Of a DNA stretch of 41,389 nt, positions 1 to 41,389 are shown piece by piece; position 1 is the stretch's first letter; each line of letters starts with the position of its first letter. Both the position numbers and the translations under genes were made by a program. The stretch is taken from contig SUWL01000017.1 in the NCBI GenBank assembly GCA_015061495.1, positions 1 through 41,389 of the forward strand, written 5' to 3'. The stretch is from Lentisphaerota bacterium. GTDB lineage: Bacteria; Verrucomicrobiota; Lentisphaeria; Victivallales; Victivallaceae. The notes beneath the pieces are model-generated. The model was given only the letters and a program-made list of their open reading frames with translations. It did not search any database and had not been told where the DNA came from.

Positions 1-367
1 CCGGTTAGATCGAATCCGTGTTTGCCGGTTTAACAAATCACAACTTATGTGATATGTTTTACACGTTAACAGAAATGTTTGTTTATAAGTTCCTGCTTGG
101 GTTTCACAAAATTTGGGACATTATCAATATGTATAATATACATCTGTTGCGGTAATATTCCAGTTGCACCGGAATAAATTTTTGATTTATGAGGCAATTT
201 CCAAACTCCTCAAAAATTCTTGAAAATCATCGCTGCGATCTTAAAGCGGAGCGTTTTCGGCGGTTATTTATTCAATAGCCACGCTCAAACTGCCGCTTTG
301 ATCTCATCAACGCTGATTTTTCAATCTCTTTTTGAATCAGTTTTTGAAATCACCTCTTATAAAGAGT
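1..367. other. Gene-free left edge with two small palindromes
   Basis: I see no convincing gene here; a 74-codon plus-strand reading frame starting at 220 runs into the flippase gene and has no ribosome binding site. Two symmetric sites are visible. ATCACA and TGTGAT are separated by five bases at 37-53. A perfect 15-base palindrome, ATGTATA-A-TATACAT, lies at 129-143 and contains TATATT/TATAAT cores on the two strands. The palindrome could be an operator or a -10 region for a leftward gene outside the window. No strong terminator follows the flippase stop; only a short CTCTT/AAGAG stem lies just beyond it. Confidence 0.4.
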
Positions 368-1693
368 TTATCTTTCCGCCTTGCAGAATGGCAGATGTGA
401 CAGCGACCTTAAAAACATCATCAGCAGGGCACGGCTTTGAATGAAGCATGGCATGGTTAAAAGTATTCCCAATGGCATGCAGAATACAGAACTTAATGCT
501 GCTCCCCGGACTCCTGAACAGGGAATCAGCCAAAGATTACCCAGAAAATTCAAAACACAACCGGTGATAACAGTGAGTATATAATGGGAAATTTTTTTGC
601 GGTAAATGGCAATATTGTGGTATATGCAAAGCAATATGAGTGTGGGCAGAGAAAATACGTAAATCTGTAAAATTCCGGCAGATGGAGCAAATTTCTCTCC
701 AAACAGCCAACGGGTTACCGGTTCGGCGGCAAAAGCCGCCGCCGCCGCCGTTATGAGCATCAGGTAAAACAGCGAAAAAGTAAGTTTCTGCAAATAACGA
801 TCCCCGTTTGACGGAGATTTTTCATAGCCGCGAATTATTGCCGGAAACAACGTGGTCAGGATAATTGTGCCGAAAACCAGAAAAGAATCGGAAATTTTTA
901 CCGCCAAACTGTAAAAACCTACCGCTTCCGCACCGGAAAAATACTCCAGCATCATAATATCGGTACGGGAATAGATCACTGAAACCAGACCGCCGCAACT
1001 CAATAGAATAAAAGGTTTCAATACCGGAAGTATGGTTTTGAAAGAAATTTTCCACTCCCGGAGCTTCCCGCCACTGAAAATATATGCCGCAAGTAAAAAT
1101 AAATTAGTGGATATATGCAAAAATGCTTCGATCCAGGCGTAAAACCCCAATGAAAAATCAAATTGCAGGGCAAGTAAACGCAACAGGGCATACAGCACAA
1201 AAGCCAGTAAAAAACAAATCCCATTCTTTTTTACCTGGAGCGTCGCTTGAAAATATGGATGGATAACTTGAAAAATATAACTGCTGTAAGCCAGAGATAT
1301 TATGAGACACAAATATTTCTGACTGCTGCTTAAAACGGAAAAGTAAAGAAAAACTGTTTCCACAGAAAAGAACAATGTAAACAATATCCCATGCAGTAAA
1401 GCAATATTGCCGAGTATCTCTCCGGTGCGCCGGGGTGACTTTATGATTTCCTGCGATATCAACGGATCTCCGCTGCCGGATATTATCATGAAAAACAGAG
1501 TCGAAAAACTGATCGCATAATTCAGCATCCCGAATTTTTCCGGTCCCAGGTGGCGGGTTACCAGAATGCCGACCGTCAACGTATTGACTATCCAGAAGAT
1601 CCGGCTGGCAGCAAGCCAGAGAATCCCTTTCCCGTAAGAGGTTCTCAACTTTTGCAAAACTATTGTTTTCAGCTGCAATAAATTTATCGTCAC
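368..1693 (-). CDS. Wzx-type polysaccharide flippase
   Basis: This is a polytopic inner-membrane protein of about 441 residues with roughly 12-14 hydrophobic segments. It resembles MATE/MOP-fold polysaccharide transporters (PF01943/PF13440), which move lipid-linked oligosaccharide repeat units across the membrane. The N-terminal stretch ILWLAASRIFWIVNTLTVG followed by a short loop with HLGPEKFG is typical of the family. I chose a GTG start at 1693 because GGAG lies 8 bases upstream. A TTG at 1726 would add 11 residues but has no ribosome binding site. It is the last gene of the operon that begins at 8078, next to two glycosyltransferases, which fits export of the glycan they build. Its base composition is AT-rich like its two upstream neighbours. 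The substrate cannot be read from sequence. Confidence 0.85.
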   Translation of the reverse strand: MTINLLQLKTIVLQKLRTSYGKGILWLAASRIFWIVNTLTVGILVTRHLGPEKFGMLNYAISFSTLFFMIISGSGDPLISQEIIKSPRRTGEILGNIALLHGILFTLFFSVETVFLYFSVLSSSQKYLCLIISLAYSSYIFQVIHPYFQATLQVKKNGICFLLAFVLYALLRLLALQFDFSLGFYAWIEAFLHISTNLFLLAAYIFSGGKLREWKISFKTILPVLKPFILLSCGGLVSVIYSRTDIMMLEYFSGAEAVGFYSLAVKISDSFLVFGTIILTTLFPAIIRGYEKSPSNGDRYLQKLTFSLFYLMLITAAAAAFAAEPVTRWLFGEKFAPSAGILQIYVFSLPTLILLCIYHNIAIYRKKISHYILTVITGCVLNFLGNLWLIPCSGVRGAALSSVFCMPLGILLTMPCFIQSRALLMMFLRSLSHLPFCKAER

Positions 1694-1743
1694 CAAATTT
1701 TCTCCGGTTGTTTTTTGTGCTGTCAAGGGTCAGAATATATCAG

Positions 1744-2688
1744 TTATTCATCGAAATTTATCCGTTCTTCTTCGATGACCAGTGGTTTATTTTTGACCTG
1801 GGTGTAGATAGCGCCGATATATTCGCCTAAAACCCCGATGAATATAAGCTGGATGGCGGAGAAGAAAAATAGACCGATCACCAGCGGAGCCATACCGACT
1901 TGGAAGCTGTTCCAGTTACAGAGCTTATAGATAAAATACCCCAGAGCGGTAAGCAAACTTAAAAAGGCGATGAAAAATCCGGAAAAGACCGCCAGTCTCA
2001 ACGGCAGTTTGGTATGATTGACGAAGCCGGTCATTGCCATATCATAAAGGGTGAAAAAGTTGTTTTTAGTTTCACCATGTTTTCTTTTCGGCTGGACAAA
2101 TGGCAATTCAGCTCTTTTGAAGCCGATTTCGGAAACGATTCCGCGGAAGTAAGGATAAGGATCTTTGTATTTTTTCAAAGCATCCATAAAACAGCGGTCA
2201 TAAAGTCCGAAGCCGGTGAAACCGCTGATGAGTTTTTCTTCCGGAGCCATCTTTTTCAGGAGGGAGTAGTAACAGCGGCGGAAAAACTCCATAAGAAAAC
2301 CGCATTCAGTTTTTTGTCTGACGGCAATTACGACTTTGTTTCCCTGCTCCCACTGCCTGATCATGTCTGCGATCAATTCCGGCGGATCCTGCAAATCGGA
2401 ACAAAGGGTTATTACCGCATCGGCATCGGCTTGGATAAAGACATTCATCGGCGAGCGGATATGACCGAAATTATTGGAGTTGAAAATTGCCCTTACCCGT
2501 TTGTCTTTTGCAGCAAGTTCCCGGATTATTTCTCTGGTGCCATCGGTGGAGCAGTTGTCTCCCAGAGTCAAATTCCAATCATATTCCGGAAAATTGGTCA
2601 TAACACTTTTGATTCGCTCATAGAGTTCCCGGATATTATCTTTTTCATTGAAACATCCGGATACTATGCTGATAGATTTTCGTGACAT
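1744..2688 (-). CDS. GtrB/DPM1-like membrane glycosyltransferase (GT2)
   Basis: This 314-residue protein has an N-terminal GT-A catalytic domain and two C-terminal membrane helices (about residues 228-255 and 265-295). The motif DLQDPP at 98-103 is the hallmark of polyprenyl-phosphate glycosyltransferases such as GtrB, ArnC and dolichol-phosphate mannose synthase. The likely reaction is transfer of a sugar from a nucleotide donor to undecaprenyl phosphate on the cytoplasmic face. Such a carrier sugar would feed a GT-C transferase; two GT-C-like genes occur elsewhere in the window (10065-13712 and 35185-36552), but a link is inference. The ATG start has a GGAGG six bases upstream. It sits between the radical SAM gene and the flippase in the same operon. 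The sugar donor is unknown. Confidence 0.88.
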   Translation of the reverse strand: MSRKSISIVSGCFNEKDNIRELYERIKSVMTNFPEYDWNLTLGDNCSTDGTREIIRELAAKDKRVRAIFNSNNFGHIRSPMNVFIQADADAVITLCSDLQDPPELIADMIRQWEQGNKVVIAVRQKTECGFLMEFFRRCYYSLLKKMAPEEKLISGFTGFGLYDRCFMDALKKYKDPYPYFRGIVSEIGFKRAELPFVQPKRKHGETKNNFFTLYDMAMTGFVNHTKLPLRLAVFSGFFIAFLSLLTALGYFIYKLCNWNSFQVGMAPLVIGLFFFSAIQLIFIGVLGEYIGAIYTQVKNKPLVIEEERINFDE

Positions 2689-2723
2689 GTGGTGCCTCCA
2701 ATTAAAATTCCGTCACCGGACGG

Positions 2724-3908
2724 TTATCTGTATTCCTGGTATTCAACGGGTTCTTTGGTTTGGACCGCCGGAGTGATTTGCGGATCATCCAGCTTCCGTC
2801 CCGGACAAAAGCCGCAGGTGCGGATGAAATCACGCCGGCGTATAAGAGCAAAAAGATCCTGTTTGCCAACGTTTTCCGACAGCAGATCCAAATAATCTTC
2901 CGGGAATTTCGGAACAGCTCTTAATTGATCCGCATTGGCGGCAAATGGACAGCGGTAAAACTTGCCATTGGAAAGAGTGTAACTGTTTCTGACACAACAA
3001 CAATCGAAAACAGCTTGATTTTGATCGTCATCTCGTTTGAAATTTTTGATCACGGCACAATTTGTCCATCCGCCAACAGGGACACGGCTGAATTTTATTC
3101 CGTTATTTATCAATATTTCACACATCCGGTCAATGTTACGGGAGAGTTTTCCGTAATCAGTGATTATAAAAAAACTTTTTTCCCGGTCAAGCTTTTTAAT
3201 ATCTTCCTCTTTGGGACAAATTGTACCATTCGTGTAGAACATTATACGGTTGATATTTTTAAATAACGAAATTTTTTGAGCAATCTCCTGCCATTGCCGG
3301 TTCATAAAGGGTTCGCCGCCGATAATTCTGATTTCATTGATCTCGTCTGCCAGGGAACAGAGTTTTTCAACTGAATCGAAAATAGTTGCCAGTGAATAAT
3401 CTTCCGGCTTACGGTAGTATTGCATCAGATTTGAGCAATCTTTACACTTTAAAGAACAGCGTTCTGTAATGACCAGATCGACACTGCGGATAAATAATTT
3501 TTCCGGAGCTGTATAACTGTCCTGCGAGCAGATGCAGGTGGATATTACATATTCTACAAATGACTCCGGCTTGGAATATCCATGCCGGAAAATATCATAA
3601 TGCCGCAGTAATTCTGCCGCCGGGAAATAATATTTGCAACCGGCGTTTTTCAACTGGACAACAATATCCTGTATGTCGATTACTGCAATAATGAATATGG
3701 CATCTGAATATTTTCTGATGACCTCCGGAGCATATTCCACCGGTATTCCGAGCAGTTCTCCTGTTTTTCCTGAATTGTTGTCACAGAAGCATTTAACTTT
3801 AATGCCGCTATCCTGGCAGGCATGAAAAACTGCTTCTCCTGCAACTCCGGCTCCAAATATTATTACCGGAATATTTGCAGATTTCAACGATTGTATATCC
3901 ACCAGCAT
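2724..3908 (-). CDS. Radical SAM enzyme with N-terminal Rossmann-like domain
   Basis: The protein has 394 residues. Residues 1-105 begin with a beta strand and the glycine motif IIFGAGVAGEA, followed by a C-terminal FPAAELL; this resembles the nucleotide-binding half of PglD-type or sugar-tailoring proteins. Residues 140-330 are a radical SAM domain with the CxxxCxxC cluster site at C151, C155 and C158. It is followed by GGEPFMN, the usual SAM-binding GGEP motif. The C-terminal part is cysteine-rich (a CCC triplet, YRCPF, and CGFCPG near the end), consistent with a SPASM/twitch auxiliary iron-sulfur cluster. AAGGA precedes the ATG. It lies 9 bases after a GT2 gene and before a GtrB-like gene, so the likely substrate is a sugar, lipid-linked glycan or small peptide used in the same polymer. 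The reaction is unknown. Confidence 0.82.
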   Translation of the reverse strand: MLVDIQSLKSANIPVIIFGAGVAGEAVFHACQDSGIKVKCFCDNNSGKTGELLGIPVEYAPEVIRKYSDAIFIIAVIDIQDIVVQLKNAGCKYYFPAAELLRHYDIFRHGYSKPESFVEYVISTCICSQDSYTAPEKLFIRSVDLVITERCSLKCKDCSNLMQYYRKPEDYSLATIFDSVEKLCSLADEINEIRIIGGEPFMNRQWQEIAQKISLFKNINRIMFYTNGTICPKEEDIKKLDREKSFFIITDYGKLSRNIDRMCEILINNGIKFSRVPVGGWTNCAVIKNFKRDDDQNQAVFDCCCVRNSYTLSNGKFYRCPFAANADQLRAVPKFPEDYLDLLSENVGKQDLFALIRRRDFIRTCGFCPGRKLDDPQITPAVQTKEPVEYQEYR

Positions 3909-3917
3909 GATTTGTCC

Positions 3918-4946
3918 TTATTTACCAACTTTTCTCATGCAGATTGAGAAAAGCATTTTTTTCAATTTCAAACGCAGTAACAGGGGAATCAATAAACTTT
4001 CTCCTTTCCGCCAACGATAATCAGATAGAAGCCCGACCGTGTTCCGGTCTCCGGTATAGGTATTGATCAATCCGGTCAATTCTGCCGCAGAATTCTTTTT
4101 ATCTCTGACCAGTGCAGCTGCCACCAGCAGATTTTTGACAATGAAATATGCTTCCGCTCTTTGAATCAGAGCATTTATTTTATCATTTTCCCAATGGTAT
4201 TTATTCAGGGATCTTTTCAATACATCTGTCACTTTACGATGTCCGAAAGGCTGAAGAAATAATTTCCCTCCGGTACTGTTTTGACCGGGATTGACCTGAT
4301 AATTGTAAAGATGTTTCCGGATATATTTGATGGAGCTTATCTCTGACACATAATTGCAGTTGAAAACAGTATCTTCCCAGGTTTGCAAAGAGGTGTCAAA
4401 TTTTATATTTTGTTTTTTTATGATGCTTGTTTTATATAATTTTCCCCATATATTGGTGAAAAAAGATGCTCCCCGCGGAGTATCAAGATAATTTGCGATC
4501 ACAACGGGAAGTTCATCCGCTTTATAGAGAGTGTCTTTTTCTCCCATAAAAACATTTTGTCTGCGATTTTCTTCTCCGGCAATCAGGTTGAAATCGGCAA
4601 TTACCCAGTCAGCACCGGAATTTTCCGCCTCTTGCAGCATGATTTTCAACATTTCCGGTTCGATGGTATCATCGGCATCAATAAAACAAATATATTCTCC
4701 GTCAGCCAATGCTATCCCGGCATTTCTGGCTCCTGCCGGACCACAGTTGACGATACTGTGCAATTTTACCGGAAAAGGTGCTGATGCTGAAAAAGCAGTT
4801 ATTTTTGCAACTGTATCGTCGGTTGAGCCGTCATTGATGACAATCAGTTCCAAATCAACATCTTTCTGCTTTGAAACGGCTGTCAGACAATCGTTTATGG
4901 TTTCAGCAGCATTGTATGCCGGAATTATTACTGATATTTTAGACAT
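3918..4946 (-). CDS. GT2-family glycosyltransferase
   Basis: This is a 342-residue soluble or peripheral glycosyltransferase with the GT-A fold of family GT2. The N-terminus ISVIIPAYNAAETI, the INDGSTDDT strand at 37-45 and the metal-binding DADD at 90-93 are diagnostic. TWEDTVFN, further on, probably supplies the catalytic acidic residues. It is expected to add a sugar to the growing lipid-linked repeat unit in the cytoplasm. The 58-base gap to the phosphatase gene upstream is the longest inside this operon. It holds a perfect TTATGCC-G-GGCATAA palindrome (4981-4995), and no clear Shine-Dalgarno precedes this ATG. The gene is distinctly AT-rich compared with the three genes upstream, suggesting that the distal half of the operon was acquired separately. 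Acceptor and donor are unknown. Confidence 0.9.
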   Translation of the reverse strand: MSKISVIIPAYNAAETINDCLTAVSKQKDVDLELIVINDGSTDDTVAKITAFSASAPFPVKLHSIVNCGPAGARNAGIALADGEYICFIDADDTIEPEMLKIMLQEAENSGADWVIADFNLIAGEENRRQNVFMGEKDTLYKADELPVVIANYLDTPRGASFFTNIWGKLYKTSIIKKQNIKFDTSLQTWEDTVFNCNYVSEISSIKYIRKHLYNYQVNPGQNSTGGKLFLQPFGHRKVTDVLKRSLNKYHWENDKINALIQRAEAYFIVKNLLVAAALVRDKKNSAAELTGLINTYTGDRNTVGLLSDYRWRKGESLLIPLLLRLKLKKMLFSICMRKVGK

Positions 4947-5004
4947 GTGGTCGCAAACTTAATATATTTTCAATTCGATTTTATGCCGGGCATAACTGTT
5001 ATTA

Positions 5005-5472
5005 TCAGATTTCTCCGTGGAGAGTGAGTTTTTCCAGAAGTTCCCAGATGCAGCCGTCACCGCCGGTACGCTCCAACTGCATTTTGGCGGCTTTTTTCAC
5101 TTCGCTGATGGCATTGGCGGGGCAGGCGGAATATTTCACCAGTTTAATGATCGCCACATCGTACTTGCCGTCACCTACATAACAAATCTCTTCAGCGGTA
5201 AATCCGGTTTTTTCCAGAATTTCCGCCAGTGCTTCCGGTTTATTTTTGCACCCTTTATAGAAAAAATCCGGTTGGAAACGGTTGCGGAAATACTCTGTTA
5301 TCGGGGTCGCTTCTCCGGTGATCAAACCGATTTTCAACCCTCGGCGCTTGAATTCAAAAACCGCATCAATATCCTTGAAATCAATGGTTTTTAACTCATT
5401 GCCATTGGAATCCACCGTTATTTTTCCGTTGGTCAAAACTCCATCGATATCCAGCAACACCGCTTTGATCAT
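5005..5472 (-). CDS. KdsC-like HAD phosphatase
   Basis: This 155-residue protein belongs to the capless HAD phosphatases typified by KdsC (Kdo-8-phosphate phosphatase) and the C-terminal domain of N-acylneuraminate cytidylyltransferases. Motif I is LLDIDGVLT with the nucleophile D8 and acid D10. Motif II is LITGE, and the third motif region has a conserved lysine followed by VGDGKYD (GDG rather than the more frequent GDD). It should remove phosphate from a 2-keto-3-deoxy sugar acid phosphate made by the NeuB-family enzyme of the same operon. An upstream in-frame start at 5526 is rejected. The ATG at 5472 overlaps the stop of the ThDP enzyme as ATGA (translational coupling) and gives a normal family length. 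Without a true NeuA or KdsA nearby the substrate stays open. Confidence 0.85.
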   Translation of the reverse strand: MIKAVLLDIDGVLTNGKITVDSNGNELKTIDFKDIDAVFEFKRRGLKIGLITGEATPITEYFRNRFQPDFFYKGCKNKPEALAEILEKTGFTAEEICYVGDGKYDVAIIKLVKYSACPANAISEVKKAAKMQLERTGGDGCIWELLEKLTLHGEI

Positions 5473-7238
5473 GCTTTTGCCATCCTCATATTTTCCGCAA
5501 CTTCCGCTTCCGGTAAATAGGGCCACATATCTTCCAGCGGGTGTGAAATCATACTGCCGTCAGGACGTTTTTCCGCTTGAACTTTAGGCATTGTCCGGTG
5601 CAATGCAGTGACTTTTACCTTGCAAATCACCGGATCATTTCCGGCAAGTGTTTCGGCGATTGCCGCATCAAGATTTTCATTGCGGTCAACTTGCAACGTC
5701 CTTATGCCGTAAGCCTCCGCCTGTTTGCACACATCCGGCAACGTCAAACCGCTATTCCGGTCAGAACCGACCAGAAAACCGTTGAACATATTATTCTGGG
5801 TGTTGACAATACTGCCGTATCCATCATTGTCCCAGATGAACATTTTTACCGGCAGAGCCAATCTTTTCACCGTTTCCAACTCCTGAATATTCATCTGGAA
5901 TGCTCCGTCTCCGTTGATCAGCACCGTTCTTTTGCCCTCATTGGCAATCGCCGCACCGATCGCGTATGGCAACCCGAATCCCATAGAACCCAATCCGGCG
6001 GCATTTTTGACTTTCTGCCCTTTTTTGATTTTCATGCCCTGATAAGTCACTTCACCGGCGGCTCCGGAACTTTCCGGGACGATCACATCTTCAGCGGTCA
6101 GAGCGGCAAAAAGTTTTTCCGTAAAGCAGTAAAGATCAACGGCATCATTATTGATTTTTTCATCATCATATACCGGATATTTACTGCGAAGTTCCCGGCA
6201 GAATTCCACCCATTCATTGTGTGGCAATACCGAAAAATCATTTTTTTGCAGCTTTTTGATAAAGCAAGCTGCATCGGCAACCACCGGAAGGGTGATTCCT
6301 TTGATCTTGCGGATCTCTGCCTCATCAATATCCACCATGATTTTTTTGGCATTGCGGGCGAAATCCCCGCTGTTGAAGGCTGTTAAACTCGGGTCAAGCC
6401 TGCTGCCGGCAATCAGCAGACAGTCGCAATTCTGCACGGCAAAATTTGCATACCGGCTGCCCATGATCCCGGGAAAACCAAAATAAAGCGGATGATTGAA
6501 ATCCAATAAATCGGCAGTTTTCCACGTCAACAGCATCGGAATATCATGCTTTTCCGCAAATTTAACATATTCTCCGGCACATCCGGCTAATTTGGCACCA
6601 TTGCCAATAAGCATAAGCGGACGGCGTGCAGAACTTAACAAATCAATGATTTCTGTTACAGGAATATCGTAATTCACGGCGGCAGGAATATCGTATCCGC
6701 ACAAATTTTTTTCATCAATCTGCGCGCCCTGCACATCCAGAGGGATGTCCAGCCATACCGGCCCCATTCTGCCGTCGGTAGCCAAATGCCACGCTTTTTC
6801 CAGATGATAACGGATCATTTCCGGCTCCAGCACCGTTACGGCATATTTCGTTATCCCGCTGACCATGGAAACGATATCCACTTCTTGAGAGCCCATCTGC
6901 CGCACACCGGTGCCGGTTTTCAAATCACTGCGTTTCGCCTGCCCGGAAAGCATAAACATCGGCGTGGAATCAATATACCCTGCCGCCACTGCAGTTATCG
7001 CATTGGTGCTTCCCGGCCCGCTGGTAACCAATCCGACCCCCGGAAAATTGCAGTGCTGACCGTAAGATTCCGCCGCAATAGCCAACGCCTGTTCATGCAA
7101 AAATGAGTAGTGACGCAGACGTGAACAACGCCCCAATGCATCATTCAGATGCATTGATCCGCCGCCGGGAAGCATAAACACATCCTGCACTCCCCTGTCT
7201 GCAAGAAATTCCATTATATAATCGGCCGCCCGCATCAT
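5469..7238 (-). CDS. Acetolactate-synthase-like ThDP-dependent enzyme
   Basis: The 589-residue protein has the three-domain layout of the acetolactate synthase/pyruvate oxidase family. The Pyr domain contains the catalytic glutamate context LHEQALAIAAESYG and the SGPGSTNAI motif. A central Rossmann-like domain follows. The PP domain carries the ThDP/Mg signature GDG (about residue 440) through NDGYGS (about residue 469). It lies between a NeuB-family gene and a KdsC-like gene with tight spacing and no IlvN regulatory subunit, so branched-chain amino acid synthesis is unlikely. In established sugar pathways a related enzyme (YerE) adds a two-carbon unit from pyruvate to a keto-sugar; a similar carboligation or a decarboxylation here is inference. 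An ATG ATG pair opens the gene, with AGAGGA about 12 bases upstream inside the end of the NeuB-like gene. Confidence 0.83.
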   Translation of the reverse strand: MMRAADYIMEFLADRGVQDVFMLPGGGSMHLNDALGRCSRLRHYSFLHEQALAIAAESYGQHCNFPGVGLVTSGPGSTNAITAVAAGYIDSTPMFMLSGQAKRSDLKTGTGVRQMGSQEVDIVSMVSGITKYAVTVLEPEMIRYHLEKAWHLATDGRMGPVWLDIPLDVQGAQIDEKNLCGYDIPAAVNYDIPVTEIIDLLSSARRPLMLIGNGAKLAGCAGEYVKFAEKHDIPMLLTWKTADLLDFNHPLYFGFPGIMGSRYANFAVQNCDCLLIAGSRLDPSLTAFNSGDFARNAKKIMVDIDEAEIRKIKGITLPVVADAACFIKKLQKNDFSVLPHNEWVEFCRELRSKYPVYDDEKINNDAVDLYCFTEKLFAALTAEDVIVPESSGAAGEVTYQGMKIKKGQKVKNAAGLGSMGFGLPYAIGAAIANEGKRTVLINGDGAFQMNIQELETVKRLALPVKMFIWDNDGYGSIVNTQNNMFNGFLVGSDRNSGLTLPDVCKQAEAYGIRTLQVDRNENLDAAIAETLAGNDPVICKVKVTALHRTMPKVQAEKRPDGSMISHPLEDMWPYLPEAEVAENMRMAKA

Positions 7239-7247
7239 GATCTGAAT

Positions 7248-8078
7248 TTATCCTCTCATTTTTTTCCGGACAGCCAATTCCTTCTCCGAAAGAATCTTCT
7301 TTCCGCTGCCCAATGCCGATTCCATATCCCGGATCTGTTTGACATATTCGATAAGTTTCAGCGGCTCGACCGACGCTTTCTGATCCGAACCGTACATCGC
7401 ACGGTCAAGTGTTATATGCCGTTCCACCGAACACGCCCCTAACGCAACCGCTCCAAGCGTAGCAATATTGTCGATTTCATGACTGGAATAACCGACCGGA
7501 CAATTATAACGCTTCCTCAATTCCGGAATTATCAGCAGATTCGCCTCTTCCGGCGGCATCGGATAAACCGAAACACAGTGCATCAATTCAAACGGACAAT
7601 CCGCTCTGCGAAAAATTTCCACCGCAGCATCAATCTCTTCCCAGGTACTCATCCCGGTCGCAATAAAAGTGTATTTGCGCTCTTCTGCAATCGCTTCAAG
7701 CAACGGGATATCGGTCAGCACCGGTGATGCTACTTTATTGTACTTCAAATCAAAACGCCGCATGAATATTTGCGAATCCACATCCCAGCATGACGCGAAC
7801 CAGACAATATTCCGCTCCTTGCAGTAGGCGTCAATCTCACGATATTCGGCCTCCCCGAATTCCAAGCCCTCTTTCTGCTCTCTCTGGGTGGTCCCCCACG
7901 GACTTTCTCGCGGGCTGTCAAGAAACTCCTGCGTGTAAACTTTATCAATGGTACGTTTTTGAAATTTTACCGAATCGCATCCGGCAAGTACCGCCGCATC
8001 GATCAAACGTTTGGCTATTTCCGTATCACCATTATGATTGATGCCGATTTCTGCGGAAATGAAAATTTTGTCAGCCAT
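7248..8078 (-). CDS. NeuB-family sugar acid synthase, short form
   Basis: This 276-residue protein is the catalytic TIM barrel of the N-acetylneuraminate (nonulosonic acid) synthase family, which condenses phosphoenolpyruvate with an aldose to give a 2-keto-3-deoxy sugar acid. Visible family motifs are AEIGINHNGD, SVKFQKR, NKVASP, IATGMST, HCVSVYPMP and ERHITLDR, so the metal and phosphoenolpyruvate ligands appear intact. The protein ends right after the barrel. The C-terminal antifreeze-like SAF domain of typical NeuB/SpsE (about 340-350 residues) is missing. The start at 8078 is chosen because AGGTGA lies 5 bases upstream; an in-frame ATG at 8093 would place that site inside the gene. It is the first gene of a seven-gene operon with a well-formed promoter at 8123-8151. 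Confidence 0.85.
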   Translation of the reverse strand: MADKIFISAEIGINHNGDTEIAKRLIDAAVLAGCDSVKFQKRTIDKVYTQEFLDSPRESPWGTTQREQKEGLEFGEAEYREIDAYCKERNIVWFASCWDVDSQIFMRRFDLKYNKVASPVLTDIPLLEAIAEERKYTFIATGMSTWEEIDAAVEIFRRADCPFELMHCVSVYPMPPEEANLLIIPELRKRYNCPVGYSSHEIDNIATLGAVALGACSVERHITLDRAMYGSDQKASVEPLKLIEYVKQIRDMESALGSGKKILSEKELAVRKKMRG

Positions 8079-8122
8079 AAAAATCACCTGCAAAATATAT
8101 TTTTACATTCTCATTCAACGTT

Positions 8123-8151
8123 AATATAACACCCGTTTTTTACTTTTTCAA
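8123..8151 (-). promoter_or_regulatory. Promoter of the polysaccharide operon
   Basis: On the minus strand, TTGAAA (8146-8151) and TATATT (8123-8128) are separated by exactly 17 bases. The predicted transcript would start near 8116, about 37 bases before the NeuB-like ATG. It is back to back with the promoter at 8198-8226. Confidence 0.65.
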
Positions 8152-8197
8152 GAACTTTGACCGAAAATAACCCTTTTCAGTTTCTTTTTTATTTGCA

Positions 8198-8226
8198 TTG
8201 ATTATTTTTCGGTGATATTGTATATT
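8198..8226 (+). promoter_or_regulatory. Promoter of the coiled-coil protein gene
   Basis: TTGATT (8198-8203) and TATATT (8221-8226) are 17 bases apart, about 37 bases upstream of the ATG at 8264. Confidence 0.6.
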
Positions 8227-8263
8227 ATATCTGTAGTATCTACCGTTTTTTGTGAGGTCTTAT

Positions 8264-9112
8264 ATGAAAAATTTTTCCCTGATCATCGCTCTTTTTACTG
8301 CCGCCGCCGCCGCTTGCGCCGGCAATCCCGCGCAGGATAATGACAATAATCAGAAAATACGACAGTTCGAAGAACAGAAACAACTCGACGAAAAACAAAA
8401 ACAACTCGACGAAAAATTGAAACTCCTGGAACAAAAAGCCGCCGAAAATGAACAACATCAACGCGAACAATTGAAAAAACTTGAGTCCGAAAAGAAAAAT
8501 CTCGCCGATCAAAGACTGCAAATCAACGCCGAACGGAAACGCATCGACGATGAACGCAAACGTCTCGAATCCGAAAAAGCACGCCTCCGGAAAGAAAAAC
8601 AACTCCTCGCCGATCAACGCACCATCCGCGAACTCATTTTTACCCACCGCTCCGCCGTACTCTCCGCAGATTTGACCAAAATGCTCTCCATCTGCTCCAA
8701 AGACTATTGCGAAATTTCTTACGACGGGAAAAAACGCTCATACGATGACCTGCTCAAAATGGTCAAGTACTTCTCTCTGATGCGCAACAGCAACGATATC
8801 GAAGTCGTTATGGAAAACGCTTTGCTCATCCAGGGATTGACCATCTCCGACCAACTCCGGGAAAAAGCTTCTTCTATCAAAAATACCAGCCAGGCTCAAC
8901 AAACTGTCAACGAAATCAGAAACGCTTTCGATCGCATCACCGCCAAAAGTTCCGAAGCTGTTAAATTTATCACCGTCAGGGATATCGTGATCAAAGACGG
9001 TCAGGCTTCCGCCATTTCCGAAATCAATGACCCAGCTTCCGATAAAAAATACCCGGTCAAATACCAACTCATCCTTCACCGCAACCAATGGCTCATCCGC
9101 TCCGCCTTCTGA
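8264..9112 (+). CDS. Secreted coiled-coil protein with NTF2-like C-terminal domain
   Basis: The predicted 282-residue protein starts with an export signal (MKNFSLIIALFTAAAAACAG). The cysteine after the alanines could be lipidated, but the lipobox is poor, so signal peptidase I cleavage is equally possible. Residues about 30-115 are a highly charged continuous coiled coil with an imperfect repeat of QLDEKQK near its start. The rest (about 118-282) looks like a small alpha+beta NTF2/SnoaL-type domain and matches the protein encoded at 32937-33542, with similar LTKMLSICSKDYCEIS versus VEKAFSLLHPSFIEIS segments. The ATG is chosen over an in-frame GTG at 8252 because GAGG lies 6 bases before it. 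Function is unknown; a periplasmic or envelope-anchored role is inferred. Its stop codon lies in a 14-bp hairpin. Confidence 0.8.
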   Translation: MKNFSLIIALFTAAAAACAGNPAQDNDNNQKIRQFEEQKQLDEKQKQLDEKLKLLEQKAAENEQHQREQLKKLESEKKNLADQRLQINAERKRIDDERKRLESEKARLRKEKQLLADQRTIRELIFTHRSAVLSADLTKMLSICSKDYCEISYDGKKRSYDDLLKMVKYFSLMRNSNDIEVVMENALLIQGLTISDQLREKASSIKNTSQAQQTVNEIRNAFDRITAKSSEAVKFITVRDIVIKDGQASAISEINDPASDKKYPVKYQLILHRNQWLIRSAF

Positions 9113-9140
9113 CTTTCTTTTCACGGGAAAAGAAAGTCAG
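9109..9140. repeat. Perfect 14-bp hairpin overlapping a stop codon
   Basis: CTGACTTTCTTTTC (9109-9122), loop ACGG, then the exact reverse complement (9127-9140). The TGA stop of the coiled-coil gene (9110-9112) is inside the left arm. The same core recurs at 37035-37350, and a relative lies at 30719-30748. It may act as an mRNA 3'-end or terminator element, although no T-tract follows. Confidence 0.75.
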
Positions 9141-9168
9141 CAAAGAAAAGCGAAAAGTCGCGGCGGCT
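9140..9168. repeat. 29-bp direct repeat, copy 1
   Basis: A 29-base sequence beginning GCAAAGAAAAGCGAAAAG and ending GGCGGCT is identical to 9324-9352. It contains the reverse complement of the 12-mer GCTTTTCTTTGC found near the other hairpins of this family. Confidence 0.75.
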
Positions 9169-9187
9169 GCGCTCGCCTTGATCGGGC

Positions 9188-9225
9188 GGGCGGACAAGCC
9201 GCCCTTAACGGGGGCTCTGCCCCCG
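9188..9225. other. Two adjacent GC-rich hairpins
   Basis: GGGCGG-ACAAG-CCGCCC (9188-9204) and CGGGGGC-TCT-GCCCCCG (9209-9225) are perfect stems. No T-run follows directly, so Rho-independent termination here is uncertain. The region 9113-9420 as a whole carries no gene. Confidence 0.55.
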
Positions 9226-9260
9226 TACCCCCGAACGCTGGTTAAGAAAAACAGTTGTAT

Positions 9261-9304
9261 CCAAACCTCCTTTACGTTCTATAACGTTTGGGAGGTTTTC
9301 TTTT
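9261..9304 (+). terminator. Likely intrinsic terminator after the coiled-coil gene
   Basis: AAACCTCC (9263-9270) pairs with GGAGGTTT (9291-9298). ACGTT pairs with AACGT nearer the loop, across three mismatches. A T-rich tail (TTTTCTTTT) follows on the plus strand. Confidence 0.6.
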
Positions 9305-9323
9305 CACGGGAAAAGGATAGTTC

Positions 9324-9352
9324 GCAAAGAAAAGCGAAAAGTCGCGGCGGCT
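9324..9352. repeat. 29-bp direct repeat, copy 2
   Basis: Identical to 9140-9168. It is preceded by a decayed copy of the hairpin (TTTTCTTTTCACGGGAAAAG at 9297-9316), so the whole hairpin-plus-29-mer block is duplicated about 184 bp apart. Confidence 0.75.
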
Positions 9353-9420
9353 CTGCCTCCTTCCCGTTTCAGTTTTACTGCGCCTGGGTGATCCGTGTGG
9401 ATCTTGCCGTTATTGTGCGG

Positions 9421-9449
9421 TTGACAAATCGTCATGTTGGTGATATATT
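9421..9449 (+). promoter_or_regulatory. Promoter of the nitroreductase gene
   Basis: A perfect -35 TTGACA (9421-9426) and TATATT (9444-9449) with a 17-base spacer. The start of transcription would be near 9456, 40 bases before the ATG. This is the strongest promoter-like site in the window. Confidence 0.75.
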
Positions 9450-9495
9450 TTTATGGTTGTGATAAACGCAATCAACAACTGCGAAAGGAGCGGAA

Positions 9496-10068
9496 ATGAA
9501 CTTTGCAGAATTGGTATCCTCCCGGCGGACGATCCGCCGTTTTGAACAGCGCCAGCTGCCCGATGAGTTGATCGTGCAGCTGATCGATGCGGCAAGATAT
9601 GCTTCATGTGCTTCCAACAAACAACCCTTGCGCTACGTCGTCATCCGGGAGCGCGAAGCGGTACGGCAGGTCTTTGAAACCACCCGCTGGGCGGGAATGG
9701 TCGCCCCGAAACGCACCCCGGAGTGGGGCGTGGATGCCCCGTTGTGTTTCATTGCTGTGACCATCCCCGCAGAAATGCCGCTCCACCTGCCGGCAGATGC
9801 CGGAGCCGCAGTCCAGAGTATGGAACTTGCCGCCTGGGAAAAAGGTGTCGGATGCTGCTGGTTCGCCAGTTTTGACCCGCAGAAAACCGCGCAGATCATC
9901 GGCTTGCCTCCGGAACGCAAAGTGCTGTATCTGGTGGCGGCAGGTTTCCCCGCCGAAACTCCCGTTACCGAAGATGCCGTCGATGGCAATGTCGCATATT
10001 ATCTTGACAGTCAGGATGTTCTGCACGTTCCGAAACTGCCGGTAAATGAAATAACTTCCTGGATGTGA
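9496..10068 (+). CDS. Nitroreductase family protein
   Basis: This 190-residue protein belongs to the FMN-dependent nitroreductase fold, which transfers hydride from NAD(P)H to nitro-aromatics, quinones, flavins or related acceptors. The FMN-contact motif SSRRTIRRF (8-16) and the ASNKQP segment at 39-44 are present. The C-terminal half has the usual glycine-rich region (GVGCCWFASFD) and LYLVAAGFPAETP. The protein is cytoplasmic, with no signal peptide. AAGGAG precedes the ATG, and a consensus-like promoter lies just upstream. The gene ends in ATGTGA, and the next gene starts at an overlapping GTG, so the two may be translated together although no functional link is evident. The physiological substrate cannot be inferred. 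Confidence 0.88.
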   Translation: MNFAELVSSRRTIRRFEQRQLPDELIVQLIDAARYASCASNKQPLRYVVIREREAVRQVFETTRWAGMVAPKRTPEWGVDAPLCFIAVTIPAEMPLHLPADAGAAVQSMELAAWEKGVGCCWFASFDPQKTAQIIGLPPERKVLYLVAAGFPAETPVTEDAVDGNVAYYLDSQDVLHVPKLPVNEITSWM

Positions 10069-13000
10069 AACCGATGGATATTTTTCGCCGTACCGTCCGT
10101 TATATCGCGGCGATACTCTTTTTGCTGTTGAGTTTTGCCGGAATGCCGCTGGCTTTTTTGCGCTTCACCGGTGAAAATCTGCCGCTTTACGGGGTGGTCA
10201 ACTTCACCACTCTTCCGGCACTGGCAGTTTTTTCGCTGGGGATCATTGCTGCCTTCCCGGAAAATTTGTACGGGATATGGCACAATTCCCGTTTGCGTAT
10301 TCTGATCTGCGGTGCCGGACTGCTGTTTTTATGCCTTGCCGGGCATCTGCTCTGCGGCAGGATCACCGTGGAAAACTTCCTCGGTACGCTCTTTTACCTT
10401 GCCGCTCCTCTGGCTGTGGCAATGCTGGCCGATGAGTTCCGCAAACTGCTGATCCCCTTTGCGGCACTGGGTACGCTGATACTGGTATGCAGCGGGTTGA
10501 CTTCATACGGATTTACCGGGCTTACCGGCAACTGGAACTGGACCAGCGGGATATTCATCGCCCTGCTGCCGGGGGTTTTTCTGCTGTTTTGCCCCCAAAA
10601 AACGCCCTGGCTGACTACTGGAGCTGCGGCACTGTTTTTTGTGCTGTTTCACCTGATCCATCCGCAATGCTTCCCCCGGTCCGCCCTGCTGGCATTTGCC
10701 GGGGCGGCAATATTGCTGCTGATCCGGCGCAAACTGCCGGAAAAACGCTTTGTTCTCCTGCTTGCCGTGGCTCTTCCGGTCGTCCTGCTGCTGTTTTTAA
10801 GCGTCCTGCCTCTGGTTTCCCTGCCGGACACCCGGCTGCAGATCTGGCGGGGTGCCGCCGGGATCATCGGCAACAATTTTTTTACCGGAGCCGGAGCCGG
10901 ACGCTTGCCGGAAGTTATTCATCTGCATCTTTTTGATGCGGCATTTTTCACGGAATTTCCCGCTCCGAATATCGACCATGCGCACAATGATTTTCTCAAT
11001 CTTTTCGCAGAAAACGGCATTGCCGGGGCAATTTTTTACGTTACGGCACTCATTACGCTTTTCCGGCGGCGGGAAAAGTCTGCTTCCGGCAAAATGGCGC
11101 AGTGGATGGCGGCGGTCATGGTGATCTGTGCCTTCTTTGACCAGCATCATCTTGCGGTATCCGGTGCATCGGTGACGGCACTTGCCGCCGGATTGCTGAT
11201 CTCCCCCCGGCGCAAAGAAACTTTTGCATTCAAACCGTTATGGCAATTTATCAACCTGACTGCCGGGGCGGTATTGTTGGCGTTCTCTTTGGGCATGATG
11301 ATCACGCAGTACCGGGCGACGACCTTTTTGCGCCGGGGCGATCTGGCGGCTCTGGAGCAGAACATCCCGGAAGCTCTGGAAAATTACGACCGCTCCATGG
11401 AGATAAAATTTCTCCCCGCTGCCGCCTATCAGGCAGCGGAAATGCAGCTGCTCTTTTACCAGCGCGGCGAAAGTGCATTACGCTTGCTGGAAAGAATGGA
11501 ATTTACGTTGAAACTCAATAATTTCCGGCATCAGCGCCGGCTGACCGGCTGGGCGCATTTCACCTTGAAAAATTACCCGCAGGCAGTGGAGTATTTCCAA
11601 CTGGAAAAAGCCCGTTCCCCCTACAGCGTGATCAACGCCAATTTTTACCGCATCGCTCTGCGGCAGAACCGTGCTGATGCGGCGGATATCCAAACTGCCG
11701 ACCGCCGTTTTCTGGAGTTGTGCCGTTTGCGGCAGATCTCTCCCGGGCAGCTTGACCGGTTCACGGTCAAAAGTGATGATATCGGATTTTCCCCGGAAGT
11801 CCGGCAAACTTATTTCAAGGAAAAACCGCTGATCGACCCGGTATTCGGCGGGATCTTCCGGAATATTGCCGGAGCATTTTTGCTGATGACGGCGGTTTAC
11901 GGGCTGGGAAAACTGCTCTTGAAACCATTTAAAAAAGCGGATCTGACTGCCGAAATCGCCTGCGGCATGGTGATTTCCGGGATGCTGGCTCTGGTGATCC
12001 CGCCGTCGCTTCTCCGGTATGGATTTTTCCTGCCGTCGCTTGCCGGGGCATACTTCGCCATTGCTGAAGTGCGGAAAAACTGGCGCACGGTACTGCTTTT
12101 TTTCCTGATAATGGCACCGTTTTTCGCCGGAATGCTGCTGCCGCCATCGGCGTGGGATGAACAGGTTTACCAGATCTCTTTGCTGAAACGCTATCTTGCC
12201 GCGGACAGCTGTCTGCCGGTGCCGGACAATCCCTATTCGGCATATCCTTCGCTCGGACAGCTCTTTCTCATTGGCGGCATCTTTCCCGGGGCATGGAATA
12301 CTCCACTGCTGGTCATCTGGGTGCTGACGGCGGTCATGGCGGCGAAGTTCCGGCACTTTGCCGAACCTTACGGCAAAGTACTGTCGTGGATCGCGCTGGC
12401 GGCAGTGATGCTGTCGCCGCTTTTCTGGAATATTCTCCGGGCATTTTATGTGGAAAGCATCGTGGCATTTTTCGGTTTTGCCGGAGTCATTTTGCTTTTT
12501 GCCAACTGGGAAAAGGTAAAGTGGCAGTACTTTTTTGCCGGAGCAATGGCGGGCGCGGCGGCGGCGGTCAAACTGCCGGGTATCAGCGTGTCGCTAATGC
12601 TTTTTATCCTGCTTGTTTCCGACCGGGACAAGCGGCGTTATGCGATGTGGTTCATCACCGGAAGCATCGTTGCGGCACTGCCATTTTTCCTGCGGGTGTG
12701 GATCTGCTGCGGCAATCCGGTGTACCCCTATTTCACCGCAATTTTCGGCGGCAGTGCCGCAACTGCCGCAATGGAAGCCTTTTTCCGCACATTAGGCGGC
12801 AACTACGGTGGCGATCCCTTTGCCGGGATCGTTTGCAATCTGATCGATCCGGTGATTTTTGATGTGGATTTTGACGGGATCAATCCGGGATTCCAGCAGT
12901 TTGCATTTGCGGTGATACTGGGAGTGGGGTTGTGGCGGAATAAGCTGCGTGCCACCCGGTTCAGCCGGGGAGTTCTGGCGCTGGCGGCGATGTGGATATT

Positions 13001-13712
13001 CTGGAACCTGACTGCCCAGCAGACCCGTTTCCTCTATCCGCTGCTGTGGGCGGGAGCGTTTCTGGCGGTTATGGCGGCAGGGACATTTTCCGCCAAGGGG
13101 CGTCAACTTGCCGCGGTGGCACTGCTGACGGCAGCGGCAATAAATGCCGGTACGAAATATCCGGAATTGAAACACTACTTCCTCGCGCCGGCAACTGTGT
13201 ACGAAGCGCGTAAAAGTCCGGCGGATTTCGCCGCCTGGGTCAGTGAAGAACCCGGCTATGCAAAGGTCGTTGCGGAATTGGAAAAACTTGCCGGTTCCCG
13301 AATCGCTTCCCTCTGGGAGAGAAGAACCTTGTATCTGCCGGACAATGTGACCGTCATCATGCCGGGATTTCAGGAAAAATTCACCGTTCTCCCGGCGAAT
13401 GCCGCTGAATTTTACCGTCAACTGCAGGATTTTGACTGTCTGCTGGTGCGTCCGCCGCTGAAAGATGTGGACAAGGCGATCGAATTTGCCCCCGGCGCAG
13501 TGGAGATCAATGCGATGATCTTTGAATTGCTGAAAACCGGCAAGTTGACCATTCACCGTACCGACAGCAGCGGTCAGATCATGATTTTGCGGATCGTTCC
13601 GGAAACTTTGCCGATTCCGGTGCGGGCAAGCAATCCATCCAAGTCAGCAAGTGTGGACAAGCCGGATGCTTCCGCCCGCAGTGCAGCGGCAAAGCCCCTG
13701 CCTTTAAGGTAG
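10065..13712 (+). CDS. O-antigen ligase/polymerase - TPR - GT-C glycosyltransferase fusion
   Basis: This very large membrane protein (1215 residues) has three parts. Residues 1-410 hold about a dozen hydrophobic segments and the Wzy_C/WaaL signature HAHNDFLNLFAENGIAG (from H305), typical of O-antigen ligases and polymerases acting on undecaprenyl-linked glycan in the periplasm. Residues about 420-550 are helical and TPR-like (PEALENYDRS, YPQAVEYFQLEKA). Residues about 590-1170 form a second multi-spanning block with AWDEQVY (D698, E699) in its first periplasmic loop, as in GT-C glycosyltransferases that use lipid-phosphate sugars. The GTG start overlaps the upstream TGA (GTGA); an ATG at 10074 is an alternative, and neither has a good ribosome binding site. 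The last 46 codons are antisense to dus and look like a non-conserved read-through tail. A role in surface glycan assembly is inferred. Confidence 0.8.
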   Translation: MKPMDIFRRTVRYIAAILFLLLSFAGMPLAFLRFTGENLPLYGVVNFTTLPALAVFSLGIIAAFPENLYGIWHNSRLRILICGAGLLFLCLAGHLLCGRITVENFLGTLFYLAAPLAVAMLADEFRKLLIPFAALGTLILVCSGLTSYGFTGLTGNWNWTSGIFIALLPGVFLLFCPQKTPWLTTGAAALFFVLFHLIHPQCFPRSALLAFAGAAILLLIRRKLPEKRFVLLLAVALPVVLLLFLSVLPLVSLPDTRLQIWRGAAGIIGNNFFTGAGAGRLPEVIHLHLFDAAFFTEFPAPNIDHAHNDFLNLFAENGIAGAIFYVTALITLFRRREKSASGKMAQWMAAVMVICAFFDQHHLAVSGASVTALAAGLLISPRRKETFAFKPLWQFINLTAGAVLLAFSLGMMITQYRATTFLRRGDLAALEQNIPEALENYDRSMEIKFLPAAAYQAAEMQLLFYQRGESALRLLERMEFTLKLNNFRHQRRLTGWAHFTLKNYPQAVEYFQLEKARSPYSVINANFYRIALRQNRADAADIQTADRRFLELCRLRQISPGQLDRFTVKSDDIGFSPEVRQTYFKEKPLIDPVFGGIFRNIAGAFLLMTAVYGLGKLLLKPFKKADLTAEIACGMVISGMLALVIPPSLLRYGFFLPSLAGAYFAIAEVRKNWRTVLLFFLIMAPFFAGMLLPPSAWDEQVYQISLLKRYLAADSCLPVPDNPYSAYPSLGQLFLIGGIFPGAWNTPLLVIWVLTAVMAAKFRHFAEPYGKVLSWIALAAVMLSPLFWNILRAFYVESIVAFFGFAGVILLFANWEKVKWQYFFAGAMAGAAAAVKLPGISVSLMLFILLVSDRDKRRYAMWFITGSIVAALPFFLRVWICCGNPVYPYFTAIFGGSAATAAMEAFFRTLGGNYGGDPFAGIVCNLIDPVIFDVDFDGINPGFQQFAFAVILGVGLWRNKLRATRFSRGVLALAAMWIFWNLTAQQTRFLYPLLWAGAFLAVMAAGTFSAKGRQLAAVALLTAAAINAGTKYPELKHYFLAPATVYEARKSPADFAAWVSEEPGYAKVVAELEKLAGSRIASLWERRTLYLPDNVTVIMPGFQEKFTVLPANAAEFYRQLQDFDCLLVRPPLKDVDKAIEFAPGAVEINAMIFELLKTGKLTIHRTDSSGQIMILRIVPETLPIPVRASNPSKSASVDKPDASARSAAAKPLPLR

Positions 13713-14554
13713 TCGTGGACGATCTTTCTCGCTTGCCGCATGGCGGATGCTTCCCCGTAAAGTGCGATCATTTCGCAGACATGGAAGCGGACGACCTCTT
13801 TCCACTCCTCCAATGTCGGCGGCGGCAGATTTGCCGATAATTCCCGGAAAAGCCACGGATTGCCCATGATTCCCTGCGCCAGCATCACCCGGGAACAGCC
13901 GGTTTCCCGGCGGATGAGATCGTAACTCTCTTTGGAATTGACCCCGCCGTTGGCGATCACCGGAATGTGCGGCAGCGCCTCGCGCACCTGCCGGATGATA
14001 TCAAAATGCACCGTTCCGGTGTAAAAATGTTCCCGGGTTCTGCCGTGGATGGTCAGGGCTTTTGCCCCGGCATCCACCAGACCGGAACAAAGTTCCAGCG
14101 TGGGTGACGGATCGATTTCATCCAGTATCCGCAGCTTTGCCGTAAGCGTGAAGCGGCTGTTTTCAGCGATCGCTTTGAAACAGCGCAGCGCATGAGCGAT
14201 ATCTCTGCCCAGTGCGGCACCGGCACCCTTTTTGACCACTTTGGGGACGGGGCAGCCGAGATTGAAGTCCAGCAATTCAAAATTGCGGTCATTGAGTTTG
14301 GCGGCGGCGCATTTGAGCAGTTCCTCACTGGCTCCGACCAGTTGAACAGCGAGAAACGGTTCATCGTCACCGCGTTTGAGCAGCACTTCACCATTGCCGT
14401 TGCTGTAGGTCAGACTGGCGGCATCGACCATCTCGGTAAAGGCGAAACGGCAGCCGCACCGGCGGGCGGCACGGCGGTAGGCAAGATCGGTAAATCCGGA
14501 CAACGGCGCCATGATCAGCGCATCATCCGGGTAAACTGGCGGCAGCTGATCCAT
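13574..14554 (-). CDS. dus: tRNA-dihydrouridine synthase
   Basis: The 326-residue flavoprotein reduces specific uridines in tRNA to dihydrouridine using FMN and NADPH. It starts with MAPLSGFTDLAYR after a short lead-in, contains the catalytic cysteine in NLGCPVPK (C101), the LTIHGRTREHFYTG loop and the FMN phosphate site VIANGGV with MLAQGIMGNPWLF. A helical C-terminal domain follows. Which Dus subfamily (A, B or C) it belongs to is not decidable by eye, though the general layout is DusB-like. It follows the HTH-like gene with a 3-base gap at the end of the asd operon. Its 3' end overlaps the convergent membrane-fusion gene by 139 bp. Confidence 0.92.
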   Translation of the reverse strand: MDQLPPVYPDDALIMAPLSGFTDLAYRRAARRCGCRFAFTEMVDAASLTYSNGNGEVLLKRGDDEPFLAVQLVGASEELLKCAAAKLNDRNFELLDFNLGCPVPKVVKKGAGAALGRDIAHALRCFKAIAENSRFTLTAKLRILDEIDPSPTLELCSGLVDAGAKALTIHGRTREHFYTGTVHFDIIRQVREALPHIPVIANGGVNSKESYDLIRRETGCSRVMLAQGIMGNPWLFRELSANLPPPTLEEWKEVVRFHVCEMIALYGEASAMRQARKIVHDYLKGRGFAAALRAEASGLSTLADLDGLLARTGIGKVSGTIRKIMI

Positions 14555-14557
14555 TGC

Positions 14558-15091
14558 TTAAAATAATTCACCGCGCTGACGGCGGGCTTCGGCGGTGGCT
14601 TCGGCGGTAAGTTCCGCGAGCATCTCTTCACGGACGGCGGCATCCATCGCCAGAAAAGAGCCCATAAGTTCATTTTCCATCGCATTCAAACTGGTAAATC
14701 CGGTCGGTTCGGCAGGGTTTTCCAGACGGGCGGCGAAGCGTTTGAGGATATTTTTCTTCTCTTTTTCCCCGAAAATGGCAAATTCATCCAGCAGCACTTT
14801 CTGTTCGCTCAACATCTCCACCAATTCATTGTGTCGGCGGTAAGGTGCGCCCAGACGCGGCGGGGGTTCTTTGAGCGGTTCAGGACCTTCCAGATAGGGA
14901 CGCAGCAGCGGGTAAAGTTTGTCCCAGGTCTCGCTGCGGATATTTTTGGCACGGCGGTCGATATAGCGCCGGAGCAATTCGATACGGATGCCGTTGAGCC
15001 GGGAAATATCCTCAAACGAAAGGTTGTCCGAACACTTCTCAACTGCATCGAGAAACTCTTTATTGAAACTTTTTTCGGCTTTATCGGGCAT
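14558..15091 (-). CDS. Uncharacterised protein with possible N-terminal HTH
   Basis: I do not recognise this 177-residue protein. Its N-terminal part (SFEDISRLNGIRIELLRRYIDRRAKNIR around residues 25-55, followed by a tryptophan and a proline-bounded helix) has the spacing of a Cro/XRE-like helix-turn-helix. A proline-rich linker (PEPLKEPPPRLG) follows. The C-terminal half is a charged helical region ending in an alanine/glutamate-rich segment. No signal peptide or membrane helix is visible, so it should be cytoplasmic. The ATG at 15091 is chosen over 15136 because AAGGA lies about 9 bases upstream. It sits 66 bp after the secreted-protein gene and 3 bp before dus, in the asd operon. DNA binding is only a suggestion. 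Confidence 0.7.
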   Translation of the reverse strand: MPDKAEKSFNKEFLDAVEKCSDNLSFEDISRLNGIRIELLRRYIDRRAKNIRSETWDKLYPLLRPYLEGPEPLKEPPPRLGAPYRRHNELVEMLSEQKVLLDEFAIFGEKEKKNILKRFAARLENPAEPTGFTSLNAMENELMGSFLAMDAAVREEMLAELTAEATAEARRQRGELF

Positions 15092-15157
15092 AATATTTTT
15101 CCTTGTTACCGTCCCGTTTGCTGCATTGCGCTCCAAATCCGGGACATTGCCTGTTGC

Positions 15158-16648
15158 TTATTTTTCCGGAGCCGACATCCTATCCAGCTTTTCTGCGGTT
15201 TGGATCAGCTCTCTGAAAAGTTTTTCATCATATTTTTTCACCGTCATCAGATAACCGATGATCCGGCGGAAACTGCCCGGATTTACCAGATGGCATCTTG
15301 CCGTGGTGCCGTCGGAGAAACGCACACAGAACTCCGCTTTATGCGGTACGCAGATAAATTGCGGATAGACCTTGTCACTGTCGCAGATGCCGAAAAATAC
15401 CAGATCGTATTTTTCCGGAGAAGCCTTTAACAGCCCCGCCGGAGTCAGCGAATAATATCCGGGGGCGATATTCCCGTCAACGGCAGCTTTAAGTGCCGGA
15501 TTGAGCAGCAGTTGACGGCAGCCGCACTCTTGCTGCGGAACCTCTTTTTTCTGAACCGGTTTGACCGCCGGAGCGATTTTTTCCGGGAAGCGCACCTTGC
15601 TCAATTCCGGCAGCAGTGCCAACAGGATATCGACCCCCTCGGTCAGCAGAGTCGTCCCGCCGGAAGAACAGAGCCGGATACCGTTTTTTTCCCGCCGCAA
15701 TGCCGTGATATCCGGGATGCGGCAATCGGGCAGCATGATGTCGATATTGTTGATTTTCAGATCGTTGCCATAACCGCTTGCCGCATACAATACGGCGAAA
15801 GCCTTATCCGGGATGCCGGGCAATCCGGGCAATGCTTGCGATTGGACGGACTGCACGATTTTTTTCTGCATCGCCGCCGAGGAAAAAAACTGCACCCAGC
15901 CATCGCCTCTGACGACGATCATGCCGTTGAAATTCAGCTTGCTGACCTTGTGTTTCCGTAAATTCACTCCGGTCATCAGCGCGGCGAAGTTGAAGATCAT
16001 CCCTTCCCGGTCGGGCAGCATCAGGCAAAACTCCTTTTCGTTGATAAAGATCAACGTCCACACTCCGCTGCTCTGCCGGAGCATTTCCTGCAAAGGAAAT
16101 TGTTCCGGCAATGCCGCCAGCAGTTTTTCCCGGTAGGCTCCGCATCTGCCAAGTATTTCAAGCAGGGATTCCGGGCGGATATCGGCAGACAGCGCCAGTT
16201 GGGTATCCGGCGGCAGCTGGGAAATAAACCGGGCAGGATCGATCCGGTTTTCGGCGGCGGGAAACTGATTGATCAGCCCCGGCACCGACGGGTCAAGTTC
16301 CAGAAACTCCTCTGTGACGATCACACCGCCGGGAAGTTGCCGGGAAAACTGCTGAAAACTTTTCGCCTCTGCCAGACCGCTGACATCCACGGCAAGTTTT
16401 GCCGCTGTAAACCAGGTCAGCGCAAAGCGGATGCGCTCCTCATCCAGCCGGGTATCCCAGATGCTCTTTTCGGCGATCTGCTCCAGGTGCCTGCCGGTCA
16501 TCCGGATGGCTTCTCCGGAGTAGTGGTGGTACTCCAGCACCTCGCCTTTGGGAAGTTCCAGAGCCGCTGCCGGAATAAACGAAACTGCCGCAACCGTCAG
16601 CAGGGCGATTGCGGAGTTCCAGAATTTTTTACCCGGCAGCATCTCCAT
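15158..16648 (-). CDS. Uncharacterised exported protein
   Basis: This predicted 496-residue protein begins with a clear signal peptide (a lysine-containing start, then IALLTVAAVSFIPAAALE), so it should be periplasmic or outer-membrane associated. The mature part has no repeated motif I can identify. It is rich in short beta strands, with a proline/lysine linker (PAVKPVQKKEVPQQ) before a C-terminal module of about 120 residues. That module starts with a CGC motif and contains further cysteines, perhaps disulfide-bonded. I could not assign a family. The ATG at 16648 lies 2 bases after the asd stop codon; a second ATG at 16642 is equally possible. No good ribosome binding site is seen, so translational coupling to asd is likely. 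Confidence 0.72.
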   Translation of the reverse strand: MEMLPGKKFWNSAIALLTVAAVSFIPAAALELPKGEVLEYHHYSGEAIRMTGRHLEQIAEKSIWDTRLDEERIRFALTWFTAAKLAVDVSGLAEAKSFQQFSRQLPGGVIVTEEFLELDPSVPGLINQFPAAENRIDPARFISQLPPDTQLALSADIRPESLLEILGRCGAYREKLLAALPEQFPLQEMLRQSSGVWTLIFINEKEFCLMLPDREGMIFNFAALMTGVNLRKHKVSKLNFNGMIVVRGDGWVQFFSSAAMQKKIVQSVQSQALPGLPGIPDKAFAVLYAASGYGNDLKINNIDIMLPDCRIPDITALRREKNGIRLCSSGGTTLLTEGVDILLALLPELSKVRFPEKIAPAVKPVQKKEVPQQECGCRQLLLNPALKAAVDGNIAPGYYSLTPAGLLKASPEKYDLVFFGICDSDKVYPQFICVPHKAEFCVRFSDGTTARCHLVNPGSFRRIIGYLMTVKKYDEKLFRELIQTAEKLDRMSAPEK

Positions 16649-16650
16649 AT

Positions 16651-17655
16651 TCAGAGCAATTCTGCGATTTGGACCGCATTCAATGCCGCACCTTTGAGCA
16701 GCTGGTCGCCGGAAACGAACATTTCCAGACCCCGTTTATCGCTGCGGGAGATATCCTGACGGATGCGTCCGGCAAGGACATCATATTTTTCGGTGGCATC
16801 GATCGGCATGGGATAGAGTTTGGCATCCGGATCATCGGCAACGGTCACACCGGGAGCGGCGGCGAGGATGGCACGGGCCTCTGCCGGGGTGATCTCTTCT
16901 TCAAACTCCAGATTCAGTGATTCGGAGTGCGCCCGCAATGCCGGGATACGCACGCAGGTGCAGCTGACCGGCAGATCCGGCAGATGGAGCATTTTGCGGG
17001 ATTCGTTGAGCATTTTCAGCTCTTCTTTGGTATAGCCGTTATCGGTGAATGAATCGATATGCGGGATCAGATTGAATGCGATACGGTGGGCGAATGCTTT
17101 AGGTTCGATCGCTTCGCCGTTGAGGATCTGCCGGGTCTGTTCGATCAATTCCGCCATACCTTTGGCACCGGCACCGGAAGCAGCCTGATAGGTGGCGGCG
17201 ACCAGACGGCGCAATTTTTTGGCACGGTGCAGCGGAGCGACAGCCACGAGCATGATCGCGGTGGTGCAGTTGGGATTGGCGATGACGCCCTGATGTTTTT
17301 TAATATCTTCCGGGTTGACTTCCGGCACGACCAGCGGCACGTCATCCTCCATACGGAATGCGCTGGAGTTGTCGATCATCACCGCGCCGGAATCGACCAC
17401 ATATTTGCGGTATTCTTTGGAAATACTGCCGCCGGCACTGAAAAGCGCGATATCAACGCCTTTGAATGAATCATAAGTCATCTCTTCGATGGTAAGTTTT
17501 TCGCCGCGGAACTCCATAGTTTTACCGGCGGAACGCGCGGAAGCGAGCAATTTAAGATTTTTTACCGGGAAATTGCGTTTTTCCAGGGTTTTGATCATTT
17601 CGACACCGACTGCACCAGTGGCACCGGCGACTGCGACATTGAATTCTTTTGCCAT
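16651..17655 (-). CDS. asd: Aspartate-semialdehyde dehydrogenase
   Basis: This 334-residue enzyme reduces aspartyl phosphate to aspartate semialdehyde with NADPH. It is the branch-point step toward lysine/diaminopimelate, threonine and methionine. The N-terminal Rossmann motif is GATGAVGVEM. The catalytic cysteine is C130 in the perfect NPNCTT motif, and the substrate-binding region RIPALRAHSESLNLEF with its histidine is intact. Length is normal. It is the first gene of a four-gene operon with an exported protein, an HTH-like protein and dus; its promoter at 17730-17757 overlaps the one for ligA on the other strand. The leader is about 70 bases long and shows no obvious lysine riboswitch. Confidence 0.95.
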   Translation of the reverse strand: MAKEFNVAVAGATGAVGVEMIKTLEKRNFPVKNLKLLASARSAGKTMEFRGEKLTIEEMTYDSFKGVDIALFSAGGSISKEYRKYVVDSGAVMIDNSSAFRMEDDVPLVVPEVNPEDIKKHQGVIANPNCTTAIMLVAVAPLHRAKKLRRLVAATYQAASGAGAKGMAELIEQTRQILNGEAIEPKAFAHRIAFNLIPHIDSFTDNGYTKEELKMLNESRKMLHLPDLPVSCTCVRIPALRAHSESLNLEFEEEITPAEARAILAAAPGVTVADDPDAKLYPMPIDATEKYDVLAGRIRQDISRSDKRGLEMFVSGDQLLKGAALNAVQIAELL

Positions 17656-17729
17656 AGTTGTTTTGTTCTTTCTTTGCTTCTGTGAAACTTACCGGTCAAA
17701 AATCCGGTTTTTCCATTTATCAGGAATAT

Positions 17730-17757
17730 AATATAGCGGAATATTTGAAAAATGCAA
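17730..17757 (-). promoter_or_regulatory. Promoter of the asd operon
   Basis: On the minus strand, TTGCAT (17752-17757) and TATATT (17730-17735) are separated by 16 bases. It overlaps the divergent ligA promoter, so the two polymerases would compete for the site. Confidence 0.55.
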
Positions 17758-17773
17758 TCCGACGGGTTATCTT
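17745..17773 (+). promoter_or_regulatory. Promoter of ligA
   Basis: TTGAAA (17745-17750) and TATCTT (17768-17773) with a 17-base spacer, about 47 bases upstream of the chosen ATG at 17821. Confidence 0.5.
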
Positions 17774-17820
17774 ATAACAAAGAATTATTTTATTTTTTTT
17801 GTTTTCGGGATATACAGTTA

Positions 17821-19728
17821 ATGGATTATATCAATTTTGATCTGGAAAAAATGGATGCTGCCGCCGTGGCGGAACTTCTGGCATACCATGACCGCCGCTA
17901 CTGGGAACTCAACGACCCGCAGATTTCCGATGCCGGATACGACCGCATCGTGGAAAAGCTCCGCGCCCTCGATCCCGGCAATCCCCTGCTGCACCGGATC
18001 AACACTCCGCAAGTAAATTCCGACGGCAAAGTGCGCCACGCCAGAGCCATGCTCTCTCTGGATAAGGCATATTCGCTGGAAGCATTGCTGGAATGGGCTG
18101 GCAAATTCGCCCGTACCCCCGGTGAAATGCTGCTGGTCGAACCCAAATATGACGGCATTTCCGCCAACTTTGACGGTCAGATCCTCTCCACCCGGGGCGA
18201 TGGCGAAGTCGGGGAAGATATCTCCGGCAAACTGCCGCTTATCGAATTGGAAACCCCCGGATACACCGGCAAAGTTGACCGCCCGGTGCGCGGAGAGATC
18301 GTCATCCGGGACGATGACTTCCGCAATATCTACTCCCGCATCCGCAAAAAAGACGGCGGCACTTACAAAAATTCCCGCAATGCCGTTGCCGGGATCATGG
18401 GATTGAAAGATATCTCCGCCATGCTGATGCAGGGGGCAAAACTCACTCTGGCTGATTACAACCTCATCTCCCGCCCGGTGCCGCTTGATCAATTGAGTTC
18501 CCAATGGGAAAAAATCAAAGAGGAGTTTGCCCAACTGCCCTATCCGATGGATGGGATCGTGCTGAAGTTTGCCGATGCCGCCTTCCGGGAATCTCTGGGA
18601 AATACCGCCCATCATCCCCGGGGAGAGATCGCTTACAAATTCACCAATTTGAGCTGTCAGACCACCTTGCTTGGCGTGGAGTGGAGTTTCGGCAAAAACT
18701 GTCTTACTCCGGTGGCGGAACTTGCTCCGGTGGAACTGTCCGGGATCACTATCAAGCGGGCGACGCTGCACAATGTCCAGAATATCATCGACATGGATCT
18801 GCAGATCGGCGATACCGTCACCGTGGAGCGTGCCGGAGATGTGATCCCCTTTATTGCCGCCTCCTTTCCGGGGTTGATCCGGGAGTCGGCGCTGATTTCC
18901 CAATGTCCGAAGTGCGGTACGCAGCTCGTGCGCCGCGGTCCGGAACTTTGCTGTCCCAATCCGGAGTGTCCCGGTTCCCGGCTGCAGCTGCTCTGCGCCG
19001 CCATCCGCAATCTGGGTATCGAAAGACTCGGTGAACCGACCGTGGCAAAACTGATGAAACAGTACCATATCCTCCATTTGCGGGAACTTTTTGATTTGAG
19101 CATTGACGATCTGCGTTGTCTGGAAGGATTCGCCGCCAAGTCCGCAACGAATTTGTACAACGAGATCCAAAAAGCCCGGGAGGTTGACGACCATCAATTG
19201 CTTGCCGCTCTGAATATCCCGGGGATCGGCGCCAATATCGCCAAACTTATTCTGGAAAAATACTCTTTGCAGGAACTTCCGGAAGTCTCTGAAGATGCTC
19301 TGGCGGATATTGCCGGCATCGGCCCGGAACGCGCCCGTGCCGTCCGGCAGGTCTTGCAGGAGAAACGCGATGAATTTGAAGAACTGCTCGGAGCGGTGAC
19401 CGTCCGCAGCCGGCAGAATTCTTCCGCCGCCGCTCTGCCGGGGATCTGTTTCACCGGTAAGATGCCGGAAAAACGCTCTTTTTACGAAAATCTCGCCCGT
19501 TCCAGAGGTTATGAACCGGCGGATTCCGTAACTTCCGCAGTCACTTTACTGGTTGCAGCCGATGTCAATGAGAACAGTTCCAAATTGAAAAAAGCCCGCA
19601 AAATGGCGGTCACCATCGTCTCTCTGGATGAATTTCTGGCGATGCCCCCGGTGAAAAACACCGTTGAAAGCACTCCATCTGCCGGTCAGGAATTTTCCGA
19701 CCTGCCCCTTTTCGGCAGCGGCGAATAG
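17821..19728 (+). CDS. ligA: NAD-dependent DNA ligase
   Basis: The 635-residue enzyme seals nicks during replication and repair, using NAD as adenylate donor. The domains appear in order. A short Ia region has YHDRRYWELNDP and SDAGYDRI. The adenylation domain has the nucleophile K109 in KYDG. It is followed by an OB-fold, a four-cysteine zinc finger (C362, C365, C377 or C378, and C383), helix-hairpin-helix repeats (about 440-540) and a C-terminal BRCT domain (about 545-620). It is somewhat shorter than the usual 670 residues. An in-frame ATG at 17752 is rejected because it lies inside the predicted promoter and the added residues are unlike the family. The ribosome binding site is weak. It converges with the EamA transporter gene, 18 bp away. 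Confidence 0.93.
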   Translation: MDYINFDLEKMDAAAVAELLAYHDRRYWELNDPQISDAGYDRIVEKLRALDPGNPLLHRINTPQVNSDGKVRHARAMLSLDKAYSLEALLEWAGKFARTPGEMLLVEPKYDGISANFDGQILSTRGDGEVGEDISGKLPLIELETPGYTGKVDRPVRGEIVIRDDDFRNIYSRIRKKDGGTYKNSRNAVAGIMGLKDISAMLMQGAKLTLADYNLISRPVPLDQLSSQWEKIKEEFAQLPYPMDGIVLKFADAAFRESLGNTAHHPRGEIAYKFTNLSCQTTLLGVEWSFGKNCLTPVAELAPVELSGITIKRATLHNVQNIIDMDLQIGDTVTVERAGDVIPFIAASFPGLIRESALISQCPKCGTQLVRRGPELCCPNPECPGSRLQLLCAAIRNLGIERLGEPTVAKLMKQYHILHLRELFDLSIDDLRCLEGFAAKSATNLYNEIQKAREVDDHQLLAALNIPGIGANIAKLILEKYSLQELPEVSEDALADIAGIGPERARAVRQVLQEKRDEFEELLGAVTVRSRQNSSAAALPGICFTGKMPEKRSFYENLARSRGYEPADSVTSAVTLLVAADVNENSSKLKKARKMAVTIVSLDEFLAMPPVKNTVESTPSAGQEFSDLPLFGSGE

Positions 19729-19746
19729 GAAAAAGTGATCCGGCGG

Positions 19747-20619
19747 TCAGTGCCAGGAAAGCAGCAGCATGGCTCCTACTCCGCAAATTATCGCGGCAAG
19801 TTTCAGGCAAGTGACCTTTTCTTTCAGAAAAATAATGCTCAATATAAAGGTGAGTATGAAACTCATCTGCGCGATCGTCAGCACAATACTGGCATCACCG
19901 CCCGGCGTGCCCAGTGCTTTCATCATAAAAAGCAGGATCGAAGCGACCATCACTCCGGAAAGAGCCCCGTAACCGGCAAGTTTGCGATCAATTTTGAATT
20001 CTTTGCGCTCTTTGAGCAAATAGTAGACCGCACCGCTGATCACCCACATCACTTCAATGATAAAGTTGATCCCGTTGATGGATGCGCCGACCATCGGTCC
20101 GTATTTGCAGGAGAGCCCCAAACCCGCCCGGAAAACACTTGCGGTAATGATCATGATCATCGGTATCAGCAGTGATTTGCTGTTTTTTTCCACGTTTTTG
20201 CCGCCGTTGTCCGGCGACGGCAGAAATGCCAGCACCGCCAGAATCGCCAATCCGACTCCGCAATACTGCTGCCAATCAAGTTTTTCATTGAAAAACAAGA
20301 CCGACAACGGCACCACCAGAGCCAGATTGAGCCGGTAGATCGTCGAACAGACTCCGGCACTCAAACTGGTCATGCTCTCGATCAGCAAAATATTGCCCAC
20401 CGCGGAAAAAATTCCGCAGATCACCCCCCAGAACAAAGTCAACTGCCAGTTGCCGTTGAACTTGTCCGGCAGAAAGGTCATGAAAATCATTCCGACCACA
20501 CCGACCGTCATTACGAACAACCCTCTGGAACGGGGCTTGCGGGCGAAAAATTTGAAAAACAGATCGTTCAATGCCGAACTGCCCAGACAGCAAAAGGTGT
20601 AAAAAAGTGTAAGTCCCAT
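19747..20619 (-). CDS. EamA/DMT-family transporter
   Basis: This 290-residue inner-membrane protein has about ten hydrophobic helices arranged as two similar halves, the layout of the drug/metabolite transporter superfamily (EamA, PF00892). Characteristic features are the short charged loops and the helix-ending motif VPLSVLFFNEKLDWQQYCGVGLAILAV in the first half. Its counterpart in the second half is FILSIIFLKEKVTCLKLAAIICGVGAMLLL. Such proteins export amino acids or metabolites, but the substrate cannot be predicted. It is transcribed alone from a good promoter at 20651-20679. Confidence 0.88.
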   Translation of the reverse strand: MGLTLFYTFCCLGSSALNDLFFKFFARKPRSRGLFVMTVGVVGMIFMTFLPDKFNGNWQLTLFWGVICGIFSAVGNILLIESMTSLSAGVCSTIYRLNLALVVPLSVLFFNEKLDWQQYCGVGLAILAVLAFLPSPDNGGKNVEKNSKSLLIPMIMIITASVFRAGLGLSCKYGPMVGASINGINFIIEVMWVISGAVYYLLKERKEFKIDRKLAGYGALSGVMVASILLFMMKALGTPGGDASIVLTIAQMSFILTFILSIIFLKEKVTCLKLAAIICGVGAMLLLSWH

Positions 20620-20650
20620 ATTTTTCTCCGATTATTCAAGTGATCTTCCT

Positions 20651-20679
20651 AATATATCACCGTTCAAGTTTTTTTTCAA
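20651..20679 (-). promoter_or_regulatory. Promoter of the EamA transporter gene
   Basis: On the minus strand, TTGAAA (20674-20679) and TATATT (20651-20656) are separated by 17 bases. The leader would be about 25 bases long and contains GGAG before the ATG. Confidence 0.65.
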
Positions 20680-20975
20680 CGGCGGGGGATCAAAAAGCCC
20701 TCTGATTCTGGAATCCGGATGGCAGGCTTGATGCGCGCAAGCGGCCATTACGCAGGTCGGACAAATCAGGCGGCTGCGAGACGTGAGACGAGCCGCGAAG
20801 GGGGCCCGGGAGGACTTCCCCCCCCCGGGGCGGCAGGCGCATTTTTGATCCGGGATCCTGCGTTGGCTTATATACAATGATCTTTATCCATAATGTCAGG
20901 CAAAAAGGGGACAGCCGGACGTTATTATGAATTTTGGCTGCAAACCGGCGGACCGGCAGAATTTTGCCGTGCCGC
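20680..20975. other. GC-rich intergenic stretch without a gene
   Basis: No supported gene. Between about 20720 and 20860 the sequence is markedly GC-rich and has purine/pyrimidine runs, including a run of about ten C next to GGGG that can pair with an upstream CCCGGGAGG. It lies between two genes transcribed leftward and could contain a terminator for the AraC gene read from the right, but no T-run follows the stem. Confidence 0.4.
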
Positions 20976-21827
20976 TCACAGCAGAACTTCCCGTGAAGAC
21001 GGCTTCGTGCCGCTCATCCGGAATTCCCGGGGGGATTTGCCGATCTTGTTTTTGAAAAAATGGCTGAATGCGTAGATCGAAGCAAATCCGCAATTTTCCG
21101 AGATCTGCTGGATGGACAGATCCGTGTCCAGCAGTTGACAACATGCCAGTATTCCCCGCTGTTCGGCGATGTATCTGCCGATGCTGATCCCCATATCTTT
21201 GCGGAAAATCATCCGCAAGTAACTTGCTGACAGCTGCAATTCATCGGCGATAAATTGGATATCCAGTGCGGAGCCGATATTTTTGGAGATGATGGAGAGG
21301 CTGCGGGAGGTGGCTTCCGAAATTTTCTTTTCGTAATTGGAACTCATCCTGCCGGACAGCTCTTTGAGCAGTTTTACCAGCTGCCAGGACAATTCCGGCA
21401 TCTGATGCTGCCGGTAAAGCGTCAGCATTTCTGCGGCATACTCCATGGCGGTATCAGAGAGTTCCACCAGCTGATCACCCGGCAGATAATCCTGTGCGGT
21501 CGGCAGTTCAAAGGTGATGATCAATCTTTCGCACAATACCTTTTCACTGTCGGGCATGTGGTTGTGTTTCTGCCAGGGGGAGAGCAGCAGTCCCAGACCC
21601 CGCTGCAATTCATAGCGGGAATTTTCCACGAAATAGATGACCGGAGCAAAGGGGATCACCAGCTGGTAACGCCCGTGTACCTGTTCATCACTGACTCCCC
21701 AGCGCGCAAAAAACATCAGAATACTGTCCGGCAGAGCAAAATTATCCGGCAGACACCAGCCGTGATAATAGTTCTCCGGCAGGACAAGTTTTTCACTGCC
21801 GGCTTTTAAAAAATCAATTATTTTCAT
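20976..21827 (-). CDS. AraC-family transcriptional regulator
   Basis: This 283-residue protein has an N-terminal cupin-like sensing half and a C-terminal AraC double helix-turn-helix. The C-terminal half contains the first HTH (IQFIADELQLSASYLRMIFR) and the second HTH with the family signature ISENCGFASIYAFSHFFK, then GKSPREFR. The ATG at 21827 follows a GGAG at normal distance. The gene is divergent from an FAD oxidoreductase and the glycoside cassette, and the shared intergenic region has an inverted repeat over both -35 boxes. It is therefore probably the local activator responding to a sugar. The ligand is unknown. The C-terminal tail past REFR is short. Confidence 0.92.
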   Translation of the reverse strand: MKIIDFLKAGSEKLVLPENYYHGWCLPDNFALPDSILMFFARWGVSDEQVHGRYQLVIPFAPVIYFVENSRYELQRGLGLLLSPWQKHNHMPDSEKVLCERLIITFELPTAQDYLPGDQLVELSDTAMEYAAEMLTLYRQHQMPELSWQLVKLLKELSGRMSSNYEKKISEATSRSLSIISKNIGSALDIQFIADELQLSASYLRMIFRKDMGISIGRYIAEQRGILACCQLLDTDLSIQQISENCGFASIYAFSHFFKNKIGKSPREFRMSGTKPSSREVLL

Positions 21828-21852
21828 CAAAAAATCTCCGTTATTTTTCTAT

Positions 21853-21880
21853 AAAATAGCATTGATAATCGAATTTACAA
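21853..21880 (-). promoter_or_regulatory. Promoter of the AraC gene
   Basis: On the minus strand, TTGTAA (21875-21880) and TATTTT (21853-21858) with a 16-base spacer, about 26 bases before the ATG. Confidence 0.45.
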
Positions 21881-21919
21881 TCACTATTAACAAAAAAATA
21901 GTCATTTTAATCATTGTAA
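21875..21919. promoter_or_regulatory. Candidate operator: inverted repeat over two -35 boxes
   Basis: TTACAAT (21875-21881) and ATTGTAA (21913-21919) are perfect inverted copies 31 bases apart. Each coincides with the -35 box of one of the two divergent promoters. Two such half-sites are what an AraC-family dimer could use. That assignment is inference. Confidence 0.45.
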
Positions 21920-21942
21920 GCCGGAGTCGAAAATGCTATCTT
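21914..21942 (+). promoter_or_regulatory. Promoter of the glycoside cassette
   Basis: TTGTAA (21914-21919) and TATCTT (21937-21942) with a 17-base spacer, about 31 bases before the oxidoreductase ATG, which itself has AGGAAGG upstream. Confidence 0.5.
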
Positions 21943-21973
21943 ATATCAGAGTCATTTACAGGAAGGTTTTTTT

Positions 21974-23272
21974 ATGAAGTTGAATTACACGATCAATTGC
22001 GAAATTCCGGTCATTGCCAGTGTGCAGATCCTGGTTGTCGGCGGCGGCCCCGGCGGTTTTTCTGCCGCAGTAATGGCTGCCCGGCAGGGCAAAGATGTAT
22101 TGCTGGTGGAGCAGAGCAATGCTCCCGGCGGTGCTGCGTATCTGGGGGAAATCACCCCTTTTATGTCCAATCATATCGACAATGTTACCCTCGATGCCCC
22201 GCTGTATGCGGATTGGAATTGGGAAATGTGGAAACTTAAAGGACTGGACCCCGAGAAGTTTTCCCGGGACGTGGAGCAAAACACCCCATTGTCCAAAGAG
22301 ATCGCTATGCTTGCCGCCGAAAAACTGCTTGATGATGCCGGAGTGAAAACCCTCTATTATCACACCTTTTTTGATGTGATCAAAGAGGACGGCAGGATAA
22401 AAAGCGTGATTTTGCACACCAAAGACGGTCTGTGTGCCGTCAATGCGCAAGTGGTCATCGACAGCACCGGTGACGGAGATGTGGCGGCAAAGGCGGGTTG
22501 TCCGTTTGAATTCGGCAACGACGAGGGCTTCTGCCAGCCGATGACGCTCTGTTTCAAAGTCGGCAATATCGACCGTCAGCGGATGCCTTCCCGGGAGGAG
22601 ATCAACCGCATTTACGACGAGGTGAAAAAAGCCGGTGATCTGGATTGTCCCCGGGAAAATCTGCTCTGGTTCGATGCTCCGGATGCCGATGTCATCCATT
22701 TGAATACCACCCGGGTGGTGATGAAAAACGGTACCGTCGGCAGTGATTTGTCCGATGCGGAAAAGGAGGGCAGGCGGCAGATGCTCGAGATCATCCGTTT
22801 TATCCGCAAATATATTCCCGGCTGTGAAAATGCTTCCATCCATTCGGCGGCTTCCCGCATCGGGGTGCGTGAATCCCGGCGTATCCGGGGGGATTTCTAT
22901 CAGACGGTGGCAGACTTCACCGGGATGAAAAAATATCCCGATGCCATAGCCCGCAGCTGTTACCATGTGGATATCCACAACCCCAAAGGCAGCGGAACAA
23001 CATTGATCCGGATCCCCAAAGGTGAATTTTATGAATTGAGTTTCCGGACGCTGATCCCCAAAAATTGCACCAATCTGCTTATGGGCTGCCGGGCGGTCAG
23101 TGTGGATCACGCACTGCACAGCAGTATCCGGATCATGCCGTCGGTCTGTTCCATCGGGCAGGCGGCAGGAATGGGTGCGGCGTATGCGGTGGAAAATAGC
23201 TGTCAGGTTACGGAAATCGACGGTGTGGAAGTCCGCCGCCGGTTGATCGGTGCCGGTGCCAACCTCGCATAA
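21974..23272 (+). CDS. FAD-dependent oxidoreductase (PF12831-like)
   Basis: This 432-residue flavoprotein starts with a dinucleotide-binding fold: ILVVGGGPGGFSAAVMAARQG followed by the acidic strand end LLVEQ. The downstream segment VVIDSTGDGDVAAKAGCPFE is the second FAD-contact motif typical of the FAD_oxidored family. The C-terminal part has SVDHALHSSIRIMPSVCSIGQAAGMGAAYAV. No signal peptide is visible, so it should act in the cytoplasm. Relatives in this phylum are commonly found beside glycoside hydrolases and are thought to oxidise sugars or related hydroxyl compounds; the substrate here is unknown. It is the first gene of the cassette controlled with the divergent AraC gene. Confidence 0.87.
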   Translation: MKLNYTINCEIPVIASVQILVVGGGPGGFSAAVMAARQGKDVLLVEQSNAPGGAAYLGEITPFMSNHIDNVTLDAPLYADWNWEMWKLKGLDPEKFSRDVEQNTPLSKEIAMLAAEKLLDDAGVKTLYYHTFFDVIKEDGRIKSVILHTKDGLCAVNAQVVIDSTGDGDVAAKAGCPFEFGNDEGFCQPMTLCFKVGNIDRQRMPSREEINRIYDEVKKAGDLDCPRENLLWFDAPDADVIHLNTTRVVMKNGTVGSDLSDAEKEGRRQMLEIIRFIRKYIPGCENASIHSAASRIGVRESRRIRGDFYQTVADFTGMKKYPDAIARSCYHVDIHNPKGSGTTLIRIPKGEFYELSFRTLIPKNCTNLLMGCRAVSVDHALHSSIRIMPSVCSIGQAAGMGAAYAVENSCQVTEIDGVEVRRRLIGAGANLA

Positions 23273-23316
23273 GCGGGGATATGTATCAATAAAAGTAAAA
23301 AAAGGAAAAAAGAATC

Positions 23317-24057
23317 ATGACTGCTGAAAAAAAGCAACTCTCCGTCCGGAGAGTAAAGGCGTCAGCCTTTACTCTTATTGAACTGCTCGTTGTTATTGCG
23401 ATCATAGCGATATTGGCGGCGATTTTGCTGCCGGCGTTGAATTCCGCCCGGGAACGGGGGCGTTCGGCAAGCTGTCTGAACAATCTCAAACAGTGCGGTT
23501 CAGCCATGTCCCAGTATGTGAATGATTACGACTATTTTCCGGCGTATACCACCTGGGCACCGGATGAATTCCGCCCCTTTTATCTGCTCAACACGCAGTA
23601 CGGCGTGACAGAAGAGGTCTTTTCCTGTCCGAGTGATGCTTCAAGTGTGCGGCTCCGCAAGACTGCCGATGCCGGTTTCGGTGACGGCGAACAGATCCGC
23701 ATCAGTTACGGTTACAACAGTGAATTGGGATATGCCCGTAACACCATATCCGGTTATGAGAGTTACGCTGATTGTGTCGGTCCCAAAGCGTCTCTCTGGC
23801 GGCATCCGTCAATTTCTGTAGGCATGGCAGACTGCTGCTGTTTGCGTTTTACATTTGATCAGTATCATTACGTTTCTGCGGCTGGAAAAAACAGCTCTGC
23901 AACCGACAAAACTGCTGATGCAAAAAATCCGGCGTATGCCCGTCATTCGGTCGGTTCCAATCTGTTGTTCCTTGACGGTCACGTTACGGCATTTTCCCAG
24001 CAGGCGATTGCCGACAAGAATAAAGCGATTTCTTTCACTGCATCTCCCAGAGAATAA
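23317..24057 (+). CDS. Prepilin-like protein with H-x9-DG motif
   Basis: The 246-residue protein has a type IV pilin/pseudopilin leader: a charged 17-20 residue lead, then [25 protein letters not shown]. Prepilin peptidase would cut before the phenylalanine (A rather than the usual G at -1), leaving E5. The mature part is small and globular with two cysteine pairs. It carries the H-x9-DG signature ([12 protein letters not shown]) near the C-terminus that defines a family greatly expanded in Lentisphaerota and Planctomycetota. AAGGA precedes the ATG. It sits between the FAD oxidoreductase and the 1500-residue GH42-like gene (3 bp gap), so it may form a surface or periplasmic structure linked to glycan capture. 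That role is inference. Confidence 0.93.
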
Positions 24058-24060
24058 GCC

Positions 24061-27000
24061 ATGAAAAGATTGTTTCTCCCGGTCTTGGTACTGCCGCTCT
24101 GGTTATCCGCGGCGGCAGTGGAGTTCGGCAATGATCTGGTTTCCATGAAAATCGAACCGGTCGGCGGCAGGATATCTTCATTGAAACTGCATAACGGTCA
24201 GGAACTTACTGCGGTTGATGGTCTGCTTGGGGACAATTTTACCCACCATGACAGTGCGAAGTTCTTTCTCACCAGGAGGAACTATGATCTGGAACGGGGC
24301 AAACATCAGATCGTACTGCGCGCCCACCACACCGGCGGGGCGGTGGATTTCCTGAAACTTGCCAAAACGTTCACCCTGAAACCGGGGGAGACCGTTATTG
24401 ATGTCAAGTATGACTTTCACAATCTTCCGGCGGCAATGGCGGCAAATGAGTACGCCTTTGCCAGCCAGAATTTCGTCAACTCTGCTCCGGGCAATGTCCG
24501 GCTCTTTTTTCCCGGGATCAACGGCATAAATATGCTTCCTGCCCACGGTTCGGGGGTCGACTTCTCCTACTTCCGTCAACCCTCCCGGGCGTGGATGGGA
24601 TTTGCCGGTGAAAACGGCGGAGGTCTGGCATTTACCATGGATTACCGGCTGCTCTCCCAATTCTACTGCTGGCTGGGAAAAAAGGAGACCACCCAGGAGT
24701 TTTATTTCGACAAAATCAGGATCAATGCCGGAGATACTGCAGTAACCCATCTGGAACTGATCCTGTTTCATACGCTGAAACGCATCTCCGGAGCCGGCGG
24801 CGGACTGGTCGGGGAATTATCCGCTGTGCGCAACGGCCGCAGCGATCAGCAGCAGCGCATTTCCCTGAAACTTTTCAGCGGCAGACCCCAGACGGTCAAA
24901 GTGGTTTTCACCTCCCGCAAACTCCGGGACGGCAAGCCGGTCAGGATCTATGAAAAAACGTTGCACTACTCCAGCGGTTCCACGGTCAAAGAGATCGCAT
25001 TTCACCATCACTTCAAACAGTTTCCGGCACTGTTTGATATCGAAGCGCGGGCGTATTCACATCAGGGAAAACTGCTGGCGATATTCAATATGCCCCTGGG
25101 TTTGGGTACCGGAGAGATCGCCTACCGCATGCAGGAACAGCTCAAACTGGAAAAACACGCCAAAGCCCAGATCGACCTGACCAAATTTGACAATTCGCGC
25201 GATTCCAAACATATCCAATGGGCGAAACCGCTTGCCGGAGGTCGCATCCGGATGCTGGGCATCACTCCTTACCCGGCGTACCGCGAAATGGCGGAACTTG
25301 CCAAACGGCTGGATATCGATCTGCACTCCACGCTTTTCATTGCCCAGGGGCGGGCAGCCAATGCGACGGGAGATCACTTCGGCATTCTCACGGAAACGGA
25401 CATTGCCAATAATATTGACAATCTGCTGCAAAAGGATTACGATGTGATCTTCCTTGCCGGGGTGCATCTGGACAAATTGAGTGCTGTCCAGCGGCGGGAG
25501 ATCATCCGCAAAGTCGCCGGAGGATGCGGTCTGGTGCTGATCGGATGTTCCGGAAAGAATCAGGAAATTTTCAACATTTCTCCGCTGATCCCGCAGGTAA
25601 AGGGGGATTACCCCCGGCATCCGGCGCGGAAATATGGTGAACACTTTATCACGTCAGTTTTTCCCTGGTACCTTTTTCCGGTGACGACCTGTCTGCCGGT
25701 CAAACTCAACGGCAAAATGGTCGCCAAAACCGGCAGTGCGCCCTTTATTGCCGTCCGGGAACACGGCAAAGGCAGAGTAATTGCCATTGCCAATATCACC
25801 AGCGGCGGGCAGGGGCGGATGACCGCCGGTCTGACCCCGGAACTGCCGTATCCGCAGGAAGGAGCTGATTTTACTGAATTCATCGAACTTTATCAGCTGC
25901 TCTACGGTAAAATGATCGCTTATGCCGCCAAACGGGACAACGGTTATCAGTTCCGGAGTGCGAAAATCAGTTCCGGAGCGGGTAAATTCACGGTAAAAAT
26001 CGATTTCCGCAATCTGCCGGTATCAGGGGATAAAAAATACACCCTGACCCTCTTTTCCTGCAACCGGGAAGGAGAAGAGCTTACCCGCAAAGACTTCTCC
26101 TTTGTTCCGGCGGAGAGTGCATCATTTGCGCTCCCTGCCAAAAGGTGGAACGGTCAGCAGCTTATCGGCATGATCCTGCGTGATCCGGATGGCAAAGTGG
26201 TGGATTTCGGGGCTGACAGTTCCCAATATCTGCCTATGGCACGCTCCCATAAACTTACTGCGGATAAAAAACATTACACCGAGGGGGAAACGGCGGTATT
26301 CACGCTGATTTCAGCCGTGGAAACTGCCGGAGCCGAGGTACGCTGGCAGTTGTGCGATGCCTTTGACCGGGTGGTGAAAAGCGGGAAAGTTCCTGCCGCT
26401 GCTGAAATAAAGATCCCGGTGGAGATAACTTCGACGCTGCTTTCGCGCTGGTATGTTTTCCGGGCGGAAATGTATATCAATGGCGAACTTGCCGGCAGAC
26501 GGACGCTCAAATTCACCGCGCTTCCCGCCCGGGAAAAGCTGAAGTGGGACGATTATGAAGCCGGTATCTGGATCACACCCTACAGTTATGAAGCTTCCCG
26601 TCCGGCATTTCACCGTTTTTACGCTGATATCCTGCGGGAGATGGGGATGGATACCATCATGGGCAACAGCCGCATGGCAGATACGGATTTCGCTTTGAAC
26701 AACAACTTCCATCCGACGCTGTACCGCAGCGGCGGCACCCGTCCGGCGCAGATTTCCGCTGAATTCCGGAAAAGCGGCAACAAGATGCTGCTGATCCGCA
26801 AACCGTGTTTGAGTTCGCCGGAATTCCGGAATAAAATGCAGGACGAATTCCGCAAATTCGGAGCCGAACACCGCCATTTGGGAGCCAGATTCTGCTGGTT
26901 CGGCGATGAGTTGTCACTGACCGGATATTGGAGTTCGGCGATCGACTTTTGTTTCTCTCCGAGTTGTCTGGCGGGATTCCGCAGCTTCCTGCAGCGCAAA

Positions 27001-28563
27001 TACGGCACTCCTGCCAAAGCAGCTGCCCAATGGGGGAGAAATTACCATTCGTTTGAACAATTCGTCCCGGAAACCTACGCCGAAGCAAAGCAGCGCACCG
27101 ACGGCAATTACAGTGCCTGGGCGGATCATCTGGAATATATGGATGAATTGCTCTGCGATTATATCAACTGTTTTGCCGGAAACGGTTTGCAGCAGGGAGA
27201 TCCCGATGCCCGCAGTTTCATTTCCGGGCCGCAGGGACCCAGTGCCTACGGCGGGAACAACTGGGCGATCCAGTCCAAAGTTTACAGTGGTCTGATGAGC
27301 TACAGTTTCGGCGGACTGCTGGATATCCTGCACAGTTTCAACCCGGAAACCATCGATCTGCCGTGGATTTTAGGCTATGCCAATTACGAAGGTCTGGTCT
27401 GTTATGAATTGTGGAAAAGTCTGCAGTACCGCGCCCGTGGAGCGATGGGATTTGCCATGGCAAGCATGATCCGTCCGGATGGTACCCTCTCCCGCAGCGG
27501 TCAGGCGGCAGCGAAATATCTGCCGGAAATTAAAAGCGGAGTCGGCAAACTTTTCATAAATCTTCTGAAACCGGTTGCACCGGAAGTATTGATCCTCTAT
27601 TCGCAAAGTTCCATCCGGGCGGCATACATTTCCGGCAGAGCCAAAGAACATGAGGAGTTGCGCGTGAAATATATCACTCTTTGCCGCAACTTCGGAGTGC
27701 CGTTTAAATTCGTTTCGGAAAATGATCTGCTGCAGGCAGTTCCGGATTCAGCCAAACTGCTGATCCTGCCGGACAGTGATGCCTTGAGTGATCCGCTGCT
27801 GGCAAAACTCCGGGCGTTTGCCGACGGAGGCGGCACGATCCTCGCCGAAGGAAACCTGGCAAATTTCGATGCTTCCTGCCGCAAACGCCAAAGAGCCGCA
27901 GTGCTTCCCGGGGCGATCCGGATCGGAGAGATCCGCGGCGGTTATGTTCCGGCTTTCAACAAAGCCATCGGTATGCGTGACCGCAAAGAACAGCAGCTGC
28001 TTGAGCGCGAAAGAGCATTTTTTGCCGGAGTTCTGGAAAAAAGCCGCATCACGGTCCCGGTAACTTACCGCAGTACGGACGGTAAACTTTTCCTCGATGG
28101 TGAATCTGTCGTATTGCGCGACCGGCATGGCAACCGCTATGTGTTGAGCATCTGCAAAGAAAAGATCGCTTATCCGGTCAAAGCGGAATTCGCCCACCGG
28201 GGATACATCCGCAATATCCGGCAGAATCCGTCGGTGATGAAAGATGACAATCCGCTCCTGTTCCTGTTGACTGATAAAAAAACCGATGGTTCATTGCGGG
28301 CAACTGCCGATATCTCTCTGCCCGGACGGGTGAAAATCGCCGTCAGCAGCGATACCGCCCGTGACACGGTTTACCGGCTGACGGTCAAAGCTCCGGACGG
28401 CAGAGAGCTGCGCCATTATGCCGCCAATCTGACCGCTCCGGACGGCAGGGTGGAACATACCGTTACTTTCGCTGAAAATGACCCTGCCGGCAACTGGCAG
28501 ATCACCATCAGAGATATTGTTTCCGGACAGGAAACTGCGCAGATATATGAAAAAACGAGGTGA
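24061..28563 (+). CDS. Large exported GH42-like multidomain protein
   Basis: This 1500-residue protein has a signal peptide (MKRLFLPVLVLPLWLSAAA). An N-terminal beta-sandwich (about 20-370) is followed by a first flavodoxin-like, GATase1-type domain (about 395-510: GITPYPAYREMAEL, YDVIFLAGVHLD). Two Ig-like beta domains follow (about 640-835). The presumed TIM barrel (about 840-1165) has WFGDELSL near residue 948. The segment CFSPSCLAGFRSFLQRKYG follows, matching the GH42 pattern of an acid residue followed by a Cys-containing helix and WLxxKYG. A second GATase1-like domain (about 1175-1290, VLILYSQSSIRAAYISG) resembles the GH42 trimerisation domain. The C-terminus is beta-rich. It is probably a periplasmic or outer-membrane glycosidase of clan GH-A. 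The nucleophile is not identified, so catalysis and substrate remain open. Confidence 0.75.
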   Translation: MKRLFLPVLVLPLWLSAAAVEFGNDLVSMKIEPVGGRISSLKLHNGQELTAVDGLLGDNFTHHDSAKFFLTRRNYDLERGKHQIVLRAHHTGGAVDFLKLAKTFTLKPGETVIDVKYDFHNLPAAMAANEYAFASQNFVNSAPGNVRLFFPGINGINMLPAHGSGVDFSYFRQPSRAWMGFAGENGGGLAFTMDYRLLSQFYCWLGKKETTQEFYFDKIRINAGDTAVTHLELILFHTLKRISGAGGGLVGELSAVRNGRSDQQQRISLKLFSGRPQTVKVVFTSRKLRDGKPVRIYEKTLHYSSGSTVKEIAFHHHFKQFPALFDIEARAYSHQGKLLAIFNMPLGLGTGEIAYRMQEQLKLEKHAKAQIDLTKFDNSRDSKHIQWAKPLAGGRIRMLGITPYPAYREMAELAKRLDIDLHSTLFIAQGRAANATGDHFGILTETDIANNIDNLLQKDYDVIFLAGVHLDKLSAVQRREIIRKVAGGCGLVLIGCSGKNQEIFNISPLIPQVKGDYPRHPARKYGEHFITSVFPWYLFPVTTCLPVKLNGKMVAKTGSAPFIAVREHGKGRVIAIANITSGGQGRMTAGLTPELPYPQEGADFTEFIELYQLLYGKMIAYAAKRDNGYQFRSAKISSGAGKFTVKIDFRNLPVSGDKKYTLTLFSCNREGEELTRKDFSFVPAESASFALPAKRWNGQQLIGMILRDPDGKVVDFGADSSQYLPMARSHKLTADKKHYTEGETAVFTLISAVETAGAEVRWQLCDAFDRVVKSGKVPAAAEIKIPVEITSTLLSRWYVFRAEMYINGELAGRRTLKFTALPAREKLKWDDYEAGIWITPYSYEASRPAFHRFYADILREMGMDTIMGNSRMADTDFALNNNFHPTLYRSGGTRPAQISAEFRKSGNKMLLIRKPCLSSPEFRNKMQDEFRKFGAEHRHLGARFCWFGDELSLTGYWSSAIDFCFSPSCLAGFRSFLQRKYGTPAKAAAQWGRNYHSFEQFVPETYAEAKQRTDGNYSAWADHLEYMDELLCDYINCFAGNGLQQGDPDARSFISGPQGPSAYGGNNWAIQSKVYSGLMSYSFGGLLDILHSFNPETIDLPWILGYANYEGLVCYELWKSLQYRARGAMGFAMASMIRPDGTLSRSGQAAAKYLPEIKSGVGKLFINLLKPVAPEVLILYSQSSIRAAYISGRAKEHEELRVKYITLCRNFGVPFKFVSENDLLQAVPDSAKLLILPDSDALSDPLLAKLRAFADGGGTILAEGNLANFDASCRKRQRAAVLPGAIRIGEIRGGYVPAFNKAIGMRDRKEQQLLERERAFFAGVLEKSRITVPVTYRSTDGKLFLDGESVVLRDRHGNRYVLSICKEKIAYPVKAEFAHRGYIRNIRQNPSVMKDDNPLLFLLTDKKTDGSLRATADISLPGRVKIAVSSDTARDTVYRLTVKAPDGRELRHYAANLTAPDGRVEHTVTFAENDPAGNWQITIRDIVSGQETAQIYEKTR

Positions 28564-28568
28564 AATTT

Positions 28569-30542
28569 ATGAATGGTTTTTTTGATCCGGTAATACCGTA
28601 CAATGCGATCGATGAAAATGATTATCAGGCGATGATCGATTTGAAAGAAAAAAACGGGATCCACCGTTTTCTGATCGTGGGTATCTACAATGGCATCCGC
28701 ATTACCGGATATCCGTCAGATGAGGATTTCCGCAAACTTGGTGAAAAGATCCGGGCGATCCGGGAAAAGGTCGAGCCGCACGGCATTGAAGTAGGCTGGT
28801 GGTGTCTGCCCAGTTTGAAAACCGGCAAAAGTCCCTATCAGGCGATCACCGATATTTCCGGCAGGGAATCTCCGATCAGCACCTGTCCGCTTACGGAGGA
28901 GTTCGCCGCAGATTTCGCAAGGCGGATCAAAATCGTCGCTGAAATCGCCAGACCGGGTATGATCCTGCTTGAAGATGACTTCCAGCTGACCAACCATCCC
29001 GGATTCAAACTGGGGTGCTTCTGTCCGCTGCATCTGAAAAAATTTGCCGCTTACGCCGGAAAGACGTACTCCCGTAAAGAGCTGGAACAGCTCTTTACCG
29101 CCAAGCCGCTGCAAGCGGTGGAATTGCGCCGCAAATGGGCGCAGATGTCCCATGATACCATGGTGGAAATTTCGGAAAAACTCCGGCGGGCACTGGATGA
29201 AGTTTCTCCGGAAACCCGGCTCTGGCTCTGCGAACCGGGCAGTACCGATCTGGAAGGCAACCTCTCTGAAGATGTCCCCCGGGCGCTGGCAGGGAAAAAT
29301 ACCCGCCCCGCGATCCGGATTTTCGGCACGCAGTACGGTTCAAGTGATGTGGGCAGGGATATCCCGTCAAATTTGATGCATACGATGTATTCGGCGGAAC
29401 ACCTGCCGCCGGATTTTGAACTTTTCCACGAATCGGACACCTATCCGCACAACCGGTACTTTTCCAGTGCCAAACTGATGGAATCCATTATGACCGGAGC
29501 GGTGATGATCGGCTGCGACAGTTCGCTTTTTATCGGCGGTCAGTATCTGGACAACCATCTGGAAGATTTCGGTTATTTCAGCATGTATGCCAAAAAGATC
29601 AAACAGTGGCGGGTATTGCAGACGGAGATCCGGGGCAGTTCCTTCGACGGGGTCCAGCTGCTTTACCGTCCGGAATTTGATTTCATCCGCTGTGCGCCGG
29701 TCTGGGAGAGTTCCAGTGCGCTGTACGGCATGAAAGCATGGGCAAAGGCGTTGGGCAGATTCGGTTTCCCCTATACGACACTGCCCAAAAAGGTCAAATT
29801 GCTCTGCAAAGCCGCTGTGGAGTGCATCAGTGATGCGGAGATCACAGAAATTTTAAGCAGTGCGGTATTGCTTGATTCGGATTCGGCATTGGCATTGCAA
29901 GAGCGCGGCTTCGGAGAATTGCTGGGGGTCACGCTCCGGGATGTCGGCGCGATCCCGGCGGTTGAGGAGTACATTCTGGATAATGCTCCGGGCAATTTGA
30001 ATTTGGGCAGACGGATCTACAACTTCGCCTACGCTCCTTCCGGCAGTGAGGGCGCACAATATGCGCAATTGACTGCCAAAGGCGCCGAAGTATTGACCGT
30101 TTACCGCAACCCGTATGATGAAGCGATCCAGCCGGGATTGACCCGTTTCGTCAATAAACTCGGCGGTAAAGTGGCAGTGATGGGATGTTCCATATTCAAT
30201 GAGAGCAGCAATCTGTTCAACTATCGCAAAAAAGAGGTTTTGCGCGGGGTGCTGGATTGGCTCAACGGCGGGGAACTGCCGGCGGCGGTGATCGATGCTC
30301 CGAATATGTGGCTGCTTTTCCGGGAAAACGGGGAAACAGCTTACATGATGGTCAACAACCTCTCACCGGACAGTACGCAAGAGCTGCAAATCGCCCTCGC
30401 AGCTCAATGGCGCAATAAGCCGATCGGCGAATTGGATAACGACGGTCAGTGGGGGCCGGTGAAATATACGGTTGCCGGCGGTGTAACGGTGATTTCCGGC
30501 AAAAGCGATTATCTGACCCCGAGAATATTCCGGATCGGTTGA
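28569..30542 (+). CDS. Cytosolic GH42-like glycosidase-type protein
   Basis: This 657-residue protein has no signal peptide. It begins with NGFFDPVIPYN and a strand-helix pattern of a TIM barrel. An acidic strand end LLEDDFQL (about 132-139) is followed by GCFCPLHLKKFAAYAGK, the same arrangement of an acid residue and a Cys-rich helix seen in GH42 enzymes and in the upstream 1500-residue protein. The C-terminal third is beta-rich with a flavodoxin-like part (ILSSAVLLDSDSALALQERGFGELLG). The ATG at 28569 is chosen over the GTG at 28560 because GAGGTGA lies five bases upstream, and it starts 5 bases after the previous stop. The layout suggests that an outer enzyme cleaves and this one finishes the product in the cytoplasm; activity is inferred and the substrate unknown. 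Confidence 0.72.
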   Translation: MNGFFDPVIPYNAIDENDYQAMIDLKEKNGIHRFLIVGIYNGIRITGYPSDEDFRKLGEKIRAIREKVEPHGIEVGWWCLPSLKTGKSPYQAITDISGRESPISTCPLTEEFAADFARRIKIVAEIARPGMILLEDDFQLTNHPGFKLGCFCPLHLKKFAAYAGKTYSRKELEQLFTAKPLQAVELRRKWAQMSHDTMVEISEKLRRALDEVSPETRLWLCEPGSTDLEGNLSEDVPRALAGKNTRPAIRIFGTQYGSSDVGRDIPSNLMHTMYSAEHLPPDFELFHESDTYPHNRYFSSAKLMESIMTGAVMIGCDSSLFIGGQYLDNHLEDFGYFSMYAKKIKQWRVLQTEIRGSSFDGVQLLYRPEFDFIRCAPVWESSSALYGMKAWAKALGRFGFPYTTLPKKVKLLCKAAVECISDAEITEILSSAVLLDSDSALALQERGFGELLGVTLRDVGAIPAVEEYILDNAPGNLNLGRRIYNFAYAPSGSEGAQYAQLTAKGAEVLTVYRNPYDEAIQPGLTRFVNKLGGKVAVMGCSIFNESSNLFNYRKKEVLRGVLDWLNGGELPAAVIDAPNMWLLFRENGETAYMMVNNLSPDSTQELQIALAAQWRNKPIGELDNDGQWGPVKYTVAGGVTVISGKSDYLTPRIFRIG

Positions 30543-30718
30543 AAAAATCCCTTTCCGGTCATTCCGGCACAAAGGTAAATTCGCCGCATTCATCATGTTT
30601 CCACTGCCAGGCGGCAGGTGAATGGTGAAGCGGCGAAAAACGGTGAAAAGGAAATATCGCTTTTCTTTGCGGACTGCTCTTTTCCGGAAGATAAAACCGG
30701 GTTATTCACTTTTCCAGT
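30543..30718. other. Intergenic stretch with degenerate repeat unit
   Basis: No gene. It holds the exact 12-mer GCTTTTCTTTGC at 30659-30670 followed by GGACTGCTCTTTTCCGGAAG. This reads like a decayed copy of the repeat unit found as a tandem array at 37035-37350. Confidence 0.5.
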
Positions 30719-30748
30719 CTTACTTCTTTTCTTATGAAAAGAAGTAAG
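30719..30748. repeat. Perfect 13-bp hairpin containing a stop codon
   Basis: CTTACTTCTTTTC (30719-30731), loop TTAT, exact reverse complement (30736-30748). The TAA stop of the leftward beta-propeller gene is read from 30732-30734, inside the loop. The same 13-base arm occurs at 37320-37332 beside another leftward stop. Confidence 0.75.
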
Positions 30749-31625
30749 AGCAGAAGGATTTTTCAGTGAGGTCGGATTGAGCGCGGGCGAGGAATTCGAT
30801 GCCGCGCTGACAGCCCCAGGAGTAGATGAGTTCGAGTTTGCCGTTATATTCGCACATATCGAGGTCGGAGGCGTTGATATTTTCGGCGGAAGCGATATGT
30901 CTGGTCAATTCGTGGTTGAATGGCACCATAAGTTTCCGGTCTTCGTCACCGTAATCCAGAACGGGATTTTTGCTGCTGATCGTCCAATTTTTCAGGTCGG
31001 TCGATCTGGCGACGCAGGTGCGGAATCCCTGTTCGTATGAGCCGCCGAGGTAGAACATATAGAAGTAACCGTCGAAATAGCGGATCATGGGGCCGCCGGT
31101 ATAGAAATCTTTACCGAAGGAGGCATCTTTGATCCAGTGCCAGTTGACAAGGTCGGTGGATTCAGCGAAAAACATGGTAAACGGTTCTCCGACGATCTCG
31201 TCAGGTTTACCGAGTTCAAAGACCATGACAAACCGGTCATCAGCGCGGCATACAGAGGTGTTATAACCTGCCCAGGAGGGATCTTCGAGGATGACGCGGG
31301 GGGTGGTCCAGTTGACGAGGTCGGTGGATTCGAGCTGGTAGAAGCGGCTTTTGCCCCAATTTTCGACGGCGGTAACGATCATGCGGTCTTCCCAGACGAA
31401 AGCGTTTCCCATGTGCAGTCCGATGCCGAAAGGAGCGGAATATTCACCGGTTTCCTGATCAACGAAGCGGAAATAGGAATCGCCGAGGCGGTTATTGTAG
31501 TAGCCGTTATGTCCCTGCCGGGAACGGATATATTCAAAGCGGAGCAATTTCCCCTGCCAGACGACAGGATTTGCTTCTACGATATCGCAATCGACGGTTC
31601 CAAGTTTGCGGATGATGCTGCTCAT
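30732..31625 (-). CDS. Five-bladed beta-propeller glycosidase-like protein
   Basis: This 297-residue protein is built of repeated four-stranded blades marked by (E/R)STDLVNW or RSTDLKNW motifs and by aromatic strand ends (GYFYMFYLGG, DRFVMVFELG). This is the fold of GH43, GH32, GH68 and GH130 enzymes. Candidate catalytic acids are the aspartate of TVDCDIVEANPVVW in blade 1 and glutamates in VFELG and CEYNGKLEL, but I cannot assign a family. No signal peptide is visible, so it should act in the cytoplasm. AAGGA precedes the ATG, and the gene lies 10 bp after the symporter gene. The last six residues (CSYFFS) are encoded by the 3' hairpin, so the original stop may have been displaced. Confidence 0.78.
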   Translation of the reverse strand: MSSIIRKLGTVDCDIVEANPVVWQGKLLRFEYIRSRQGHNGYYNNRLGDSYFRFVDQETGEYSAPFGIGLHMGNAFVWEDRMIVTAVENWGKSRFYQLESTDLVNWTTPRVILEDPSWAGYNTSVCRADDRFVMVFELGKPDEIVGEPFTMFFAESTDLVNWHWIKDASFGKDFYTGGPMIRYFDGYFYMFYLGGSYEQGFRTCVARSTDLKNWTISSKNPVLDYGDEDRKLMVPFNHELTRHIASAENINASDLDMCEYNGKLELIYSWGCQRGIEFLARAQSDLTEKSFCSYFFS

Positions 31626-31635
31626 AGAAAGATCC

Positions 31636-32925
31636 TTATTGTAAATTGGTTGCGTTTATTTCTTGTGACATGCTGCACTCTGCTGCGCTGTTTTCGTCAT
31701 CAAGTTTTTTATTCACGATAGCGCAGATACAGGAGTCTGACCAGACATTGACTCCGGTTTCCACCATATCAATAACGGTGAAAATCGGCAGGATGATCCC
31801 CATGATGCCGAGCGGAGCGCCCACACCGGACATCAGGGAAAGGGTAAGGAAGTAGCATCCCATCGGTACTCCGGCATTGCCTACAGCGGAAATCACGGAA
31901 ATCAGTATCCAGAGCAGAATATTCGGCAAGGTCAGAACCATACCGCCATTTTGCATGACAAAGAGGGAAGTAACCAGAATAAATGCCGCACAGCCATTCA
32001 TATTGATGGTACAGCATACCGGCAGAATGAAACGCGCGACCTGCGGTCTGGCATTGAGGTTCTTTTCGGCGGATTCCACGGTTACCGGCAAAGTTGCGGC
32101 GGAACTTTTGGTGAAAAATGCCATCAGCAGAGCCGGGAGCATACCTTTGAATACCTTGAATGGATTAAGTTTGCCTGCCAGCAAAAAGAGCGGCAGAATG
32201 ACAAAAAACTGCAAAATATTGCCGCCGAGAACCACTGCGACATATTTTCCCAGCGAACCAACGATCATGCCGGCGGATACCTGGGCGGACAGCTGGGCGG
32301 AAAAAGCGACGATACCCACGGGCAAAGCCCAGACGAGGGCTCTGATCAGAGCAAAAAGCACCTCCTGGAATCCCAGAACAGCTTTGGTCAGGATTTGGAC
32401 ATTGGCAGAATCTTTCAACGCAGCCAACGCCAGACCGAGAGCGGCAGAAACCAGCAGGATACTCAATACATTGCCGGAAGAAAATGGCAGCAGCACATTG
32501 TCCGGCACAACCGCCAGGATGTGGTCGTACACCGAAATGGCTTTCAAATTCTGCGGGACATCTGCTGCACCCTGCCTGACAGCTTCGACCGGCAGATTGC
32601 CCGGAGCGATGACTTTGTACAATACCGCGCCCATCACGGCAGCCACCAGCGTGGTCAGCAGGGTGTAAACGATGGTATATTTAAATATTTTGCCGGTATC
32701 TTTTTGAGTTCCGAGGGTTGCCAAAGTGGTGGTGATCGCCAGAGCGATCGTCGGAACCGCGATGAATTTGAAAAGCCGGGTGTATATCGAAGCGATGAAA
32801 TTGCAAAGTTCATCGAGCCAGTTGATTCCCAGCGTACCGAGTACGGCACCGATGATCAATGCCGCCATCCAAATCAACAGACGTTTTCCCTTGAATCCCC
32901 CGGCAGGTGATGCAGATTTATTCAT
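31636..32925 (-). CDS. Dicarboxylate/amino acid:cation symporter
   Basis: This 429-residue inner-membrane protein belongs to the DAACS family (SLC1 fold, PF00375). Such proteins import glutamate, aspartate, C4-dicarboxylates or small neutral amino acids with Na+ or H+. The two re-entrant hairpins are recognisable: TKSSAATLPVT is the serine-rich HP1 tip, and INMNGCA is the unwound TM7 motif (NMDGT in GltPh, here NMNGC). Eight or so membrane helices surround them. The altered TM7 motif argues against simply naming it GltP. AGAGGGA precedes the ATG. It is co-transcribed between an NTF2-like exported protein and the beta-propeller gene, 10-11 bp apart. Confidence 0.92.
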   Translation of the reverse strand: MNKSASPAGGFKGKRLLIWMAALIIGAVLGTLGINWLDELCNFIASIYTRLFKFIAVPTIALAITTTLATLGTQKDTGKIFKYTIVYTLLTTLVAAVMGAVLYKVIAPGNLPVEAVRQGAADVPQNLKAISVYDHILAVVPDNVLLPFSSGNVLSILLVSAALGLALAALKDSANVQILTKAVLGFQEVLFALIRALVWALPVGIVAFSAQLSAQVSAGMIVGSLGKYVAVVLGGNILQFFVILPLFLLAGKLNPFKVFKGMLPALLMAFFTKSSAATLPVTVESAEKNLNARPQVARFILPVCCTINMNGCAAFILVTSLFVMQNGGMVLTLPNILLWILISVISAVGNAGVPMGCYFLTLSLMSGVGAPLGIMGIILPIFTVIDMVETGVNVWSDSCICAIVNKKLDDENSAAECSMSQEINATNLQ

Positions 32926-32936
32926 AAATATCCCTC

Positions 32937-33542
32937 TTAATCAATGTATTTCTCAATATTTTTGGTCAACAGCCATTTGCCGTTGACTTTAATGAAACTG
33001 GTGGTACAGTGCCGCATTTTATCTCTGTCAATATCCTTGATGGTGTAAACCAGATCTGCGGTATTCCCGGAAACCTTGCAGGAGATGACCCGGTAGGTGT
33101 TCAAGCTCTCCTTGAATTTTTTGACATGGGCATCAAGTTCATCTTTGATCTCCCGGATGACCGGCACGAGTTCTTCCATCATTTTCTGCCCTTCAGGAGT
33201 TTTTTCCAGCTCCCGGAATTGCTTCCTTTCGGCATCAGTCAATTGGTGTCCCCGGATGGCGGCATAAAATTCCATGAACTCCACCAGTGTTATTTTTTGA
33301 TATAACACATTTTTCATAAATGACATTGCCGCGCCCAGGCGTTTGATTCTTTCATACTTGATTTCTTTGCCGGTGGCGGAGATTTCGATGAAAGAAGGAT
33401 GCAGTAAAGAGAATGCCTTTTCCACATCCAATTCGGTTTGCATCTGGAGATATTCGCGGTGGAGTTGTCTGACTGCGGATTCAGAAGCAAAAATGCTCCC
33501 TCCGCCAATCAACAACAGCATTAAGAGGGCAAATTTTTTCAT
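32937..33542 (-). CDS. Exported NTF2-like protein
   Basis: This predicted 201-residue protein has a signal peptide (MKKFALLMLLLIGGGSIFAS) and a single small alpha+beta domain. It aligns by eye with the C-terminal half of the protein at 8264-9112. Both have a helix ending in Y/SxxCSxDYxEIS or LLHPSFIEIS, a gap, then FSLMRN or MSFMKN. Both end in a strand pair with K(D/V)(G/N) and WL(I/L). That layout resembles SnoaL/NTF2-like domains of unknown ligand. No catalytic residues are evident. The ribosome binding site is poor (only an A-rich run before the ATG). It lies 23 bp after pgsA and 11 bp before the symporter gene, so it is probably translated from the pgsA operon mRNA. Confidence 0.78.
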   Translation of the reverse strand: MKKFALLMLLLIGGGSIFASESAVRQLHREYLQMQTELDVEKAFSLLHPSFIEISATGKEIKYERIKRLGAAMSFMKNVLYQKITLVEFMEFYAAIRGHQLTDAERKQFRELEKTPEGQKMMEELVPVIREIKDELDAHVKKFKESLNTYRVISCKVSGNTADLVYTIKDIDRDKMRHCTTSFIKVNGKWLLTKNIEKYID

Positions 33543-33565
33543 TTTTTTCTGATGTTAAAAAACGG

Positions 33566-34189
33566 TTATTCATCGTCGCTGCCGAGGAAAAGTTTGCGGT
33601 ACCGGATGAAGTAACCCAGACCGGAAAAGAGCGTGATCAGCACGATACCGGTCATAAACGCCATCCACACATACCAGAGGCGGATGCCGAACCACGATGC
33701 CTTGAGCAGATATGTGTCACCGCCGTCGATCGCCCAGGCGATACCGGCGATACAGAGCATCGCCATTTGCAGAGCGGTTTTCAGTTTGCCCCAGCGGTCA
33801 GCGGAAATAACGATCTGTTTTTTTGCCGCTAAAGTCCGCAAGCCGGTGACCATGAATTCCCGGAAAAGCACTGCAATGGCGATCCACGCCGGGATGATCA
33901 TGTATTCCACCGCCATCAGCATGGTGCCGGTGACAAAAATTTTGTCCGCCAGCGGGTCCATCAACGCTCCGAAGTCACTTACCCAGTGAAATTTCCGTGC
34001 CAGATAACCGTCGAGCAGATCGGTCAATCCAGCCAGCATTGCCAACACGACAGCAGCGATCCGCAAGCCGTACACCCAACTTTTATCGCTGATCACCGAC
34101 AAGTGCGCCACCGAAGCGATCGCCACAAAAATAAGCACCGCAAAAATCCGGCTGACCGTTAAAATGTTTGGAATATTTTTTCCCCGCAC
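33566..34189 (-). CDS. pgsA: CDP-diacylglycerol-glycerol-3-phosphate 3-phosphatidyltransferase
   Basis: This 207-residue integral membrane enzyme commits CDP-diacylglycerol to phosphatidylglycerol synthesis at the inner membrane. The CDP-alcohol phosphotransferase motif DG-x2-AR-x8-G-x3-D-x3-D is complete in DGYLARKFHWVSDFGALMDP and the next four residues. The N-terminus NIPNILTVSRI is typical of PgsA. About five hydrophobic helices follow. The start is a GTG at 34189 with GGGGGT about eight bases upstream; no ATG fits. It heads the operon with the NTF2-like protein, the symporter and the beta-propeller gene. That makes the operon a mix of housekeeping and accessory functions. Confidence 0.93.
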   Translation of the reverse strand: MRGKNIPNILTVSRIFAVLIFVAIASVAHLSVISDKSWVYGLRIAAVVLAMLAGLTDLLDGYLARKFHWVSDFGALMDPLADKIFVTGTMLMAVEYMIIPAWIAIAVLFREFMVTGLRTLAAKKQIVISADRWGKLKTALQMAMLCIAGIAWAIDGGDTYLLKASWFGIRLWYVWMAFMTGIVLITLFSGLGYFIRYRKLFLGSDDE

Positions 34190-34256
34190 GCTTCTACCCC
34201 CAAATTAATATTTTTACTAAACTGAACTATTTGCTAAACAACCCCTGATAACACAA

Positions 34257-34324
34257 ACGTCCGCTCCCTGACAAAATGCCGGAAACGGACGTCGCAACAG
34301 TATGACCGCCGCTTTATCAGCGGC
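34257..34324 (-). terminator. Two hairpins downstream of the small ribosomal protein gene
   Basis: On the leftward transcript, GCCGCT pairs with AGCGGC (34308-34324, 5-base loop), and ACGTCCG pairs with CGGACGT (34257-34292, long loop) followed by TTTGTGTT. Either could end the small-gene mRNA; the T-tract is weak. Confidence 0.35.
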
Positions 34325-34364
34325 CCCCGCCGCACCGGAAATGATCCGGCGTTTTCGCAGGAAA

Positions 34365-34454
34365 TTACTTGTTTTTGTGCCGAAGCAATTTAAGCTGCTT
34401 TTTACGTTTGTGCTTGGCGATTTTTTTACGCCGTTTCTTTTTCAAGTTACCCAT
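34365..34454 (-). CDS. bS22/mS38-like small ribosomal protein (COX24/AURKAIP1 family)
   Basis: This 29-residue, extremely basic protein begins MGNLKKKRRKKIAKHKRK and ends LLRHKNK. It matches the short bacterial AURKAIP1/COX24-domain proteins (PF08213), homologous to mitochondrial mS38 and to mycobacterial bS22, which binds 16S rRNA in the small ribosomal subunit. The ORF has a strong AAAGAGG ribosome binding site five bases before its ATG, a promoter at 34499-34527 and possible terminator hairpins downstream. It is therefore clearly a stand-alone gene despite its size. The ribosomal role is from family knowledge; alternatives such as a generic nucleic-acid-binding peptide cannot be excluded. 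Confidence 0.85.
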   Translation of the reverse strand: MGNLKKKRRKKIAKHKRKKQLKLLRHKNK

Positions 34455-34498
34455 TTTGAACCTCTTTAGTTTCAGTTTTTGCCATATAGCATTGTATT

Positions 34499-34527
34499 AA
34501 AATATCACATCTTTGCCGATAAAGCAA
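34499..34527 (-). promoter_or_regulatory. Promoter of the small ribosomal protein gene
   Basis: On the minus strand, TTGCTT (34522-34527) and TATTTT (34499-34504) with a 17-base spacer; predicted leader about 38 bases. Confidence 0.55.
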
Positions 34528-34570
34528 ATCCGATATGAGAAAAAAGCCGCATTTTTTAACTTAAAAATCA

Positions 34571-35188
34571 CTATTCTGCCATTTTTTGTTCTTTTTGGCG
34601 GCGTGACATGGCATCATCGAACCTTTTTTCATACTCCGACAAGTCATAAATTTCGTTAAAATCCACCCCGGCGATATCCGCCAAATCGATACAATGCCGG
34701 ACATAGGTACATGGGCAGTGCCGGTTAAGCGCATAAACAGCTTCCAGATGGGTCAGGCGCAATTTCCGGAGCATTTCCAGCGGTTCGGCATCGGGGCGGC
34801 AGATCAGAGCGGCTTTTTCAAATGCGGTCACTGCCGGAATTTCGGCGGGACAATCCAGGGCTCCCCCCGGGGCATAAGCGATGATATCTTCCGGTAAAAA
34901 TCCCAACAGTACATTCAATTCGATCCGGGCTTTTTCCGCTTTGAGCATGGCGAGGTTGTCTTTCCTGCCCGAAGCACAGAGCAGTTGGGCAAACGCACCG
35001 CGTATCGCCGGATGTTTCGCCGCCGGAGCCAGTTTCAGAGCATCGTCAAGAGCGACCCGTCCCGATGGCAGATGTTTGTGAAGTTCCAGACTGACCGCGG
35101 CGGCTTTTTCCGCAGCCGGATCATGGCTGAATTGCAGACACCCGGCGGTAAAAAACAGTACCGGCAGCATAAACAGATATTTTCTCAT
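34571..35188 (-). CDS. Putative lipoprotein, helical
   Basis: This predicted 205-residue protein starts with a lipoprotein signal (MRKYLFMLPVLFFTAGC, lipidation at C17). The mature protein is mostly helical, with alternating small and hydrophobic residues that suggest tetratricopeptide-like or Sel1-like repeats, but no clear repeat consensus. It has a CPC motif and several other cysteines in the second half. I do not recognise a family. Its ATG overlaps the stop of the upstream GT-C-like gene by four bases, so the two are translationally coupled and may act together in the envelope. The C-terminal tail is basic and glutamine/lysine-rich. Confidence 0.75.
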   Translation of the reverse strand: MRKYLFMLPVLFFTAGCLQFSHDPAAEKAAAVSLELHKHLPSGRVALDDALKLAPAAKHPAIRGAFAQLLCASGRKDNLAMLKAEKARIELNVLLGFLPEDIIAYAPGGALDCPAEIPAVTAFEKAALICRPDAEPLEMLRKLRLTHLEAVYALNRHCPCTYVRHCIDLADIAGVDFNEIYDLSEYEKRFDDAMSRRQKEQKMAE

Positions 35189-36552
35189 ATTCCTTCTCCT
35201 GTAACAAGGCAGATTTTATGCAATTTATTACGCCAGATCTCATACAGCCGGGTCTGAAAACGCGTTTCAAAAAGTTCCGTATCCTCCCGGATGCCCAACA
35301 CCAGCACGGTCCCGGACGGCAATCCGGTACACCGTCCCGGCGGGATATCCAGCACCGCCGTATGCCGGAAGTACCACAACGCCGGAGGATCAGCGCCAAA
35401 AGAGACAAATACCGGATGGTTCTCCGGGAAATTGGTATTGATAAACCCGGCAGTTTCCGACGGCAGGAAATCTTTTTTCATAAAATATGGTGCATAAAAA
35501 TCATCCTGACCGCCGAGCGATACCGCCGGAGAGAGGAGTTCGCGGGTAAATTCCAGAGTGGTGAACAGCCCCCATACGACCGTGGCGATCCTCAGTATGC
35601 GCCAGTACTTTTCCGGGACTTTACGCAAATATCCCGCCGTCAGCAGCGCCCAAAGCGGGAAAAGTACAAACCACACCCGCGGGAATGGTGACACCGGCAG
35701 CAGTACTCCGCCAAGGGGCAGAAACCATATCAGCATCCGGGGGATGTTCCGCAGGACCGGACGGTGAAAACATACTGCCGCGGTCAGCGGGATAAAAAAT
35801 GTCACGATCCCGGCGATCCCGACTGCCAGCAGAGCGTATCCGGCATGGTGCCAGCCTTCTTTCAAAGCAAAAGCATTGAACAGATCCCGGTAAATCGGCG
35901 CATAAAAAAGCACCAGTGCCGCAAAAGGAGCTGCCGCCAGCAGATACAGCCGGGGATTTTTCCAGAACTTCCTGCCGCAATACGGCAGCAGAAACAATCC
36001 GGCTCCGGCAAGCCCCGCCAGCGCCGAAGGCATCACCCCCACACTCAACAGCGAAAAGATGAACCAGCCTGCCAAAAACCGCTTTTTGCCGCCCAGAGCG
36101 AAGCGTTTGCCGCAACACAACGCCCCAACGGTGAAAAATGCCGCAAGCATATAGCCGCGCAAAGCTCCGGCATACAGCAGAAACGGCGGCGAAATCACCA
36201 GAGCCGTCAGCGATATGATCAGCGGCAGTTTGCCGAATTCACGGGAAAAATTTTTCCACAACAGCCAAATTGTTCCAGCTCCGCAAAGAAACGGAAACAG
36301 CCTTGCCGCTTCCGGAATGATGCCGATATCCAGCAGCCAGTGGATGAAAAACGTATGGATCAATTGATTGTTGGGAATAAAGTATGAGCGGTAGATCGAC
36401 GCAACCGATCCCTGCATGGCAAACTGCAGTGTCAGCACTTCGTCAAACCATAACTCCCGGATGAAATACTCCGGAAATGCCAGCAGCACTGTCGCCGGCA
36501 GCAAAAAATAAAAAAGCCGACTGGAAGAGATTCTTCCAATCAGCTTTTTCAT
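35185..36552 (-). CDS. GT-C-type membrane glycosyltransferase
   Basis: This 455-residue protein has an N-terminal membrane helix followed by FDEVLTLQFAM, the acidic pair in the first periplasmic loop that marks GT-C transferases of the PMT/ArnT (GT39/GT83) type. About ten further helices follow, with YAGALRGYMLAAF in the region where these families have RxY. A soluble C-terminal part of about 100 residues completes it. Such enzymes use undecaprenyl-phosphate sugars, as would be made by a GtrB-like transferase, and act on the periplasmic side. The ATG at 36552 is chosen because the 46 extra residues from the in-frame start at 36690 are an out-of-frame reading of the ferredoxin gene. It lies 14 bp after the ferredoxin stop. 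Confidence 0.85.
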   Translation of the reverse strand: MKKLIGRISSSRLFYFLLPATVLLAFPEYFIRELWFDEVLTLQFAMQGSVASIYRSYFIPNNQLIHTFFIHWLLDIGIIPEAARLFPFLCGAGTIWLLWKNFSREFGKLPLIISLTALVISPPFLLYAGALRGYMLAAFFTVGALCCGKRFALGGKKRFLAGWFIFSLLSVGVMPSALAGLAGAGLFLLPYCGRKFWKNPRLYLLAAAPFAALVLFYAPIYRDLFNAFALKEGWHHAGYALLAVGIAGIVTFFIPLTAAVCFHRPVLRNIPRMLIWFLPLGGVLLPVSPFPRVWFVLFPLWALLTAGYLRKVPEKYWRILRIATVVWGLFTTLEFTRELLSPAVSLGGQDDFYAPYFMKKDFLPSETAGFINTNFPENHPVFVSFGADPPALWYFRHTAVLDIPPGRCTGLPSGTVLVLGIREDTELFETRFQTRLYEIWRNKLHKICLVTGEGI

Positions 36553-36566
36553 CTTTACGACCGCGA

Positions 36567-36734
36567 TTACAGAGTGATCGCTTCGGTCGGGCAGCTGGCA
36601 ACGCAAGCGCCGCATTCGATGCAGCTGTCGCCAACAACGGCTTTGTCGTTTTCGATGGTGATAGCGCTGAGCGGGCAGCTGTCCACGCAAGCACCGCAGC
36701 CGACACAGGTTTCCTGATTAACAGAAGCAGCCAT
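36567..36734 (-). CDS. 2[4Fe-4S] ferredoxin
   Basis: This 55-residue ferredoxin has two perfect cluster motifs: CVGCGACVDSCPLSAI and CIECGACVASCPTEAI. Each is CxxCxxCxxxCP. It is the classical clostridial type used as a low-potential electron carrier in anaerobes. AAGGGGAT lies before the ATG at 36734; longer reading frames upstream are not supported. It has its own promoter at 36810-36838 and is the first gene of an operon that continues into a GT-C glycosyltransferase gene and a lipoprotein gene. That is an unusual neighbourhood for a ferredoxin. The presence of this protein supports an anaerobic lifestyle. Confidence 0.95.
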   Translation of the reverse strand: MAASVNQETCVGCGACVDSCPLSAITIENDKAVVGDSCIECGACVASCPTEAITL

Positions 36735-36809
36735 TTTCTTATCCCCTTTTAATTGGAAAAATAATTGTTTTCGATACTTTATTCTGACAATAAGTATCCC
36801 GTAAAAGTT

Positions 36810-36838
36810 AATATAACACACTTCTCCGGAAATATCAA
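36810..36838 (-). promoter_or_regulatory. Promoter of the ferredoxin operon
   Basis: On the minus strand, TTGATA (36833-36838) and TATATT (36810-36815) with a 17-base spacer. The leader is about 70 bases, the longest of the predicted leaders here. Confidence 0.65.
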
Positions 36839-36920
36839 GTAAATTTTTTTCTTTTCCCGGCAAAAGCCTTCCCAGTCATGCCGGATCGCATCGGCGATCG
36901 CCATGACCTGCACCAAAGCG

Positions 36921-36950
36921 AAACGTGACCTTGCCTGACACTGCTGTGCA
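36921..36950. repeat. 30-bp dispersed repeat, copy 1
   Basis: AAACGTGACCTTGCC followed by ACTGCTGTGCA is close to 41360-41389 at the right edge, differing at only a few positions. The rest of 36839-37034 shows no gene. Confidence 0.6.
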
Positions 36951-37034
36951 AAAATTGCATTCATATCGTTTAGGGGTAAACTGCGCGCCTTGTCACGGCG
37001 GAGCGGAGCAGGGACGGATCGTTTCCTTATGATG

Positions 37035-37350
37035 CTTTTCCTGTCTTACTTCTTTTCTCCCCGAAAAGTGATGACTGCTTTTCTTTGCCTACTTTCTTTT
37101 CGTGGGAAAAAAGTAGGGAAGTTGGCTTTTCCTGTCTTACTTCTTTTCTCCCCGAAAAGTTAATGATTGCTTTTTTTTGCCAACTTTCTTTTCGTGGGAA
37201 AGAAAGTAGGGAAGTTGGCTTTTCCTGTCTTACTTCTTTTCTCCTCGAAAAGTATTTTTGCTTTTCTTTGCCAACTTTCTTTTCGTGGAAAAGAAAGTAG
37301 GGAAGTTGGCTTTTCTTGTCTTACTTCTTTTCTCCTCGAAAAGAAGTAAG
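37035..37350. repeat. Tandem array of about 3.3 units of 91-93 bp
   Basis: Units start at 37035, 37126, 37219 and (partial) 37310, each with CTTTTC(C/T)TGTCTTACTTC. Each full unit contains half of a CTTACTTCTTTTC hairpin, then the 12-mer GCTTTTCTTTGC (one base different in unit 2). It ends with an ACTTTCTTTTC/GAAAAGAAAGT hairpin, perfect in unit 3, and GGGAAGTTGG. The last partial unit forms the complete 13-bp hairpin at 37320-37350, where the leftward NAD-kinase-like gene has its TAA stop (37321-37323). No long open frame crosses the array. Confidence 0.85.
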
Positions 37351-38070
37351 GCGGTGGTGGCGGAGGTGGCGGCATTCCTGACACATGAATTCGTCGAGGC
37401 CGCAGATGGAAGCGAATTCTCCGGTTTGGTGGAATGAGATTTTTTCGCCGACATTGACGGTCAATTTGACCGGATCGTTATCAGCCATGATCAAGCCGGT
37501 GCTGCGGAGGATTTCGACGGTGACGGAAGCGGTTTCGGGGAGGACGAGGTGATCGACAGCTTCGGTAGAGTTGCTGAAAGCCAAACCGACGCCGGTACGG
37601 AATGTACCTTTAGTGATGCTGCGGTAGTAAGCGGTGCTGCCGTGGACACCGGCGAAGCAGATGCCGTCGCCGACGACTTCATTGGCGTACAATTCGCCGT
37701 CGATCCAGACCCGGTAGCGCAGAGCGGTGGTATAATCGGCGGTATGCAGAACGAGGTCATTGATTCCGGTGACGGAACCTGAACTGCAGCTGGCGACAAG
37801 TTTGGGGAGGTGTGAAGTTTTGAGTTGCCCGTTGACGAATGCGGCGATGACACATTTGGTTTCGTGGAGTGAGCAGGTTGGAGCGGTTTCTTTATCGCGC
37901 AGCGGCAGTTTAAGGATACCGGGGAAGTCGCGTTCTGCGCCGAGCAGGGCGCCGTCGCCGCCGTAAGTGACGACGAGTTCAGGAGTTTCGTTTTGGCACT
38001 CTGTAAGTCCGTAATTTTCGAGAATATTCCGGACATGGCAAAGATTTTTACCGAGCAGTTTAATTTTCAT
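37321..38070 (-). CDS. NAD kinase-like protein
   Basis: This 249-residue protein has the core of the ATP-NAD kinase fold (PF01513), which makes NADP. The ATP/phosphate motif TYGGDGALLGAER (GGDG at 37-40) and the second motif GDGICFAGVHGSTAYYRSI (usual GDGxxxxTPTGSTAY) are clear. Between them INDLVLH stands where NE is typical, and the loop after GGDG lacks the usual GINxGxLGF, so it is a short, divergent member. The C-terminus, from about residue 230, is unusual: ECRHLRHHRLTSFRGEKK is encoded partly by a GGTGGCGG-rich tract and partly by the hairpin that ends the tandem array. It starts inside the end of the SpoU gene (11 bp overlap), so translation is coupled. Confidence 0.75.
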   Translation of the reverse strand: MKIKLLGKNLCHVRNILENYGLTECQNETPELVVTYGGDGALLGAERDFPGILKLPLRDKETAPTCSLHETKCVIAAFVNGQLKTSHLPKLVASCSSGSVTGINDLVLHTADYTTALRYRVWIDGELYANEVVGDGICFAGVHGSTAYYRSITKGTFRTGVGLAFSNSTEAVDHLVLPETASVTVEILRSTGLIMADNDPVKLTVNVGEKISFHQTGEFASICGLDEFMCQECRHLRHHRLTSFRGEKK

Positions 38071-38557
38071 TTTTGATCACCACTTTTCCCCGTTTTTTTG
38101 CATCGATCGCATAAGTTATTGCGGCGGCGGCGTTACCGACATTGATGGAAGCCTTGCTGCCATTCATGGGGAGCGAAACGATACCGTCGCATTTTTCCAA
38201 AGCCTCCGGAGCGACACCGAGAGCTTCATTGCCGAAGATCACCGCCAGCGGGAAAGAGTACTCCATTTCCCAAGCCTCTTTACCGCCGGGTTCGGCGGCA
38301 AGTACGGTATACCCTGCAGTGTGGAAAAAATCCACGGCATCGGCGGAAGATTCAAAGTGTTTCCACCGGACGGTCTTATCGGTACCCATGGCGGTTTTTT
38401 CCAATTTAGGGTGTGGCGGACAAGGGGTATAACCGCAAGCGGCGACCCCGGCATCCAGTGCTTCGGCGATCCGGAAGATATTTCCGGTATTGTGCGCACT
38501 GCGCAGCCGGTCAAGGATCAACACCAATTCCGGCAAATTTGTACTGTTGTTCTGCAT
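38060..38557 (-). CDS. SpoU/TrmH-type RNA 2'-O-methyltransferase
   Basis: This 165-residue protein is a minimal SPOUT methyltransferase that transfers a methyl group from S-adenosylmethionine to a ribose 2'-OH in tRNA or rRNA. The three knot motifs are present in order: SAHNTGNIFR near the N-terminus, VIFGNEALGV in the middle, and LPMNGSKASINVGNAAAAITYA at the end. No separate RNA-binding domain is present, similar to TrmL-size enzymes; the target nucleotide is unknown. Only the ATG at 38557 gives a full motif 1. No Shine-Dalgarno precedes it, and the TATATT -10 box ends only 10 bases upstream, so the mRNA is predicted to be nearly leaderless. Confidence 0.9.
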   Translation of the reverse strand: MQNNSTNLPELVLILDRLRSAHNTGNIFRIAEALDAGVAACGYTPCPPHPKLEKTAMGTDKTVRWKHFESSADAVDFFHTAGYTVLAAEPGGKEAWEMEYSFPLAVIFGNEALGVAPEALEKCDGIVSLPMNGSKASINVGNAAAAITYAIDAKKRGKVVIKNEN

Positions 38558-38567
38558 AATTATTATA

Positions 38568-38596
38568 AATATAGCGTTTCATTGCACTTTTTACAA
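38568..38596 (-). promoter_or_regulatory. Promoter of the SpoU gene, leaderless type
   Basis: On the minus strand, TTGTAA (38591-38596) and TATATT (38568-38573) with a 17-base spacer. Transcription would start around 38561, about four bases before the ATG. Confidence 0.65.
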
Positions 38597-38605
38597 GTTT
38601 TTCTC

Positions 38606-38634
38606 TTGCGGTAATGCGTTTTTGATAGTATATT
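38606..38634 (+). promoter_or_regulatory. Promoter of lpxA
   Basis: TTGCGG (38606-38611) and TATATT (38629-38634) with a 17-base spacer; leader about 41 bases with AAGGAG before the ATG. Confidence 0.65.
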
Positions 38635-38681
38635 AATTAATTGGAGTGCGTATCAACCCTTTTAAAGAAGGAGCAATATTT

Positions 38682-39485
38682 ATGGCAAAGATCCATCCTA
38701 CAGCTGTTGTCGAAGACGGTGCGATTCTCGCAGACGGCGTTGAAATCGGTCCGCTTTGTTACGTCGGTCCTCATGTGAAAATCGGTGAAGGCACCCGGCT
38801 GATCTCCCATTGCAATGTCGATGGTTACACGACGCTGGGAAAAAACAACGTTCTGCATCCGTTTGCGGCGCTGGGCCAGTGTGCGCAGGATCACTCGGTG
38901 GTGCCGGGTGCGCCGACTTACCTCAATGTCGGAGACAACAACACCTTCCGTGAGGGTTGCACCATGCACACGGGTACTGCCCCGGAAAGTTCCACGATCA
39001 TCGGTAATAACAACTACTTTATGGCTGGCAGCCACGTGGCGCACAACTGCCGTATCGGTAATGACATCCACCTGATCAATGCGGCGGTGGTCGGCGGTTA
39101 CGGTGAAGTGCATGACCGGGCGATCCTCTCGGGATTGGTGGCGATACATCAATTCTGCCGGGTGGGTAAACTGGCGATCATTTCCGGATGTTCGGCATTT
39201 TCCAAAGATGTGCCGCCCTTTATGATGGCGGAAGGCCGCAACGGCGGTGTGAAAATGATCAACAAAGTCGGGTTGTCCCGTGCCGGTTACACAGCGGAAC
39301 AGATCAACGTGGTCAAACAGATTTTCCGCATTTACTACCGCAGCGGGCTGATTCCCTCTGTCGCACTGGAAAAGATCCGCACTGAACTGCCCCAGACCGA
39401 AGAAGTCCGGGAATTTCTGGATTTTTGCGCCAACAGCAAAAAAGGTGTCGTCCCCGGCAATGCCAATGATGGGCACCGCAGCTGA
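38682..39485 (+). CDS. lpxA: UDP-N-acetylglucosamine O-acyltransferase
   Basis: The 267-residue enzyme performs the first step of lipid A synthesis: it acylates the 3-OH of UDP-GlcNAc using acyl-ACP, in the cytoplasm. Residues 1-190 are left-handed beta-helix hexapeptide repeats (for example IGPLCYVGPHVKIGEG). The catalytic histidine lies in HVAH at 118-121 (H121), and GSHVAHNCRIGND matches the family. The helical C-terminal domain is complete. The ATG at 38682 has AAGGAG upstream and gives the normal length; the in-frame start at 38646 lies between the promoter and the ribosome binding site. LpxB, LpxC and LpxD are not in the window. gpmI follows 43 bp downstream on the same strand. Confidence 0.95.
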   Translation: MAKIHPTAVVEDGAILADGVEIGPLCYVGPHVKIGEGTRLISHCNVDGYTTLGKNNVLHPFAALGQCAQDHSVVPGAPTYLNVGDNNTFREGCTMHTGTAPESSTIIGNNNYFMAGSHVAHNCRIGNDIHLINAAVVGGYGEVHDRAILSGLVAIHQFCRVGKLAIISGCSAFSKDVPPFMMAEGRNGGVKMINKVGLSRAGYTAEQINVVKQIFRIYYRSGLIPSVALEKIRTELPQTEEVREFLDFCANSKKGVVPGNANDGHRS

Positions 39486-39528
39486 ATCAGAAAACTATCA
39501 ACATTTACATACTTTTTAAGGAAATATC

Positions 39529-41184
39529 ATGGTCAAACCTTTGGAAATCAATTCTTCGTTCACTCCGCGCCGCGGCCCGGTGGTACTGGCGATCCTCGAT
39601 GGAGTGGGCTACGGAAAATATGCTGACGGCGATGCCGTCAAACTTGCCAATACTCCGGTGCTGGATTCGCTGATGGCAGAGTGCCCCAGCACCCGGCTCA
39701 AAGCTCACGGTACAGCAGTGGGCATGCCGTCCGATGCGGATATGGGCAACAGTGAAGTCGGTCACAACGCCATCGGTTCAGGCAGAGTTTTTTCGCAGGG
39801 AGCCAAACTGGTCGGCGAAGCCGTGGCTTCCGGCAAACTTTTTGAGGGCGACGTCTGGAAAAAGGTGATTGCCAACGTGGTGGATAACAATTCTGCGCTC
39901 CATCTGATCGGACTGGTTTCCGACGGCAACGTCCACAGCCACATCGACCACCTCTACGCAATGATCGATGCCGCGTATGCCGCCGGAGTGAAAACATTGC
40001 GGGTCCACGCTCTGCTCGACGGCAGAGATGTCCCCGAAACCAGCGCACTGGAATATGTCAAGCCGCTGGAAGAAAAACTTGCCGCACTTACCGCTCAAGG
40101 CGTGGATTATCTGATCGCATCCGGCGGCGGCCGTATGGTCATTACCATGGACCGCTACGGAGCCAACTGGGATATGGTCAGACGCGGTTGGGAAACCCAC
40201 GTGCAGGGCAAAGGCGAACTTTTCCCCACCGCTGTCAATGCCATTGAAACACTCCGCCAGCGTACCGGCGCGATCGACCAGGATCTGGGCGCGTTTGTCA
40301 TTTCCAAAGACGGCAAAACTCCTGCCGGCGCGATGAAAGACGGTGATTCCGTGGTGCTTTTCAACTTCCGCGGCGACCGGGCGCTGGAAATTACTGCCGC
40401 CTTTGAAGAGGGTGCAAGTTTTGACAAATTCGACCGCGGCACCGTGCCGCAAGTGCTTTTCGCCGGTATGATGGAATATGACGGTGACCTGCACGCTCCG
40501 GCAAACTATCTGGTCAATCCGCCGGAAATCGACAACACCATGGATGAATATCTCTGCGCTTCCAAAGTCCGCCAGCTGGCGATCAGCGAAACCCAGAAAT
40601 ATGGACATGTTACCTACTTTTTCAACGGCAACCGGTCCGGAAAATTTGACGAAGAGTATGACGATTATCTGGAAATCCCCTCGGATGTGGTGCCGTTTGA
40701 ACAGCGCCCGTGGATGAAGTGTGCTGAAATCACCGATGCCGTGGTCGCCGCTATCGCCGATAATAAATACCGGATGATCCGGTTGAATTTCCCCAACGGC
40801 GATATGGTCGGACATACCGGCAGCATGGAAGCTGTTCTGGTTTCCATGGGGGCTCTGGATCTCTGTCTGGCACGTATCCGCGATGCCGTCAAAGCCGCCG
40901 GCGGCGTGCTGGTCATCTCCGCCGATCACGGTAATGCCGACGATATGCTGGAACATGATAAACAGGGCAACGTCAAAAAAGATAAACAGGGCAATCCGGC
41001 ACGCAAAACCAGCCATTCGCTCAATCCGGTGCCGTGCATCATCTACGATCCGGAATCCAAAGGCGAATATGAAACCACCCTCAAAGAAGGCCTGGGTATC
41101 AGCTCTCTGGGCGCAACCTGCATCGAATTGCTCGGCTTCAAAGCCCCCGCAGAATATGATGAAAGCGTCCTGAAATTCAAATAA
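39529..41184 (+). CDS. gpmI: 2,3-bisphosphoglycerate-independent phosphoglycerate mutase
   Basis: The 551-residue enzyme interconverts 3- and 2-phosphoglycerate through a phosphoserine intermediate. It belongs to the alkaline-phosphatase superfamily and binds two metal ions. LAILDGVGYG with D24 is the first metal site, and S75 in DMGNSEVGHN is the nucleophile. Later motifs are ALLDGRDVPETSA, NFRGDRA, and the C-terminal SADHGNADDM and KTSHSLNPVP. It is slightly longer than the usual 510-520 residues. AAGGAAATATC precedes the ATG. Its 43-bp distance from lpxA, without a good promoter of its own, suggests co-transcription, although glycolysis and lipid A synthesis are unrelated. Confidence 0.95.
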   Translation: MVKPLEINSSFTPRRGPVVLAILDGVGYGKYADGDAVKLANTPVLDSLMAECPSTRLKAHGTAVGMPSDADMGNSEVGHNAIGSGRVFSQGAKLVGEAVASGKLFEGDVWKKVIANVVDNNSALHLIGLVSDGNVHSHIDHLYAMIDAAYAAGVKTLRVHALLDGRDVPETSALEYVKPLEEKLAALTAQGVDYLIASGGGRMVITMDRYGANWDMVRRGWETHVQGKGELFPTAVNAIETLRQRTGAIDQDLGAFVISKDGKTPAGAMKDGDSVVLFNFRGDRALEITAAFEEGASFDKFDRGTVPQVLFAGMMEYDGDLHAPANYLVNPPEIDNTMDEYLCASKVRQLAISETQKYGHVTYFFNGNRSGKFDEEYDDYLEIPSDVVPFEQRPWMKCAEITDAVVAAIADNKYRMIRLNFPNGDMVGHTGSMEAVLVSMGALDLCLARIRDAVKAAGGVLVISADHGNADDMLEHDKQGNVKKDKQGNPARKTSHSLNPVPCIIYDPESKGEYETTLKEGLGISSLGATCIELLGFKAPAEYDESVLKFK

Positions 41185-41225
41185 TTGTCATCATTGTTGT
41201 GATGCAATTAGCCCGGCGTTTCTTT

Positions 41226-41256
41226 TGCAGGGGGGCGCTCACGCCGCCCCCCTGCA
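41226..41256. terminator. GC-rich hairpin downstream of gpmI
   Basis: TGCAGGGGGGCG (41226-41237) pairs perfectly with CGCCCCCCTGCA (41245-41256) across a 7-base loop. A T-run (TTTTT) lies only about 14 bases beyond. It may stop the gpmI transcript, but the spacing is unusual for a classical intrinsic terminator. Confidence 0.5.
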
Positions 41257-41359
41257 CCCCCCAGCGCCCTTTTTGCTTTGCATTATGGGCAATCTCACGC
41301 CTTGCTTGCGTTGCCCGTTCGGTCACATACATAGTATGCTCCCTCCCGAGCGCCTTGCA

Positions 41360-41389
41360 AAACGTGACCTTGCCGCATACTGCTGCGCA
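41360..41389. repeat. 30-bp dispersed repeat, copy 2
   Basis: Matches 36921-36950 with a few differences (AAACGTGACCTTGCC, then ACTGCTGCGCA). It runs to the window edge, so the full repeat may be longer. The stretch 41257-41359 shows no gene. Confidence 0.6.

What the first reader, a model, noticed from the sequence alone, without database searches (positions are those of the whole stretch)
5005..8078. NeuB-like, ThDP carboligase-like and KdsC-like genes as one unit: a possible undescribed sugar-acid pathway
Seen: three contiguous genes, with a 4-bp overlap between the second and third, encode a NeuB-family synthase, an acetolactate-synthase-like ThDP enzyme without regulatory subunit, and a KdsC-like phosphatase, followed by glycosyltransferases and a flippase. 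Known: NeuB-type enzymes make 2-keto-3-deoxy sugar acids, KdsC-type enzymes dephosphorylate them, and the ThDP enzyme YerE attaches a two-carbon unit to a keto-sugar. Inference: the ThDP enzyme may prepare an unusual aldose for condensation or add an acetyl-type branch, giving a new nonulosonate-like residue. No CMP-sugar synthetase is nearby, so activation must be encoded elsewhere or be different.
Basis: partly seen in the sequence, partly recalled or inferred. Interest (0 to 1): 0.7.

Follow-up and report, generated by a model that had tools for sequence, protein, structure and literature searches.

The report
Sialic-type synthase feeding a sugar-branching enzyme
Three neighbouring bacterial genes look like a small assembly line that first makes a long sugar acid with a relative of the sialic-acid synthase and then hands it to a vitamin-B1 enzyme that grafts most of it onto another sugar, which would give a large, branched and possibly new surface sugar.

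Summary
The three genes are real and recur. NeuB-like (276 aa, no SAF domain), YerE-like ThDP enzyme and KdsC-like phosphatase stand in this order in 7 of 100 related genomes (own included), and together, in another order, in Bacillota. The ThDP enzyme is not IlvB (that is on another contig) but groups with YerE-like carboligases, which add keto-acid-derived chains to CDP-4-keto-sugars. CDP-glucose dehydratase occurs in 43 of 47 related genomes with such an enzyme, 9 of 53 without. In 80 named NeuB loci, 14 of 16 with ThDP lack a CMP-synthetase; 49 of 64 without ThDP have one. On the ThDP tree most NeuB-linked enzymes group together although they use two distant NeuB types; in a sister group aldolases sit near ThDP instead. 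Best reading: NeuB and phosphatase make a 3-deoxy-2-keto sugar acid that the ThDP enzyme decarboxylates and adds to a CDP-4-keto-deoxyhexose, giving a branched higher sugar. YerE/ErwE chemistry is known; a NeuB-type donor synthase did not turn up in my searches of open-access papers. All reactions are inferred. Verdict: new variant of a known kind.

The parts
7248..8078 (-). NeuB-family synthase, short form without SAF domain (PEP + aldose phosphate -> 3-deoxy-2-keto acid phosphate, inferred)
   Evidence: PF03102 228.5 bits; below the NnaB and PseI equivalog cut-offs (243 vs 400; 182 vs 340); conserved in 7 genomes
5469..7238 (-). YerE-like ThDP carboligase (decarboxylative transfer of the keto acid to a CDP-4-keto-sugar, inferred)
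   Evidence: TPP N/M/C domains; best solved relative 8rph 361 bits, then 5ahk 262 bits; below the IlvB cut-off 357 < 538; trees
5005..5472 (-). KdsC-like HAD phosphatase (removes the terminal phosphate of the 3-deoxy-2-keto acid, inferred)
   Evidence: best NCBIfam KDN-9-phosphate phosphatase 108 bits (cut-off 180), KdsC subfamily 96 bits (cut-off 107); best solved relative 3e81; 4-bp overlap with the ThDP gene
3918..4946 (-). GT2 glycosyltransferase, same operon-like run
   Evidence: PF00535 113 bits; gap 58 bp
2724..3908 (-). radical SAM protein, possible sugar tailoring
   Evidence: PF04055 39 bits; NeuD-like N-terminal match 23 bits; other radical SAM genes in relatives' clusters (L049; L043)
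1744..2688 (-). PgfS/ArnC-like GT2, may move the finished sugar to a polyprenyl phosphate (inferred)
   Evidence: NF047588 176 bits, PRK10714 113 bits, both below cut-off; in 35 of 46 YerE-like ThDP loci, window included; the others 53-77% identical
368..1726 (-). Wzx-type flippase
   Evidence: PF01943 57 bits

Best explanation
The trio is a branched-sugar module. (1) The short NeuB condenses PEP with an aldose phosphate to a 3-deoxy-2-keto sugar acid phosphate (inferred from family). (2) The KdsC-like phosphatase removes the phosphate (inferred from family). (3) The YerE-like ThDP enzyme decarboxylates this keto acid and adds the remaining polyhydroxyacyl chain to C-4 of a CDP-4-keto-deoxyhexose made by RfbF-RfbG-RfbH, which this genome carries on contig C15 (gene presence and linkage shown, chemistry inferred). 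(4) The CDP-linked branched higher sugar (at least 12 carbons if the NeuB acceptor has 4 or more) is tailored, passed to a polyprenyl carrier by the PgfS/ArnC-like transferase and built into a surface glycan (inferred). No CMP-synthetase is needed, because activation is already on the acceptor.
For: Linkage: trio in 7 of 7 genomes with NeuB at least 72% identical, 0 of these 7 loci with a CMP-synthetase; the 8 of 8 next-closest NeuBs (46-62%) have a CMP-synthetase centred within 1.5 kb and no ThDP gene in the locus. In 80 named NeuB loci, 14 of 16 with a YerE-like ThDP lack a CMP-synthetase, 49 of 64 without ThDP have one (Fisher p 4e-6). YerE-like ThDP goes with CDP-glucose dehydratase: 43 of 47 genomes vs 9 of 53. 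RfbF-RfbG-RfbH directly precede NeuB-ThDP-KdsC in 3 of the 7 (G011, G036, G053). ThDP tree: 30 NeuB-linked rows fall together (91/94) although they use two NeuB types about 30% identical. Module swapping: 7 of 10 members of a sister ThDP clade have a keto-acid aldolase within about 2 kb of ThDP (5 HpcH/HpaI, 2 4-hydroxy-2-oxovalerate-aldolase-like); 0 of 17 NeuB-linked loci of relatives and 0 of 16 named NeuB loci with ThDP match either. Known chemistry: ErwE prefers 4-hydroxy-2-oxo acids and MMAR_2332 is similar (PMC12247030, section 6 read); the caryophyllose branch is 1,3,4,5-tetrahydroxyhexyl (PMC5706390, passage), the pattern left by a decarboxylated and reduced 3-deoxy-2-ulosonate.
Against: I found no assay of any enzyme of this group. 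In the window genome RfbFGH lie on another contig. ThDP/CMP exclusivity rests on few independent changes: 3 independent pairs on supported branches, no power. Two of 16 ThDP loci do have a CMP-synthetase (L085 8 kb off, L103), 15 of 64 ThDP-less loci have neither, and 9 of 11 ThDP-positive Bacillota genomes have PF02348 genes of 77 bits or more somewhere, so CMP activation there is not excluded. Only 11 of 16 named ThDP loci show any RfbF/G/H, and 7 of 64 ThDP-less ones do too. Nine related genomes have CDP-glucose dehydratase without YerE-like ThDP, four the reverse. NeuB-linked ThDPs N88, N118 and N103 fall outside the group. The aldolase matches to Pfam are weak (20-32 bits), and two ThDP-less named NeuB loci also hold relatives of them (L081, L125). 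The NeuB acceptor is unknown.
Confidence: 0.72

Rival explanations
1. Two separate sugars in one glycan cluster: NeuB and KdsC make an ordinary ulosonic acid that a CMP-synthetase elsewhere activates, while the ThDP enzyme makes a yersiniose-type sugar from pyruvate. Adjacency is only glycan-cluster clustering.
For: Glycan clusters mix unrelated pathways; 9 of 11 ThDP-positive Bacillota genomes have PF02348 genes of 77 bits or more; close NeuB relatives do have CMP-synthetases.
Against: ThDP stands between or next to NeuB and KdsC in two phyla and two orders; most NeuB-linked ThDPs form their own group; the window genome has one PF02348 gene, KdsB-like, and a KdsA that can account for it.
Confidence: 0.18
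2. One reading: the ThDP enzyme first prepares an unusual aldose (or adds an acetyl branch), which NeuB then condenses with PEP to a new branched nonulosonate.
For: Gene adjacency alone fits either direction; KDN-9-phosphatase-like HAD.
Against: A nonulosonate would still need CMP activation, not seen in the locus; the RfbFGH link points to a CDP-bound acceptor, which a NeuB would not be expected to use; the aldolases found near ThDP in sister clusters are, by family, keto-acid enzymes.
Confidence: 0.05
3. The ThDP enzyme is an acetolactate synthase large subunit with a housekeeping role and the neighbours are incidental.
For: Best NCBIfam names are acetolactate synthases.
Against: 357 bits against a cut-off of 538 for IlvB; a true IlvB is on contig C98 with 659 bits; gap between this subfamily (387 bits or more for full-length hits) and the other matches (262 or less) in 100 genomes; nearest solved relative 8rph.
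Confidence: 0.02

Closest known systems
YerE (yersiniose A) and YerE-like ThDP carboligases (JanthE 8rph; PpYerE, which I recall as 5ahk)
   Same: same enzyme family, CDP-4-ketohexose genes nearby in relatives, branch put on a sugar ketone
   Different: YerE uses pyruvate (at most a C3 chain); here NeuB and a phosphatase are built into the cluster
ErwE (erwiniose) and MMAR_2332 (caryophyllose)
   Same: ThDP enzymes that prefer longer hydroxylated 2-keto acids as donors (PMC12247030); the caryophyllose branch has the expected 1-OH, 2-deoxy, polyol pattern (PMC5706390)
   Different: no NeuB-type donor synthase is named in what I read (the review holds the word NeuB 0 times); the caryophyllose branch ends in CH3, while a phosphatase here points to a donor with a terminal CH2OH (inference)
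KDN pathway of Bacteroides (KDN-9-P phosphatase; BT1713 = 3e81 and the organism are recalled)
   Same: NeuB plus KdsC-like HAD; KdsC is closest to this phosphatase
   Different: KDN goes to a CMP-synthetase (recalled); here no CMP-synthetase in the cluster
Kdo pathway KdsD-KdsA-KdsC (recalled)
   Same: same logic of isomerase, PEP synthase, phosphatase; in Bacillota the phosphatase is fused to a GmhA-type SIS isomerase (L085)
   Different: synthase is NeuB type and the product is, in this model, spent as ThDP donor

Membership tests
YerE-like ThDP carboligase | three TPP-enzyme domains, HEQ glutamate and GDG motif (motif roles recalled) | tested here: met
   HEQ at 48, GDG at 443
YerE-like ThDP carboligase | closer to solved YerE-like enzymes than to acetolactate synthases | tested here: met
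   8rph (JanthE) 361, 5ahk (PpYerE by recall; the entry is titled acetolactate synthase II) 262, then 6lpi 239 bits; trees split it from IlvB at 100
YerE-like ThDP carboligase | genes for a CDP-4-keto-deoxyhexose in the genome or cluster | tested here: met
   RfbF-G-H on C15; CDP-glucose dehydratase in 43 of 47 related genomes; not adjacent in the window itself
YerE-like ThDP carboligase | transfers an acyl unit to a sugar ketone | not testable with these tools
   needs enzyme assay
acetolactate synthase (IlvB) | score above the curated IlvB cut-off | tested here: not met
   357.5 vs 538.35
N-acetylneuraminate / pseudaminate synthase (equivalogs) | score above curated cut-off | tested here: not met
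   243.2 vs 399.65; 182.4 vs 340.25
N-acetylneuraminate / pseudaminate synthase (equivalogs) | C-terminal SAF domain | tested here: not met
   276 aa, PF03102 only
NeuB family (PF03102) | NeuB domain with catalytic residues (list recalled) | tested here: met
   228.5 bits; E10, N14, K38, K41, K115, S198, H200, E219, H221, D232 present and invariant in 7
KDN-9-phosphate phosphatase / KdsC | score above the equivalog or subfamily cut-off | tested here: not met
   108.4 vs 180; 95.6 vs 106.95; 83.7 vs 208
KDN-9-phosphate phosphatase / KdsC | HAD motifs (recalled) | tested here: met
   DIDGV at 8, GDGKYD at 100
nonulosonate (sialic-type) pathway | dedicated CMP-sugar synthetase with the NeuB | tested here: not met
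   none found in the window; one PF02348 gene in the genome, KdsB-like, with a KdsA present; genome 89% complete

The most novel reading that the evidence does not exclude
A whole, unrecognised class of branched higher sugars is made by swapping donor-making modules in front of YerE-like carboligases: none (pyruvate), keto-acid aldolases, short NeuB plus KdsC, and a NeuB-SAF-cupin fusion, often with a gene that looks HAD-like by eye. In Bacillota, where the phosphatase is fused to a GmhA-type heptose-phosphate isomerase, the NeuB would join PEP to a heptose-7-phosphate, giving a 10-carbon ulosonic acid and, after ThDP transfer, a 15-carbon branched sugar.
Probability: 0.25. Interest if true: 0.85.

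Novelty: new variant of a known kind. Interest (0 to 1): 0.7.

Why it matters
If true, it gives sialic-acid-type synthases a second use: making carbon donors for C-C ligation instead of sugars for CMP activation. It predicts branched sugars of about C12-C15 on Lentisphaeria and gut Bacillota, explains annotation puzzles (NeuB without CMP-synthetase; 'acetolactate synthase' in glycan clusters), offers ThDP enzymes for long polyol donors to biocatalysis, and can be tested in vitro with a handful of purified enzymes.

Tried and rejected
IlvB with a distant IlvN: rejected. A second NeuB in the genome: the other PF03102 hits are DAHP synthases. KdsB on C45 as activator of this NeuB product: less likely, since KdsA is present, but not excluded. 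Genome-wide absence of CMP-synthetase as proof: inconclusive; 23 of 23 genomes have PF02348 hits, and only G107 and G111 (both ThDP-positive Bacillota) have nothing above 31.5 bits. Paired test on the NeuB tree: without power. Twelve ThDP positions differ consistently between NeuB-linked and NeuB-less enzymes; not interpreted, because the AlphaFold model is weak (mean pLDDT 70.8, under 50 at 404-418 and 474-497). Fold search was not run. Literature (open-access library only): 0 papers held acetolactate synthase + NeuB + KdsC, thiamine + nonulosonic + acetolactate, or three of CDP-glucose / acetolactate synthase / sialic acid synthase / branched-chain sugar; two of branched sugar / ThDP-dependent / NeuB gave 6 papers, by titles only the review is on topic; YerE-like gave 2; caryophyllose 18, YerE + yersiniose 6, erwiniose 4, MMAR_2332/2333/2336 4 (listings); deculosonic-type words 0. 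Passages only were seen of PMC12188165, PMC5706390 and PMC4703794 (two reference-list hits, nothing useful). PMC9306805 and PMC2742863, cited by the review for ErwE and for M. marinum, are not held.
Full report
OBSERVATION. Four more genes follow on the same strand: GT2, radical SAM, PgfS/ArnC-like GT2 and a Wzx flippase. The window is contig C47 of a 2.67-Mb, 123-contig genome, 89% complete. The nearest named NeuB records are Victivallales and Lentisphaeria MAGs.

WHAT THE PROTEINS ARE. NeuB is a bare PF03102 domain without SAF and well under the NnaB and PseI cut-offs; catalytic residues (list recalled) are present. The ThDP enzyme is under the IlvB cut-off (357 vs 538), while the genome's real IlvB is on C98 (659 bits). 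Its nearest solved relatives are 8rph (361 bits), which the JanthE paper names as JanthE (PMC12188165, abstract and passages), and 5ahk (262 bits), which I recall as PpYerE. KdsC is nearest to the KDN-9-phosphate phosphatase model and structure but under its cut-off.

CONSERVATION. In 100 related genomes (own included) the ThDP search gives a clean split: 47 genomes have a YerE-like protein (387 bits or more, except one partial hit of 327 in G027); the other listed matches score 262 bits or less. NeuB at 72-100% identity is in 7 genomes, and in 7 of 7 the order NeuB-ThDP-KdsC holds. In 3 of these 7 loci RfbF-RfbG-RfbH stand directly upstream; they were named by NCBIfam in G036 (CDP-glucose dehydratase 482 bits and RfbH 710 bits, both over cut-off; the cytidylyltransferase 279, under 300). 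In the window genome the dehydratase (450 bits) is on C15 between close relatives of RfbF and RfbH. CDP-glucose dehydratase is in 43 of the 47 YerE-positive genomes and 9 of the other 53; G022, G030, G044 and G082 have ThDP without it.

THE CMP-SYNTHETASE TEST. If NeuB made a normal ulosonate, a CMP-synthetase should travel with it. Among the 15 closest NeuB genes in relatives, the 7 with ThDP have none in the locus; the 8 without ThDP (46-62% identity) all have one centred within 1.5 kb. Among 46 of 47 YerE-like loci (G027 not fetched; several are short contigs), 0 hold one of 40 bits or more. The HMM for the synthetase was built from members of these same loci. On the NeuB tree 3 independent pairs exist, too few for a test. 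Genome-wide the picture is weaker: 9 of 11 ThDP-positive Bacillota genomes have PF02348 genes of 77 bits or more, 2 of 11 have none above 31.5. The window genome has a single one, KdsB-like, and also KdsA.

TWO NeuB TYPES, ONE MAIN ThDP GROUP. Other relatives have a 500-odd-aa protein, NeuB plus SAF plus a cupin resembling D-lyxose isomerase, about 30% identical to the short NeuB. Of 12 genomes with it, 10 have it beside a YerE-like ThDP; in G082 both genes are on short separate contigs, and G013 has no ThDP hit at the threshold. ThDPs linked to either NeuB form one side of a branch: 98 SH-aLRT in the quick tree (70 rows), 91/94 in the careful tree (60 rows; ten rows left out). Exceptions: N88 and N118 (36-37% identical, long branches) and N103 lie outside.

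MODULE SWAPPING. Most NeuB-less ThDPs fall into two clades. In one (15 rows, 13) neither NeuB nor either aldolase type was found; the usual picture is RfbFGH, ThDP, PgfS-like GT and an SDR-like gene, as expected for pyruvate. In the other, 10 rows (100/100), 7 loci carry a keto-acid aldolase within about 2 kb of ThDP: HpcH/HpaI in G009, G028, G034, G041 and G073 (Pfam 20-28 bits in the 4 scanned, one of them under the cut-off of 25; best solved relative of the G034 one is YfaU, 2-keto-3-deoxy sugar aldolase, 23 bits), and an HMGL-type, 4-hydroxy-2-oxovalerate-aldolase-like protein in G040 and G095 (G040: Pfam 32 bits). G034 also has a KdsC-like gene and G040 a HAD gene there. A further pair, G031 and G007, groups with JanthE and has neither. 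None of 17 NeuB-linked loci among relatives, and none of the 16 named NeuB loci with ThDP, has either aldolase; two ThDP-less named loci do (L081 HpcH-like 45%, L125 HMGL-like 28%). So NeuB sits where keto-acid makers sit. This is the strongest single argument for the direction of flow.

CHEMISTRY. The review PMC12247030 (abstract, passages, section 6 and part 1 of the references) says that YerE transfers activated acetaldehyde from pyruvate to CDP-3,6-dideoxy-4-keto-D-glucose, that ErwE does not use pyruvate and prefers longer donors such as 4-hydroxy-2-oxo acids, and that MMAR_2332 of caryophyllose synthesis is similar. PMC5706390 (passages) gives caryophyllose as 3,6-dideoxy-4-C-[D-altro-1,3,4,5-tetrahydroxyhexyl]-D-xylo-hexopyranose. 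That side chain is what a 3-deoxy-2-ulosonate leaves after loss of CO2, addition to the C-4 ketone and reduction of the new ketone (my inference). The cluster described here therefore fits known chemistry with a new way to make the donor. A phosphatase in the cluster suggests a donor with a terminal CH2OH, hence a more polar branch than in caryophyllose.

BACILLOTA. In the 11 named ThDP-positive Bacillota loci the order is NeuB, KdsC with a SIS domain about 0.3 kb behind it, then ThDP. In L085 KdsC and a GmhA-type SIS domain are one 358-aa protein, and RfbF (344 bits) and RfbG (428 bits) are over cut-off. Near relatives on the NeuB tree (L076, L077, L078, L081, L089, L135) have a KdsC-SIS gene too, but a CMP-synthetase and no ThDP; a seventh, L074, has neither on its 3-kb contig. 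An isomerase-synthase-phosphatase set with either CMP activation or ThDP transfer at the end is a natural exchange point. If the SIS domain acts on sedoheptulose-7-phosphate as GmhA does (recalled), the acid has 10 carbons; this is a guess.

STATUS OF STEPS. Shown: gene content, order, recurrence, family placement, co-occurrence. Inferred: every reaction. Open: the NeuB acceptor, the acceptor sugar where RfbH or all of RfbFGH were not found nearby (5 of 16 named ThDP loci show none of the three), tailoring by the radical SAM and methyltransferases, and the final glycan.

Noticed in passing
L180:11807-13140 (G034); L161, L163, L164, L166: HpcH/HpaI-type aldolase (in G034 also a KdsC-like gene) near a YerE-like ThDP gene: a second possible donor-making module, ErwE-like in logic.
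   Followed up: partly
L167:7425-8249 and 10051-10695 (G040); also L165:7194-8015 (G095): 4-hydroxy-2-oxovalerate-aldolase-like protein directly upstream of ThDP, with a HAD phosphatase downstream in G040.
   Followed up: partly
L161:10679-13225; cluster-mates in L166: SDR plus 3-dehydroquinate-synthase-like protein plus HpcH aldolase as a block after ThDP; role unknown.
   Followed up: no
L049:10803-12377 and 11 other related genomes: NeuB-SAF-cupin fusion (cupin resembles D-lyxose isomerase), 10 of 12 next to ThDP; in several loci a 200-aa gene without Pfam match, HAD-like by eye, lies between them.
   Followed up: partly
L085:10836-11912; by reading also L074, L076, L077, L089, L100, L135: KdsC fused to a GmhA-type phosphoheptose isomerase next to NeuB; hints at heptose-based, 10-carbon ulosonic acids, also in clusters with a CMP-synthetase.
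   Followed up: partly
L085:2952-4475 and 9986-10822: One Lachnospiraceae locus carries both NeuB types plus a CMP-synthetase 8 kb away.
   Followed up: partly
L117, L119, L121, L136 (Caulobacter): NeuB of this clade with RfbF and RfbH in 4 of 4 and RfbG in 2 of 4, no CMP-synthetase in the locus; a divergent ThDP enzyme (30-34%) lies 8-9 kb off in L117 and L121, on the YerE side of the tree but on a very long branch.
   Followed up: partly
window 10065-13712: 1215-aa protein, hydrophobic by eye, next to a nitroreductase-like gene; no Pfam match at 1e-10.
   Followed up: no
window 24061-28563 and 28560-30542: 1500-aa and 660-aa proteins in tandem, no Pfam match at 1e-10, downstream of an FAD oxidoreductase and a DUF1559 protein.
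   Followed up: no
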